A DNA stretch of 64,000 nucleotides from Phoenix dactylifera (taxonomy: Eukaryota > Streptophyta > Magnoliopsida > Arecales > Arecaceae), in assembly GCF_009389715.1 (NCBI RefSeq), contig NW_024067850.1, forward strand, positions 372,001-436,000, in the 5' to 3' direction. The notes under the pieces are model-generated. The model saw nothing but the letters and a program-made list of their open reading frames with translations, was not told the DNA's origin and did no database searches. Below, one piece after another: positions 1 to 64,000 of the stretch; position 1 is the first letter of the stretch, and each line of letters starts with the position of its first letter. The position numbers and the translations under genes were made by a program.

Positions 1-1324
1 TGGTTTCTTTTGGTTTTAATGGTAATCCAAGAGAAATGTTTTCACATGTCATGGTCATTTTAATTGAAAGCTAGAATAAGATATCTTCCTATCTCATTGT
101 CGACCCCCCCCTCACCGGCGTGCCCAACAACAAAAATGGTGGCAGTAGTGCATTACATGAAAGGATCATAATGCTAATATTGGAGATTACTCCCTCATTA
201 GGTGTTCCCCTTGTGCTGTTTTTTAGTAAATGAAGCAGTTTTATGGTCTGATTAGGTAGCAGATACTAAAGAAATTTGGATATGTCATCTTTTTTCCTTT
301 TCATTTTAAGTTTTAGTTGTCCCTGTGGTTCGCATAAGAATTGCTTCTAATCTACAAGTTGACAAATAGATGATTTAAATTGCATTGCCTATGTATCAGA
401 ATTTGACACTCATTGAGTAAAGTTAGATACATGCAGTGTACTTGTTTAGATTCCTAAAAAAATAAAAAGGAATCCAGATATTTCTGAATAGGCTAGGGAT
501 ACTTCTTGAATACCCTGGGGATGAGGAGGACATTTCCCTTTTTTGTCATTTTAATGATTGTTGGACTTATAATGACGGGCATGATGGTGCCCTAGAGTTG
601 ATGTTGTCATTTGGAATGTGGGTCTGTTTTTATGATAATCCATTATGCTTGATGGATGCTTTTTTACATATATGTAAGGATAAATGTTTCTTTATTGTTT
701 TGTCCCCGCTATTTTGTATTCTATTGCTCCAAGATTTGCTGTATGAGTGCAACTGATAGGACATTTTCCTTTTTCTCTCTCCTTTTGATGAACATTGACT
801 GTAGTGATGGGCAGCGAAGGGGTAACTCTAGAGTCAAAGTTGCTGTATGGATTATTGGACTATGTTATTATGATAACCCATTATGCTTTATGAATGCTTT
901 TTTTTACATATATGTTTAAATATTTATTCTATTTCTCCATGATTTGTGGTATTGGTGCAATTGTTTCATGTCATATCTGTACCCTATATCCTTTCCATGC
1001 TTTACAGATTTCTTCTCCTGTTTGTTTGCTGCCCTTTTCCTGATTTCTTTTGAAGAATAGCATTATCTATGTCATTAAATGATCATTTTAATTTATTCGT
1101 CATGCAAAATTTTCATTTCGCAAATAAGTTGGATGTGGCTTCTTCTACATATCTTTCATTTCCATGCTTTTAACACATTATCATTGAAGCCACTGGATTA
1201 TCAGATTCTGTCAATTCTGATTCTTAATATGCTGATTTTTCTTAACCTTAATTGCAAGCTGTGCTTATCTTAATTCGAAGAAAGTTTAAATGAATTGCTG
1301 TGCCAATCCTTTTTGCTTCTTTAG
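1..1324. other. Non-coding stretch upstream of, or intronic to, the coiled-coil gene
   Basis: AT-rich DNA without an open frame that looks like an exon. It ends in a T-rich tract and TTAG directly before the first recognisable exon at 1325, so at least the last part may be an intron whose upstream exons lie outside the window. The only internal structure I see is the imperfect direct repeat at 631-960. Confidence 0.5.
631..960. repeat. Imperfect direct duplication, about 238 bp apart
   Basis: A segment beginning TATGATAATCCATTATGCTT at 631 recurs with few changes at 869. Both copies continue through a T run and ACATATATGT into similar text (tattctatt...ccaagatttgctgtat versus tattctattt...ccatgatttgtggtat). 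It looks like an old local duplication in non-coding DNA. Confidence 0.5.
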
Positions 1325-4300
1325 ATGGATATGCGGGACTTTTTAAATGCTCCAAATGGCCTGTCCCAACAAACTGTCGCTGTCAATGAAAAACAAGTGG
1401 CAGGATCTCCTCAGTCTCCATTAGGTGGCAGGACGGTATGGTCATAACTGCTAAATATTAAAGGTTTTTTTTTTTTTTTTTTTTTGGGGGGGGGGGGGGG
1501 GGCGCGGTTTTTAGTTAGATATTTCTGATTAACCCACGCTCGTGTCATGCAATTGTTACCTGCAGGATTTCTTTGATCTACCTTTCCACATGGCTAGAGA
1601 TCAAATAGAAGAGAGCTTACGAACTAAGATGGCTTCAATTAAGGTGGTTTCCATTGGCTTGGAGCTAACAGCATTTCTTTTATTATTTGTTTACACTTTC
1701 TTTCTGCACTGCTTCAACTTTCATCATCTTTTCTGTAACAGGCAGGGATGCTACAGCTTCAAGATGCACAGAAAGGAGCAGAGGTGACCTCTGAAGCAAC
1801 TGAGAGAGAGCTTGAGCTTGAAGCTCAACTTGTTGAAGCTAGGAGCATCATTCAAGAGCAGGTTTAAGTTTCTATTTTTGAAAATTGACTTTTTTTATTA
1901 TTTTGATAAATTCAATTTTGATGCCAGTGGTTTGTTGATTTCGATTCATTTATTTTAGTGTACTTTGGTTCTCTACATCTCAACATCTTAATGAATTGAT
2001 TCCCATTTTGGTTGAAATTGATTGATTCTGTATGTAATGCTAGAGCCTAGCATGACTATGTTTTTATGCATGAGAACTTGTCCCTCATTTAGAAGGTTGT
2101 GAGGCTTCGGGTCTCACTTCCTAATAACTTCAAATTCATCCCTCCATATTCACTCTAATAAATATTCTTGTCTCAATCATAAAATGATTGTCTTACTATA
2201 AGTAGGATGGGCCGTGTACTTGTGAAATGTACTGAATGCCTCTTGCGAAGAATCATATGTGTGCATGCCCAGTACTAGTCTGCTTGACTGCTCATTTTTT
2301 TAAAGTGAGGCTGCACATAGATGAGTATAATACTGTTAAGTAAATCTAGTCCTTTTTGCATTTATCTTTTCTGTTTGATTTTTGAAGTTCGAATAAACAT
2401 ATCACCATTCTCTCACTTTAGCTGCACACAGTAATGGTAAAAATGCAGGAGGTGCACCCCCCTTCTGTCATCTTTTCCCGTTTCCGTGCATGTGGCAGGG
2501 GCTTAAGACAGTCATGTCAAAGAGAGAACAGTATGAAAAAGTTTTTAGGTCAAGTGAAGAATGAAGGAGTGCATGTTTTTTATTTATGGAAAGTGCACAA
2601 GTCAAGCTTTTATTAGAGTATACTGGTGAATTGCAGAGACACACTGAACTCTGGGAGGCTCAACATGCTGTAGGGTTTCAATTTCTCTATTGGAGCATTC
2701 GTAGGGGGGGCAATATAAAATACATTAGTAGGTTTTCGTGAGCGGCATGCAGTTATTTTTATGTGACATTTGTGTATACATGAGTCTGGTTGTGCATAAC
2801 TCACACTATATCAGTTATATATTTCTTTATTTTTCTAGGAATACTAAATGCAGGCATCTCCAATAATTAATGTCTAAGTAGAGTTAACATGTGGCCTTTC
2901 AGACTATGCTGGATTTTGTCAGCATTAGGAGGTGGGAATTGGTAACGTTTTCCCATCCAGCCCATTCCCATGTCTGGTAACTCCAGACACGCTAATGCTG
3001 ACTCCTGAGGGTATTGAATTCCCATAAGAAGCAGCAAAACCATACCCGGGGGGGGGGGGGGGGGCATGGATATTGTTTTTGTGTTCGCAATAATGTTTAT
3101 TTATTATGTTGTTAATATTGATTATTTGATTATATATTGAAAGTATTTTACAATGATATATCATCTATGGAAAATACAATAATATATGTTACATATTGTA
3201 TTAAAATTATTTATTTTCTTAATATTATATTATTAATCAAATTATTGTATTATAATATATCATACTATATATTGGAATATTGTAATATTATTTAATTATG
3301 TTGTTATGATAATATTATTATACTTATGATACTATTGTAATATGATTATAATTAATATAAATATTGTAGTTAGTATATTATAATATAGTATTATATTAAT
3401 ATAATAGTACTAATGTACAAAAAATGACAATATTATGAAAAGTTCATATTATATAAATATTAAATTAATACAATAGTACTGAAAATAATATTCCTAAATA
3501 ATGTTTTTGATATTAACATTAGTATTATCTTATTATCATAATACTTTAAAAAATAACATAATATTATTAACAAAATTTTAATATTTATACTAATATTAAT
3601 ATTACTATAGTCAATTAAAATCATCATATTAATATAAAAATTATTTAATAATAATATCAACATTCTTATATGGCTATAAGATTTGCATAATCATTACCAT
3701 AGTATCATATGATATTAGTATAATACTAATAATATATTATTAATACTGATATAATCAGATTATCTTATGATATTGTTAACCAAATTTGAATATTAATATT
3801 TCTTATTATATACTGATGTTATATTTTAATAATAGTGCTATATTATTGTTGGCATATTGAAATTATTATTTAGTATTATTTTATATTAATATATTAATAA
3901 TATATGAGCACCTAACAAGTGTATCGTAAATTTTTTTTTTCCCATTTTTGAGGATGGAAAGTATTTTCTTACGAGTTAACAACTAGAATTTGGATAGAAT
4001 ACCAAAACAAACCAAATAATAATTAAGAAAAAACCAGGTCAAAGCAGGTTGAACCAATCGAGTGAATAGCGGGTTGCTGGTTTTTAGGAAATCTAGGTTT
4101 GGGGTTGACCTGACCCGTGTTTGTTTACGGAGCACAAGTTAGGCGGGTCAACCAGGCCGGGTCTTAAACTATTGGTCTGTATATAAGACTAAGCACATTT
4201 TGAATATTTTAAGATCTTGTGTATTTGAAACACAAGAATATGCCTTTCTGCTGTAATTAATCTTGTATTTACATATCCATTAAACCTCCATTTCTTGGAA

Positions 4301-5788
4301 TTTCAAGCACATAATTTATTTTATTACTAGGAAATCACAAGACTGACCTTCATCTGGAATCTCAATGCAGGCTTCAATAATGTCCAAACATTTTGCAAAG
4401 TCTGAGAAGCCAAGGTTGATTCTTTAGAAAATTTTCTTTCTTTTTTTTTTCATTAGTTTTGTTATTTCAGTGGCTTACGCATTGATGCATCTCCTTCTTC
4501 TCTGTAGGATATTGAGTAGCCATTTAGATGCTGAGAGAGAAGTGATCCATTCAGCATCTGCTGAGGTGTGCAAAGTTTTATCTTCCTGAAAGTTGCTTTT
4601 ACAATTTTTTAATAATCCTTACCCAGACTGAGCTTGAACAATTGCTGTTTATGTATATAAGGTTAGAGGATATAATTCAACAATGAGTTGTTCAAGGGAC
4701 ATGTCTTTGAGCAGCATGTAACCATGCACATAAGCCTCATATCCCTTAATAGAGTATGCAACATTGATCATGCCAACATGCCCATTTTGGCTTCAGCAGT
4801 TCACCTAAAATTTCAGCTTGCTGCCACCCCGTGTACAAATGGTGTACTGAGCACAGTATCTTTGGTACCAACTCAAGCATGAAATTTTCTAATAGGAAGC
4901 CATTTTTTCTGACTTGAACGGATGTTGACCGAATTTGTAATCCAGAATTCATTTTAAAGCCAAAAAAAAAATACAGAACCTCAAACATCCTTTCAATCAT
5001 ATCAAGAAGTCAACTACTGTTTATTTAAATATTAAATGACTAAACGGTGCAATGTTATGCATGATTTTAGTTCATTTTTTTGTTAATTTAAATATAATGA
5101 CAACTTTGATATTATCTGGGCATAATTAACTTAGTAAAAAGTAAAGATCTGGTGCTAGAATGCATGATGGAACATCTAAATCTTTTAATATATGCCATCC
5201 ATCATGACATCCTTTTTCCAAATTTCTAAAATGTTCTAGTTTAAATGTCTTAGGGGCCTAAAATGGTTACCAAAATTAGATACTTTTCAATTGTCAAAAC
5301 AAATGAACTTTGTTCTATGGTTTGCCTCTCCATATTCTTGAATTTCATCCATTTGTGGCATAGGCTATGCAAATAGGAACGAACAATATAATTTATCAAA
5401 TTAATGCCCGTTGTACATATTGGCATCAGAATACGTATGCCTTGGAACCTTTAAAGCATGCTCAGAGAACAGACTATATGTTATACGCATACTTCTTTTG
5501 TCCCGAAGTTGAATCTGGAGTAGGTGTTGTAGATACTTCTATACCTGCGATATGTATCCCTATGGCATTACAATGTTTATTACGGCAATTAAGTAAAATA
5601 GGAAGATGTTTTTTGCTTTTCCATTGAAATATTGAGTACTGATCATGTCATTCTTGTGGTTCTAGGCGGTGTAAAAATCCAGGGTGCTCTGGTATTTTGA
5701 TGGTAGTGGTGCATGCTTTTGACTTGATATAAACTAGGTTTGCTGCTGAGATCAAAGTGCCAGAGATGACAAGTGTTAAAAACCTTTT
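1325..5788 (+). CDS. Exons of an unidentified coiled-coil protein gene (partial)
   Basis: Exons at 1325-1435, 1566-1643, 1742-1861, 4371-4414 and 4508-4565 join with correct phase (111, 78 and 120 nt are phase 0; 44+58 nt = 34 codons), and each is flanked by AG and GT. They encode a soluble protein that begins MDMRDFLNAPNG, has DFFDLPFHMARDQIEESL, and turns into a charged, Glu/Ala-rich helical stretch (ATERELELEAQLVEAR, ILSSHLDAEREVIHSA) that should form a coiled coil. A further possible exon is 5738-5788 (51 nt, AEIKVPEMTSV), but its phase needs another exon that I did not find. The first ATG follows an acceptor-like TTAG, so it may be internal and the true start may lie outside the window. 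I do not recognise the family. The splice pattern is strong evidence of a gene; extent and function are unknown. Confidence 0.6.
1465..1502. repeat. Poly(T)-poly(G) homopolymer tract in an intron
   Basis: About 21 T followed by about 17 G, within the intron between the first two recognised exons. The tract length is the kind of place where assembly is unreliable. Confidence 0.8.
3048..3064. repeat. Poly(G) tract
   Basis: A run of about 17 G in an otherwise AT-rich intron. Read on the other strand it creates proline-rich frames that are not genes. Confidence 0.8.
3090..3905. repeat. Very AT-rich low-complexity block
   Basis: About 800 bp made almost only of TAATATTA-type words, with very little G or C, inside the large intron 1862-4370. 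No open frame or terminal repeat is evident. It could be the core of an AT-rich MITE or an expanded low-complexity tract. Confidence 0.6.
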
Positions 5789-6857
5789 GTAAGTATTTTG
5801 GATAGCTTTACTGGACTATTCATGTTGGTGGTTCAGAAGAACCGAGTGAATCCATTAATATTCCTCAATATATAGCTTTTTTATAAATTTATAATAGTTC
5901 TCGTGTTGTCATAATAGTTTACTTTGGCTTTATTTCTGCCCTATATTTCTTCTCTTCTTCAAGATGATTATGCATATGAATGTGTGGTTACTAGTGAAAG
6001 TGGTTCTTCAGCAGTTTAAGCCAGTCATTATTTGGATCATGTTATAATATTTCTGAATTAGTTCACTCCATGATATCTACAAATCTACTGGGCTCTTGAT
6101 TATAATATCATCTACTTTGGAGTTGGGACGTGGTCTGGAGGCCTACAATAATATGAGGATAGCTAACCAAATTTATTACTCCTTTATCGTGCTAAACTCA
6201 TATGTCCCATTGTTCTAAGATCATAGTAATCTTCATACTCTTGGAACTCTAGTTGTATATCAAGTTTGATTCTGTTGCCAATTGATCTGCAAAATTCTCC
6301 TATATGTAGTGAAGTTTTTTCTTTATTCTACTTGAAGAATTTTGCCGGATGTATTAGGCTTTCATTTTCTTTTGTCCTTTGACATAATTTCCAATAAACA
6401 TCTAGCCCTTCTAACAAGGATTTTATCATTACTTTGCTCGTGTTTTCAACTTAATGGACATGACTGCTTATCTTATAAGAGCTTCTTTTGCACAGATTAT
6501 TTTACTTCATAACTGCTTGAAAGTTTTTGTACAGGACTAAATGTGTCTCTGTGTTGCTGTTTTACCTTTACATGTCCTCTTCTAATATCACACTTCTTAC
6601 AGTCATACCCTGTATCATGTTAGGCCTTTTCTTCCATGCAATTGAATTAAGAATCAGATATCAACTAATTTCACCATCAAATTTTGGTTGTACTAATGTT
6701 CTCAATTGCTTATTAAAAACTAAAAAATCCATTGACAACATAAACTGAAATTAATGGGTTGAGACAAAAACTTATTACAATATATCAGCTGGTATCCTGT
6801 TTCTTTGAACAAAGCAAACTTATTCTGATATATCATTACAAAAATAATAAATAACTC
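5789..6857. other. Gap between convergent genes
   Basis: AT-rich DNA between the last candidate plus-strand exon and the stop codon of the minus-strand PMI1-like gene. The 3' end of the coiled-coil gene should fall here, but I cannot assign a terminal exon or poly(A) site. Confidence 0.4.
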
Positions 6858-8179
6858 TTACCTCTCTTGTGCAAAAACTATGTCTGGATTCCTTACATGC
6901 CAGCAGCAGCTGTTACAGTTCCCCTTGCATCTTTCTGCTGAAACACTCCAGATGAAATCTTTTCCACTGGTCCTTTTCATATACTTCATTCCAGCTATGT
7001 GTACCCCATGAATATGAAATCTTCTGCCAGACACCTCTGCAGCTGATGCCTCAATGAGTCCAATCATAAACTCCCCAACGGCCCCATTATCTTCCTTTGG
7101 ATCTCTGACCTGAATCAACATCAGCAGAATAAGACACTGCCTGCTTATTTCCTTCCCTTTACTCCCCTTAACATTGGCTTTTATACTCGGTCCCATCTGT
7201 ATCCTCAAGCCTTCTAAAACCAATCCTTCCATCTTCTCCATTGCATCCAGAAGAATGGCCTCCAAGAAACCATTTTCAGGACCCACTAAAACAGGCTTGC
7301 CTTTGCGTTCGCCTGTCCTGCAGCCAGTTATATTGGCCATTGGCATTGATTCAAACAGGCTATTGAGCAAATCCTCCACTTTCATTGATGCCATTCGACA
7401 TAGTACCTACAAAAACTGCAATATTTTAGGTAGTTTAAATTGATCAAGCAAGTAAAAAAGGGAAAACGAAAAAGCAAATAAAGCTTTTTATATGTAGCAT
7501 TTTATTTTCTATTTTATCTTCTTCCTCAGTGCACCTCAGTAGCAGTTGTGGCATTCTCAGCAATTGCAGGCACAGAGAATTGCATGACTAATCTTCCCCA
7601 TGGCCTGCCCAATCTCTTGATTTCATGAAGGTAACTCCCATCTGATAGCTTCATCAGCTCTGTGCCAAGATATTCTTGTGCTTTTCCTGTCATAGAGTGG
7701 AGGTGTTCTCTTTGTCTTTTCTCCATGTCCAGCCACTTGTCTATCCTACGAAGTTCTTGTTCAAGTTCTCTAGCTCTTCTCCAGTAGGCTAGAACAGCTG
7801 CTTCACGATCTCCAGAAAAATTTGTAATTAGAGGAGCTGAGATAGAGTTAGAGGTGGTCTCTTTTTGAGAAATGACCTGCAAAGAGGGTTTGGGTTGAGG
7901 GCATGGTTGGGGATGGGAAAGAGAACGGCAAAGGGAGAGGAAAGACTTGATCTTTGAGCAGCCGATAGGCGCTACTACGGGAGGGATATGTTTCTTGTCT
8001 GACATTGGGAGTCTCTCTGCAGTATGGCAGCCTTCCACCACTGCTGGAAGTTGAAGCTTTTCTGGGTTCTTTTCTGCCCGTTGAGATGTTTGGTTAAATG
8101 CCATGCTGTTCGATTTTTCTGTTACGCGCTGGTTTTGTGGGTTGTTGCGCTTTGATAGGCTCTTTAATTTAAATTTCAA
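6858..8179 (-). CDS. PMI1-like protein, C-terminal-domain-only form
   Basis: Two exons, 8179-7535 (645 nt) and 7406-6858 (549 nt), with a 128-bp GT-AG intron; the phase-0 junction joins TATE to VLCRM and gives 397 aa. From about residue 190 the protein resembles the C-terminal region of PLASTID MOVEMENT IMPAIRED1 and its relatives as I remember them: GRLVMQFSVP, then SMPMANITG, VLEGLRIQMG, LILLMLIQVRDPKE, a VHIAGMKY stretch and the end HVRNPDIVF. The intron falls inside this conserved stretch, which supports the joined model. PMI1 proteins act in blue-light chloroplast and nuclear positioning and carry an N-terminal C2-type (NT-C2) domain; here the N-terminal half is a poorly conserved Ser/Pro-rich leader plus a helix (YWRRARELEQELRRIDKWL), and no C2 domain is visible. 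The start at 8179 is the first Met; Met26 is an alternative. Family assignment is from memory; function is inferred. Confidence 0.65.
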
Positions 8180-11100
8180 ATCTCTATAGACGCAATCATT
8201 TAACGGGTATCTCTCTCTCTATAGGTAATGTGCGGGCTTTCCTTTGAACCTGATGTATTCTAACTTCTAAGATGGTCTCCATCATATTTTTAAGTGCAAA
8301 TCATTACCAAGAAACGTTCGTTAGCGTCCGAATTGCAAGGGTCAGGTTCTGAGGCCTACAATCTCATGTAGATTTGGCAACGTTCTTCTAGTGGTGCGAT
8401 TGATATTATTAGCCGGATCGCCGGTTAAGTGCCGAAGGCCGCTCCTCAAAAAAAAAAATCTTTTTTTTTTTGCTCAAGTGTTCGGCCCATCCATGTTGAT
8501 TAGGCCTGTTGCTTGGCAAAAGGAAGCAAAAGATTATACTATATATTCTTTAGAGATTTGTTTGGTTTGCGGTAGAGCTTATAGCAGGTTGGGCCTCAGG
8601 GCTAAACTCTGTTTACTTTTAATTAGGCTATAGGCTGGGTTTATTTAAAATTTAATCTTTTTTGTGTCCAAACCCAGCCCACGACTAGATCTAGTTTACT
8701 TTACGATGATATATTTCTAAAAATAAGCGTATTTTTTGAAATGACTTATGTTTGATTGAGCATGTAAAATATCTTTTATAATGTTAATAAATTCTTTATA
8801 ATACAAAATAAGGACATAAGCAATTAGGATTAAGGGTATTTTTGAAAAAAAAGAATTTTATTCTGATTTCCAACCTATAGAAAAGTGGGTTTCAATTTTC
8901 TACGTATCTACTCATAAGGTTATTTCGGTTATTTTAGTTTTAAATTATTTATTTTTTAACGATGTTAGATGGTATTGGTATATATGCAAAAAAAAGGAAG
9001 GATATATAAGCAAATAGTAATTTTACCAAAGTATTCATATAATTTTATATATTTAGGTGGGTATACTTGCAAAAAAAAACCCTATATTTATTTATATGAA
9101 AAAGCTATTTTTCTATCTCTCATTTAATACCCCCAACCAAATATAAGCCATTTAATCTTTTTTTTTTGTTTACCACACTTTCCTTTACTTCTTTCTACAA
9201 GCCAAACAAATCCTAGATATCGGCCTCTAAAGCATGTGCATTTATATTCGATCATGACTGTGAACAATATTGAAAACCGGAAACTACAAAATATGCACAC
9301 TTACTAGATGCACAACATTATGAGAATTAATAAGATAATTACCTAACAAAATCAATATGAACAAGAAGAAAGGTAGATCCATGTACACCAGTGGTGAAAG
9401 AACTTGGGTAGTGTGCACATTTTTCTTTGCTGCTGCGGATGCTCATGTGAGACCTAATCAACTTGTGATCGTTTCTGATACGACTGCAAGTATAAACACA
9501 TGTGAAGGTGTTCAAGCAAAATCTCCCCCCCAACAAAAAAAAAAAAAAAAAAAAACAACACGCACATGGATGCGTGCACACATATAAAATAATACATGGG
9601 AGAGAAATGATGACACTTCATTATATTAGTTCGATAATTCTTGAAAAGCAATGGTAGACATGTGTGCCCATGTCGTGCCATAGGAACCGCCGATGCAGGC
9701 GCCAGCATCCAAGTTTTGGTTGGACCACAATAAATAAAAAAAAGGCAAGGTTTGCATGTGGCTCACATTCGTATGTGCACGTATAGGTATTGCATTCCAT
9801 GTTTTTAGAACTTATCTCTTCTCCCAGGTAATCATTCCCTCGGCCATTCTCATTTATATATATATATAATATACGCATATTTTATAGTTGATGATATCTT
9901 TATTTCTTTAATAACTGAAAGGCATGCTTAAAGCTCGGTAGAAAGACCAAACCCAGATTAGATTAGCTTCTTTTCTTTAACAATTAGAAATAGCGTTGGG
10001 AGGAAAAGAGAGCCCCAAACATTCGTAGCCTCCCACTACTAATAGGAGCCTGAGCTGGTGCCACAATGGAACCTCTCCTTCCTTTCAGAGTGCCGGGACT
10101 TGCATTAAATGGCTAACGCTCATAATCTTTATTCCTTTGATTCCCGTACAGAATCTTTTTCCTTTATGACCGGACACTCTCCTCCGCAGGTATACGACTG
10201 CTCTATTTAGAACGTAGCCGGAGTCTACTCACCGGAAGGGACACACCCTCACGTGCACTGCGGTACCACGCCTCCTTTCATTTATATAGTATAGGTCATC
10301 TCTCTTGCCGACGAGGTCCACGTAACACAATTAACACGTGCGGTGGCGTAAGATACGGGATGCGATCAGCTTTAACTCCCCACATCAAGTACTATAAGTC
10401 TTTTTTTAATTTTTATAAGATATCCCATCAAGTTTGACCAAATGAGATCTAAATATGTATGCTAGACTATTGCGAGCATCAAACTAGTTGATAAGATACG
10501 GATAGAATAAAAGATAAATAGTACGAGTCCAGGGGGAGAAGATGAAATGGATGAAGATGTAGCACTAGTCTATAGTAAAAAAAAAAAAAAGAAAAATGTA
10601 GCACTAAATTATGTTGAGATGTAACACTAGGTTACAGTAAAAATATAAATTATATCTATTTTTAGGATAATTGGCTAAGATAAAAGTAAAGATAAAAAAA
10701 TTGATTTGATTGATTATCGAAATATATTTTATGGAGTATAATTTTATTTGTTTATACAAACATACAAAAACTACCTACAAATACAATAACTATCCATTGT
10801 GACTATGACTTTCCACGTATGATTTTTATTTTTGGTTAACTGCTATCAACCATCTTCCTGCTATATACAAGCATGGTTACTTTGCAACTACTAGGCCAAT
10901 AATCCTGCTTCATCAATCTTTAACTTATCCTGATGTAATTTGTGTTTGCTGACTTTCATCTACAAAATAGTTTTCTATTCTTGAGAATATGAGACCGGTA
11001 TTTTTGGCACGGTTTTTTAACATATGAATTGAAGACTTAATCATTCGGTCTAGTTTCCATTTCAAGGCCGAATTCTACCTGTTCGGTCTAGGTTTCCACC

Positions 11101-11414
11101 TATATATGATTTCGAAGCCGAACTCTATCCAATCTTAATTAGAGTCATGCAATTCTTGTCTGCTATATTTTTTTCAAATTTTGTCTATGTAGCAATTTTC
11201 ATTTGCTAAGTTATATAGTTGAGGTATGGTGCAAATAGAATTAAACTACGATGTTGTCCATTTGACCACCATCGGATGGACGATAGGATCACCAAAGGCT
11301 TCTCGGCGTCTCGTTCCATCGGGATCAATGATAAAATATGACAGCGGATCAGAATTTGGACGGTCATCCGTGCTTTGTGAGGTACGTACGGTACGGTACT
11401 AAAGAGAGAGGAGA

Positions 11415-11440
11415 GGGGGGGGGGGGGGGGGGGGGGGGGG
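11415..11440. repeat. Poly(G) tract, about 26 bp
   Basis: Uninterrupted G run following a GA-rich stretch. A likely assembly and replication slippage site; the proline-rich frame on the opposite strand is spurious. Confidence 0.85.
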
Positions 11441-12156
11441 CAAAGAGCACCTACGACGCAAGTGGAACTAGACCGTGAAAAAGGAACGGGAAACAGGAGG
11501 ACGAAGGAAGAGTAGCGGGACCTGCTTCCGCTACGTGTCGCTTCGTCCATACCCGTGTCCGTCGCCAATCCGCGCCCGCATGTCCAATGCTCTCATCTCT
11601 CTACAATTCCACGGTCACTCCTTGCGTTGACCCAATCGGAAATCAGAAGTCCTCGCATAGTAATTCTGTTGTGTTTGTCTTTTTTGGAGAGCAGCTTTAG
11701 TTTAATAAGTTGGGGAGAGGTAGCGGACACTGCCGACTAGCTGGCCAGGAAGGCCGCACATACGGTCCTAAAAAGCCCTTACGGTCCTAAAAAGCTCTTA
11801 GTTTTTTATGGGACTATGTATATCTACATAGAGATAAATAGTATTGTGGACTGAGTGGTCTTCTATGTTGCTTATTACTTCGAAGGATGTTGCAGATTGG
11901 ACGATCTCTTATATAGCTTATTACTTCGGAGGATTTATCTGGAAGAACCATACGTCCGCCCTCTTTTTTTTATTATTTTTTTTAATTTTACATACTGTAC
12001 CTACACTTTTTGTGTTTGAGGCGGCTATGTACCAGAAAAAAAAAAAAAGGAAAAAAGAAAACTCCGGCCTATCCACGCTCCTAATTCCCCTAGCTTTATA
12101 TTTCATTAAAGTCTTCTTATTTTAATACAGATTTAATTAGGAAACCTCGTTACTAG

Positions 12157-12160
<4 letters not shown>

Positions 12161-12194
<34 letters not shown>
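12161..12194. repeat. (CT)n microsatellite in the putative AIL 5' UTR
   Basis: Seventeen CT units about 170 bp upstream of the AP2-gene start codon. CT-rich tracts are common in plant 5' leaders. Confidence 0.85.
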
Positions 12195-12197
<3 letters not shown>

Positions 12198-12361
12198 CTC
12201 GTGGTCTTTTCTTTCTTCCTTCCCGTAACGTCCCTCTCTCTATATTTGTGTCTTCCTTTCCCCGACCCGCTTGCTGCTCTTTTCAACTGATAAGTCTCTT
12301 TCGTTCATTCTTGCCGAGTGTTCTTTATTCCCCGAATAGCCCCCACAGACGAACTACGGAA

Positions 12362-15300
12362 ATGGACGCTTCTCCCAACTGGCTCGCCTTCTCCCTCTCC
12401 CACCAACCCGCTCTCTTCGGAGCCTTCTCCGCCGCCCCTCATCACGGTCAGTCTCTCTTCCCTTCCTCACTTTTGTTCTTTAGTTAAAGGAAATCTCGAA
12501 CAGGCTCTAATGGCGTTTTTCTTTCTCTATTATTTCCCTTTACTTTTGGTTTGGCTGTAGGCGGAAAGGAGAAGATGGAGGAGGGCGGCGGCGGTGCTGG
12601 AGGTGACCAGGCGATGCATCCCGCGGAGGGGCCGAAACTAGAGGACTTTCTCGGCGGTTGTGGAGGCTTTTCCGGAGGTCATGCGGCTGCGGTAGAGACG
12701 GGTGCCAGCGGGGGTTACGACTCCGACCTCAGGAGCATGGCCGCTGGATTCCTGCAGAGTTCCATGACGGAGCGTCCGGATTCATCGGCCTCCATAACGG
12801 CGGCGGTGGCGCCAGACCAGCCAAGGAGGGCGTCGGAGACCTTCGGGCAGAGGACCTCCATCTACCGTGGTGTCACCAAGTAAGTATTACACTGAACGAG
12901 AGTAGAGCACAAGCCCAAGACGGGAAATAAGAAATCTTCTCTCTCTCTCTCCCTCACTCCCTCTCCCGGTCTTGGAATTTGAGGGGTATTTTGAGCAGGC
13001 ATCGGTGGACGGGGAGATACGAGGCGCATCTTTGGGACAACAGCTGCCGCCGGGAGGGGCAGAGCCGCAAAGGCCGCCAAGGTACGCCGCTCCGGCTGAC
13101 TTCAGCTGGCCACACCGGGCTCGGATCCTCGCCGGTGTTTCGTTTGCAGAGTCCACTGACTGAAACGTGCAATGATCTGTCATTCCGTTACCTCCTCGCC
13201 TTCATTCTCATCTCGACCCATCACCGCCGCCACCATCTACTCCTCCACCAATTTCCCGACGTCTTCTACTCCTCATCCTCCACACAGATAGACACGCGCC
13301 ATGTCGTCCTCGCCTCCCACCTTCTGAACTTTTCCGACCTTCATCTTGTGCCGTGGATCTCCAATCTGTGATCAGGCTCCCATTATTTATGTTTATATCC
13401 GGTGACATGATTCCATCTGATCGACGAAAAAAATAGAAGAGAAGAAATTAGCAAACCACACGATTTCCGTCATAACTAAGAAAGCCGTGGAAGAGGGGCC
13501 GGGAAACAATGGAAGGGAGCAACGAGGATAGGGTTATAGTAGGATCGGAAATATAAATATGTATCCGATATAGAAATATATATATTTATATTTATTTTAA
13601 ATAAATATGGATATAAATTAGATACCGAAAATATGGATATTATTTAGATAATTAAATTTTATGATCATAGAATCAAAAATATTACTATAAGTGGATGCTA
13701 AATCATGTTAATAATAAGTTAAGATGGTCATTTTTTTTAAATATATAAAGTTAAATAAAATTATATATTGAATCGGATATTTGAATACAACATGAATAGT
13801 TGTTTATTTATATTTATATTTATTTGTTTTATAATATAAATATAAATATAGATGTTGATATAAATATTAGTTGGATATTCAAATTTTTATTCCATGATCA
13901 CAGCGCGCTTTCTAATTCGAAAAAAAAAAGAAAAAAAACTTGACACGTGGTACGAATCCAGATATGTGTCGGACTCTGAGTTGAAGCACCGAGAGGATCC
14001 GAACGAGGGCCTCCCCTCCAGGACGCGCGGCCTGCGCGCTCCTTGGCTCATACCTACCCTCCATGCGCAACTTAGATTATTTACATCCAATGTTTCTAAC
14101 ATGCGCTTCCCTCATTGTCTCTTTATGCTTTGGCGCCTTCTGATTGGCTTCTGCACGTCTGTTTGCTGTTCGATAGTCTACTTAGGTGAGGCTTTCTTTC
14201 AGTGATTCATTTCATTTTTTTAAAGAAAAAAAGAGAAAAAATATATAAAAACCAGAACCTAATTATTCACTATTTTTTTGAAATGGAAAAAATAGGCGGC
14301 TACGATCAGGAGGAGAAGGCGGCGAGGGCGTACGATTTAGCGGCGCTCAAGTACTGGGGTCCCAATGCCACGACCAACTTCCCGGTGAGTGATGGCACCA
14401 CCTCCGCCTCAAGGGCAAAATGGGATTTTTTGGCTCAAAATACCTCATTGTACTCTTCGTATCGTAGGTGTCTAACTACGAGAAGGAGATGGAAGAGATG
14501 AAGAATAGGACACGTCAGGAGTTCGTGGCATCCCTCAGAAGGTGTCCTCTTCACGTGACAGTCGCGCATTGCATGCACGTATATATGTAGTGTTGACGTT
14601 GGGTTTCTATCTCATTTTATCTTCATGTGTTAATTTACAGGAAGAGTAGTGGGTTCTCTAGAGGAGCCTCCATATATAGAGGAGTCACTAGGTTAGTCGA
14701 ATTATCTTTTTTCTTAAGTGGATTGGAATTTATAAATCCTGTTAAATTTAAGTGCTATGTTGATTAAGTTATATTTTCTTGCTTGCATGGAGAATACTTC
14801 AGACACCACCAGCATGGCCGATGGCAGGCAAGAATTGGGAGAATAGCTGGAAATAAAGATCTATATTTAGGAACTTTTAGTAAGTGTCTAAACTTTGAAC
14901 TATTTCGTTATGAGTTACACCAGCATTTTGGCTTATTAACTCAATTGTATTGGATATTTTTCTTTTTTCTTTTTTATTTTGCTGCGTCTCTCTTTCGTTT
15001 TCTTCTAAATGAAAGTGAATGGGCTCTGTTTAATCTGAAAGAAACGAAAAGAAAAAGAAAAGAAAAACATTTGTAACGGATGGTTTGATTATTATTAGGT
15101 ACACAAGAGGAAGCTGCAGAGGCTTATGACGTTGCGGCAATCAAGCTCCGGGGGCTCAATGCGGTGACAAACTTCGACATGAGTCGCTATGACGTTGAGA
15201 GCATCCTGAACAGCGACCTCCCCATTGGTGGGGTATCTAACAGGACCTTCCAGACCTCGGATTCATCATCGGCATCCTCGGAATCCAATGCCAGGCATCA

Positions 15301-15721
15301 AATTGGTGGGGAGGATTCCATTACCCTGGCCTCATCAGAACGGGGCCAGGACAAGTGCTCTTTACTAGCTCTGCAGCAGCAGCAGCAACAGCAACAGAGA
15401 AATCTGACGTCGGGTTTTGAAGCGTTTGGTTCTGGTGTTAATGTGGATTTCTCTGCTGCTGCTTATGTTGGTGGTATTGGTCAAGGGAGAGTGGGGACCG
15501 TTGGGTGGAACGGTCGGATGGTTCAACAGCAAGAGCAAAGCCAGAGCAGGAGTTGTTCTTCAGTACCTTGTGCTACTCCTATCACCATGGTGGTGGGCTA
15601 CGAGGGTTCCGGTTACCGGGGGAGGGAGGGGGGGAGCTGGGTCACGCCACCTTACTACTACCAACAGGGTGCAAAGCCTACAGTCGCAGCCTTGCATGCA
15701 GCCCTTTATCGGATGGAATGA
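12362..15721 (+). CDS. AIL: AINTEGUMENTA-like (AIL/PLETHORA) AP2 transcription factor
   Basis: Nine exons: 12362-12446, 12561-12879, 12999-13081, 14177-14185, 14296-14384, 14468-14541, 14641-14691, 14803-14879 and 15099-15721. They total 1410 nt, 469 aa, and every junction is in phase. The protein opens with the euANT motif NWLAFSLS, has PKLEDFLGG near residue 45, then two AP2 DNA-binding domains: R1 about 128-195 ([19 protein letters not shown], with the euANT insertion [12 protein letters not shown]) and R2 about 230-292 ([26 protein letters not shown]). The C-terminus has an eight-Gln run and Ser/Gly-rich text typical of activation regions. AIL/PLT proteins are nuclear regulators of meristems, root initiation and embryogenesis. 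The linker and PKLEDFLGG suggest the AIL5/CRL5 group rather than ANT itself, but this is a judgement by eye. R1 has Lys where most relatives have Arg (VTK). At 469 aa it is shorter than many AIL5 proteins. Confidence 0.93.
13540..13880. repeat. AT-rich insertion-like block in AIL intron
   Basis: Very AT-rich text built on ATATAAATAT and TCGGATAT words. GTATCCGATATAG occurs near the left side and ATCGGATATTTG near the right, so inverted relationships are likely, as in a MITE. It lies in the intron between exon 3 and the microexon. No exact terminal repeats could be fixed. Confidence 0.35.
14177..14185 (+). CDS. AIL: Nine-nucleotide microexon of the AIL gene
   Basis: TCTACTTAG, flanked by CGATAG and GTGAGG, supplies the VYLG that links the AP2-R1 insertion (GRQ) to [14 protein letters not shown] in the next exon. 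Without it the frame breaks and the beta-strand of AP2-R1 is lost. A 9-nt microexon at this place is a known trait of the AP2/ANT family. It is the only fitting match I found in the 1.2 kb between exons 3 and 5. Confidence 0.9.
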   Translation, partial: ST

Positions 15722-15803
15722 TGTCCTTTATGTCATGCAATGATGTCAATGTGTGGGATAATGAGGGAACACTGCATGAGCATGCAGAAAGAAAAAGAAA
15801 CGC

Positions 15804-15804
<1 letters not shown>

Positions 15805-15842
<38 letters not shown>
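15805..15842. repeat. (GA)n microsatellite in the AIL 3' UTR
   Basis: About 19 AG units some 85 bp after the AIL stop codon. Confidence 0.85.
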
Positions 15843-15846
<4 letters not shown>

Positions 15847-16299
15847 TTGAACTGACAAGGACAGAAAGGAATAGGCAGACTTGTGGTGGACTAACATGAA
15901 GTCTAAAGTTTTGCTCATGGTCATGTTCCTTTGCTTTGTGCCATTCCTTTCCTGACATGATTCTATACCATCATCATCAGCTTAGTATCGACACGAGACG
16001 TTTAATTATGTCTTTTCCTTTTGGCCAAGTTATGCTTAGCTTCTATTCAGCGACTGAGAAAAGCCCATCTAAGATTTCTTGTATGTTTTTAAATTACTGA
16101 TATTTGAAACTCTTTCAATTCTCTGGTGAATGCATTAAAAAAGTTGATACAGTACTGTTGGTTGAGGTTATCTCAACGTCTGTGGGCACGTCATGGTGCA
16201 CACGAAGGTTTCATGCTAAAAGGATTCTTTTGACTCGAATGCATGCTCACTGCTTCTCTCCTCTTCAAAGAATCATCCCTCGTCACTCTATCCCCTCCT

Positions 16300-16500
16300 C
16301 GTGACCATCATAACGACTGTCATCACTCTTATCACCACCACCATCATAGTCATCACTACCACCAATATCAGCACGACCATCATAGCCATAGCACCTATCA
16401 CCACGATCAACTATACCACTAGGACCACCAATATCAACACAACCACTGCTATTACCACACCCATCATCACCATAACCTCAACACTATTGGCACCTCACCG
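16300..16500. repeat. Degenerate ACC/ATC trinucleotide tract
   Basis: About 200 bp of ATCATCACC-like triplets with drift. Any reading frame gives Thr/Ile/His runs, so the open frame across it is a composition artefact. Confidence 0.7.
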
Positions 16501-17480
16501 AGCGAAACCCTATTCCCTATCTCTTTACAAGCCCAATTGACTACCACTTGCATCTTGCCTCATGCCAACGACCCCAAGTGTATATAAGGCTTAGCTTTGC
16601 TTGGTTGTGCTTTTACTTTAGCAAAATGGCAGACAATCCAACACTCTTTTTGTCAAAAGGAAGAAATGGGAAAAAAGAACAATAAGGATATATGTGAGAG
16701 AACTATCATAAGAGAAATACAACAAGAAACTCACCCAGGTTAGACAAATGTATCACTACCCTAGAATGGGCTTGTAACCGCTCTCATTATACTAGCAAAC
16801 AGCCCCTTCTTAATTACAAATAGAACCAAAATAAAATACAATCACCAAGGATGAAAACAAAGGTTCTAAGCTGCATCCAGGTTTAAGTTGTATCTTTCAC
16901 TCAAAAGAAATGTTGATCTTCCTTCGCAACATCGACCATTAGATCGTGCTCTGCACAAACCTCTAAGCACTTCGAACTCTTTCATTCATAGGCCTTTACA
17001 GATCTCGGAGTGACCATTGCATGATCCAATGGTAGATTCGTGCGAAAAAAAGATGAATCCTTCTTTTGTGCGAAAGATACAACCACCATGTCGACTCCAT
17101 CCATCTATACGTTCACAAAACTATAAAGCTCTCGACTCTCCAAGTAAATATAAAAAGCCCATTAATCAAACACCTCTACACCTCTAATATTATAGTTGCT
17201 ACTAGCGTAAGTAGTAAGAAGCTATTCTGAGAGCAAGGGGTGCAATTGAGGCGAGCCAAGTTAAGAAGCTAGAGGCTTGAGCTTGACTTGATTCAAAATA
17301 CTCCGACTTGAAACTTAAATCAAGATCGATCAAGCCTTAATATCCAAGCTTAAACTCAACTTGATCAAGAAAAACGATACTCGAAATCGACTAGATTTGA
17401 CTCGACTCGAATATCAACCGAGTTATACTTGAGCTCGAGTTCAAGCATGAATTCGAGCCTTAGTCATAATAAAAAATATG

Positions 17481-17483
<3 letters not shown>

Positions 17484-17551
<68 letters not shown>
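17484..17551. repeat. (AT)n microsatellite
   Basis: Over 30 uninterrupted AT units. Confidence 0.9.
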
Positions 17552-17555
<4 letters not shown>

Positions 17556-18659
17556 TAGCTTTTGAGCTAAGTATTTTTGCTACTTAAGCCCAATAATAAT
17601 TGAGTCTAGTCAGGTCGAGCTTGGACTTGAGCCAAGATCATGCACCACGTGCCTCAATGACTAAGATGATGCACCTGATCATCATTAGTGTTGCGACACA
17701 AACCGCTACGTGCTTTCTCTTCCTCTTCTTGGCTGGCAACTTGGTTTTTTAATTCTTCTTTACTTCTCTATATCTAGATAAAGATCAGTACCTTCTAGCC
17801 GAAGGTTGAGAAACTTGCCAAATGGCGCCCTTTTTTTTTTGGTAAAATAGGGAGCAAACTGCTGCATTCATATATAAGAATAGCAATTACATGCAGCACC
17901 ATTAATACAGAAACCAATCCCAAAGAAAATAGAATTACCAACGTACATCGATATAGAAAACTATAGTTCCCAACCTGGAGAATATAACCAAACATGATTA
18001 CTGTACAGGAAACAAGAATCCTGTTGAGAAGTGAAATGTTAACACGGTAGAGCAGAAGCCTAACACCAGAGGAGCCTCTACAGTAGACATGATAGAAATC
18101 AGGCTACAAGCTAAGAGCCGAGCTAGCTATAGAAGAAACCATATGGTATGCTGGGAGTTGATTGAAATGATAACTTAGCCTCTGAAACAAAAACAATCCC
18201 TTATAGGATGTGTTGGCCGAAGTCCTGTGCTGACAAAGTAGCTAGGTTGTAGATGCTGTATTGAATGATAGAGCAATGGAAGATTTCACTTGAGAACAAA
18301 ACAATTATGAGTGAGGTTGTGAGTACATGGTCATCCCAGGCCATTAGATAGTCGATAAGAGGAAACACATCTAGTCTCTTGAACAGCTCCAGAGTGCAAA
18401 AAAGTATTAATGTTGATAACGGACAGATGTGATGAACTAAAATAAGTGTCAAACTGAAGTGAAAAAGCCACAGAATATTTGAACGAGTTCAAGAAGAGCA
18501 ATAGGTGTCCATAGCATACGCACCAGCCGGCCTGCAACATCCTGACACTCATTATGAGTCACCTGACCAATAGGAACATAAGAGTAGCTGTCAAAGATTA
18601 GAAAAGCATCAGATGATGAGTGATAGTTAAGGTCAGCATCCATCATCTGTTCCAAAGAT

Positions 18660-19150
18660 GGTGCACACTTCTATGGTCATCAATTAAAACAACAAATAAA
18701 TCTGCAGGTAGTTCATTAGAGAAATTAAAGTTGACATCTCCTGATCAGGCTGACTATGACAGAAAGCCAGCAGCTTGATTGGCTTTGCGGTAAATGTGAG
18801 ACACCAAAAACCGGTGTAGTTGATTTCCAGTGCCAAATGTCATTTATTAGAGGGAAATAGTGACACCTACATAATGACGAAGGATTGGTTATCCATTTGT
18901 TAACAGTTAGGAAATCTCCTTCCAACCAAAGGTGCTGTGCCTGCAATTCAACGACGACAACATAAAGACCTATCCAAGTGGCTGTGAGCTCAGCTTGAGA
19001 AACTGAGGATAGAAGTAGTTGTCTACCCCCAGCTTTAATAACCCGATCTGTATAATTTTGAATAACATACCCAGCTGCAGCTTTGGATTCTGTTATGGCA
19101 GCATCAAGATTAGTTTTGAAAACTCCCAAGGGAGGGGACAGCCACGACAC
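18660..19150 (-). pseudogene. LINE RNase H domain remnant
   Basis: Starts with PPLGVFKTNLDAA, matching the 'P..G..K.N.DAA' opening of plant LINE RNase H (RVT_3 type). AGYVIQNY, QAELTATWIGLY and LWLEGDFLTV follow in place of the usual catalytic-region signatures. After a frame change the DNA reads IYRKANQAAGFLS, the usual end of this domain. Frame changes and stops show decay. Confidence 0.75.
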
Positions 19151-19491
19151 TAAGATGTTGTTTGAGTTAGTAAATAAATGCTGAGCACCAACCCTAGTAC
19201 GTTATTATGCTACTGAACAGGGGGAACTATAAAACAAGAGGTCTTTCTACACAGTTGAGTGGGATAAGGAGTCTGCTGGAAGATTCTTTCATTACAGGCC
19301 ACCCAAATCAGCCACGCAACACAAGCAAACAAGGCTCTCGTTTCTGCCTTTACCTGGACGATAGAGATATACTCTATTGACGCCGGCAAAGGCTGAGGAA
19401 GAAAGCCATGCCTGCGTATGCATTGTTGTTAACCCCAGCAAGTAGGTATAAAGGAATACCGAATAATCACATGTTCTGAATCTTCTACCGC

Positions 19492-20016
19492 TTATTCACA
19501 AAGGTCACAATAGAAACATCCTTCATTTATGATACCTCTGCTATGCTGAAGTTTTTTGGCAAGGCAATATAACAGTCTGCACCAAAAGATTTTTACCCTC
19601 ATTGGTATATTCAATTTCCAAATCCATCTGAAATTGTATGGAGTTATAGCTGGTACATAAGGCTTAACCAATCCATACATGTCTTTAATAGTGACTTGAT
19701 TAAGCCTACTAGTTCCCCAACAAAGCTGATTAGACCAGTTTCCTTGCGCAAGGGGAAGGCAACAAATCTGGTTCATCATCTCAGCTGAAAACAGGAGGCC
19801 AACAATTTCCGATTCAATGAGATTTTGCACATCCATATCCATGTTGCAATGTTCAACATTTAATGGAGTAGGCCACATCAAGAGAAGAGTGATGGATAGC
19901 CATGGGTCTTTGAGGATATTTATACTCAAGCCCGTCCCAATGTTCCATATAAAATGAAGGACCGTACTCTCCTCCAAATAGGGGAGCACCTTCGTAATTT
20001 CCAATAATTGTACCAA
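19492..20016 (-). pseudogene. LINE zf-RVT region remnant
   Basis: The protein contains FRWIWKLNIPMRVKIFWCRL followed by a C-rich end (GCFYCDLCE). This is the pattern 'W.WIWK...P.RVK.F.WR...C..C' of the zinc-binding region between reverse transcriptase and RNase H in plant LINEs. The 5' neighbouring text (FIWNIGTGLSINILKDPWL) also fits. The frame is open for about 170 codons only. Confidence 0.75.
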
Positions 20017-20399
20017 GTGCCCATAAAATAATTCTTAGCATACACAAATTTGGCCCATAATGAATTGGGGCTGAGAGTGCCTTGCGCTGCAAGCTCACGG
20101 AGGAAGGCTTTGCATCTATTAGTTAGATTGACCCCCAGCCCCAGCCCCACCCCCACCCCCCAGGCTTTGCATCTAGTAGTTAGATTGACAATGCTGAGTC
20201 TCACCGTCCCCCACGCACAAGAAAGCCCGGAATTCCCTATCCAATTTAGCAAGAAATGCCAAAGGTACTATAACCGGAGATATACAATATAACGGAATCG
20301 AGGACAGCGCAAACCAAACAAGAGTTGCTTTTCCCGCAAGAGATAGAGCCTTCCACTTTCAGTTCCCAATCCTAGCCATCACCTTTTTCAATAGAAATT

Positions 20400-21354
20400 G
20401 AAATCCGAAGTGGACAGTTGCATACCTGATAAAGAAACTCCGAGGTACTTCCAAATGCTCCTCCATTCTGTCACATAAAAGAGTCCCTTGATTTGAGATT
20501 TAAGTACACCAAGAGTTGAAGGGATAAAGATCATATGGAATTTATTACATTAATAATTTGGCCAGAGAGAGAGAGAGAGCAATAAGCATCTATGAGTGAA
20601 AATAAATATATACTATCCCCGATAGTTGCCCTTGTAATCAGCAAGTAGTCATCTATAAAATAGTAGGCCCTTCCCGCATCGACTGGTAAGCCCTAAACAT
20701 TTGGTGTTGAACGATGAAATATAAAAATTCGAAAAAGATCTCAGAACACTTTACGAACAAGTATGGTGATAATGGATAATCCCATTTAAGACGTTGGGTT
20801 GGAGAAAACTAAGAAGTAGGCACCTCATTTATCGATAAAGCAAAGGTGGAGTTAAGCATGGATGCCTTCACCTGAATAAATTTGGAATGAAGCCCAAATT
20901 GGGCAAGCAACTTAAATAAAAAAAAGCCAATGGACACGATCATAGGTTTTTTACTTATCTAATTTTAACATCATCAAGCTCTGTGAGGATGAGGCCCATA
21001 ATAATGAGTGCATCAACTCCTGACTAAGAAGAATTTGGGTAGTGGTGTTCTAACCATGAGTGAAAGCTCCTTGCTTCGAGGAAATAATGTTAGAATAGGC
21101 TTGAGTCTATTTACTAATATTTTGACCATTATTTTATATATGGTATTACACATGCTTATTGGTCTATAGTCCTCAATTCCTTCAGGGTTGCTCTTCTTAG
21201 GTACTAAGGTGATGTATGTTCTTTTTGAAGCATTAGGTATTTCGACAACTCTGAAAAAAATTTGAACAGATTGAATGACCTCCTTTCTAATGATATGCTG
21301 GAATTCAAAAAGGTTAGAAAAACTATCCAGCCTATGTGCTCTATCAGGATGCAT
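20400..21354 (-). pseudogene. LINE reverse transcriptase remnant
   Basis: The frame at 21354-21013 has YITLVPKKSNPEGIEDYRPI followed by SMCNTIYKIMVKILVNRLKP, the standard N-terminal block of LINE reverse transcriptases. Farther along, with frame changes, the catalytic-site equivalent reads YFIDDYLLI at about 20667-20632, so the two Asp are kept. Stops and frameshifts between these motifs prevent a full enzyme. Confidence 0.82.
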
Positions 21355-21357
21355 TCT

Positions 21358-21960
21358 CTAAATAACTTTGACAATTTCTTCTTCTTCTACATGCCTAATA
21401 AAGGTTGCAATATGCTCATTGGTGATCTCTAGCATAACCATAGGTAAGTCAAGTTCATGCTGCACGGAATGTTCGGACCATCTTTGTTGAAAATGATCTA
21501 GCAGCATTTGACTAATCTGAGTTTGGTCCTCTACTATTTTCCTTTGGCTCATCCATAGTCTCGCAATTTTATTCTGCTTTCTTCTAATAGTTGTTGATTT
21601 ATGAAAGAACTTAGTGCTAGCATCTCCATTCTTTAATCATATGATTCTGACCTTTTGTCTTTAGAACATTTCCTGCATTTGAAGGTTTCGATGATAGGCT
21701 CTTAGAAGGGATATGAGGTGCATGTGTTGTTGTTCAATGAGACCACCCTGTTGAGCTTCCATTATCTGTAACAAATGTATCTCCTCATATAACTGATGTC
21801 TCTTTTTAAATAAATTACCTAGACTTCTCTTTCGATGCTCAATAGCTTGTTTTGTGTTCTGAAGGAGCCTAGTCAACTTGACTCCTGATGAATGATGACC
21901 CTCATAATGCCAAACCTGTTTATTAAGCTCCTGAATGCCTTCATAGAATAGCCAAAACTT
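21358..21960 (-). pseudogene. LINE endonuclease-RT linker remnant
   Basis: Two short frames, 21876-21661 (MTRLLQNTKQAIEHRKRSLG) and 21552-21358 (QISQMLLDHFQQRWSE, then NEHIATFIRHVEEEEI). Their content and position match the helical spacer between endonuclease and RT in plant LINEs, where 'F...W......' precedes the RT core. Confidence 0.6.
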
Positions 21961-22029
21961 TTCAAATCTAAAAGATATTGGCCCTCTAGGTGTTTCCCTA
22001 ATTGCATATAGTAGTATAAGGGAGCGATC

Positions 22030-22294
22030 AGAGACATATCTAGTTAGATGACTAAGACATGATTTAAGAAAGAGATCAATCTAAGTATCAGAAGCAAAGG
22101 TCCTATCCAACCTTTCCTAGACCCGAGAAAGACCCAAATGGCTATTGCACCAAGTGTAATTTGGTCCTTGATGGCCCAAGTCTTTAAGGCCGGTTTGCTA
22201 GAGGAAGATACAAACTTCACGAACTTTTCTATTAATTTTACAAGGTCTACCCCATTTCTTATCTTCAAAGAAAGTAATGCAATTGAAATCACCA
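22030..22294 (-). pseudogene. LINE endonuclease, C-terminal half
   Basis: Read on the minus strand with frame changes, the text gives GDFNCITFFEDKKWG at the insertion junction, then LKDLGHQGPNYTWCN and RLDRTFAS. These are the endonuclease signatures 'GDFN', 'L.DLG..G..YTW.N' and 'RLDR'. The N-terminal half lies at 26929-27250 beyond the CACTA element. Confidence 0.78.
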
Positions 22295-22349
22295 CACTAC
22301 AAGAAAATACACTTTCAGCGACCACTTTCGGCGACTCCATGAATCGTGG

Positions 22350-22770
22350 TCGCGGCAAATAAGGCTATTTGCGACCAACATCCTTATTAGTTACTGAATG
22401 GTTATCCTACACCGACGAAATGGATATTTGGTCGCGGAAAAGCAAAACCAAGTTGGCGGGGTGGAGGTAAACGTTTGGCGACTAACGTTTCGTCGCGGAT
22501 AATAAGGCTATCTGCGACCACCATCCTTGTTAGTTACGGAATAATTATCCTACACCGACGAACTGCATATTTGGTCGCGGAAAAGCAAAACCAAGTTGGC
22601 GGGTGGCGGTAAAACTTTGGGCGACTAACGTTTGGTCACGGAAAAGAAGGCTATCGGCGACTAACATCCTTGTTAGTGACGGAATAAATATCCTACACCG
22701 ACGAAATGCATATTTAGTCGCGGAAAAGCAATACTAAGTTGGCACGAGTCCAATATTTCGCGCGGGCTGG
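22350..22770. repeat. CACTA subterminal tandem repeats, 143-bp period
   Basis: CCTACACCGACGAA followed by ATATTTGGTCGCGGAAAAGC occurs at 22406, 22549 and 22692, exactly 143 bp apart, with a decayed further copy at about 23150-23300. The units carry several GGCGACTAA/GTCGCGG words in both orientations. In CACTA elements such subterminal arrays are transposase-binding sites. Confidence 0.8.
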
Positions 22771-23492
22771 AGGAAAAACTAACGATGTTGTGCTAGCCCC
22801 TGTAAAATGCTAATTTCTAAGTTCAAAAAAAGAAAAAACTACTTATTTTCAAATGGTGCCATTTGACATCTTAATTCACTTAGGAATGCATATTCTTGTC
22901 TCTTCGGCTAAATCTCAATCCCACAACTTTTCTTCATACTTAAATTCTTTTTTTTATTATTATTATAATATAATTTTAAAAGCTCGAGCTCGATGCTTGA
23001 CTCCTTATCAAATAAATATATGGATCGACAGGATACGCGACATGAGGACGTGGCAGGAACGAAAATTCGCTTAAAAATATATAGAATTTTTGGACATCCT
23101 ACGGGCAGGATCGAAAATCCGCTCCGAAATAAATTTGCACGCATCCTTTTTAGTTACTGAATGATTGTTTTACATCAATTAAATGCATATTTGATCGTAG
23201 AAAATCAAAATCAAGTTGGCGCGAGTCCAGTATTTCGCGCGGGCTGGAGGTAAAAGTTTTAGCGACTAAATTTTGGTTCCTAAAGGTTCATATGTAGCGA
23301 CTAAACCAATTTAGTCGCGAAAAGTATGAATGCAGGGAAACCAAATAAAAAAAAACCTAATTCCCTATTTTTCTCCTTTTCACCCGCACGTCGCCTTCAT
23401 CCCGCCTTCACCCCGCCTTCACCCTTTCGCCCGTTCGGTCATCCCTTCGGCGTCGGCGTCCCAAGGTACGTTCTCTTCTCGATTTTAATTTA

Positions 23493-23930
23493 GCAGAGGC
23501 CGGGAGGGAGAGGGAGAGGGAGAGGGAGAGGGAGAGGTGGCCGGAGGTCGTCGGGAAATTAGGAGGCCAGCCGGGAGAGGATTGATAAGCTGGGAGAGAA
23601 ACAGAGGCCGGGAGGGAGAGGGAGAGGGAGAGGTGGCCGGGGGTCGTCGGGGGTCGTCGGGAACCAGTGGAGGCGAGCCGGGAGAAGAAGAAACCCTTTT
23701 ATTTTGCAGAGGCCGGGAGGGAGAGGGAGAGGGAGAGGGAGCGGTGGCCGGGGGTCCTCGGGGGTTCTCCTCCTTCGCCGCCGCCGCCGCCACCGGGGAA
23801 TTTGGAGGCGAGGCGAGAGAAGAAGAAACCGACGAGGGCTTCTCCTCCTTCGCCGCCGCCGCATCCACCGCGGAGGGCTTCTCCTCCTTCGCCGCCGCCG
23901 CCGCCACCGGGGAGGAGATTTGGGGCTAGG
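23493..23930. repeat. GA-rich and GCC-rich tandem repeats in the CACTA leader
   Basis: CAGAGGCCGGGAGGGAGAGG recurs at 23493, 23602 and 23707 (about 105-109 bp apart). Next come three copies of TTCTCCTCCTTCGCCGCCG at about 23765, 23837 and 23876. All six frames read Gly/Arg/Glu- or Ala/Pro-rich low complexity, so the long open frames here are not taken as genes. The block may be the 5' leader of the transposon gene. Confidence 0.7.
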
Positions 23931-24523
23931 TCCTTTTCCTAGGCCGGCAGGGAGAGAGAGCGAGGAGGGATTTGGGGACGGTGGTTTTGTTTTGGGTGGA
24001 GAGAAACAGAGGATGTTTTGGTCTTGGTTTTCCTTCCCTCACGTTACTCCGATCCAGCTGGGCCATCGGGAAGAAAGATAGGGGGATTGGAGAGGGTGGA
24101 GATTTTTTTAATTTTTTCTTCCCATTTCTATTTGGGTTGAATGGTTGCCATGCTGTGGTATCGAAGGGGAGATGGGAGATGAAATTTTTTTTAAACTAAA
24201 TATATTTTCATGCTCCTATTCAAGAATTATATTAAACTGAAGAGGCTTTTTTATCTTTGTTAGATTCATGCATCTTTGTTGAAATAGTATACTTGACAGC
24301 TATCTATTTTCATATCATTTTTTAACTATTTTGTACTTATTAAAATTTAGTATTATTATAATAATAAAAAAAAAGAAATGTCTCATTCACTGAATTTGTC
24401 TTAGGCCTCCAAATGTATTGGGCCGTCTCTAATTTTCTGCTGCAACTTTTTTTTGCAGGATACAAAAATAAATCTATAAACTAATCAATCTAACTTGATG
24501 AAGTACTTTGTAGGTCAGTCAAA

Positions 24524-26007
24524 ATGGACAAGAGTTGGATGACAATAAAAAATAGAATGAAGAGTAAAGTGTATAGAGAAGGGGTGAAGTCCTTTATTGA
24601 ATTTGCGGTGGCAAATTTAAGCTCAGCAAATGATATTTGGTGTCCTTGTGTCGAGTGCATGAATGACAAAAAACAAAGCATTCAAGTTGTCAAGATTCAT
24701 TTAATGTTAAAAGGAATCTCGCCTTCTTATAAGACTTGGGTGCAACATGGAGAATATGCAATTGAAGGCACAATATGAAATTGCATTACAAGCATGTTAA
24801 GAACGTCTTACATATGGATCCTTATAGTCATCCATACGAACATGTGACTCAAGAGGATTGGCGCCACTTAATTGACGATGTGTGGAAAAGCAAAGAACAC
24901 AAGGTAACTTACATATTTAGTGCTTCAGAGTTTATAAGTAAAATATTTGATCATAATGTTTTCTTTAGATTTTTAATTTGTATTTTTTTTGAAGGTGAGA
25001 TCAAAAGCAGGCAAAAAGAATAGGAAAAAGCTTGAGTACAATCATTGTTCAGGATCTCGGTCATTTGTTGCAACAATGACTATACAGGTAATATATTTTT
25101 GAGTATGTACTGGCTATATTTTTAGTGAATTGCCTGTGAAACAGTCTATGGGATAGTTTTGGCTATTGTAAAATAGATAATTTGCTGCAAGTAGATTTTT
25201 TATTCTAGTTTGCTGCATGTATATTTTTGGAATCATTTATGCAAGTAGATCTGACAGTTATTCTAGTTTTTTTATTATATAGTGGCTATATGCTAATCTA
25301 AATTACACTTTGCAGCCGGAGTTTAATAGTTCTGAAAACCTTGAATTTCCAGAATTCTATAAGAAAACTCATACCAAGAAGAACAAAGAGTGGATTGATC
25401 CTATTTACGCCGTGAAACATGTAGGTATCTAAAATCTCAATAATAATTTAAATCACTTTATGCTTTTGCAAGATTATATATACATTTAATTCTGTTGTTA
25501 CCTTTGCATTGACAGTCAAAGATGTTGAGCTTGCGAGAAGAATCTTTCTAATCCGGTGTGCAATTAACATCAGAGGAGATGTCTAGGCAGGCACTTGGAA
25601 AAAGGAAGAGATACATTCTTGGATTTGGGGATGGGCCGAAGCCCTCTTCATCTTCTTCCACACCTAGTCGTGTGTCACAAGACCATGTTGGGGAGTTACA
25701 GAAACTTAAAGCTGAGATGGAGGAGATGAAGATGGAGCGTGAGATGGAGCGTGAGGAGCTGCGGAGGCAATTGGAACAGGAGAGGAGAAAGCGTGAGGAG
25801 GAAAAGAAAGAGCGAGAGGAAGAACAGAAGCAAATTGCACATCTTACAAGTTTGGTGACAGAGTTCTTAAAGGAAAAGACTCAAACGCATAAGTCGTCTA
25901 TCCATCATGATGGGGCCATGTCATCAACTGGTGGCACAAATACTCGTTGGTATGTATTCTCATTTATATTACGTAGGTTATTTAGAGATTTGGACCAAAT
26001 TAAGTGA
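24524..26007 (+). pseudogene. CACTA-encoded protein: transposase-associated domain plus Transposase_24-like region
   Basis: The first frame (24524-24778) begins MDKSWMTIKNR and has ANDIWCPCVECMNDK and WVQHGEY, the pattern of the plant transposase-associated domain. After a frame change near 24775 it continues to DDVWKSKEHK, then through phase-matched exons 24995-25087 and 25316-25420 into 25516-26007. The latter exons read NHCSGSRSFVATM, EFYKKTHTKKNKEWID and GKRKRYILGFGDGPKP, as in the Ptta/En-Spm (Transposase_24) family, ending in a Glu/Arg-rich coiled coil. An in-frame TAA at 25549-25551 and the frame change at about 24775 break the gene. No tnp2 domain lies between the two parts, so it could not supply transposase. 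It may descend from a TnpA-like DNA-binding protein. Confidence 0.75.
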
Positions 26008-26559
26008 AATATCATTGTGAACTTATACTTGAATTTTAGTTTATTATTTTTCACATGTGGTTATTGATTGTGTATTCTTTTTTGCTTACTCAGATACATG
26101 GTGGAGTTATGAGCATGTGAATCTAGTTTTTGGTACATGAATAGCTTTTGTTCAGATGATCATGGTGGAGTTGTCTACAAGCAGAAATCAGTTTTTTGTT
26201 TATTCATATTTTTATCTACATGATGGTTGTTTGGATGAATTGCAAGATCAGATATTTTGGGATTTTTAATTTACATTTTGATGTGTTTGGTGATGATTAT
26301 CACCTTAACATATGGTATGGATGAAACATTTTGATGAATGGTTAATAGGTTTGCTTGACTTTAGACTTATAGATGATGATATTTATAATGAATGATTATG
26401 GATTCTCCAACATTGTGTATACTTCTATTTGGATGAGCAAATGTATTGTGCAATATGGATAATGGATAGGCTGTGTTGGTTGTACAGGATTTGGAACGAG
26501 CCCAAAAATAAATATTAAGCTTATAATTTGAATTATTAATTAAATACAGGTTAATACTT

Positions 26560-26925
26560 TCTGCCACCAAAAAATGTTTGTTGCCAATGCATTCCAATAC
26601 ATTCTACGACCAAACTCTTGGTGGGGGAAGATAGACATTCAGTGACCATATTTTTGGTAGCGGAAGACAAACATTCCACGACCAACTATTTGGTCGGCGT
26701 GGGAATTAGCGACAACAAATTTGGTCGCTGAAAAGTTGCTTTGGCAACCAAACGTTGGTCATTGTTGGTGTACCTTAGGTGACCACACAATATTGGTCGC
26801 CAAAACCTTTCAGTGACTAGGGTTCGGCGACGAAGAATATTCTAGTCGCGAAAAGGTTTCGGCGACCAAATATGGTTATTCGGCGACTCAAATCTTAGTC
26901 GCTGAATATGTATTTTCTTGTAGTG
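26560..26925. repeat. CACTA right subterminal repeat region
   Basis: Dense GCGACCAA, TTGGTCGC and TTCGGCGAC words in both orientations, spaced irregularly up to the right terminal inverted repeat. It mirrors the left side and probably binds the same transposase. Confidence 0.7.
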
Positions 26926-28500
26926 CCAATAAGAAGGAAGGGTAAGCCTAAAAACATAACCATACTAGTCTCAGCCCAAATGCATTGGCGCTCAAATCAT
27001 AAGTACTAGTATCCACTAACCCTAAGTGTACATGTCTGTCCGTGCAGAGTGCTTGCTGCAACTCCAGCTACTGCCAATATCTTTATGCCAGCTTACAATA
27101 ACACTCGTTGAAAGTCCAATTGCCGGAATCATATACACTTTCCATAGTGTACCCATCACCCTTTTGATTCTATCCATGGCATTTTCAAAAAATCCGATTT
27201 CCACAAGGCAACATATAGAGGACTATGTTGGCGGATCAAAGATTTAGTATAGTTGACAAAGGGGGTTTTGGTTGCCCCCCAATATTTTCAAGCTAGAATT
27301 GTCATGATAACTGTGAGGATGGAGAGTCTACATCCTTGTCAGCCATCATAGGCAATTTAATAGCTACATTATTAGCCTCTTCACACTAGTCTTTCGAAGA
27401 GGTGTTCTTAGGTGGAGGCGACACTAGATTGGACTCGCCTTTTAAGTTGTCATTGTAATAAAGCACCAACTTTAATTTTTGGATATAATTATCATGAGAT
27501 AGAGGAGCATTACCAGCCATAATATTGGAAGCCACAACCTCTTTTCCTTTTGCAGCTTTTTTCTTGAGTGTGTCGGTGCCTCCACTAGTCTCCAAACTTC
27601 TTTCTGTGCGTGTATAAGAGACCCATTGTTAGGGGGTAGAAAATGTTGCTCCTACATAGCCTCCGCTCTCTTGTGTAGATTCCTCCAGGACAAGCACCTT
27701 AGTTTGCGAGGGGGATTCGAATCCCGGAGAGGAAGTTATCTTTGGAGATTTCGTTGGAGACCACTTTCATTTTTCCTTTGCTATTGGAGTAGCCACAACC
27801 TTTACAGCTATTGTAGCTGCTACTACGATTTTCATATTTTGAAGATCCTCCTTCCATATTTCCAACCACTAAAGGAGCAAACCGAGACTCCGAGTCCTTC
27901 TGAGGTGGAGACTTTGACCCTGGAGGCATCTTGGTTGGGAGGAAGATTATTATCTCGGTCGATAAGAAATCGATAAGCTACGGTGAAGCGGGTAGTATCA
28001 AAAGATGAATGTGTGATTTGGAAGAGGTCAAGCACGGAGTGGTGGTAATATGGCAAATGATGACAAAGGTAATAAAGGGGAAAGGATGGGTAGAAGGAGA
28101 GGTAAGATAGGAGGCGGCAGCAGACGGAGAGAGGAGGAAGGTGGTGGCAATGGATTTGGCAATCCAGAGATCAAAGGCATCAAATGCCAACCATGGCTAT
28201 GGCGAGAAGAGGGGCAGAGATAGAAGAGAAGAGGGTGTTGGTGGAGCACGTTTGGGTAGGTTTGGCCCCTAAGAAGCATTTTAGGGGGGTGGCGATAATA
28301 GGTGGAGGATAAGAGGAGGCAATGTAGAAGGTTCGAGTGTGGCTACCCTTATGGCGTGCGGTGGGTAATGAAACGGCAAAAGAGAAAGGGGAAAGGTTGA
28401 AAGGTGATGGGGTACCCCGATGGTCCTCTCATCGAACGGTGCCCCCATGTTGCTAATCTGCAAGATTCTAATAATTACTCTAATTATTCTGGAAAACCAC
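26926..28500 (-). mobile_element. LINE retrotransposon, 5' part (decayed)
   Basis: Continuation of the LINE beyond the CACTA insertion. On the minus strand 27250-26929 reads endonuclease N-terminal text (WKVYMIPAIGLS, then VIVSWHKDIG) and ends in LPFLLIG just before the junction. Farther out, frames at 27929-27699 and 27595-27386 carry Ser/Lys-rich text (SKSPPQKDSESRFAPL, KKKAAKGKEVV), compatible with the first ORF or N-terminal region. The outer end is approximate: I see no clear boundary between 28300 and 28560. Confidence 0.65.
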
Positions 28501-29251
28501 TTGAACCCTTGAGAAACCTGCATTTTTCTACAGCGCAGAAGCCAGCAGCAGCGTGCTTAATAACGAAAAAGAAGAAGAGAAGGAATACTCTGCCGAGAGC
28601 AGGCTGCATTGAATATTGTGCAGCCTTCAATGGCAGAATGCCATCAAACAAGATAATCACGTATCAAAAAAATACAAAAAAAAAATAATCCACAAACACA
28701 TCATATCATACTGATGGCCATCTATCTTCTAATCTTTTAATAGCAGCCATCCATCGAGGGTTGTACAATACTCGACAGTGCATGGGGCATACGGTAGAGC
28801 ATCTGAATCGGTGGGATTAATATCAAAATACTCGTCTTCAAAACAAATGGTCCAGGCACCCACTTACGTAAAACTGAACCGATTTCTGGAGACTAGGCAC
28901 CGCACAAACAAGTGACTTCCGGAAGAAGTTTTTCACGTACGTAGAATTTGTTCTGCCATTTTTCACACAAAGAATGATCAACCCGCGAGCACACTGTTAT
29001 CTGCCATGGAGAAACTCCTGAACCCGTTCGTGCCTTGTTACTACAAGCATTCAAGTACAAGCCATAGCAGGAAAGAAAATAGCTGCCAAATACTCTTAGG
29101 TTGAATTTGGCTTAAAAGAACCAGAAGCAATATGGAACATGCACAAATATAGAGATCATTTATATTTACAGAGTATTTCATAAGAAGGGTTTACTGGTAA
29201 CCAAAGAGGAAATAAAGTATTTGCATTCCTCCAAAAACTGGAGTGACCAAT
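28501..29251. other. Gap between the LINE and the DUF1644 gene
   Basis: No coding signal. The part next to 29251 should hold the 3' UTR of the DUF1644 gene, transcribed leftward. Confidence 0.45.
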
Positions 29252-29523
29252 ATGGGTGCCTAAGAGTCCTGGAAACGAGATCTGCGCCGGCGGTAGCTGC
29301 AACATAATATTAAATAAACATCAGCCATGCAATCAGGATTTGAGAAAAAGAAAACTAACAATGCATATATAATTCTAATCAAAACCTATGGGTGCCTAAG
29401 AGTCCTGGAAACGAGATCTGCGCCGGCGGTAGCTGCAACATAATATTAAATAAACATCAGCCATGCAATCAGGATTTGAGAAAAAGAAAACTAACAATGC
29501 ATATATAATTCTAATCAAAACCT
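29252..29523. repeat. Tandem duplication of 136 bp carrying the DUF1644 terminal exon
   Basis: The segment starting GGGTGCCTAAGAGTCCTGG at 29252-29387 is repeated almost exactly at 29388-29523. Each copy holds, on the minus strand, an acceptor (GTTGCAG), the 37-nt terminal coding exon and the TAG stop. Confidence 0.9.
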
Positions 29524-30794
29524 ATACATACAAGTTTATACCAACTACCAGAGTAAATTTACCAGCAATTAGACCAATAATTTCTGTTCATGACTCAAGC
29601 CTCTGGAAGCAGGGTAAATGACCAAAACATCCCTTACATAAAGAAGGTTGTCAAAAAAAAAAAATCTTTCCAAAAATCATGTAAACTTTTGCAACACGTA
29701 AATGGAACATCAATATAAGAATCTTGTAAATATGCTGATTTACAAGGATATACAAATGCATGACAAATTATTCCAATCAATTTCAGCAGATTATTAAATA
29801 TTTAACTGCATATGGTACCTGTTAAACTATGAATAGATTGTTAAAAAATATATTAACAGAAGATCAAGGAATTTCAATACAACCTGCGACCATAAGCTCT
29901 TTCCCTAGATGTTACACCAACTGCTCCCCCAAAGTCGTCATCGGAGTCGTCAAAATGATATTCTAAATTGTCTGCTGATGATATAGAAGCATCATCCATG
30001 CTTGAAACATCATAGTTTGATCTATGGTGATTTCTTCTTGTCTCACTTGCTCTTGATCTCCGTCGGTTTCTTGAAGTCCGGAAATTATCAAATACATGAT
30101 AAAGGATACAAGAAGCCCACCAATTGCCATCATCCCCAGGGAAATCTTCATACTCATGACCACCAGCATCCCCATACTCAATAACATAGTCCCCCAATAC
30201 CACTCCATGTGGTATTTCCGAGTCAATGGTACTCAAGACATCTATAATTTCAGAAGAGTGCTGGAGATTTTCCCAATCTAGTTGTTGTGCTGGGTCTATC
30301 TCTGATGGCCTTGCATGGGGGTGTTCTTGTTTGGCATGCAGTTGCAGTTCCATATAGTTGCCAACATATGAACATTGTTTTTCTTGACAGCATCGTTTCT
30401 TCGTGTCCAGATATGCACGGGCTTCATCAATGACAATCCACCCTGTCACCTCTCCTCTACACAAGGGGCAGATTGGACAGCTGCCAGTTTCAGATGGACT
30501 GGCTCGAACGTTCACTGCAGATGTCCCAGTCACAGTAGAAGAAACCTTTGTATCAGCAGGCAGTCCATATGCACTTTTGAACCGGTCAAGACAGTTTGAG
30601 TGGGTATGATCTGTATCACACATGAATGGTCTACACCCTTTATCACATGAAGAGCACTGTAGTAGCACTCCATTGTGAGGAAAATCCAAACAGATGGGAC
30701 AAATCACATCTTCCCAATTGATATTCAACCGTTTGTCCGGTAAGTCCAAAGAGCTGGACTCAATCACACTTTTGTGAGAGAAACCTGAAGCCAT
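29396..30794 (-). CDS. DUF1644-family zinc-binding protein
   Basis: Main coding exon 30794-29884 (911 nt), spliced in phase to a 37-nt terminal exon at 29432-29396; an identical terminal exon lies at 29296-29260. The product is 315 aa. NWEDVICPICLDFPHNGVLL at residues 26-45, then CSSCDKGCRPFMCD, SNCLDRF and a second Cys cluster, CPICPLCRGEV, about 70 residues later, are the hallmarks of the plant DUF1644 family. EHPHARPSEIDP and VVLGDYVIE also fit that family. The Cys/His pattern suggests zinc binding, RING-like in looks. The tail is acidic (DDSDDDFGG) and ends in an Arg-rich peptide (SYRRRRSRFQDS). Family members have been linked to stress responses, but the molecular role is not settled. 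The start Met at 30794 is the first in frame, and an AG acceptor at 30842 lies just upstream, implying a spliced 5' UTR. Confidence 0.88.
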
Positions 30795-30841
30795 ACTAGG
30801 TTTTCCTAGAAAAACATGATTTCCACTACGAGTGCAAATAC

Positions 30842-33800
30842 CTGCATTTCAATCAAAGAAATCATTAAACTACAAATGGGCAATTCTTTAAAAAATAGCA
30901 TATGATTAATCATATTAAATATAGGGATATGTTAGCATCCATTAACATGATTGCTGTATTTATTAACTAGTAAGTTTTAATTTCATTGTGCATCTAACTA
31001 AAGTAGATATATTGCTAGATATCTGTCTGCAATTTCTCCCATCACTCCATCTCAATCACTAGTTAGACATTCAATCTTCTCGTCACCATACAAGTGGTGG
31101 AGATCTGTTTCACTGAAGCTTGATGGCACATTTGAAATAGTTAATATCAGGAAGCAGAAATAGGGTATACAGAGAATTTAGGAAGTCTGAATGTCTAATC
31201 CCTTAACAACACTTTGAACCACCATCTAGACATTAACATGTCTAAGATAATGAGAGCATTATTACTAATACGTGTCTTGGGAAAATCTTTTGACAGAACC
31301 CTTAAATAATTATTAACTATAAAAGGAGATAATCATAACAAGCCTTAAACAGCCATTTGTAGTAGACTTAATGAGTGCATTATTCACTCCTACTAGCTGG
31401 CAGGTGCTACCGCTTCATCAGAGCGAGCTTTTGTAGTCATCTCACTCCCTTCTAGGCTTCATTTTAGATTTTCCTTCCTATTCTCAACCATCAATATAAA
31501 TTTCTGCACCTCTTCGGGTCAAGACCTCCATAAATCATCATTGGACATATCCACATCATCTCAATTGTGCTCCAACATCACTAATGCAGTTTCTACACTT
31601 CTATGCTTTACTAGTCTCATTATTGCTAGTTTTACTATACATCCACCTCAAAAATTTCATCCACCAGGACTCATATTAAATGTACCAACAACTAAAAATT
31701 TGATCCATATCATATCATCTCTATGAATTTTTCCAACTAGTCACAAAGATATATGACAATTACACAGGAAATCTCTACTGAGGATAAAGTAACCACTTCA
31801 GAAACTCCCAGGTAAGCCAAACCTATGCCAGCTTATTGGGCGTTACAAAAATATCAGCTTCCTCGCACTCACATCTATAGCCACTCCCTCACCAACTCCT
31901 GATTTTGGTGATGGAGCATAAAACAGCAATGGCATCACTCCAATTCACCCTCCTCGCAGTGATTCTATATCTGAAACTTTCTGTATAATAAACCAAAAAC
32001 AAAAGCAGGATGCAGAAATGTCTTTGCACCAACTTCAGTTCATTTTTCATGAAACTACTCGTCATTTGTTTTGCTTATCATTAAATAATGTGTATGCATT
32101 CCGAAAAAACTATCCTTTCACGTCACAGAATCATCCGATTAACCTTAAAGTGTAATTAAGTACTTAAAAAATGATAGATATTACAAACTTAAATAATAAT
32201 AATAATAATAAAGTTATTTCTTGAAAAACAAGTGCAATTAAAAAAAAGGTGACAAATTATTTTTTTCCCAATGTATCATGTTCTTACCTGCTTTTTCCAT
32301 TTCCCCCCCTTAATTTTTGCTTCGATATTTGTATTTCTAGCTTCAGTTGAAAGTGTTAACAGGTATTTTTGGATTTTCTTTGACCTTAGTAGGGGTGGCA
32401 TTAAGTGAGGTTCAGGTCAGCTTGGGCAGCACTATCTCGACCCAAACCACCTGACTCAAACCCAATTCAACCAACTAGTGGGTCAGAAATTCTAAACCTG
32501 AACATGCTGGTGGGTCAATGAGACTAGCTAAAACTCACCCAAAGGGAAGGAAATGAGAGAAGCAGGGCAAGGAAAACCAGTGACTGGCTGCTGGCCAGGA
32601 GAGTTAGTTATTAGGTAGGCAACCAGTGTTCAACAGAAGGATGATTGATGCCAACATGGTGATACTGTTTGCTAGCAATGAACAGGTAGCAAAACAATGA
32701 TGAACATCAAGGAAATGCGATGGGTTTGATAGCCAATGAGGTGACGGCATTGGATGAGGATTGGAAGGAGCAAAGAGGTCATTCCGCCAGTAGCCAAATA
32801 TGAGGAGAGGAAGGGAAAAGGAAGAGGAACAGGGAAAAGAGATGGGAGAAGAAAAGAAAGCACAGACTAGAGTGGATGGAAAGGAGGAGTTTATAGAGAA
32901 GAGAAACTGTAAGGTTCAGAAAAATAGATGTGAGAATCTAAGTGCAGCATCTGATGGAATTGGGAAGGTGGAATCTGGAAAGTGATTGGGAATTTAGGGT
33001 TAGGTTTATAAATTTAACAATAAGATCATATTTTGAGATATTTAACAATAAAATTGGCTTTTTGGATTTTTAAATCAAATATTCTAAATGGTTATTCTGG
33101 AGTTCCAATAATTTTTAACAGGACAAGTCAGTAGGACCCGAACCCAGCTTGATAACAGGACAAGTCAGTAGGACCCATACCCAACCCATGAACCCAACAG
33201 GTCAGGCTAAGTGACTAAAGTCTGCGTTGAAGTTAGCTGGGAAAAGGGTTGAAGTCGTTTTTGCCAGCCTACTCCTGAGTTTTGGCCATAATGTGTTTTG
33301 AATCTTAATATTGATAAAAGCTATCTTATAAATATTCTGGAGTTCCAATAATTTTTAAAACACAATCCTCAAGGCTTTCCTTCAATTTTGGGTTTTTGTT
33401 CAATCCATTAGTGATATCCTCAGGTAATAAAATATTCTTTATAGACAACACACAATCTAGTAGCTTTTGTTGTCATCATTAGTTTAGATCATAGGCTGGC
33501 ATTCAAGAATTATCAAGGGTCATCTCATATCTAAAATTCAGCTCAGCAGTTCAATCAAAGAGTCCAGAAGATCTAATCAGTTCCAATTTAACTGACAACT
33601 GGATAATAATCAACTCTTTACTTGACGGATCATGTAAAACTAGACCTATCCAAAATTTCACTTTAACAATGGAATGACTCATATGAATAGACTGTCCTAA
33701 CATGCATCCATAGAAAATTACCCTGCATAATTTTCTAATGGCTATGCCATCATGATGTCTGCAAATACAAGATATATAGATGTTCTTGTGCTGCTTACTA

Positions 33801-34988
33801 GTTACAGCACAGGTAATAGACTCTAGAATATTGATGCAAGTGCCAATTTTTCATTAGTTGCTTAAGCTTTGGTCTTCGGTCAATAAATTTAATTGATGGT
33901 TTTTTTGAACCAAAGCAAGATTATTGGTGTGAGCAGTGTGAAAACTAGAGAGGAGAAGGAAGCATAAGGATTTACAATAATATAAATGAAATAAGCCTAA
34001 CTAGAATTCTATATCCAAGTGCCCTTTCTAGGAATGCCTACCACCAACACAAAAGCCAATTATCAACCAAAAATATCAAAAAATGATTAAGTTTTTCTGA
34101 TGCAAAAGATAATAGAAGTCAAAGTAATAAAGTGAAAGATTCAAAAAATACTTGGCTAGACGTCAACATCTCCTAGGCTTGAAAGCTCATGCTAATAAAA
34201 AACACAGATGCTATGTGAAGCCTTCCAAACCATTGTTCAAGCATAGACATGCAGGAAAGAACTGACTCAACATTATCTATGAAGGCTTCCAGAAAGTTCA
34301 TTTTGAACTGAGGAAGACATAAACTTTGCCAAAGTAGTCATTTCCCGAGCATGCCTGACTGCATATCCAATACTTAAGCATTTACTTCAAATTTAATCCC
34401 ACAAATCCACAAGCTAAATATTGAATTATGTTTTCCTGCTACCATTCAACGAAATATTAATTCACACCATTCACCAAAATATTAATTCATAAGGCATTAC
34501 CTATTCTCCTTTCTGATACTCAAAAATATAATCAAAAACTTGACTTTATAACGCCACCATGTTCTCAATCAAAAGAAAGCAATAAAACTAACAAGTTTAA
34601 ACAAGAAAAACTTGTTCATCTCGAATTCGCCAGGCCTACTTCGATTATGGTACAAAAAAAGTCCCAGGATGGAAGTTAATCCCAGAGACGCCAATCCAAG
34701 GAAGCAGACAATCTACAGCCAGAAGCATGCTAAAATCCTAATCCAACCACTCATCATCATCAACACATCATCTACAGCAATACATCTTGGAACCAGGCGA
34801 CGCGACTAAGGCCGCACGGTTCCAAGAAAATCCCAAAGAATCAGAAACCCTAGATTCCGCCAGAAGTGGCGGAGCATATCAATCCACCACACGAGTGAGA
34901 AATCCAGGAAAAGAGTCAAGATGAGAAAACCGGAACAAAGGAAAAAAACAGAATCTCGATTCCGATCAGAGAGGGTTAGCAGGCGAAC
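30842..34988 (-). other. Probable 5' UTR intron of the DUF1644 gene, 4.1 kb
   Basis: Bounded on the minus strand by AAG|GTTCGC at 34989/34988 and GAAATGCAG|G at 30842/30841. No other coding signal is visible inside. It holds an (AAT)n run near 32190-32212 and two direct repeats: GGACAAGTCAGTAGGACCC at about 33121 and 33160, and TTCTGGAGTTCCAATAATTT at about 33098 and 33339. These suggest old transposon debris. Confidence 0.45.
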
Positions 34989-35060
34989 CTTCTTGCCTAC
35001 TGCGACTCCGTTCATGGTCCAGATGCGGGGCACCCTGCTGAAGAACTCCAAACCCTAGCT
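34989..35060 (-). promoter_or_regulatory. Probable first (5' UTR) exon and promoter of the DUF1644 gene, with a uORF
   Basis: On the minus strand TATAGAAAA (about 35077-35085) precedes, by about 30 bp, CTAGGGTTTGGAG, a common start of plant 5' leaders. The exon contains ATG (MNGVAVGKK) and ends at a GT donor. Joined to the exon at 30841 it gives a 20-codon upstream frame that stops just before the main ATG. Direction and spacing fit the DUF1644 gene, but without transcript evidence it could belong to another transcript. Confidence 0.4.
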
Positions 35061-35207
35061 CGCTGGATTTCTAATTTTCTATACGGCGGTGCCCTTGGGA
35101 CTCTTGGGAGATGTTGGTGCCGCCCTCCCGAGCCGTAGACTCCGGATCCATGGGGCCCACGCAAAGCCGGATTGCGTGGACGCTTCAAGGACCATAATTT
35201 GGTGTCG

Positions 35208-35646
35208 CCATCTTTCTTTTTCTCTCTCTTTTTTTCTTTTTTCTTTTTTTTTTGGGTTGATTGGTTGGTATCATACAACTCTAACGTGAGCACATCCTAT
35301 CAAATCACGAAAAAGTAAAAAATACAAAGAAGGAGAAACATCTGATGTAGACGTTCAGATAAAATTTCTGAAATGCCGGACGACAAAAGAGGCGACCCAG
35401 TCTGCTACCCTATTCATCTTTCTAAATACGTGTATTGCCTGAAAGTCACCCATCAGAGCCATCTTGCGAGTCTCCCGGATAAAGGAATGATCATCACTAT
35501 ATCTATCCGCCCTCGGATCCAATCGATCATCATAGATGAGTCTTCCTCGAGGTACATCCACTCGACACCAAGTAACAGTCTCGCATAAGATATACCTTCT
35601 CAAGCTGCCCACAGCTCTGTCCTGATTGAGCCGTTCTCCTGCTTTT
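35208..35646 (-). mobile_element. 5'-truncated LINE insertion with 20-bp target duplication
   Basis: The 20-bp sequence AGGACCATAATTTGGTGTCG stands at 35188-35207 and again at 35647-35666. Between them are 439 bp with a T-rich stretch at the left end (35211-35252, the A-rich tail on the element's strand). On the minus strand the rest reads the end of a LINE RNase H domain: RTELWAA and EGISYARLLLGVEW, then, after a frame change, FIRETRKMALMGDF and RKMNRVADWVASF. This is a classic target-primed insertion truncated at its 5' end. Confidence 0.85.
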
Positions 35647-35666
35647 AGGACCATAATTTGGTGTCG

Positions 35667-36660
35667 TCGTCTCGGTGAAACAGCTTTTCTGCACGGTGCA
35701 CCCACCGCATATACGCAACCACGTACGGTTTTACAGTCGTGCGCGCCCTGCCTTCGTGTCATTTGCGTAAGTGGAGGGGGCGAGAAAGTATTTCGCCTGA
35801 CGCTTTTTAAATTCTTTTTGAACTTGCTGGCTAGCAATTTTTCTGGACCATGGGCCACCAGGCGGAGAGGACCTCGATAGTTAGAAAAATCTAGGATTCA
35901 ACGCACGTCTAGTTTGATTCACTTGAAAAACCCAACCTTTCTATTTTTCTAAAGGTCAATGCAGGAGGAAGTGTGAAGGGCAATGATCAACGGGGAGAAG
36001 CTAGCTTACATTCGGTACATCTCAGAAGTTATATATACTCGTGTACAGACTCAATATAAGAAAAATAATGGAGGCTGATTTATGATTACGCTTATAAAGA
36101 AAAATATTATGGTGATACATGTTATGTGATTTCTAAAATCACTGTAACAAAATCATGCTAAAAGAAAAATAATACTGATCGATAAAGGTCATGTTAATAA
36201 AAAAATAATACAGACCGATGCAGGATCAAACAAACAAAAAAAAATATTATAGGCTGATACTGGTTGTTACGTGATCTCAAAAATTACACTAACAACTTCC
36301 GTCTTAGTAGTATCTATGCTTTTTTTTAAAAAAAAATGTTAGCTATTAGGGCCCTAAAATCCAAAATAAACAGAAAATCTTGATATTTCACTGCAACAAA
36401 GAGCAAATTTTGTTGGTGCCCTTTCTATTGCCATTTCTAGTAAGTTTAAGTCTATCGAGTTTGATCTATTTTGGACAGAAAATAGAATTATTGATCAAAC
36501 CATGATGCCTTACTCTCGATGGCAAAATGGTGCTGCCAAGAAAAAGTAATAAAACTATTTTTGATATGACTAGATCTATGCTTGCACATGTTTCTTTATC
36601 AATTTTTTTTTTGGGATGAAGTACGAAGTATTGCAATGTATTAATTAATGGAATAGGATT
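35667..36660. other. Gap between the truncated LINE and the Ty3/gypsy element
   Basis: No gene seen. The segment 36040-36290 has several similar AAAATAATA...GCTGAT words, giving a loosely repetitive look. Confidence 0.4.
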
Positions 36661-36952
36661 CCTACTATTGGGGGAATAAGATTTTTCCCCCCCAAGTGAC
36701 ACAAATGCCCCCAAGAAGCCGCACAATCGCCGACCCTGAACAGACTGAAGTCGGCGTCCGACCTCGGAACGCCCGACCTCAAGACATCCGACCTCGAGAC
36801 TTCCGACCTAGGAAAATTCTGACGCTCAAGGTCTACCCTTGTCAGCCACCTACTACGGCCGTACTCCTCCGAGGTCCAACTGAGGACCATGCCCTGCCAC
36901 TGCTTCAGCATTTATTGCGCATGGCCGCTGTAACCCTCCGGTCCACTCTACA

Positions 36953-37080
36953 ATTAATGTGGATCTCCGGCTTACTCCACCATTAATGCGGATCTCCGGC
37001 TTACTCCACCATTAATGCGGATCTCCGGCTTACTCCACCATTAATGCGGATCTCCGGCTTACTCCACAATTAATACGCAT
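36953..37080. repeat. 29-bp tandem repeat in the LTR U3
   Basis: ATTAATGCGGATCTCCGGCT plus TACTCCACC repeats about four times, upstream of the LTR TATA box, and likewise at about 48966-49095 in the 3' LTR. Its position suits repeated enhancer elements. Confidence 0.85.
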
Positions 37081-37342
37081 GGCTCCTGACATCTACGGAT
37101 CCTCGGCTCTCCACGGCAAGTTAGCCCAGCAGATTCTGGTCAACCATGATAAGTCTCTGATCTCGGCCATACCTCCGACACCAATGCAATGATTCGCCTG
37201 GTAACGTACTGGTTCGGGTTGTACGACGCCCTCGCCGCCGACATCAGCACAATGACTCGCCTGACCATGCGCCGACCTGAGCCACATGCCGAGCCGTACT
37301 ATGGCCTCGCCCTGTTACATCACAGGTAAACCGACCCCCACC

Positions 37343-37350
37343 TATAAAAG
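37343..37350 (+). promoter_or_regulatory. TATA box of the 5' LTR
   Basis: CCTATAAAAGGGAG lies about 330 bp before the LTR end, a suitable place for starting the genomic RNA. The copy in the 3' LTR is at 49354-49360. Confidence 0.7.
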
Positions 37351-37676
37351 GGAGCCTTAGCTTCTCAGGGGGGGAGGAAATTCCGCGCCTTACAAGCACT
37401 GTTCATCTCCTCCTTACACTATCTGCCCCCTCCCTCACTTGAGCGCCGGAGGGCCGGCGCCGGAAAACCCGGCCACCGGCTTGTCTGCAGGCACCCAGAC
37501 GGAGGATGCCGCCCGCTGACGGATTGCTGCCCCGCCGTGAGGATCCCCAGCTCCCTCTCTCCGGCCACCCCAGACGAAGGACGCCGCCCGCCGACTGGTC
37601 GCCGCCCCGCCGTGGTGACCCGCAGCTCCCTCTCCCTCGACCGAAGATTGCCCCCGGGTCCAATTTCCAGCAACAG

Positions 37677-37694
37677 TTGGCGCTAGAGGAAGGG
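37677..37694 (+). other. Putative primer-binding site
   Basis: TTGGCGCTAGAGGAAGGG begins 1 nt after the 5' LTR, where the minus-strand primer tRNA should pair. I cannot assign the tRNA from memory. Confidence 0.6.
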
Positions 37695-37708
37695 CCCGAG
37701 TAGCAGTC

Positions 37709-39250
37709 ATGAAGTTGAGAAGTAAGGGAGCCTCTAACATCTCCCGGCGTCCCCCGCAAAGCCCTGGACACTCTGTCCAGAATTCTCCAACTCCGGCTGA
37801 CCCAGCTCCTCAGATCCAGCCGGAACAGTTCGACGCCCTGGTACAGCAAGTCCAGGCCCTGGCCGCCGCCGTTCAGGGTCTGCGGCGCGAGGAAGCCTTA
37901 CCTACGCTCCCCCCACGGGCCCAGGCCCCGCCGGAGTGTCTGCCCAACGGCCCGGTTTTCCCAAGCCAAAACTTGCATGGCTCCTCCAGAGCCAACAACG
38001 GAGAACGAGCTTCTCCCTGAAGGGAGTTACCGGGAGAAGGTTTCGACCGGAGGCCCCAACTTTCTGAGGCAGAGTCAGCCCCAGACCACCGTGAGCCGGC
38101 GCAAACCACAGCGACAATCCCACGGATGGGGGAGCTCGACCGGAAAGTTGAGTACCTGGAGCGCCAGATTGCGGCGCTCCACAGCAAGAAGGCAAGACAA
38201 GAGGGAGACTTTGAGTTCACTACCAAGTCCCCCTTTTCCCTCCAGATCGAAGATGAGCCGGTTCCCGCGAGGTTCAAAATGCCTCAAGTGGAACCCTACA
38301 GCGGGACGACTGACCCTCTCGACCACCTGGAGAGCTATCGGGCCCTCATGGCCCTACAAGGGTCCTCGGAGGCCATACTTTGCAAGGCCTTCCCAGCAAC
38401 CCTCCGAGGGACCGCTCGGCTTTGGTTTTCGGGACTGAAGCCGAATACGGTGTCCTCTTTTGAGCAACTCGGCAGGCAGTTCGCTACCAACTTCGCTGCC
38501 AGCCGGTACCAGCGACGGACATCAGACTCCCTCCTCGACATCAAACAGAAAGAGGGGGAGTCCCTCAAGGAGTACCTGGATCGCTTCACCGCCGCTACAT
38601 GGGAGGTTCGCGAGCTAGACTAGTCGATAGCCATGTCGGCTCTGAAGACTGGGGTTCGCTCCTACCGATTCCTCTTCTCCATAGAGAAGAGCTTCCCGGC
38701 CGACTTCACCGAAATGTTGGCCCGAGCCCGGAAGTATGCCAAGGCCGAGGAGGCAGTTGCCTCTAGGCGGGGAGCAATCGAGCCCGCCTCTAAGAAGCAG
38801 AAGAAGCGCCGCGAGGAGCGCGGCCAACAGAGGAGCCGATCCCCTCGCCATGAGAAGAATCTCCCCAGACTGAGGGGCCCGCCCCGTCAGCAGGGGCGAC
38901 CTCAGCAGAGGACCCCTCCTCGACCGAGGTCCCCACCGCGGCCTCGGACGTACCCGAGAAAGTACGAGAACTATACACCCGTCAACGCCCCCCGGGCCGA
39001 GATCCTGATGGAAATTGAGGGTCGGGACTTCTTCCGACCCCCGCCGCCTATGCGAGACACGGGATTTCCCCGTAATCCCAGGAAGTACTGTCGCTTCCAC
39101 CGAGACCGCGGGCACGACACGGAGGACTGCTTCCAGCTCCGAGACGAGATAGAAGCACTCATCCGTCGAGGAGTACTCAACCGGTTCGTGAGAAACCGGC
39201 GCGAGGAAAGGAGGCCGGCGGAATATGTCGTACCAACCGAAAATCCGGAC
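37709..39250 (+). pseudogene. Ty3/gypsy gag (interrupted)
   Basis: One reading frame from ATG 37709, broken by TGA at 38018-38020 and TAG at 38621-38623 but otherwise continuous. After a Pro/Gln-rich start and a coiled-coil helix (MGELDRKVEYLERQIAAL) comes the capsid-like retrotransposon gag domain: VEPYSGTTDPLDHLESYRAL, TARLWFSGL and SLKEYLDRFTAA. Next are a basic Arg/Pro-rich segment and CRFHRDRGHDTEDC, the short nucleic-acid-binding motif of this lineage. The structural protein would form the particle; the two stops disable it here. Confidence 0.85.
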
Positions 39251-39359
39251 GACAACATGCCCATTGCCGGCACCATCAACATGATTGGAAGGGCCTCGGC
39301 AGGAGCAGCCGCCCCGGGAGCACCCCCGAAACGCCCACGCACTGATGAAGTCATCTCGT

Positions 39360-39781
39360 TCTCGGACGAGAACTTAGAAGGGGTCGAGACCCCTCACGAT
39401 GACGCTGTGGTCATCTCAATGATTGTAAATAAGTTCAATGTAAAGCGTGTCCTAGTTGACAATGGAAGCTCAGCCAACATTTTGTATTATCATGCCTACC
39501 AAAAAATGGGGTTGACAGAAGGACATCTCCGGAGGATCAACGCCCCACTGGTCGGGTTCACCGGAGATTCGGTCCCGGTCGAAGGTGAGACCAGCTTCCT
39601 TGTCACAGTTGGCCTCGCCCCCCGGGAAAGCACTGTGAGGACGGACTTCCTGGTGGTCCGACTGCCCTCGGTCTACAACGCCATCCTTGGGCGGCCAGGG
39701 CTGAATGCCCTTCGAGCCGTAGTTTCAACCCACCATCTGCTCATGCGGTTCCCCACCGGCCAAGGAGTAGGCGAGGTCTGA
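39360..39781 (+). pseudogene. Ty3/gypsy aspartic protease region
   Basis: Continues the gag frame. RVLVDNGSSANIL holds the active-site Asp in the D-x-G-S-S form common in plant gypsy elements, followed by the beta-rich FLVTVGL and YNAILGRPGLNALRAV. It ends at TGA 39779-39781, with reverse-transcriptase text resuming in the same frame. The stop may be a mutation or a boundary. Confidence 0.8.
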
Positions 39782-41480
39782 GGAGACCAGCTGGTCGCCA
39801 AGCAATGCTACACGGCGGCCCACGGAGTAAAGCAACCGACCGAGGCGACAATCCAGCCAACGGGCCCTTCATTGCCCATAGAAACCCTCGATGCGAGGGA
39901 CACCCTCTGGAAGAAGCAAGTAGAGCCCGGTGAGCTTCTTGTTCAAGTTCCACTAAAAGAAAATTTTTTCGAGCTAACCGTGCAGGTCGGCTCCGGCCTC
40001 GACGCCCGCGAGAGGGATCACCTTGTCAGCTTCCTGCGGGACAATGCTGACGTCTTCGCCTGGTCGCCTGCGGACGTGCCGGGAATTGACCCTGAGGTCA
40101 CGGTTCACCGACTCCAGGTGAGGCCAACCAGCAGGCCTGTAAAGCAGAAGAAAAGGGGCTCCGCCCCGGAGCGGCAACGTGCTGCGGCCGAGGAGGTGGA
40201 CAAACTCCCTGAAGCCGGCTTCATCCGGGAGGTCTCCTACCCGGACTGGCTCGCCAACGTAGTCCTCGTAAAGAAGGCCAACGGAAAATGGCGTATGTGC
40301 GTGGACTACACCGACCTGAACAAGGCCTGCCCGAAAGACAGCTTTCCCCTTCCAAGCATCGACCAGCTCGTTGACTCTACTTCAGGGCACCAACTGCTAA
40401 CTTTTATGGACGCCTTTTCAGGGTACAATCAAATCCGAATGGCGCCAGAAGATGAGGAGAAGACGGCCTTCATCACCGACAAGGGCACCTACTGCTACAA
40501 GGTGATGCCCTTTGGCCTAAAAAACGCTGGGGCCACCTATCAGAGACTGGTCAGCCAAATTTTCAAAGACCAGATCGGCCGAAATATGGAAGTCTACGTG
40601 GACGACATGCTGCTGAAAAGCCGAGCGGCAGAACACCACATAGCCGATCTCGACGAGACATTCGCCAAGCTCAGAAGATACAAAATGAAGCTCAACCCGG
40701 CGAAATGTGCGTTCGGGGTCACCTCGGGCAAGTTCCTGGGTTTCATAGTGACCCAGCGCGGAATTGAAGCCAACCCGGAGAAAATCCGGGCACTGCAAGA
40801 GATGTCGCCTCCGAAGACAGTTAAGGAGGTGCAGCGGCTCGCAGGGCGAGTTGCCGCCTTGGGAAGGTTCGTCTCTCGGTCAGCCGAGCGCTGCCTCCCT
40901 TTCTTCAAAAGCCTCAAACGGCCGAAAGACTTTCGGTGGTCAGAAGAATGCCAGCGAGCCTTTGAAGAGCTCCGGAGCCTTCTGGCCTCTCCCCCGCTGC
41001 TCACCAAGCCCCAGAAGGGCGAGGTTCTTTATCTATACCTGGCCGTCTCCCCGGCCGCAGTGAGCTCAGTCCTCGTCCGGAAGAGGACAAGCTCCAAAAG
41101 CCGGTCTATTACACCAGCCGGGTTCTCAGGGATGCTGAGACCCGATATTCTAAACTTGAGAAGACCATCTTCGCTCTCATCATCTCGGCTCGGAGACTCA
41201 GGCCTTACTTCCAAGCCCACACAATAGCTATATTGACCGACCAGCCTATGAAGCAAATATTGCAAAGGTCGGATCGTGTGGGGAGGATCGCCAAATGGGC
41301 GGTTGAGCTCGGGGAATTTGACCTCGAGTATCGGCCCAGGCCGGCTATCAAGGCCCAAATACTCGCCGACTTCATCGTGGAGTGTACCCTGCCGGACGAC
41401 CCCGAGTTGCCACCCGTATCCGCGGAGGAAGCCCCGAGGCAACCATGGGTCCTGCACTCGGACGGGTCTTCAACCTCGGG
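39782..41480 (+). pseudogene. Ty3/gypsy reverse transcriptase and RNase H
   Basis: Same frame as gag-protease. It reads RMCVDYTDLNKACPKDSFPL, AFSGYNQIRM, MPFGLKNAGATYQRL and YVDDMLLKS, with the catalytic Asp pair kept. The thumb/connection follows, then the gypsy RNase H (FEELRSLLASPPLL, YLYLAVS). Near 41080 one base is missing from the expected frame, so the end of this RNase H (ETRYSKLEKT, IAILTDQPMKQIL) is read in another frame up to about 41400. The frameshift would stop translation at 41225-41227. Confidence 0.88.
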
Positions 41481-43156
41481 GGGGTAGTGGAGCCGGACTC
41501 ATCCTCACCAGTCCAGACGGAGTGGTGGCCGAGCAAGCCTTGCGCCTCAAGTTTCCGGCTTCGAACAACGAGGCCGAGTATGAGGCCCTCATCGCCGGGC
41601 TCAAGCTGGCGAAAGAACTGAAAGTGGAAGACCTGACGGCCTTCAGCGACTCCCAGCTGGTAGTGAACCAGATTCAAGGAGACTTTGAAGCTAAAGAGCC
41701 ATCCATGCAAAAGTATCTCCAAAAGGTGCGGGATCTTACGTCTGCCCTGAATTCTTTCAGTATTCAGTACATTCCCAGGGCGGAAAACTTCAGGGCAGAC
41801 CAGCTGTCCAAATTGGCAACCTCCCGCATGAGCGAGCTTCCCAAGGGAACAACGCTCGAGTATCTTCAGATCCCCAGCACGGAAGAACCCGAGCCCACCA
41901 TGTGCATCGACTCCGAGCCAAGCTGGATCGATGGGCTCGTCTGCTATCTCCAAGACGGGACCTTACCTCATGACGAGACGGAGGCTCGCCGAATCAAGCG
42001 CCAAGCCCCCCGGTATGTCCTGTACGAGAATAGACTTTATCGTCGATCATTCACTTCTCCCCTTCTCAGATGCCTCCGCCCCTCCGAGGCGGACTATGCC
42101 CTCCGAGAGGTCCATGAAGGGATCTACGAAAATCACATGGGGAGTCGGGCACTGGCCCACAAGATCCTGCGGCAAGGATATTACTGGCCCACACTCCAGA
42201 AGGATGCGACGGATTTCGTCCGGAAATGCGATCGGTGCCAGCGAAACGCCAATATCCAGCGCCGACCTTCGGCCCCGCTGACTTCTATCATCGCCCCCTG
42301 GCCGTTTGCCCAATGGGGGATCGACATCCTGGGGCCCTTTCCCCAAGCCTCCGGACAAAGGAAGTTCCTGGTCGTCTCCATCGACTACTTCACCAAATGG
42401 GTCGAGGCCGAACCCGTCGCCCGGATCACCGAGCAAAAGATGCGGGACTTCGTGTGGAAGTCCATAATCTGCAGATTCGGACTACCCCGTATCCTTATAT
42501 CCGACAATGGTCGACAATTTGACAATGTTCATTTAAGGAAATTTTGCTCTGAGCTCGGCATTGATCACCGTTTCACCTCGGTCGCTCACCCCCAGACAAA
42601 CGGGGAAACTGAGGTAACCAATCGCACTATTTTGCAGGGACTCAAGGCTAGGCTTGATCGGTCCAAAGGACAGTGGGTCGAGGACTTGTACAATGTCCTT
42701 TGGGCGTACCGGACCACGTTCCGACTGCCCACAGGAGAGACCCCCTTCAACCTAGCATACGGCACTGAGGCCGTCATCCCGTTGGAGATCGGCCTGCCTT
42801 CTCCAAGGGTGGAGCATTATGACCCCGACACCAATTCCTCCCAGCTCAGGAGCAACTTGGACCTCGTCGAAGAGACACGAGAGGTCGCCCGGGTCCGCAT
42901 GGCAAGATACCAACAGCGAACGGCCCAATACTACAACTCCAGAGTCAAGCCCAAGCTCTTCAAAGTAGGGGACCTTGTCCTCAGAAGAGCCGAGGCTTCT
43001 CAACCAACCGAGCAAGGAAAGCTCGCCCCAAATTGGGAAGGGCCGTATCAAATCGCCCGGGTGCAACGACCAGGGGTGTATAAATTAAAGTCTCTAGAGG
43101 GGACCCTGATCCCGCGAAGCTGGAACTCCGAGAATCTACGAATGTACTACCAGTAA
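41447..43156 (+). pseudogene. Second (archaeal-type) RNase H and integrase
   Basis: After a frame change in the G run at about 41478-41486 one frame stays open to the stop at 43156. First comes the extra RNase H typical of Tat elements: LHSDGSS, NNEAEYEALIAGL, AFSDSQLVVNQI and RADQLSKLA. The integrase follows with its zinc-binding H-H-C-C region (HEGIYENHMG, KCDRCQ), the core with Asp in WGIDILGP, Asp in LISDNGRQF and Glu in NGETEVTN, and a C-terminal GPYQI..VQRPGVYKL segment. The catalytic triad is present. It is a fragment only because of the upstream breaks. Confidence 0.88.
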
Positions 43157-43380
43157 AACCCCTAGGGGTTCAAGACAATCAGGACAATGGGCTCAGTTCC
43201 TTTTCTGCAAATGATTCTCTTATCTTGACGACTGTAATTCTCTTCTAATGTTGGGCCGTCTGTGATCCCCAGATTCCCCGGCCAAAATCGGGATGCCTCG
43301 AGACTCGACCGTAGAGTTCCAAACTCCCTCGACCTCGAGAAGTATCGCAGGACGATGAAACATCAGCTTGACGCAAGGAT

Positions 43381-44220
43381 CCCTCGACTAAGGTCGGGAT
43401 GCCCCGAGGGTCGACCGTAGAGAACCAGACTCCCTCGACCTCGGGAAGAAGCCGTGAGGGGTGGAAAGGGTGGCTCCACCCGGGGCGCCACAAAGTGGAC
43501 CCCCGGGAGCGGTCGACGATCCCCGATCCCCGAAGCGGACAATACTTTCCCTCGACTAAGGTCGGGATGCCCCGAGGGTCGACCGTAGAGAACCAGACTC
43601 CCTCGACCTCGGGAAGAAGCCGTGAGGGGTGGAAAGGGTGGCTCCACCCGGGGCGCCACAAAGTGGACCCCCGGGAGCGGTCGACGATCCCCGATCCCCG
43701 AAGCGGACAATACTTTCCCTCGACTAAGGTCGGGATGCCCCGAGGGTCGACCGTAGAGAACCAGACTCCCTCGACCTCGGGAAGAAGCTGTGAGGGGTGG
43801 AAAGGGTGGCTCCACCCGGGGCGCCACAAAGTGGACCCCCGGGAGCGGTCGACGATCTCCGATCCCCGAAGCGGACAATACTTTCCCTCGACTAAGGTCG
43901 GGATGCCCCGAGGGTCGACCGTAGAGAACCAGACTCCCTCGACCTCGGGAAGAAGCCGTGAGGGGTGAAAAGGGTGGTTCCACCCGGGGCGCCACAAAGT
44001 GGACCCCCGGGAGCGGTCGACGATCTCCGATCCCCGAAGCGGACAATACTTTCCCTCGACTAAGGTCGGGATGCCCCGAGGGTCGACCGTAGAGAACCAG
44101 ACTCCCTCGACCTCGGAAAGAAGCCGTGAGGGGTGGAAAGGGTGGTTCCACCCGGGGCGCCACAAAGTGGACCCCTGGGAGCGGTCGACGATCCCCGACC
44201 CCCGAAGCGGACAATACTTT
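43381..44220. repeat. 168-bp tandem repeat array, five copies
   Basis: The unit beginning CCCTCGACTAAGGTCGGG starts at 43381, 43549, 43717, 43885 and 44053. Copies differ at a few bases only, and diverged partial units flank the array (43270-43380 and 44290-44370). Because 168 is a multiple of 3 and the unit has few stops, long repetitive open frames appear on both strands. They lack any sign of being genes. The array lies just after the integrase. Confidence 0.95.
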
Positions 44221-44370
44221 CTGAAGCAGAGCTCTGCCATTGAACTAGCGCGCGCCCTACTTCGGTAGAACGCCCACAGGCCCGCTGACCTGACACAAGA
44301 CTCCTCGCCTAAGGTTGAGGCGCCCCGGGGTCCGACCAGAGGGTCTCAAGCTCCCTCGGCCTCGAAAAGA

Positions 44371-45400
44371 ACTGTAGATCGATAAAGCCTCCCCAGATCC
44401 TCTCAACTTCGGTGGGTGTCGTCGGGTCCGTGAGAAGCCCGAGCCCCCTCACAAGTCAAAATGACTCCGGAGGACGACGAGGAAGGGAAGCAACCTACCC
44501 CGCCATGTGAAACACAACTCCGAGAATGCAAGAGGTACCTCCAACTCGATGCCCTCCTTGTCAAATTTTATCTACATACCGCTAATCATCTAACGTTGGA
44601 GTCCTATCTCGCCCCAAAGTCGGGCTACTCCAATGGGTCGGCTTAAGACCGATCTCCTAACTACATTATGCATACTCCGTTCGCCCCCAAAATCAAGTCT
44701 CAACTTGAACAAAGTCTCCGTAAGTTAGGGCCCAACTCGGCCCCCATACATAGACTCCGATGTCTAACTGAGAAAGCGGTCCCGGCTGCAAGTGCACCAG
44801 CCGAACACAGATACTAAGGCGATCTTCAGAGATTCCAGCCTTACTCACTGAAATCTCGGCAGAGTCCGAGAGCGATAACTATGAAAACCTTCGGCGATAA
44901 TTCGACTATTAGCCCGCGCTCCCTACAAAGGACCCGAAAGTCAAGTTCGGAAACCCGACTAGACTCCCCCGAATAGCTGCACGAACAGACCTAGCCCGGT
45001 CCTACTCGAAGGGCTAAGGCCCGACCTCAATGCCTTGGATTTTCCTAAAGGCCGAACGTGACGACTTTCAAGATCCGAGTTATAGGACTTAGAAAAATTT
45101 CTGGAAACCTAAGCTCGGAGCTCCCTTTGCTCGGAATGACTAAGATCCGAGAAGGCTAAGGTATAACTCGGGAAAAGGGCAACTTCGTTAAGTGGCCCGA
45201 GAACTAAAATACAGAGTTAGAGGTCGTCGAGGCGGTTAGCTAAGACCCTAGCCTCATTCACGACAAGAAAGGGAAAGACGAGCACAAAATGACAAAAGTA
45301 TTTTTCATTGACAAAGGGCCGAAAGGCCAATTACAAAATTGGAGGTCGGCCATTCAAGAGCCGACCTCGGATACAGTGAAAAAGAAAAAATACGCCAAGT
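44371..45400. other. Non-coding spacer of the Ty3/gypsy element
   Basis: GC-rich DNA with no convincing frame, full of CCGAC/CTCGG words. It separates the tandem array from the 3' end of the antisense gene. Confidence 0.5.
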
Positions 45401-45401
45401 C

Positions 45402-45662
45402 TTAAGCGGCGGCAGTAACATCCGCGGGGTCGTCCGTGGCGATGGCCTCAAGACCTTCAGCCGGCACAGGCTCGGGGTCTTCTCCAACTGGCTTAGCACT
45501 TCCCAGATCATGCCATCCCCCTTTCCGTTTCAAGTCAGCACCTTTCTTTCTCCCTGACTTGTCTTGCCCACGCTTCTTTAGCATCTCTATCAGGGAAGGA
45601 TCCATCTTCTCCGCCTGTGCCTCCACAATCTCGCCCGCTGACATGAAAAAATACGCCAAGCC
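45402..45662 (-). pseudogene. Duplicated C-terminal segment of the antisense gene
   Basis: In the same frame directly after the antisense gene's TAA, 86 more codons read MSAGEIVEAQAEKMDPSLIE, a Lys/Arg-rich part, and then a near copy of the gene's own ending (EDPEPVPAEGLEAIATDD versus PDPEPVPAEDPEVITVPDD), again followed by TAA and CTTGGCGTATTTTTTC. A tandem duplication placed a second stop-bearing end on the gene. It may be an older C-terminus. Confidence 0.6.
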
Positions 45663-47776
45663 TTAAGCGGCGGCAGCTACATCCGGGGGATCGTCTGGCA
45701 CTGTGATGACCTCGGGATCTTCAGCCGGCACAGGCTCGGGGTCGGGGGCAGGTGCCGCCTCCGGGACGTCGACCGTCTCAGCCGCCGGTGCCGCCTCCGG
45801 GACACCCTCCGTCTCGGCCGCCCTCGTCGAAGGCTCGGCGGGATCTTGTTCGTACAATCCTGCCTCGGATGTCAAAATGGCAGGAAGGTCTTCCATGTCG
45901 GACCCGTAGCCCGCGTCCATCCTTGGGCGGACCGTCGAAAAGTGGTACTGGGGGCAGTACCGGGTCACCTGCAGCCGGAAGTTCTCGAAACTCCGGAGAA
46001 ACCCGTCGACCGTCTCCTCCTCTAACATGTCGCAGAACTCCTGCGACCCCTTGAAGAGCTCCACGGCATGATCAGCTCGCTCGAGTGCCCTCCTCTCTCG
46101 GGCCTCGAGCTGCTCGATTCGGAGGCGGGAAACCCCGTCCTCATACTTGAGGCCCGCAACCTCGGATTGGACCTCCCCCAGGCGCGCCTCCGAGGCGCGC
46201 AAGGCCGACCTGGTTAGGGCGTGAGCGGCCTTCTCCTCCTTGAGCCCCTCCGCCATAGCGAGGCGCTCGGCCTCGGTGGCCGCCCTCCGAGCCTCGGCCT
46301 CGGCCAACGCCGCCTCCAGCTCGGCGATCCTTTTCTTGGCCGGTTCCAACTCCCGGCAGACCCGCCGGGTCTCTTCCTGGCATCCCTGGGCGATGAACAC
46401 CAGGGTGTCGAGCTCGTGAACATGCTGCAAAGAAAGAGGCAAAATGATCATGAGTTAAAAACATACGGATTCACTAACAACTTTAAGGAAATCGAAAAAA
46501 GGACTTACCCGGGCGGTGTTGCAGAAAGCACTGTCAGCGACCACTTCCAGCGGAATGTTCCGGAACTCGGCCCGGTCCGCTGGAAGCATTGCACGCCGAA
46601 GCACGGAGCGTGCGACCTCGGCGTTATGAATGGCCGAGCTCCCCTCGAGAATAGGGGAGTCCGGCTCGACTGACTCCTCCCGGGAAGCTCGGGAAGGGCC
46701 CGGCATGCCCGAGCCCGAGGTCCCGGAGCCGCTCGCTTCGGGGCCTCGAGTCGGCTCAGGTCCCGGGCGCTGCTGCCGGATCGTGGACGGCTCCCCCCGC
46801 TGGGCAATGGGGGCAGGGCAAGGAGGGGCTGATGGGCCCACGTGGCTGACGACCCGTGCCCGCCTCGGGTCGGCTGTGGAGACCCCCGCCTCGGGGCCAC
46901 TCGTCCCGGCCGACGTCGAGGCGTCGTCTGATCTTGCCCTTTTCCGAGGCTGAGGCATAGTTCCGCCGGCCTCGGCCTCTCGCCTCCTCAGGCGGGAAAA
47001 AAGCGATGTGTTGCTGGTCGGCATGAGGGGAATGTCTGAACAAAAAATTTTACTAAGTGTCAGACCAGTAGCAGTGAAAACAAAGGACAAGAAAAGAAAG
47101 TAATATAACTACCCTTACCCTCGGGGCGCGCCGAGCTCAGACCCACGCTCGCCAGGGCGCCCTCCCGCAGGAGCTCGGTCAGGTTGTTGCCCCTCCCGAG
47201 GGCTCGCAGAGAGTCTAGGGTCCTCAGCTCCCTCCCCGACGGTTCGGAGAGCCTGTTGAGGGCCTTCAACCGAGGGTGTCCCCACCTCGGGTCGAACCCC
47301 CAAGGCGCCTCGGACGCCAGGAAGAAAAACTTCCCCTTCCACTCATGAATCGAGGAAGGGGCGCCTTGGAAGAGTGACATACCGCCCCGAAAGGCAAAGT
47401 ATAGCCACCCTGCATCCGCCGGGTTCTTCTTCAACAGAAAACACCGGCAGAAAAGACCCACTGAGATCGGGATCCCGTGCCCGAGGCACAGGGACAAGAA
47501 CCCGATTATTGTCCTCCACGAGTTCGGAGCCAACTGCGCCGGGACGAGCTGGTACTCGGCCAGCAGGTTGTTCACGAACTCGTGAACGGGAAACCGCAGA
47601 CCAGCCCAGAGTGTCTCGCGGTAGACCGCGATCCGACCTGGGGGCGGCTGCGTCACCCTGTCCTCCGGCCCCGCGGTTTCAAGGCGAAACCCGGGCCGGA
47701 AGAAGAAGCGGGAGCGGATCAACTCCAGCTCCTCCTCTGACAGGCTGGACCCTACCTCCTCCGGACCAAGACCCAT
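45663..47776 (-). CDS. Antisense three-exon gene inside the retrotransposon ('putative gypsy type transposon' family plus coiled coil)
   Basis: Exons 47776-47119 (658 nt), 47035-46509 (527 nt) and 46424-45663 (762 nt) join in phase through GT-AG introns of 83 and 84 bp and give 648 aa. Exon 1 (VHEFVNNLLAEYQLVPAQLA, NSWRTIIGFLSLC, GWLYFAFRGG, FQGAPSSIHEWKGKFFFLAS, PWGF) matches the plant family annotated as 'putative gypsy type transposon' as I recall it. Exon 2 is Ser/Pro/Arg-rich with a basic patch (PRKRARS) that could be a nuclear signal. Exon 3 is a long Ala/Glu-rich coiled coil (RRVCRELEPAKKRIAELEAA) with an acidic Pro-rich end. A TATA box lies about 215 bp upstream. Extra ORFs, including antisense ones, are known in Tat elements; their role is unknown. 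Unlike gag-pol, this frame shows no break. Confidence 0.78.
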
Positions 47777-47990
47777 TTTACAAGAGCGAAGTGAAATCGA
47801 AAACAGAGAATGAAAACTGGGGAAGGAGAAGGAAGGAGAACCCTAGCAGTTGCAGGGTAGGAACCTACTAGACATTGCCGGAAATCGCTCCGGGCACCGA
47901 CGGCGAGGTTCGGTTGAAGAAGGAAGCAAGGGAGAAAGACAACAAAAATAAGAGGCAGCCAAATAAAACCTTTAGGGCAACCTCAAGGGG

Positions 47991-47996
47991 TTTATA
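47991..47996 (-). promoter_or_regulatory. TATA box of the antisense gene
   Basis: GATATAAACCCC on the minus strand, about 215 bp upstream of the antisense ATG at 47776, with no other TATA-like site between them that I could see. Confidence 0.55.
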
Positions 47997-47999
47997 TCG

Positions 48000-48666
48000 A
48001 CCCCCTTGGCGGTCCAGATCAGCAGGGTCGGTTTCCATCCCCCGATCGGATTGCGCCACGTGTTGACCTCGGAGACCGAGGCACCGTATTCACTCCGGAT
48101 CAATAAATCGGGTACGAAATCGAAGCCCTGTCCCATCGGATCTTGGGGCCTCATTATGGGTCCGCAGAATCGAATCGCCTTGAACAACGAACGGACGGCA
48201 CCTCCGCTCCCCTCGTTTAATAAGGCCCTGGGGCACGTGGAGCCCCGACGTAGCCTTCACCTCGCCGGATCCATGATCCAGTAATACGAGATCGGAAGCG
48301 TCCGATCCTAGGTCATGCCGCGTGTCCGTTTTGAACCCCGTAACGGCACGCTCATTGATGAGCGGAGAATTCCGATTACGGGATCGAGGCGTCGCCTCGT
48401 CGAGCCCAAGGACCCTCATCATGAGTCCGCCGCACGAAGCGATCTTGGCGATCCAAGAGACGCCACCCCCGCTACACCCGCTCCGAGAAACGTAAAGACA
48501 CGAGCTCCACCATAAGTTCGCTGAATAAAGCAACCTCGAAACGCCCAAGGGCGCGGGTCTCACCATAAACACTCCGAGAAATACGAGGGCGCAGACGAGA
48601 TTCGCCCCCCAACTTTGATGATAGACTTTACTTCCCACGTCCGAGCCCGCAAGCCGCTCGAACTCG
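48000..48666. other. Non-coding 3' region of the Ty3/gypsy element
   Basis: Between the antisense promoter and the purine tract. It has no supported gene; an open minus-strand frame running from here into the LTR is rejected. Confidence 0.5.
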
Positions 48667-48680
48667 GAAGTCGGGGGTAG
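48667..48680 (+). other. Polypurine tract
   Basis: GAAGTCGGGGGTAG, nearly all purine, directly before the 3' LTR, where plus-strand synthesis should be primed. Confidence 0.65.
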
Positions 48681-49687
48681 TGTTGGGGGAATAAGATTTT
48701 TCCCCCCCAAGTGACACAAATGCCCCCAAGAAGCCGCACAATCGCCGACCCTGAACAGACTGAAGTCGGCGTCCGACCTCGGAACGCCCGACCTCAAGAC
48801 ATCCGACCTCGAGACTTCCGACCTAGAAAAATCCTGACGCTCAAGGTCTACCCTTGTCAGCCACCTACTACGGCCGTACTCCTCCGAGGTCCAACTGAGG
48901 ACCATGCCCTGCCACTGCTTCAGCATTTATTGCGCATGGCCGCTGTAACCCTCCGGTCCACTCTACAATTAATGTGGATCTCCGGCTTACTCCACCATTA
49001 ATGCGGATCTCCGGCTTACTCCACCATTAATGCGGATCTCCGGCTTACTCCACCATTAATGCGGATCTCCGGCTTACTCCACAATTAATGCGCATGGCTC
49101 CTGACATCTACGGATCCTCGGCTCTCTACGGCAAGTTAGCCCAGCAGAGTCTGGTCAACCATGATCTCTGATCTCGGCCATACCTCCGACACCAATGCAA
49201 TGATTCGCCTGGTAACGTACTGGTTCGGGTCGTACGACGCCCTCGCCGCCGACATCAGCACAATGACTCGCCTGACCATGCGCCGACCTGAGCCACATGC
49301 CGAGCCGTACTATGGCCTCGCCCTGTTACATCACAGGTAAACCGACCCCCACCTATAAAAGGGAGCCTTAGCTTCTCAGGGGGGAAGGAAATTCCGCGCC
49401 TTACAAGCACTGTTTCATCTCCTCCTTACACTATCTGCCCCCTCCCTGACTTGAGCGCCGGAGGGCCGGTGCCGGAAAACCCGGCCACCGGCTTGTCTGC
49501 AGGCACCCAGACGGAGGACGCCGCCCGCTGACGGATTGCTACCCCGCCGTGAGGATCCCCAGCTCCCTCTCTCCGGCCACCCCAGACGAAGGACGCCACC
49601 CGCCGACTGGTCGCCGCCCCGCCGTGGTGACCCGCAGCTCCCTCTCCCTCAACCGAAGATTGCGCCCGGGTCCAATTTCCAGCAACA
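48681..49687 (+). repeat. 3' long terminal repeat
   Basis: Starts TGTTGGGGG and ends CAGCAACA, with the inverted TGTTG/CAACA ends intact. Followed by CCTAC. It carries the same TATA box (49354) and 29-bp repeats as the 5' copy. Confidence 0.95.
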
Positions 49688-49692
49688 CCTAC

Positions 49693-50817
49693 TAAAGATA
49701 TAGATCAACCCCATAAGTATTATAGATGGTATAGCTGATCATGAGATGGGCTTTAACATAGAAAAATATCAAATTTTAAATAGGCCCGACCTGAAGCTCG
49801 ACTAAAAATGGATCTAGTTTAGGCTTGCCGAGCCCATGATCAGCTTTAATAGATAAGTATAAAACCCAACCAAAGTATTTTAAGAAAATGAGATTCATTA
49901 ACTTATATATTTATATCACAACCTCTACAAAAAATAAATTAGATCCTGAAGCTATTAGTTATCCTGAAGCTTCAAAGAGATAAAGATTTTATAATAAGAA
50001 AAATATTCAGTAGAAAGTAGAGATGCAGTATTCTCAGAAGAGCCTAACAAAGACAACCAATCAATAATTAATAATCCTCTAGAAGTATTGGAGAAATAAA
50101 TCCATTGGAATTGAATAGTGAGAATGTAGTGGAAACTAGTGACCCTTCCTTAGATCAACTTTATAGTACCAAAAGACCCAGAGAACCTACACCATATTTA
50201 AAGGATTATTATGTTCATTTAAGCAGAAAAATAGAAAACTCTATAAATTTAGATGAGATTGATGAATCTGTTAACTTTAAAAATATAATAATCTTGCATG
50301 AATCCAATGAATCTATTAATTTATTCTTCATTTTAGTCGAACCAGAGAAAAAAAATCCAGATGTACCTGATGAATGATCATCATTCAATTACTTTGTTCA
50401 AATGTAATTAGATTTTTACAAAATAATTTTTTCATTTATGTGAGTTGATAAATGCTCAATTTCCACCGTTGCAGTTCTCATGTTACACAAGCATGGCGAT
50501 TTTTGTTCTTCTATTATAGTGCGACCCAAGTATATCCTGCACCGAGAGATTTGGTAGGGAGGTTTATCATGAATTTGATTACCAAGTTACTATTAGGGGA
50601 AGAAAAAAACATTTGTACTATAATTATTTATAGTGAAAATTTGTATGAATATATATTTAGTTTCACATCAACTATTTTTTTAAATAGTTATTTTGGATAA
50701 GTTTTAAATTATTATAAATAGTATTAAAGTAGGTCTGGCTTGAAGCTATTGAGCTGATTATGAGTTAATTGTGATACTTATAATTAGATTTATTTGAAAA
50801 ACTGAAGACGCTACGGT
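49693..50817. other. AT-rich flank of the Ty3/gypsy insertion, with a possible copia remnant
   Basis: Contains an open frame at 50105-50377 whose text (TKRPREPTPYLKDYY) resembles the variable linker between integrase and reverse transcriptase in Ty1/copia polyproteins. No integrase or RT motif adjoins it, so I record it as a weak remnant only. Confidence 0.3.
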
Positions 50818-51067
50818 GTGGACTGCTTCCCGAGCTTATGTGTCATGTCAAACTGTAAATCCTACTCGTGTGGCCGCATCACGATGAGAGGGTGCACAAA
50901 TGGGTTACCATTGCTTTTCCCCACTAATAAGCGGTGGGCGCTAGAAGGCTGCTTGGTCCGGCAACCAGCCCAACGATTTCTTACCATTTATCCCATGGAA
51001 AGAGAAGTGGTGGGCAGCGGTTTTTTCTCGGTGCCGTCCCCTAAATTGGGGAGTTGGAGGTGTAGCG

Positions 51068-51175
51068 TGCGTGAGAGAGAGAGAGAGATAGAGAGAGCTG
51101 GGACAGAGACAGGTAAGGTGGGGTGGATTCCCAACCCTCTTCTCCGGATAGATAGGTAGATAGATAATAGAGGTT
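51068..51175. repeat. GA- and GATA-type microsatellites in the ACR11 5' region
   Basis: A (GA)n run at about 51070-51098, and GATAGATAGGTAGATAGATA at about 51147-51166, 110-220 bp before the start codon. Confidence 0.75.
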
Positions 51176-51285
51176 TCCCTCTCCTCATGGCCATCCCCCC
51201 ATCACGGTGGCCTTTGTAGCCAAAGGAGACGGAGGAGGAGAGAAGCGAGCCAGGATCTTGGGCTCTTATCTTCTGTAGAGAGGGA

Positions 51286-54200
51286 ATGACGGTGGCCATG
51301 GCTTCTGGTAGCCTCGCAGCTTACCTTGGTTTGAAGCCGGCCAACAACTGCTCGCCATCCATTCGGTGCTATTATTCCCATCGTGGCCACCGCCTGGTCG
51401 TTCCGGTTGGACCTAGGGGCCAGGTTTGGCCTCTTTTTCCTGGCTGGTTTCTGTTCATGTTTGCTGATTTTGTTCAGATCGATGATCATTTTTATTTGAT
51501 GCTATGGTCGGTTTAGTTTCCCGATCCTTCTTGTGAATGCGGATTTTGCTTCATTGGAGCTCTCTTCTGGTGTGCTTAGACTGAGGAGTTTGTATGAATT
51601 CAAATTTAGGGCGTTGTTGTACAAAAACAAAAGATTTCTAAGTTTTTTTTAGGGTATTTCTGTCGTGAGAATCTAAATATAGGGTTTGGAAAATAAATTA
51701 TATGCGCATCGTGTCCTCTCAACAATCTCTAGTCGTGATTACTTACTGATGATTTTTATCTTGGGGCTGTTGTTAGATTGCCATCTTTTGTAACTGCGGG
51801 GATCCCTAAAGCTACGTCGCAGACTGCTGTTGAGGTATGGTATGCTTCTTACTCCAGGAAATTGGTTGGAATTGCATCTGTGATTGCTTAAACTTTTCGG
51901 TTAACAGGATGGGAGTTCTAATGAGACTGATACAGTTCCTACTCCCAAAGTTATAATAGATCAGGACTCAGATCCAGATGCAACTATTGTAGAGATAACA
52001 TTTGGCGATCGCCTTGGGGCTCTTCTTGACACTGTATGTTACAGCATCAGTTTTTCTTCTAATAATTTATAAACTTTCAGCTTCCAAGTAGTGAGAAGAG
52101 TAGTTATGTTGCTAAGTCTCTTTTAAGCTGACAAGTCTTCTGCTTCCTCTCTGTTCCCCAAGATGGAAAGCACTAAAGAATCTTGGGCTCAATGTCAACA
52201 AGGCTAATGTATATTTGGATTCTTCTGGAAAGCACAACAAGTTTGCAATCACTAAGCGTAAGTTCTCTCATAAACTATAATTCTTCATGTTTGAAGACTT
52301 CAGAAACAAAGAATATCACTACATGAATCCCTCTATAAGTTTCTTCCTTTGTTCTTCACATGGAAAGATAGCTTTACTTCCCCCATATCAGTTGTTACTT
52401 CATTGATAGGGATTCTTCACAGGTCTACTGGCCGTAAAATTGATGATCCAGAGTTGCTAGAAGCAATACGCTTGACAATTATTAACAACATGCTCGAGTA
52501 TCATCCGGTAACCTTCTTAGAGTTTTCTGGTGCTTTTTTACTTTCCTTGAATGGTTCTGGTGAAGTCTCTCTCTCTCTTTAAAAGAAAAAAAAAAAGAGA
52601 GAAAAAAAATCCTTATCTACTTGTATGCTGTTATTGGAATTCTTCAATTGGTTTGACAGGAGTCTAGCAGCCAATTGGCCCTGGGAGCAACTTTTGGAGT
52701 TGAGCAACCTAAGCAGGTAAAGGTCTTATGCAATCTCTGAAAAGTATGACTTCAATGAAATGCTAAGTTTGTATACCAAATTTGGCTTTTACACAGGACA
52801 AATCTGGGATATTATATCATGCATGAAGGGTTCTGATTTCTTGTGCACATTGTTGGTGTCCAAAAATCTATAAGGTTTACCTTAAAATATCTTATTATAT
52901 AATATTTTCTTAGAAAAATGTTTTTTATTAACCAAAACATATTTAGCTGGTTATTGTGCAAGCTAGCCAGACAATTCAATGCTTGCAATTTTATATTTGT
53001 TGAAGGAGAAAGAAAGAAAATATCCTCGGAATGCACTGCTTGTAGCTGATGACATGATCTGGTTCAATTTAATACAATTTCATTTAAACGCGTCTACCTG
53101 TGTTGCTTATTGGCAATATCACATATCTCATTCTGCCACTGTCCGAAAAATGAGTATTGTCATTATCAAAGATAATCATCTCATTGTGACATTGTCCAAA
53201 AAAGATGAGCGTCTTGATTATCAAGATAATTCATGCTGTTCCCTTCATCTTCATCTCATATCAAGGGCAATTAAATGATTATGACATCTTTGGCCTACAG
53301 ATGCCACTTCCTTAATGGTTATAAGATAGCCTAAAGAATTATATTGACTGACTGTTGATTGGGGTTGTGTTGTTTAATACCATTTTCGTTGGGTCTCGTA
53401 CATGGAAACTTAAAGATGTTACTTTCCTTTTATGATGATCCAGTTCCTTTTACATGCAATGACATATTTCCAACATTTTGTTATTGGTCTTTCAGCTTCT
53501 GGTTTCTTCCAGCTAATTTGCATTAGCAAGTCAAGAGAGTGCATTATCACAAAAGAATAGTGGCACTATAAATCCTACGCATTTACAAATCCATACAATT
53601 CAACACAACAGACTAGTAATATCAGGCTGAGACTTAGTCCACTGGTGGAATCAACTCATTATCATTTGTATGAGTTATTAATTTGTAAGCATGGGTTAGA
53701 ATGTTGACAATTTGTATTCCAATCCCATGGCAAGCAGAGTATTGTGCTTAATTTGCTTGTTCATATTGTCATGGGGAAAAAAACACTAAATGATTGGTTA
53801 CTATTCTTGTGTATATGTTTTTCTTCTCTTCCTTTCACTAGCATTAACGAAGTAGATTGAATAAAACCACTTTTTTGTGCTATATTCATATGATTTTTTG
53901 TTTCAACTGCACAACTGTATGCCTTTCTTAACTACCTTGAATATCCACCACCAAATGGTCATAGCTTATTGATTATGGTCTTCCTTGATAATAGTGGTCA
54001 GTAGAAGTGGCATCTTGCAATACTTATGGATACTTTAATACTGTCAATTATATTTTGTCCTATTATTAATCAATAAAATGGGATAACCATATTTTGCCTG
54101 GATCATGTAATTGTTTAGGGCTTGTTTCATACTCTATATTCTTTTTTTCTAGAGAACTTTGGCTATCATTTTCATTCTTATTTGTTCAGATTGATGTGGA

Positions 54201-56181
54201 TATTGCAACCCATATAGATATTTACGATGATGGCCCTGATCGGAGGTATGTGTTCTTGGTTGATATATGCTTTACTCATTTCTGATCAATACAAAATTGC
54301 TGACAAGTGCCATCTTAGAATAGCCTATGATTGGGGATAGCACATTATTGGTCAACTTATTTTCCACCTTGTTAACTTAACAAAACTAAGATGAGAATCC
54401 AGATGTGTTTATCCGAACAGATTCACTTCATTTGAGCCATCAACCTTTCAATTGGTTCCAGTTCTTTTACCTGCATGCTGCAAACTGGTATCTTTGAGTA
54501 CTAGAGTATGTGGAAATTTCTGGGCATTCCATGATGCTCAGACTTTCTTTGATATATACAAATGTTTCCAACCAATAAACAAATTAAATGTGAGAAGGAA
54601 CCGTTGAAAGCCACAATCTATCAAGTGATTACACTTGGGCGGTCTTCCTTGACTATTCCCTGTTACTCTAGGTGAAATGGAACTGGCAAGCTTAGCATCA
54701 AGTAACCTTGTTCATCAGCTTATATGCTGATATCTGCAAGGATATAACTTGGCTTTACTTTGTCGATGATATTGCAAGCAGTAATGAAGTCTTCCAAGTG
54801 TACTAGTTGGAGGATTTGTGCCACTTTGGAAAATATTGTACAGAGGCATTGATAACAGATAACTAAACCGTTGATTACAAAATTAACGACTAAAGAGCAA
54901 TACATAAACATATAATTGATAGCTTTGGTTATAAGAAAACATTGCCGACAATTCAAAGCATGGATCGCTGAGTTCTTGGCTCAAATTTGATCCCTAGTGG
55001 GAGAGAAGACTGATTCTTGTTCTTTTTCAATTTGTATATCCGACGTCAAATCTGGACAGTCCTCTTGCTGAGGAAGTGGTGACAATTATCATAGCGTTTT
55101 TTTATTTAGATGTTGGCTAGTAGAAGGCATCTCCAAGGACCTTTTTACCTTAGGCTTCTTTGGTTGCTTCAGCTCTGGGATTTATGCTTCTCTATACTCA
55201 TCCTCTGTTTGCATCTGATTCAGCTCATGGACAGATTGTCATTATACGATATTTGTAACTCTTTTAGTAGGCAATCCGCCTTCAGTAATTTTTATGTGGA
55301 AATGCCTTTTGTTGCCATTTCCTCCATGGAGCTCTTTTAATGTGGTTATCAACCAAACCTGTTTCATAAATGTTTAGACTAAAACACAGCAGGAGGTAAA
55401 TTGATTGGAATAAGCCAAGTTGTTTTGTCAGCTTGCAAGGAGTGAAAATAAAGGGGAATGCTTTCTCGAAATTAATCAGATGAAGTTTAAAATTAAAATG
55501 CATAATCACTGGTCAAGCAATGACAAGAAGTCAGTTCATGGAAAAAATCTATACATAAATTGCTTAAAAATCTCTACAACAGGCAAAGCTCTCTCAAATA
55601 ACAATTATCACGAGATGGAGAATCATGCCACTTGTCATTGTTCTGTTCGTGTCTTTTTTCAGCTTGCTTGTGGTGGAGACAGCAGACCGTCCTGGGTTGC
55701 TGGTTGACCTTGTTAAGATCATCACTGACATAAACATAACTGTCCAATCAGGAGAGTTTGACACTGAGGTAAGATTTGTTTCCGCCAACTTTGTTTTAAT
55801 CATCCATATATCTCGTGAACTGAAAGTTGTCTGCCTGTAGGGGTTGTTGGCCAAGGCAAAGTTCCATGTCAGCTATAGGGACAAAGCAATCATCAAGCCT
55901 CTGCAACAGGCAAGCTATCAATTGACTGCACCCTACAATAATTTTACTTGAGCATGTTTATGTGGATGCATGCCTTTATGAAGTCAATGCGCATTTGCTA
56001 CTCTAACTGATTTTTAATCTTATAATATAATCATGATAGCTTGCTGTGTATTGATTATTTTAGCATCTGTTTGGCTGCTGTATTGATCTGAAGTTGTTCT
56101 TTTTAAAATTTTCTGTAGGTTCTTGCTAATAGTTTGCGTTATTTCTTGAGGAGGCCAACAACAGAGGAGGCAAGTTTTTAG
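51286..56181 (+). CDS. ACR11: ACT-domain protein ACR11-type, plastid
   Basis: Exons: 51286-51365, 51777-51834, 51908-52033, exon 4 ending 52257, exon 5 ending 52507, 52660-52716, 54190-54245, 55663-55768, 55841-55909 and 56119-56181. The product carries two ACT domains: [20 protein letters not shown] at the first, and [20 protein letters not shown] at the second, ending [13 protein letters not shown]. This matches Arabidopsis ACR11 rather than ACR12. ACR11 is a chloroplast protein that binds and stimulates glutamine synthetase/Fd-GOGAT and affects nitrogen metabolism. The Ser/Ala-rich N-terminus ([17 protein letters not shown]) suits a transit peptide. The obvious acceptors for exons 4 (52163) and 5 (52423) throw the conserved frame off inside exon 4; acceptors at 52179 and 52410 restore it and give 263 aa. 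The end of exon 1 is also uncertain: 51365 fits phase, while the donor at 51423 does not. The intron after 55909 is GC-AG. Confidence 0.85.
55910..56118 (+). other. ACR11: GC-AG intron of ACR11
   Basis: The exon ends CTGCAACAG and the intron starts GCAAGC, ending CTGTAG before GTTCTTGC. The join gives [15 protein letters not shown], the conserved end of ACR proteins, so the non-standard GC donor is needed. AG|GCAAG is the usual context of such introns. Confidence 0.85.
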
Positions 56182-57377
56182 ATATTTTCAAAACCCATAC
56201 TCAGATAATATGCTTTGAACAGGTTAAAAAACCTCAGCTTCTCCCCAACTGAGTCTTGGGGTCACAATCTAAAGATGATACCTGTCATTTTGATCAAAAT
56301 ATTTTACTTCAGAAGCTTAGTAATCTGTGCGATCCATCTGAGATGCATAAATTGGAAATGGTTAGTTTATACAATGGAAACCTTTTATAATAGCAGCACG
56401 GAAAACTTTTGCAACTCCAAATGGTAGCCTTGTTTTTGCCTTTTAACTTTTGGGTTGTAGCAGCGACTTCCAGTCAAAAGATGTTTCTCATCCTGCATTC
56501 ATTAGAATGACATCCTCTATTTGATGTATGGCCATTGAGAAAAAAATAAGGAAGTCCAGACTAAGTGAGGCAAATTGCTAATTTTGTTCATCCAGAATGA
56601 GTAATCAAAGAAAGATCAAAGACATTTCATTATTCCGCAAAAGAAGAAAAGACTAGTAGTCATTTCAAGTCTGCTTCATTCCGTATTTATAGATCTTGCG
56701 TTTTGTTGCCCCAATCTTGCCTACTTCAGAGAAACCAGAGTCCAACCACCAGTGTTTTAAAGATTCCTACTTGTCTATGACAACTGATTAAGTACACAAT
56801 GACTGAAGCACTTTCTAGCGACTGCGGGTAACAAGCCAGTGATGTACTGAATACCATTGCTTTGAATGTAAAATAGCAACTACAGGATGTGCAGTTGGCA
56901 ATGCCATCTTAGGTTCCAATTGTTTTTAGAACATTCACAGAAGCCATGATGCGGTAAACTACGAGTTTCTATCAGGCAAATGCATCCAAAGTGGTACACC
57001 AGAATGTCAGAGCATACAAGGATGTGACCAGGGTGTTCCGGAGGAAGGCTGTAGTAATGGTTTGAAATCAAGTAAGACGACCGTCCAACATATCTGCACC
57101 TAGTTTTTATCAGCAGTTACACATCTGGGACAAAGTAGTTGTCATTTGCTATCACGCTTGATTCAAAGTGGTGCATTCCTTGACGGTTTAATTTCAGAAG
57201 TTAATAAATTGTTGGCAAGCTGATGACAGGTGAGTTGGAACTGTAATAAGCATGCGATCCATATTTTCCACTATCTTCTTATGAAGAAGCCACTTGGATC
57301 TCAGATGTTCTCATGATAGGTGTTGCACTCCTATGAGGGAGGCTCTGTTGTCATGGGGGACTGAGGAGGACTTCAAG
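56182..57377. other. Gap between ACR11 and the kinase remnants
   Basis: No gene seen. The segment near 56640-56760 resembles 58910-58990 (TTTATAGATC, TGCCTACTTCAGAGAA versus TGCCTGCTTAGAGAA), indicating that both kinase copies share duplicated flanking DNA. Confidence 0.45.
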
Positions 57378-57800
57378 TCAGGACTGCTGCTCTCTCTCCG
57401 CGTTAGATGAAGGTCTGCTGGGTAAGGAGAGCCTGCAAATCAGATGCTGGAATGGATCTGGAGTTGCAATCTCCACCCCTCCTTCCAGCTTCTTCACTGC
57501 AACACTCATCCATGGTCTAAGATCAGGCCGGTACTGTACACACCATGATACAACCATTGCCATTCTCTCTGCCTTCTTGTCCTTTCAGTCTCAGCACTTC
57601 ACCAGCATGTTGCCTATCTCTCATTTTTAAAATTTCGGCCACACCCATATTGGGAAGCAACCGTCTCTCTTCAAAGTTCTCTCACACCTCAAACGAAAGC
57701 ATTCCAAAGCTACAAATATCACACTTGTGGGTTAATGAGATGGGCATGAACAGCCACAGTGCTGCTTATCTTGGAATCACCCCTCCTTTGATCGTTGAGT
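57378..57800 (-). pseudogene. Lr10-like receptor kinase C-terminal remnant, copy A
   Basis: On the minus strand: HKCDICSFGMLSFEV (kinase subdomain IX), then, after a stop and frame change, MAMVVSWCVQYRPDLRPWMS with a VKKLEGGVEIATP ending. This is subdomain XI and the tail of LRK10L/Lr10-type receptor kinases. Only the last third of the kinase is present. It is not functional. Confidence 0.75.
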
Positions 57801-57899
57801 GGGTGCCGTACCTGTTACAATATATACCTTTGGTCTCGCCTAATCAAGTTTTTTGATAGACTGTTTGACCCTTTCTGTCACAACACAATCTGCAAATGT

Positions 57900-57975
57900 A
57901 TTGATAGAATCATGGTGTGCTGTTTCAGCATCGGATTCTGATAGAATCGTGGTGCGCTGTTTCAGCGTAGGATTC
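57900..57975. repeat. Short tandem duplication, about 38-bp unit
   Basis: GATAGAATCATGGTGTGCTG with following TTTCAGCATCGGATTCT is repeated next to itself with few changes. CGGTAC/GTACCATG words follow to about 58070, as in decayed repeats. Confidence 0.6.
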
Positions 57976-58139
57976 TGCTCTGGTGCTATTCTCACTGTAT
58001 CGGTACAGAAGAATTTTTTGTATCATGTACCGGTAGTATCGTGTGGTATATTCTGTACCATGTACCATGGATAGAACAATTGCAGGTGCAGAACTGGAGG
58101 TGTTTATCAGACCATTCATGACATCATAGCAAGTGCTGG

Positions 58140-59424
58140 GAAACCAAAAGGAAAAAAAAAGGGTGAGAGGGTTTAAATAAAATTTGAAAAATTAAGGCTA
58201 AACGTCTTACTGAAAGTGGCAGGGGGGGTATGAGGGTATCTTGTTGGAGCATCCAAAGTTACTTTAATAAGGGACCTGATTGCAGAAGGAAAGAATGCCA
58301 CCTGCTAGTTAAAGTTAAAAATCTGATAAAGAACTTAGAAGCTGCTCTTAGCTTCTCCGGAGGGATGAAATCAATGAGTTATTCGTACTGAATTATTCCT
58401 TGGATACCGCACTACTAAAGAGATAATTGTTTAGGTCATTATTCTACTATTTGCATATAACTAAATCAACGCTTACTATCCTGGGAGCTAATTGAAACGC
58501 AGACCTTGACTGCACTGAGCTCTGATAAACTCAAACGGTTTGTTAAAACCGTGTGACAAAAAAGCTATATCGGGGAGAATTTGAGTTCAGAAAGTATAGA
58601 TCCATAATCAAAGCACGTTTTGTATATCTTTCAAATATTGAAGTTTAGCAGTCTTCCAGTAGATGTTAACTCGTCCTTCGTTCATTAGAACTTAAGGCAC
58701 CCAATCTGCATTTGGTTTATCACCATTGACGAAAAAAGAAGCTCAAACCAGATTAGGATAGTGGTTGGGTTTATCCATGATGAGAGCATAATGACAGAGA
58801 CGTCTTCCATCTCTCATAATCTATAGGGAAAAGAAAGCGCATTGTTTGATCTTAATCTCCCATAATATCAAACACTAAGCTTTAATAAGATCTAAGGTAA
58901 CCAGTTGCATTTACAGTACAATGCTTCTTGACGGCATTTCATATTTATAGATCATGCAGATTCCTAATGTTGCCTGCTTAGAGAACCACGGACTAGCCAC
59001 CTCTCTCTCTCTCTCTCTTGGGTGACTGCGCGTTATGTTAACTAGTGCAGGACCCATGGAGCAGGCAATGGTATGTTAAGCTCCAAAAATTATTATTTCT
59101 CACGGAAGCTACCATGCAATGGATTCATGAGTCTCTTCAAAGAAAGTACAACAGAGAGATGCACCCAAATGCCAGGGCCTACGAGACACTAAAATTTATT
59201 GTCCTGATAATTTATAAATCAACTAGTATGACTGCTCAAAATATGTGCACTAATTTTAAGCATCGGTGCAAGTGGGTGATAGAAGTTGCCATTACAGTGA
59301 AGCATGAAATTAAAGGAGAAGTACGGCATAACTTGACAGTTCAAAGTTCATAAAAGGTTTTGCAAACTAAGATGGTGTGATTGACCAATAACGAAATATA
59401 CAAACCAATTTTCCTGCTATGTCT
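58140..59424. other. Gap between the two kinase remnants
   Basis: No supported gene. It holds a (CT)n run at about 59002-59018 and flank text shared with the region downstream of copy A. Confidence 0.4.
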
Positions 59425-60831
59425 TTACGAAGTAGCTATTTTGATCTCATATTTTCTCATGATAGGAGTTGCACACGTAAAAGAGGTCTCTGTCGACGTA
59501 TGGAAGGACTTGGACTCAGCACATCGTCCATGTTTGATAATTAGGAAACGCCGGGAAAGGGGAGAGTCGGCAATCATATGCTGAAATGGATTTGGTGGAG
59601 CTGGAATTTCCACCCCTCCTTCCGGCATCATCACCAGAGCAACTCATTCAAGGTCTAAGATCCAGCCGATACACAACACACCACGGGAGCAACCATTGCC
59701 ATTCTCTCTTTTTTCATAATTCTTCCACGACCAATTGGGAACCACTCCTAGCTCCTGAAAAATTAGCATCAAGGTTCCTTTGCCTCCCGAATACCTCAAA
59801 CAAAAGCTATAATCCTCACACTGTGTGGGTCATCGGGAAGGGCATCCATATCCTGGAGTTTCCTTTCCTCCGGTCATTGTTAGGTGGGTGATGTCCCTAT
59901 TGCATAGCCTTGCTAGCCCAAGGTCCGCTACTTTGGGGCAATGTCTTGCATCAGGAAGTACATTTCCGGGCTTTATGCCATAATGTATTATTTTTTGCTG
60001 GCAAATTTTGGAATCATTCAATTACAGTAGAATTTTTTTTCGCCGAAATATTTTTCTAGAAAATTGATGCATGAAAAAATGATTTTTGCATGTTTGGTTG
60101 ATCATGAAAAAATGATACATTATACCAGCTCCAAGATGAGAATTGTACTTTTTCATGTTCCATATAGATTTTGTCTTTTCCATGAAATATGAGAATCTTA
60201 TTTCAATACAAATCTACTTTTTCTTTAAAAACTCTAATCATACATGAGATATTTCTCTACTAATCCATGTCAACAACAGCCATCTTTCTCCTCTTCTCGC
60301 GATCTAAATGAGTCCTTTTTGTAAATAGGCGGTTGTCTTTGGCTGTCCCAACTGCAATCTCATGTAGTTTCTCCCACTGAATGGTCTTCTCTTGATGGAA
60401 TAATAGCTTGTCGAGGGAACCCTCCCATGTACTCGTAAACAAGAGATCTAAGGTCCCCTTCATAGCAGAAGCCATAGAGCCTGACGACATCAAAAATGGA
60501 TCCTCCCAGTGGTGCTCACTCCAACCATGAACTGCTCCTCTATCCTCCCTATCTGAACTCGCTGTCAGAGCGTCCACTGCCACCAATGCAACCATTACTA
60601 AATGATCCTGCGTACACTGCATCAAAGCCACCAGCGCCTAATAAATTCCTGTGATTGTCAAAGCCTGAGTTGTACAGATGCAAACCTGATTGGCTTCTCT
60701 CTTTCCATTTCACAGGGGAACTTATCCATGGCGTGCGTTCGAAACCTCTGGTCTGGATGCATTGAGCTGCTGTTCAAATCTTCAGACCTTTTGTAGCAGC
60801 ATGCCATAAGAACCAAGATCTTTATATCTAG
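59425..60831 (-). pseudogene. Lr10-like receptor kinase remnant, copy B
   Basis: Read on the minus strand from 60831: a hydrophobic juxtamembrane end (KILVLMACCYKRSED), EREKPIRFASVQLRL, the glycine-rich loop NLLGAGGFDAVYAG (about 60645-60600), VRLYGFCYEGDL and LVYEYM, EKTIQWEKLHEIAVGTAK, then at 60021-59830 IIHYGIKPGNVL with KVADLGLARLCNRDITHLTM and TPGYG. The end reads EGGVEIPAPPNPFQHM. Order and motifs are those of LRK10L-type receptor kinases. The invariant Asp of the catalytic loop is Gly (HYGIKPGN), the DFG is DLG, and stops, frame changes and an AT-rich insert of about 220 bp (60030-60250) break it. The N-terminal, extracellular part is cut off by the copia insertion at 60832. Confidence 0.82.
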
Positions 60832-61125
60832 TGTTGAATTAAATCAAATAATTTAAAATTTGAAAACCAAACATTTGACTTGGTCAACGGCTAAGTGGCA
60901 AGCATCCACGCAAAAGCAAACGAGCAAACATGAAAAGATCCCAAAGAAAGCAGGCTATGACAAGTGTCATGCATCCACGCGCAAAGAGCAAGCATGGAAA
61001 GGTCCCTCGAAGAAGAAAGAAGCATGGGCAACCAAGATGCAACAAGCCGCAGGATCAAAGGAGCATAAGAAGACACGTCATCAATCCGCGGAAGGAGAGT
61101 CTGCTTCTTTTGACGCGCCTGAGCT

Positions 61126-61222
61126 TATATAAAGGGCTCTATGGATCATTTCAAATTACAATGAAAAATTTCTCTTTTTCCTATTCCAAGAGTCTATATA
61201 AAAGGGCTCTAGGGATCATAGG
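61126..61222 (+). promoter_or_regulatory. Duplicated TATA-box segment in the copia LTR
   Basis: TATATAAAGGGCTCTATGG at 61126 and TATATAAAAGGGCTCTAGGG at 61195, each followed by ATCAT, 69 bp apart. A local duplication has doubled the core promoter. Confidence 0.6.
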
Positions 61223-61299
61223 GAAGAAAAGAAAAAAAAGAAAATTTTTTCTTCTCCTCATAATTTTTCTAAGTTTTTTTTGAGCTATCTGCAAGCGTG

Positions 61300-62392
61300 A
61301 ACGTGCTCTTCTTTCTTCCCTGGAGGCGCACTGACGGGGAAGACATGGTTCTGTACTGGTTATCGTATCTCTAGGAGATCTACATGGCTGTTATTTTGCC
61401 CAAGGAGTTTAGGGCAGAGTCTCATTATGTTCCTCAGTTCACGCCAAACATTGGACTTCCCAACCGGTGGAAGGATCTGTCCTTGCATTTCTGAGATAGG
61501 GCTCCCTCATGGCATTCTTGCTCTTGCATTTCAAAGTTGAATCGGGATTCCATCTAGAGAAAGGTACTGAATGGAACATGTCATACGGGATTTCCATCCC
61601 CTTTTCCAGCAGACCTGTGCGTGGAAGGCATAAACTTTTTTGGGATAACGCGTCAGCATGCTTCGATCCACAGGCCATCTTCTCTCTCTATTTCTTCATT
61701 TTATTATTCTATTGTCAAAGTTTAATTATTTGCTAATTTATTCTTCTTATTTACTGTTTTTGAATATTACAAATATTTAATTATTGATTTATCAATTATA
61801 TTTGTGCATCTAGGCTAACAATCCAGAAAAGTTTATGTACTGTTAGCATTAGATTTTAAATTGTAATATTTATTATACATTTTGCTGCATAATTGTAAAT
61901 TGTTATATTTTAGCTGTTACACATTTATGCTAGCTTTACTTTAGTACTTTATTTTTCAAGCAAAATATTAGATTGTCTAACCTTCAAAAGGTTTATTAAT
62001 ACCTCCATTTGGACTCCTCACGAAGTAATTTTCAGATTCTATTCAAACGGAAATTCAGAAATTGATTAATTCATAGGAGCTAGCTAAATATTGCACTTAG
62101 GATAAAATTGAACGATATCTAGTGAAGAATTATTCATTGAATAACGGGTGTCTAAGAAAAGCTTATCAAAAAGGCCTATGTGCCTAAGAAAGGCTGGTAC
62201 TTAAGTGAAGCCAAGTGCTCCACCACCGATCTAGAGCTGATTTGGCTGTTATTCTTTCGATTTTTCAACTAGACATCTAAAGTTCAAATTAGATATCAGT
62301 GCAATAATTTGACATAAACCTTCTTATTTTCATAAGTGTCAAAATTGTGTTAAGCTATAAATCAATGACTTCCTACACATCTAAAAACCTTA
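61300..62392. other. Copia LTR/leader region without a clear gene
   Basis: Leader-like DNA between the duplicated TATA segment and gag. I could find neither the LTR end nor a typical methionine-tRNA primer site. Confidence 0.4.
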
Positions 62393-63139
62393 ATGCTAAA
62401 CTTGAAAAGTTTGATAGTTAAAAACTTTAGGAGGTGGCAGAATCAAATGCGGCTCTGGCACACCACCTTATGCTTGATCTCAGTCGTTGGTGAGAGCACT
62501 ACTGAAGTCAGTAATGAGTCTAACCCATCTGCTTCACGATTTGCTACTCGCAGCAACTCAAACCCTGCTCCTTCCTCTTCCCAAATTGCTGCTGCTTCCT
62601 CCACCTCCTCCACTAGGACTCTAGAAGAAACCAACTACCACTGTCTTTATAGAATCCTAGGAGCCCTTTCTGATAGGCTTTATGATATTTATTATATAGC
62701 TAAGAGTGCCAAAGATCTCTGGAATATCTTAGAAAATAAATATGGACTTGATGATACCGGGGTAAAGAGATTTAAGGCCTTTGACTTTAGCAAGTTTAAA
62801 TTTGTTGATTCCAAACCTATGAATGATCAAATCCATGAATATGAAATCCTGATTCTTCAACTCTAGGCAAATGGAACCCACCTAGATGAGTCTTTCCAAG
62901 TTGCCTGTATCATAGATAAACTTTCCTCTACCTGGTCAGACTTTGCTAAGACTTTGAGCCACACCCAAGGAGATCTGTCTCTAACTCAAGTCCTAAATTT
63001 TATTAGGATTGAAGAACAACATCGCCTTAGGAAGAAATTCCACTCCTCCAATCCTTTGCCTAAAGTCAAATATGTTGAATCCAAGCCCAAATCCAAAAAT
63101 CAGAACTTAAGAATAATGACAAATGTGAGATATGTATAG
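62393..63139 (+). pseudogene. Copia gag remnant
   Basis: Reads NFRRWQNQMRLWHTTL, GALSDRLYDIYY, AKDLWNILENKYG, then, after a stop at 62864-62866, FQVACIIDKLSSTWSDFAKT and LSLTQVLNFIRIEEQHR. This is the copia gag (UBN2/gag_2) order. It breaks off in a Lys-rich stretch; the CCHC zinc knuckle and the protease that should follow are absent. Confidence 0.82.
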
Positions 63140-63720
63140 AGGCTAAATTACCTAAATTACCCTTCCACTCTATAGGTAGAGATTCTGATCTCCTTGAATT
63201 CATACATAGTGATGTATATGACTCAGGAAGAACCTCAAGGGGTGGAAACAAATACTTTGTAACTTTTATAAATGATCTTTCTAGATACTGTCACCTCTAT
63301 CTTATCAAAGCTAAAGATGAGGTCTTAAATAAATTCAAAGTCTATAAAGCAAAGGCTGAAAACTAATTAGATAAAAAGATTAAAACCTTAAGGTCTGATA
63401 GAGGAGGTGAATATACCTCATTTGAGCTGACCCAGTTTTGTGAAGAACATGGGATAATTTATAAAGTAATAGCTCCCTATTCACCCCAATCTAATAGAGT
63501 AGGCAAAAGAAAGAACATAACCTTAATTGATATGGTTAATGCTATCCTAATTAGTTCAGGTGCACCAGAAAATCTTTAGGAGGAGGCACTAGTAACTGCA
63601 TCTTATATCTTGAACAGAATTCCATTCAAATATAATGATAAGACTCCATATGAAATCTGTAAACATAGAAAACCTAACTTAAAATACTTAAAAGTGTAAG
63701 GGTGTTTAGCTAAAGTAAAA
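63120..63720 (+). pseudogene. Copia integrase core remnant
   Basis: CEICIEAKLPKLPF (last part of the zinc-binding region), FIHSDVYD (first Asp), LRSDRGGEYTS (second Asp), then PQSNRVGKRKN where the family has the catalytic Glu: this copy has Lys. ASYILNRIPFKYNDKTPYEI continues the core. In-frame stops occur at about 63366, 63578 and 63697. It cannot be active. Confidence 0.82.
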
Positions 63721-64000
63721 AATTTTAGAAAATAAAATAAAAAAATGAACCCAAAATAGTAGATGCAATATTTATAAGATATGCAATTAAGAGTAATACT
63801 AATAGATTTTTAGTGTTTAACTCTCAAATAAATGAAATTAATAACAATACTATAATGGAAGCAAGAGATGCAATCTACTTTGCAAGTATATTTTTCTTTA
63901 AAACAAGGATAAATGATCAAATAAATATCAATAATAATCTAGGGACTAGTTTAAGCAGAACCAAATTTAGAGAGAAAGAAGAAGAAGAAGAAACTAAAAC

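Follow-up and report, generated by a model that had tools for sequence, protein, structure and literature searches.

The antisense gene described here very probably belongs to a Retand-lineage LTR retrotransposon as an accessory gene that is spliced, encodes a protein and has been kept under selection. It lies in a 64,000-nt stretch of date palm DNA (the window), on the minus strand, opposite gag-pol and between pol and the 3′ LTR. Exon 1 (47119..47776, 658 nt) begins with the ATG, encodes a PF04195 domain (residues 52-116) and ends in phase 1 after residue 219. Intron 1 (47036..47118, 83 nt, GTAAGG...TTCAG, phase 1) is followed by exon 2 (46509..47035, 527 nt), which carries the basic patch PRKRAR about 30 residues in and then a Ser/Pro-rich stretch, and intron 2 (46425..46508, 84 nt, GTAAGT...TTTGCAG, phase 0) by exon 3 (45663..46424, 762 nt with the stop), which is charged, Ala/Glu-rich and terminated by TAA. 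All three exons and both introns are read from the minus strand. The joined exons form an unbroken frame of 648 codons plus TAA, and the model put forward in the preliminary description, three minus-strand exons linked in phase through GT-AG introns of 83 and 84 bp, was confirmed. Each intron is 67% A+T, against 31-36% for the exons; a high A+T content is usual in plant introns. An in-frame stop at 47845 precedes the ATG, and the TATAAA box reported upstream of it is present on the minus strand (47991..47996), its first base 220 nt 5′ of the ATG, as a candidate core promoter. A stop-free frame of this length is beyond chance, since mononucleotide shuffles of the exon sequence contained on average 15.9 stops per 648 codons and were stop-free in 0 of 2000 cases, and in each of the remaining five frames the joined exons are interrupted by 9 to 17 stops. 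About 180 nt downstream of the gene, at 45402-45479, the last 81 nt of the coding sequence recur at 82% identity; a second piece of the coding sequence end was seen in 25 of 40 scored genomic copies, and the repeat may reflect duplication of the 3′ end or serve as an alternative one.

The element carrying the gene spans 36666-49687 and is delimited by paired plus-strand LTRs, a 5′ LTR of 1,010 bp (36666..37675) and a 3′ LTR of 1,007 bp (48681..49687), with the target duplication CCTAC on either side (36661-36665 and 49688-49692). With 14 mismatches in 1009 columns, the two LTRs are 98.1% identical, which indicates a young insertion. At 36666 the 5′ LTR starts with TA, where the 3′ LTR starts with TG, a point change at the element end. 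The plus-strand gag-pol (38126..43156) encodes in a single frame gag, reverse transcriptase, RNase H, a second RNase H of the RVT_3 type, and integrase; in the profile search, the domain order in pol was RVT_1, PF17919, PF13456, rve. The frame runs from 38021 to the stop at 43154-43156 and is interrupted by stops at 38621 and 39779 and by two frameshifts. Further stops at 41225-41249 fall inside a segment bounded by two gag-pol frameshifts and are not separate lesions, because none is left there when the majority columns of 15 copies are used. Of the damage first ascribed to the polyprotein, the two frameshifts are thus real, but the stops number two rather than three.

The position of the second RNase H, between RNase H and integrase, is that of the aRH of the Tat clade, PF13456 being presumably its mark; this domain order is also that of Ogre and hence common to both lineages. 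The antisense PF04195 ORF in the pol-3′ LTR interval is the feature by which Retand is recognized. The LTRs (~1,010 bp), internal region (11,005 bp) and pol-3′ LTR region (5,524 bp) all fall inside the Retand ranges of 315-1,194, 7,380-12,869 and 2,933-6,566 bp, respectively (Vicient 2025, PMC11963269). Assignment to Ogre was considered and rejected: gag-pro and pol share one frame here with no separating intron, and the stops of the window are absent from the other copies covering them (38621 in 0/13, 39779 in 0/14). On its sequence, the element is very probably a member of the Retand lineage, Tat clade, Ty3/gypsy.

Pol is separated from the antisense gene by a tandem repeat array of five 168-bp units (43380..44221, plus strand). 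Long ORFs on both strands at 43245-44240 (331, 283 and 189 aa) overlap this array and are probably a by-product of it, since the 168-bp period is a multiple of three. Beyond the element, the window contains tandem repeats at 22349-23255 and 29251-29522, with units of 143 and 136 bp, and a host gene-like minus-strand ORF with a DUF1644 domain (29874-30794, E 3.5e-65).

Conservation of the splice sites among copies had been set beforehand as a test of the gene model. A DNA search of the date palm's own genome (773 Mb) gave 1555 candidates, 40 of which were scored; eight of these were left out, and the close-copy set comprises 32 sequences, the window and 31 others. Two copies (L009 and L010) were dropped as duplicates of the window and of L011. 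The close copies form subfamilies at ~98, 96, 92-93, 88-89 and 82% identity to the window. The splice sites proved nearly invariant among them: intron 1 has GT in 31/32 (one GC) and AG in 32/32, and intron 2 has GT in 31/32 (one TT) and AG in 32/32. Letters identical to the window make up 246 of 248 cells at the splice dinucleotides versus 3948 of 4433 (89%) in the intron interiors. The TATAAA and the ATG are each present in all 32 copies. Intron lengths range from 80 to 86 nt (intron 1) and from 81 to 96 nt (intron 2), and exon 1 measures 658 nt in 28/32 copies and exon 2 527 nt in 27/32. A search with the intron-2 donor pattern, allowing up to three mismatches, matched 58 genomic places, 55 of which keep the GT, a count favoured by the pattern's own GT. 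Two patterns of window letters spanning the exon-exon junctions, again with up to three mismatches, gave 0 and 0 matches genome-wide; as such patterns reach close relatives only, the lack of intronless copies says little and neither proves nor disproves splicing. Where ten-kb stretches around copies were inspected, 17 of 20 contained a pol match (all but L013, L028 and L029), and in 17/17 pol lies on the strand opposite to the antisense gene.

Across 45663-47880, the window's own subfamily, A, proved to be mosaic. Over 47760-46561 it differs by 1-5% from subfamily B and by 9-38% from subfamily C; over exon 3 the distances are 5-15% from B and 3-8% from C. The pol of the one C copy retrieved (L030) is also near that of A, with a dS of 0.05 versus 0.19 for A-B. 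This pattern fits recombination between elements.

The gene structure extends well beyond the close copies. Of 3465 candidate places for PF04195 in the same genome, 150 were scored, and all 150 exceeded the family's cut-off. Twenty distant loci were examined, the 8 best and 12 picked for long or short open frames, which is not a random sample. All 20 align with the antisense protein from residue 1-24 on, at 31-74% identity by segment. Spliced protein-to-DNA alignment gave introns after residue 219 (intron 1, phase 1) in 17/20 loci and after residue 395 (intron 2, phase 0) in 16/20, with both introns common to 16/20. Lifting the GT-AG requirement left the intron lengths unchanged in 15/17 loci for intron 1 and 15/16 for intron 2; both introns of L005 and the second intron of L043 were seen only without this requirement. 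The alignments of L002 and L053 cover the first part only. Intron 1 measures 66 to 128 nt in the distant loci, and past it a conserved block continues in frame up to a basic patch. This patch, [PL]-[RK]-K-[KR] (PKKKAK/PRKKAR type), was found in 16/16 loci with a delimitable exon 2; exon 2 is stop-free in 8 of the 16 loci read. Exactly two introns were predicted in L004, L007, L042, L045 and L046 and none in L002, and additional GT-AG 'introns' at scattered residues appeared in 14/20 loci. The latter are tentatively read as frame breaks and length differences, several of them resembling a broken frame or an in-frame change of length. At the 5′ end, L001 has no ATG at the aligned start position. 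Where 700 bp of upstream sequence was at hand, 7 of 8 distant loci have a TATA[AT]A between -178 and -282 (six of them TATAAA; L005 has none), and so do 5 of the 12 having ~200 bp upstream, all as raw counts uncorrected for chance.

These distant loci bear on the question of origin. Introns and a TATA box of its own make the gene resemble a host gene, and transduction of host genes by retrotransposons is a known process (PMC7264820), so that it might have been captured recently by one element rather than belonging to the lineage from of old. The alignment of all 20 sampled PF04195 loci from residue 1-24, the presence of both introns in 16 of them and the 150 places out of 150 scored in which the domain passes its cut-off speak against this reading, which is highly improbable; capture, if it happened, would on this evidence be old.

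The preliminary description had inferred selection from the observation that the antisense gene is better preserved than the polyprotein. This argument did not survive a count of lesions, made over ~4.575 kb of the polyprotein gene, starting at 38582 in gag, and ~1.956 kb of exon sequence from the antisense gene. In the 15 copies having both regions, gag-pol contains 16 stops and the antisense exons 5 (P = 0.64); in 13 copies, the frameshifts number 14 and 6 (P = 1.0). The two gap-rich copies L014 and L023 were excluded from the frameshift test, and including them gives 41 versus 12. For the window alone, the 4 gag-pol lesions against 0 in the antisense gene give P = 0.32. Breaks are thus about equally frequent in both regions, and preservation of single copies was rejected as a sign of selection. 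Since the contrast between intact and broken frames in the window may be chance, the case for selection has to be made from dN/dS and the introns.

By the same token, the open frame in the window could be a chance survivor that has not yet decayed after a recent insertion. The LTR identity agrees with this, as do the similar rates at which gag-pol and the antisense gene decay and the 16 of 32 close copies with no frame break in their aligned part (among them L028 and L029, which are aligned in part, and L040, which has the GC donor). Chance survival fits the window copy, but the between-subfamily dN/dS and the conserved introns of the family require selection in the transposing lineages, and as an account of the gene it is very improbable. 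As a statement about the window copy, it is compatible with a spliced accessory gene under selection.

Codon-level comparison carries this case. Nei-Gojobori dN/dS of the antisense frame between subfamilies is 0.30 (A-B), 0.24 (A-C), 0.21 (B-C), 0.36 (A-D) and 0.33 (C-D), every upper 95% bound being below 0.5; the selection originally suspected is therefore upheld by values of 0.21-0.36, which are not near 1. A shift of the frame by one or two positions brings the value to 1.06-1.83, and the reverse frames give 0.88-2.13 with the exception of the mirror frame (0.33-0.40). The low value of the mirror frame is expected, since it has its third positions in common with the real frame. Codon-position bias was accordingly rejected as proof on its own, the mirror frame having it too; the decision between the two comes from the stops in the mirror frame on the sense strand, of which the window has 9 and every copy 5 or more. 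Exon 1 is the most strongly constrained of the three (0.11-0.22), followed by exon 3 (0.23-0.40), and constraint is weakest in exon 2 (0.32-0.50 in four comparisons and 0.77 [0.32-1.70] for A-B). Between groups of the same copies, dN/dS is 0.10-0.26 for pol, 0.15-0.48 for gag-pro and 0.27-0.39 for the antisense gene; pol is under more constraint than the antisense gene. Comparisons inside subfamilies yield 0.31-0.49 for the antisense gene and, for subfamily A, 0.32 for pol and 0.45 for gag-pro, as expected where selected lineages are mixed with insertions left to decay. For the family as a whole, these substitution patterns demonstrate purifying selection on the predicted antisense protein.

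The same data weigh on the idea that the antisense RNA matters rather than a protein, by pairing with the genomic RNA over its 3′ part and tuning silencing or translation. Overlap with the sense genomic RNA is built into the antisense arrangement, and an RNA role is named as an option in PMC7264820, according to which RNA and protein roles can coexist. However, a pure RNA role predicts neither the constraint on codons (dN/dS 0.21-0.36, against about 1 or more in four of the five other frames) nor exon lengths that keep the frame, and here exons 1 and 2 mostly do so while intron lengths drift. It is accordingly disfavoured, and improbable as the main function.

The predicted protein combines several recognizable parts. 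The domain first described as 'putative gypsy type transposon'-like was matched by the profile search as PF04195 (Transposase_28/TRP28) at residues 52-116 (E 9.2e-14; 51.9 bits versus a curated cut-off of 26.2), and the middle of the protein is indeed basic and Ser/Pro-rich. The basic patch after intron 1 resembles a classical nuclear localisation signal. The long coiled coil proposed for the remainder fared less clearly: exon 3 gave weak matches to SMC models, but all are below the curated cut-offs, and a coiled coil is possible there. Residues 415-511 matched a bacterial Pfam family weakly, likewise below its curated cut-off. An AlphaFold2 model of exon 1, built from 17 sequences, reached a mean pLDDT of 59.9 and had no fold match at E <= 0.001 among viral or PDB structures, and a profile search of PDB sequences returned a single match at E 0.44. 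As the exon-1 model is poor and has no fold match, the fold lends no support to a molecular function. A profile search (A1) found no confirmed relative in viral contigs or prokaryote genome contigs, which is expected for a gene from a plant.

Taken together, the antisense accessory gene would be an RNA polymerase II gene of conventional build, driven by a TATA promoter of its own and split by two spliceosomal introns; it would be transcribed from the integrated element and spliced by the host. The full-length sense RNA would hold the complement of the introns only and so be unspliceable there, and the introns would be inherited at each transposition. Antisense orientation would thus explain how introns can persist in a retrotransposon, as the reverse-transcribed genomic RNA would keep them unspliced. 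The product would probably be a nuclear protein composed of the TRP28 domain, the NLS-like patch, a Ser/Pro linker and a possible coiled coil. It may act on the DNA, the RNA or the integration complex of the element, as has been proposed for Grande gene 23 and for TRP28 proteins. A nuclear regulatory role has roughly even odds, the leading options being regulation of element transcription and assistance to the integration complex.

A broader reading, which is tentative and rather doubtful, is that antisense orientation enables a retrotransposon to retain, over the long term, a regulatory gene that is spliced and has a promoter, that its introns are both fossil and useful, and that many of the antisense ORFs listed so far are its exons. 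If the introns are a fossil, the gene would have been taken from host DNA in reverse orientation and not from an mRNA. If they are useful, splicing would aid export and shield the mRNA from the silencing of intronless repeats; the first idea draws on splicing-dependent export (PMC12786077) and the second on the silencing of intronless mobile elements in animals (PMC8770142). Under this reading, many separately listed TRP28, Smc and short antisense ORFs of plant elements would be exons of one gene. Two surveys of extra genes in plant retrotransposons (PMC6317226, PMC11963269) looked for unbroken ORFs, of at least 250 codons or at least 600 bp, and a gene split by conserved introns would be fragmented by them, with its ends listed as separate ORFs. 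A spliced gene model would instead provide the full protein, a testable transcript and the rule that introns are tolerated on the antisense strand only. The gene's domain scores in at least 150 places of the genome, and among clusters of Retand elements with recent activity, 97% are reported to have antisense TRP28 ORFs (PMC11963269).

The class of antisense gene is not new, as antisense TRP28 ORFs are a known mark of Retand (PMC11963269), and the same survey bears out the earlier remark that extra ORFs in Tat elements are known as a class. Its unit was the contiguous ORF of at least 600 bp, of which 104 were antisense, in 63 clusters; DNA binding is predicted there for TRP28, and antisense Smc-like ORFs are also catalogued. 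The Retand TRP28 ORFs of that survey share with the present gene the antisense orientation, the site between pol and the 3′ LTR, PF04195, a long pol-3′ LTR region and tandem arrays. The difference is that here a single predicted two-intron gene takes in TRP28, the basic patch and exon 3 as its exons. The word 'intron' is absent from the main text of PMC11963269, and 'exon' and 'spliced' occur in its references only. Neumann 2019 (PMC6317226) considered extra ORFs of at least 250 codons and found Transposase_28 in 23% of Retand elements; in its available text an intron is mentioned for the Ogre gag-pol alone. Vicient and Casacuberta 2020 (PMC7264820) called for antisense and spliced transcripts to be examined. 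Intron structure of such genes is not described in the available texts of PMC11963269, PMC7264820, PMC12786077, PMC6317226, PMC11728184, PMC3091746 and PMC5408684, nor did introns in antisense genes of this kind appear in the titles and abstract openings searched, a search that lay mostly outside the subscription literature. The two-intron structure of the antisense TRP28 gene therefore appears to be new, the gene class being already known.

Among individual elements, the antisense ORFs of RIRE2, Retand (Silene) and PvRetro13 have the same position and orientation as the present gene, Retand ORF4 containing Transposase_28 and PvRetro13 ORF2 an SMC domain; no intron structure is described for them in the accessible text of PMC7264820. 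Gene 23 of maize Grande is likewise antisense and 3′ of pol, and a promoter of its own and a nuclear product have been reported for it (PMC7264820). In Ogre, an intron separates gag-pro from pol on the sense strand (PMC6317226), and EVADE produces subgenomic RNAs through alternative splicing (PMC12786077), whereas the introns described here are antisense. Ogre and EVADE nonetheless resemble the present element as plant LTR elements that use splicing, here by prediction. Outside plants, the HBZ mRNA of HTLV-1 is spliced. HBZ, named in PMC11963269, is a nuclear protein from the antisense gene of a retroelement and, as an analogy only and with no kinship in sequence expected, parallels the predicted product of the date palm gene.
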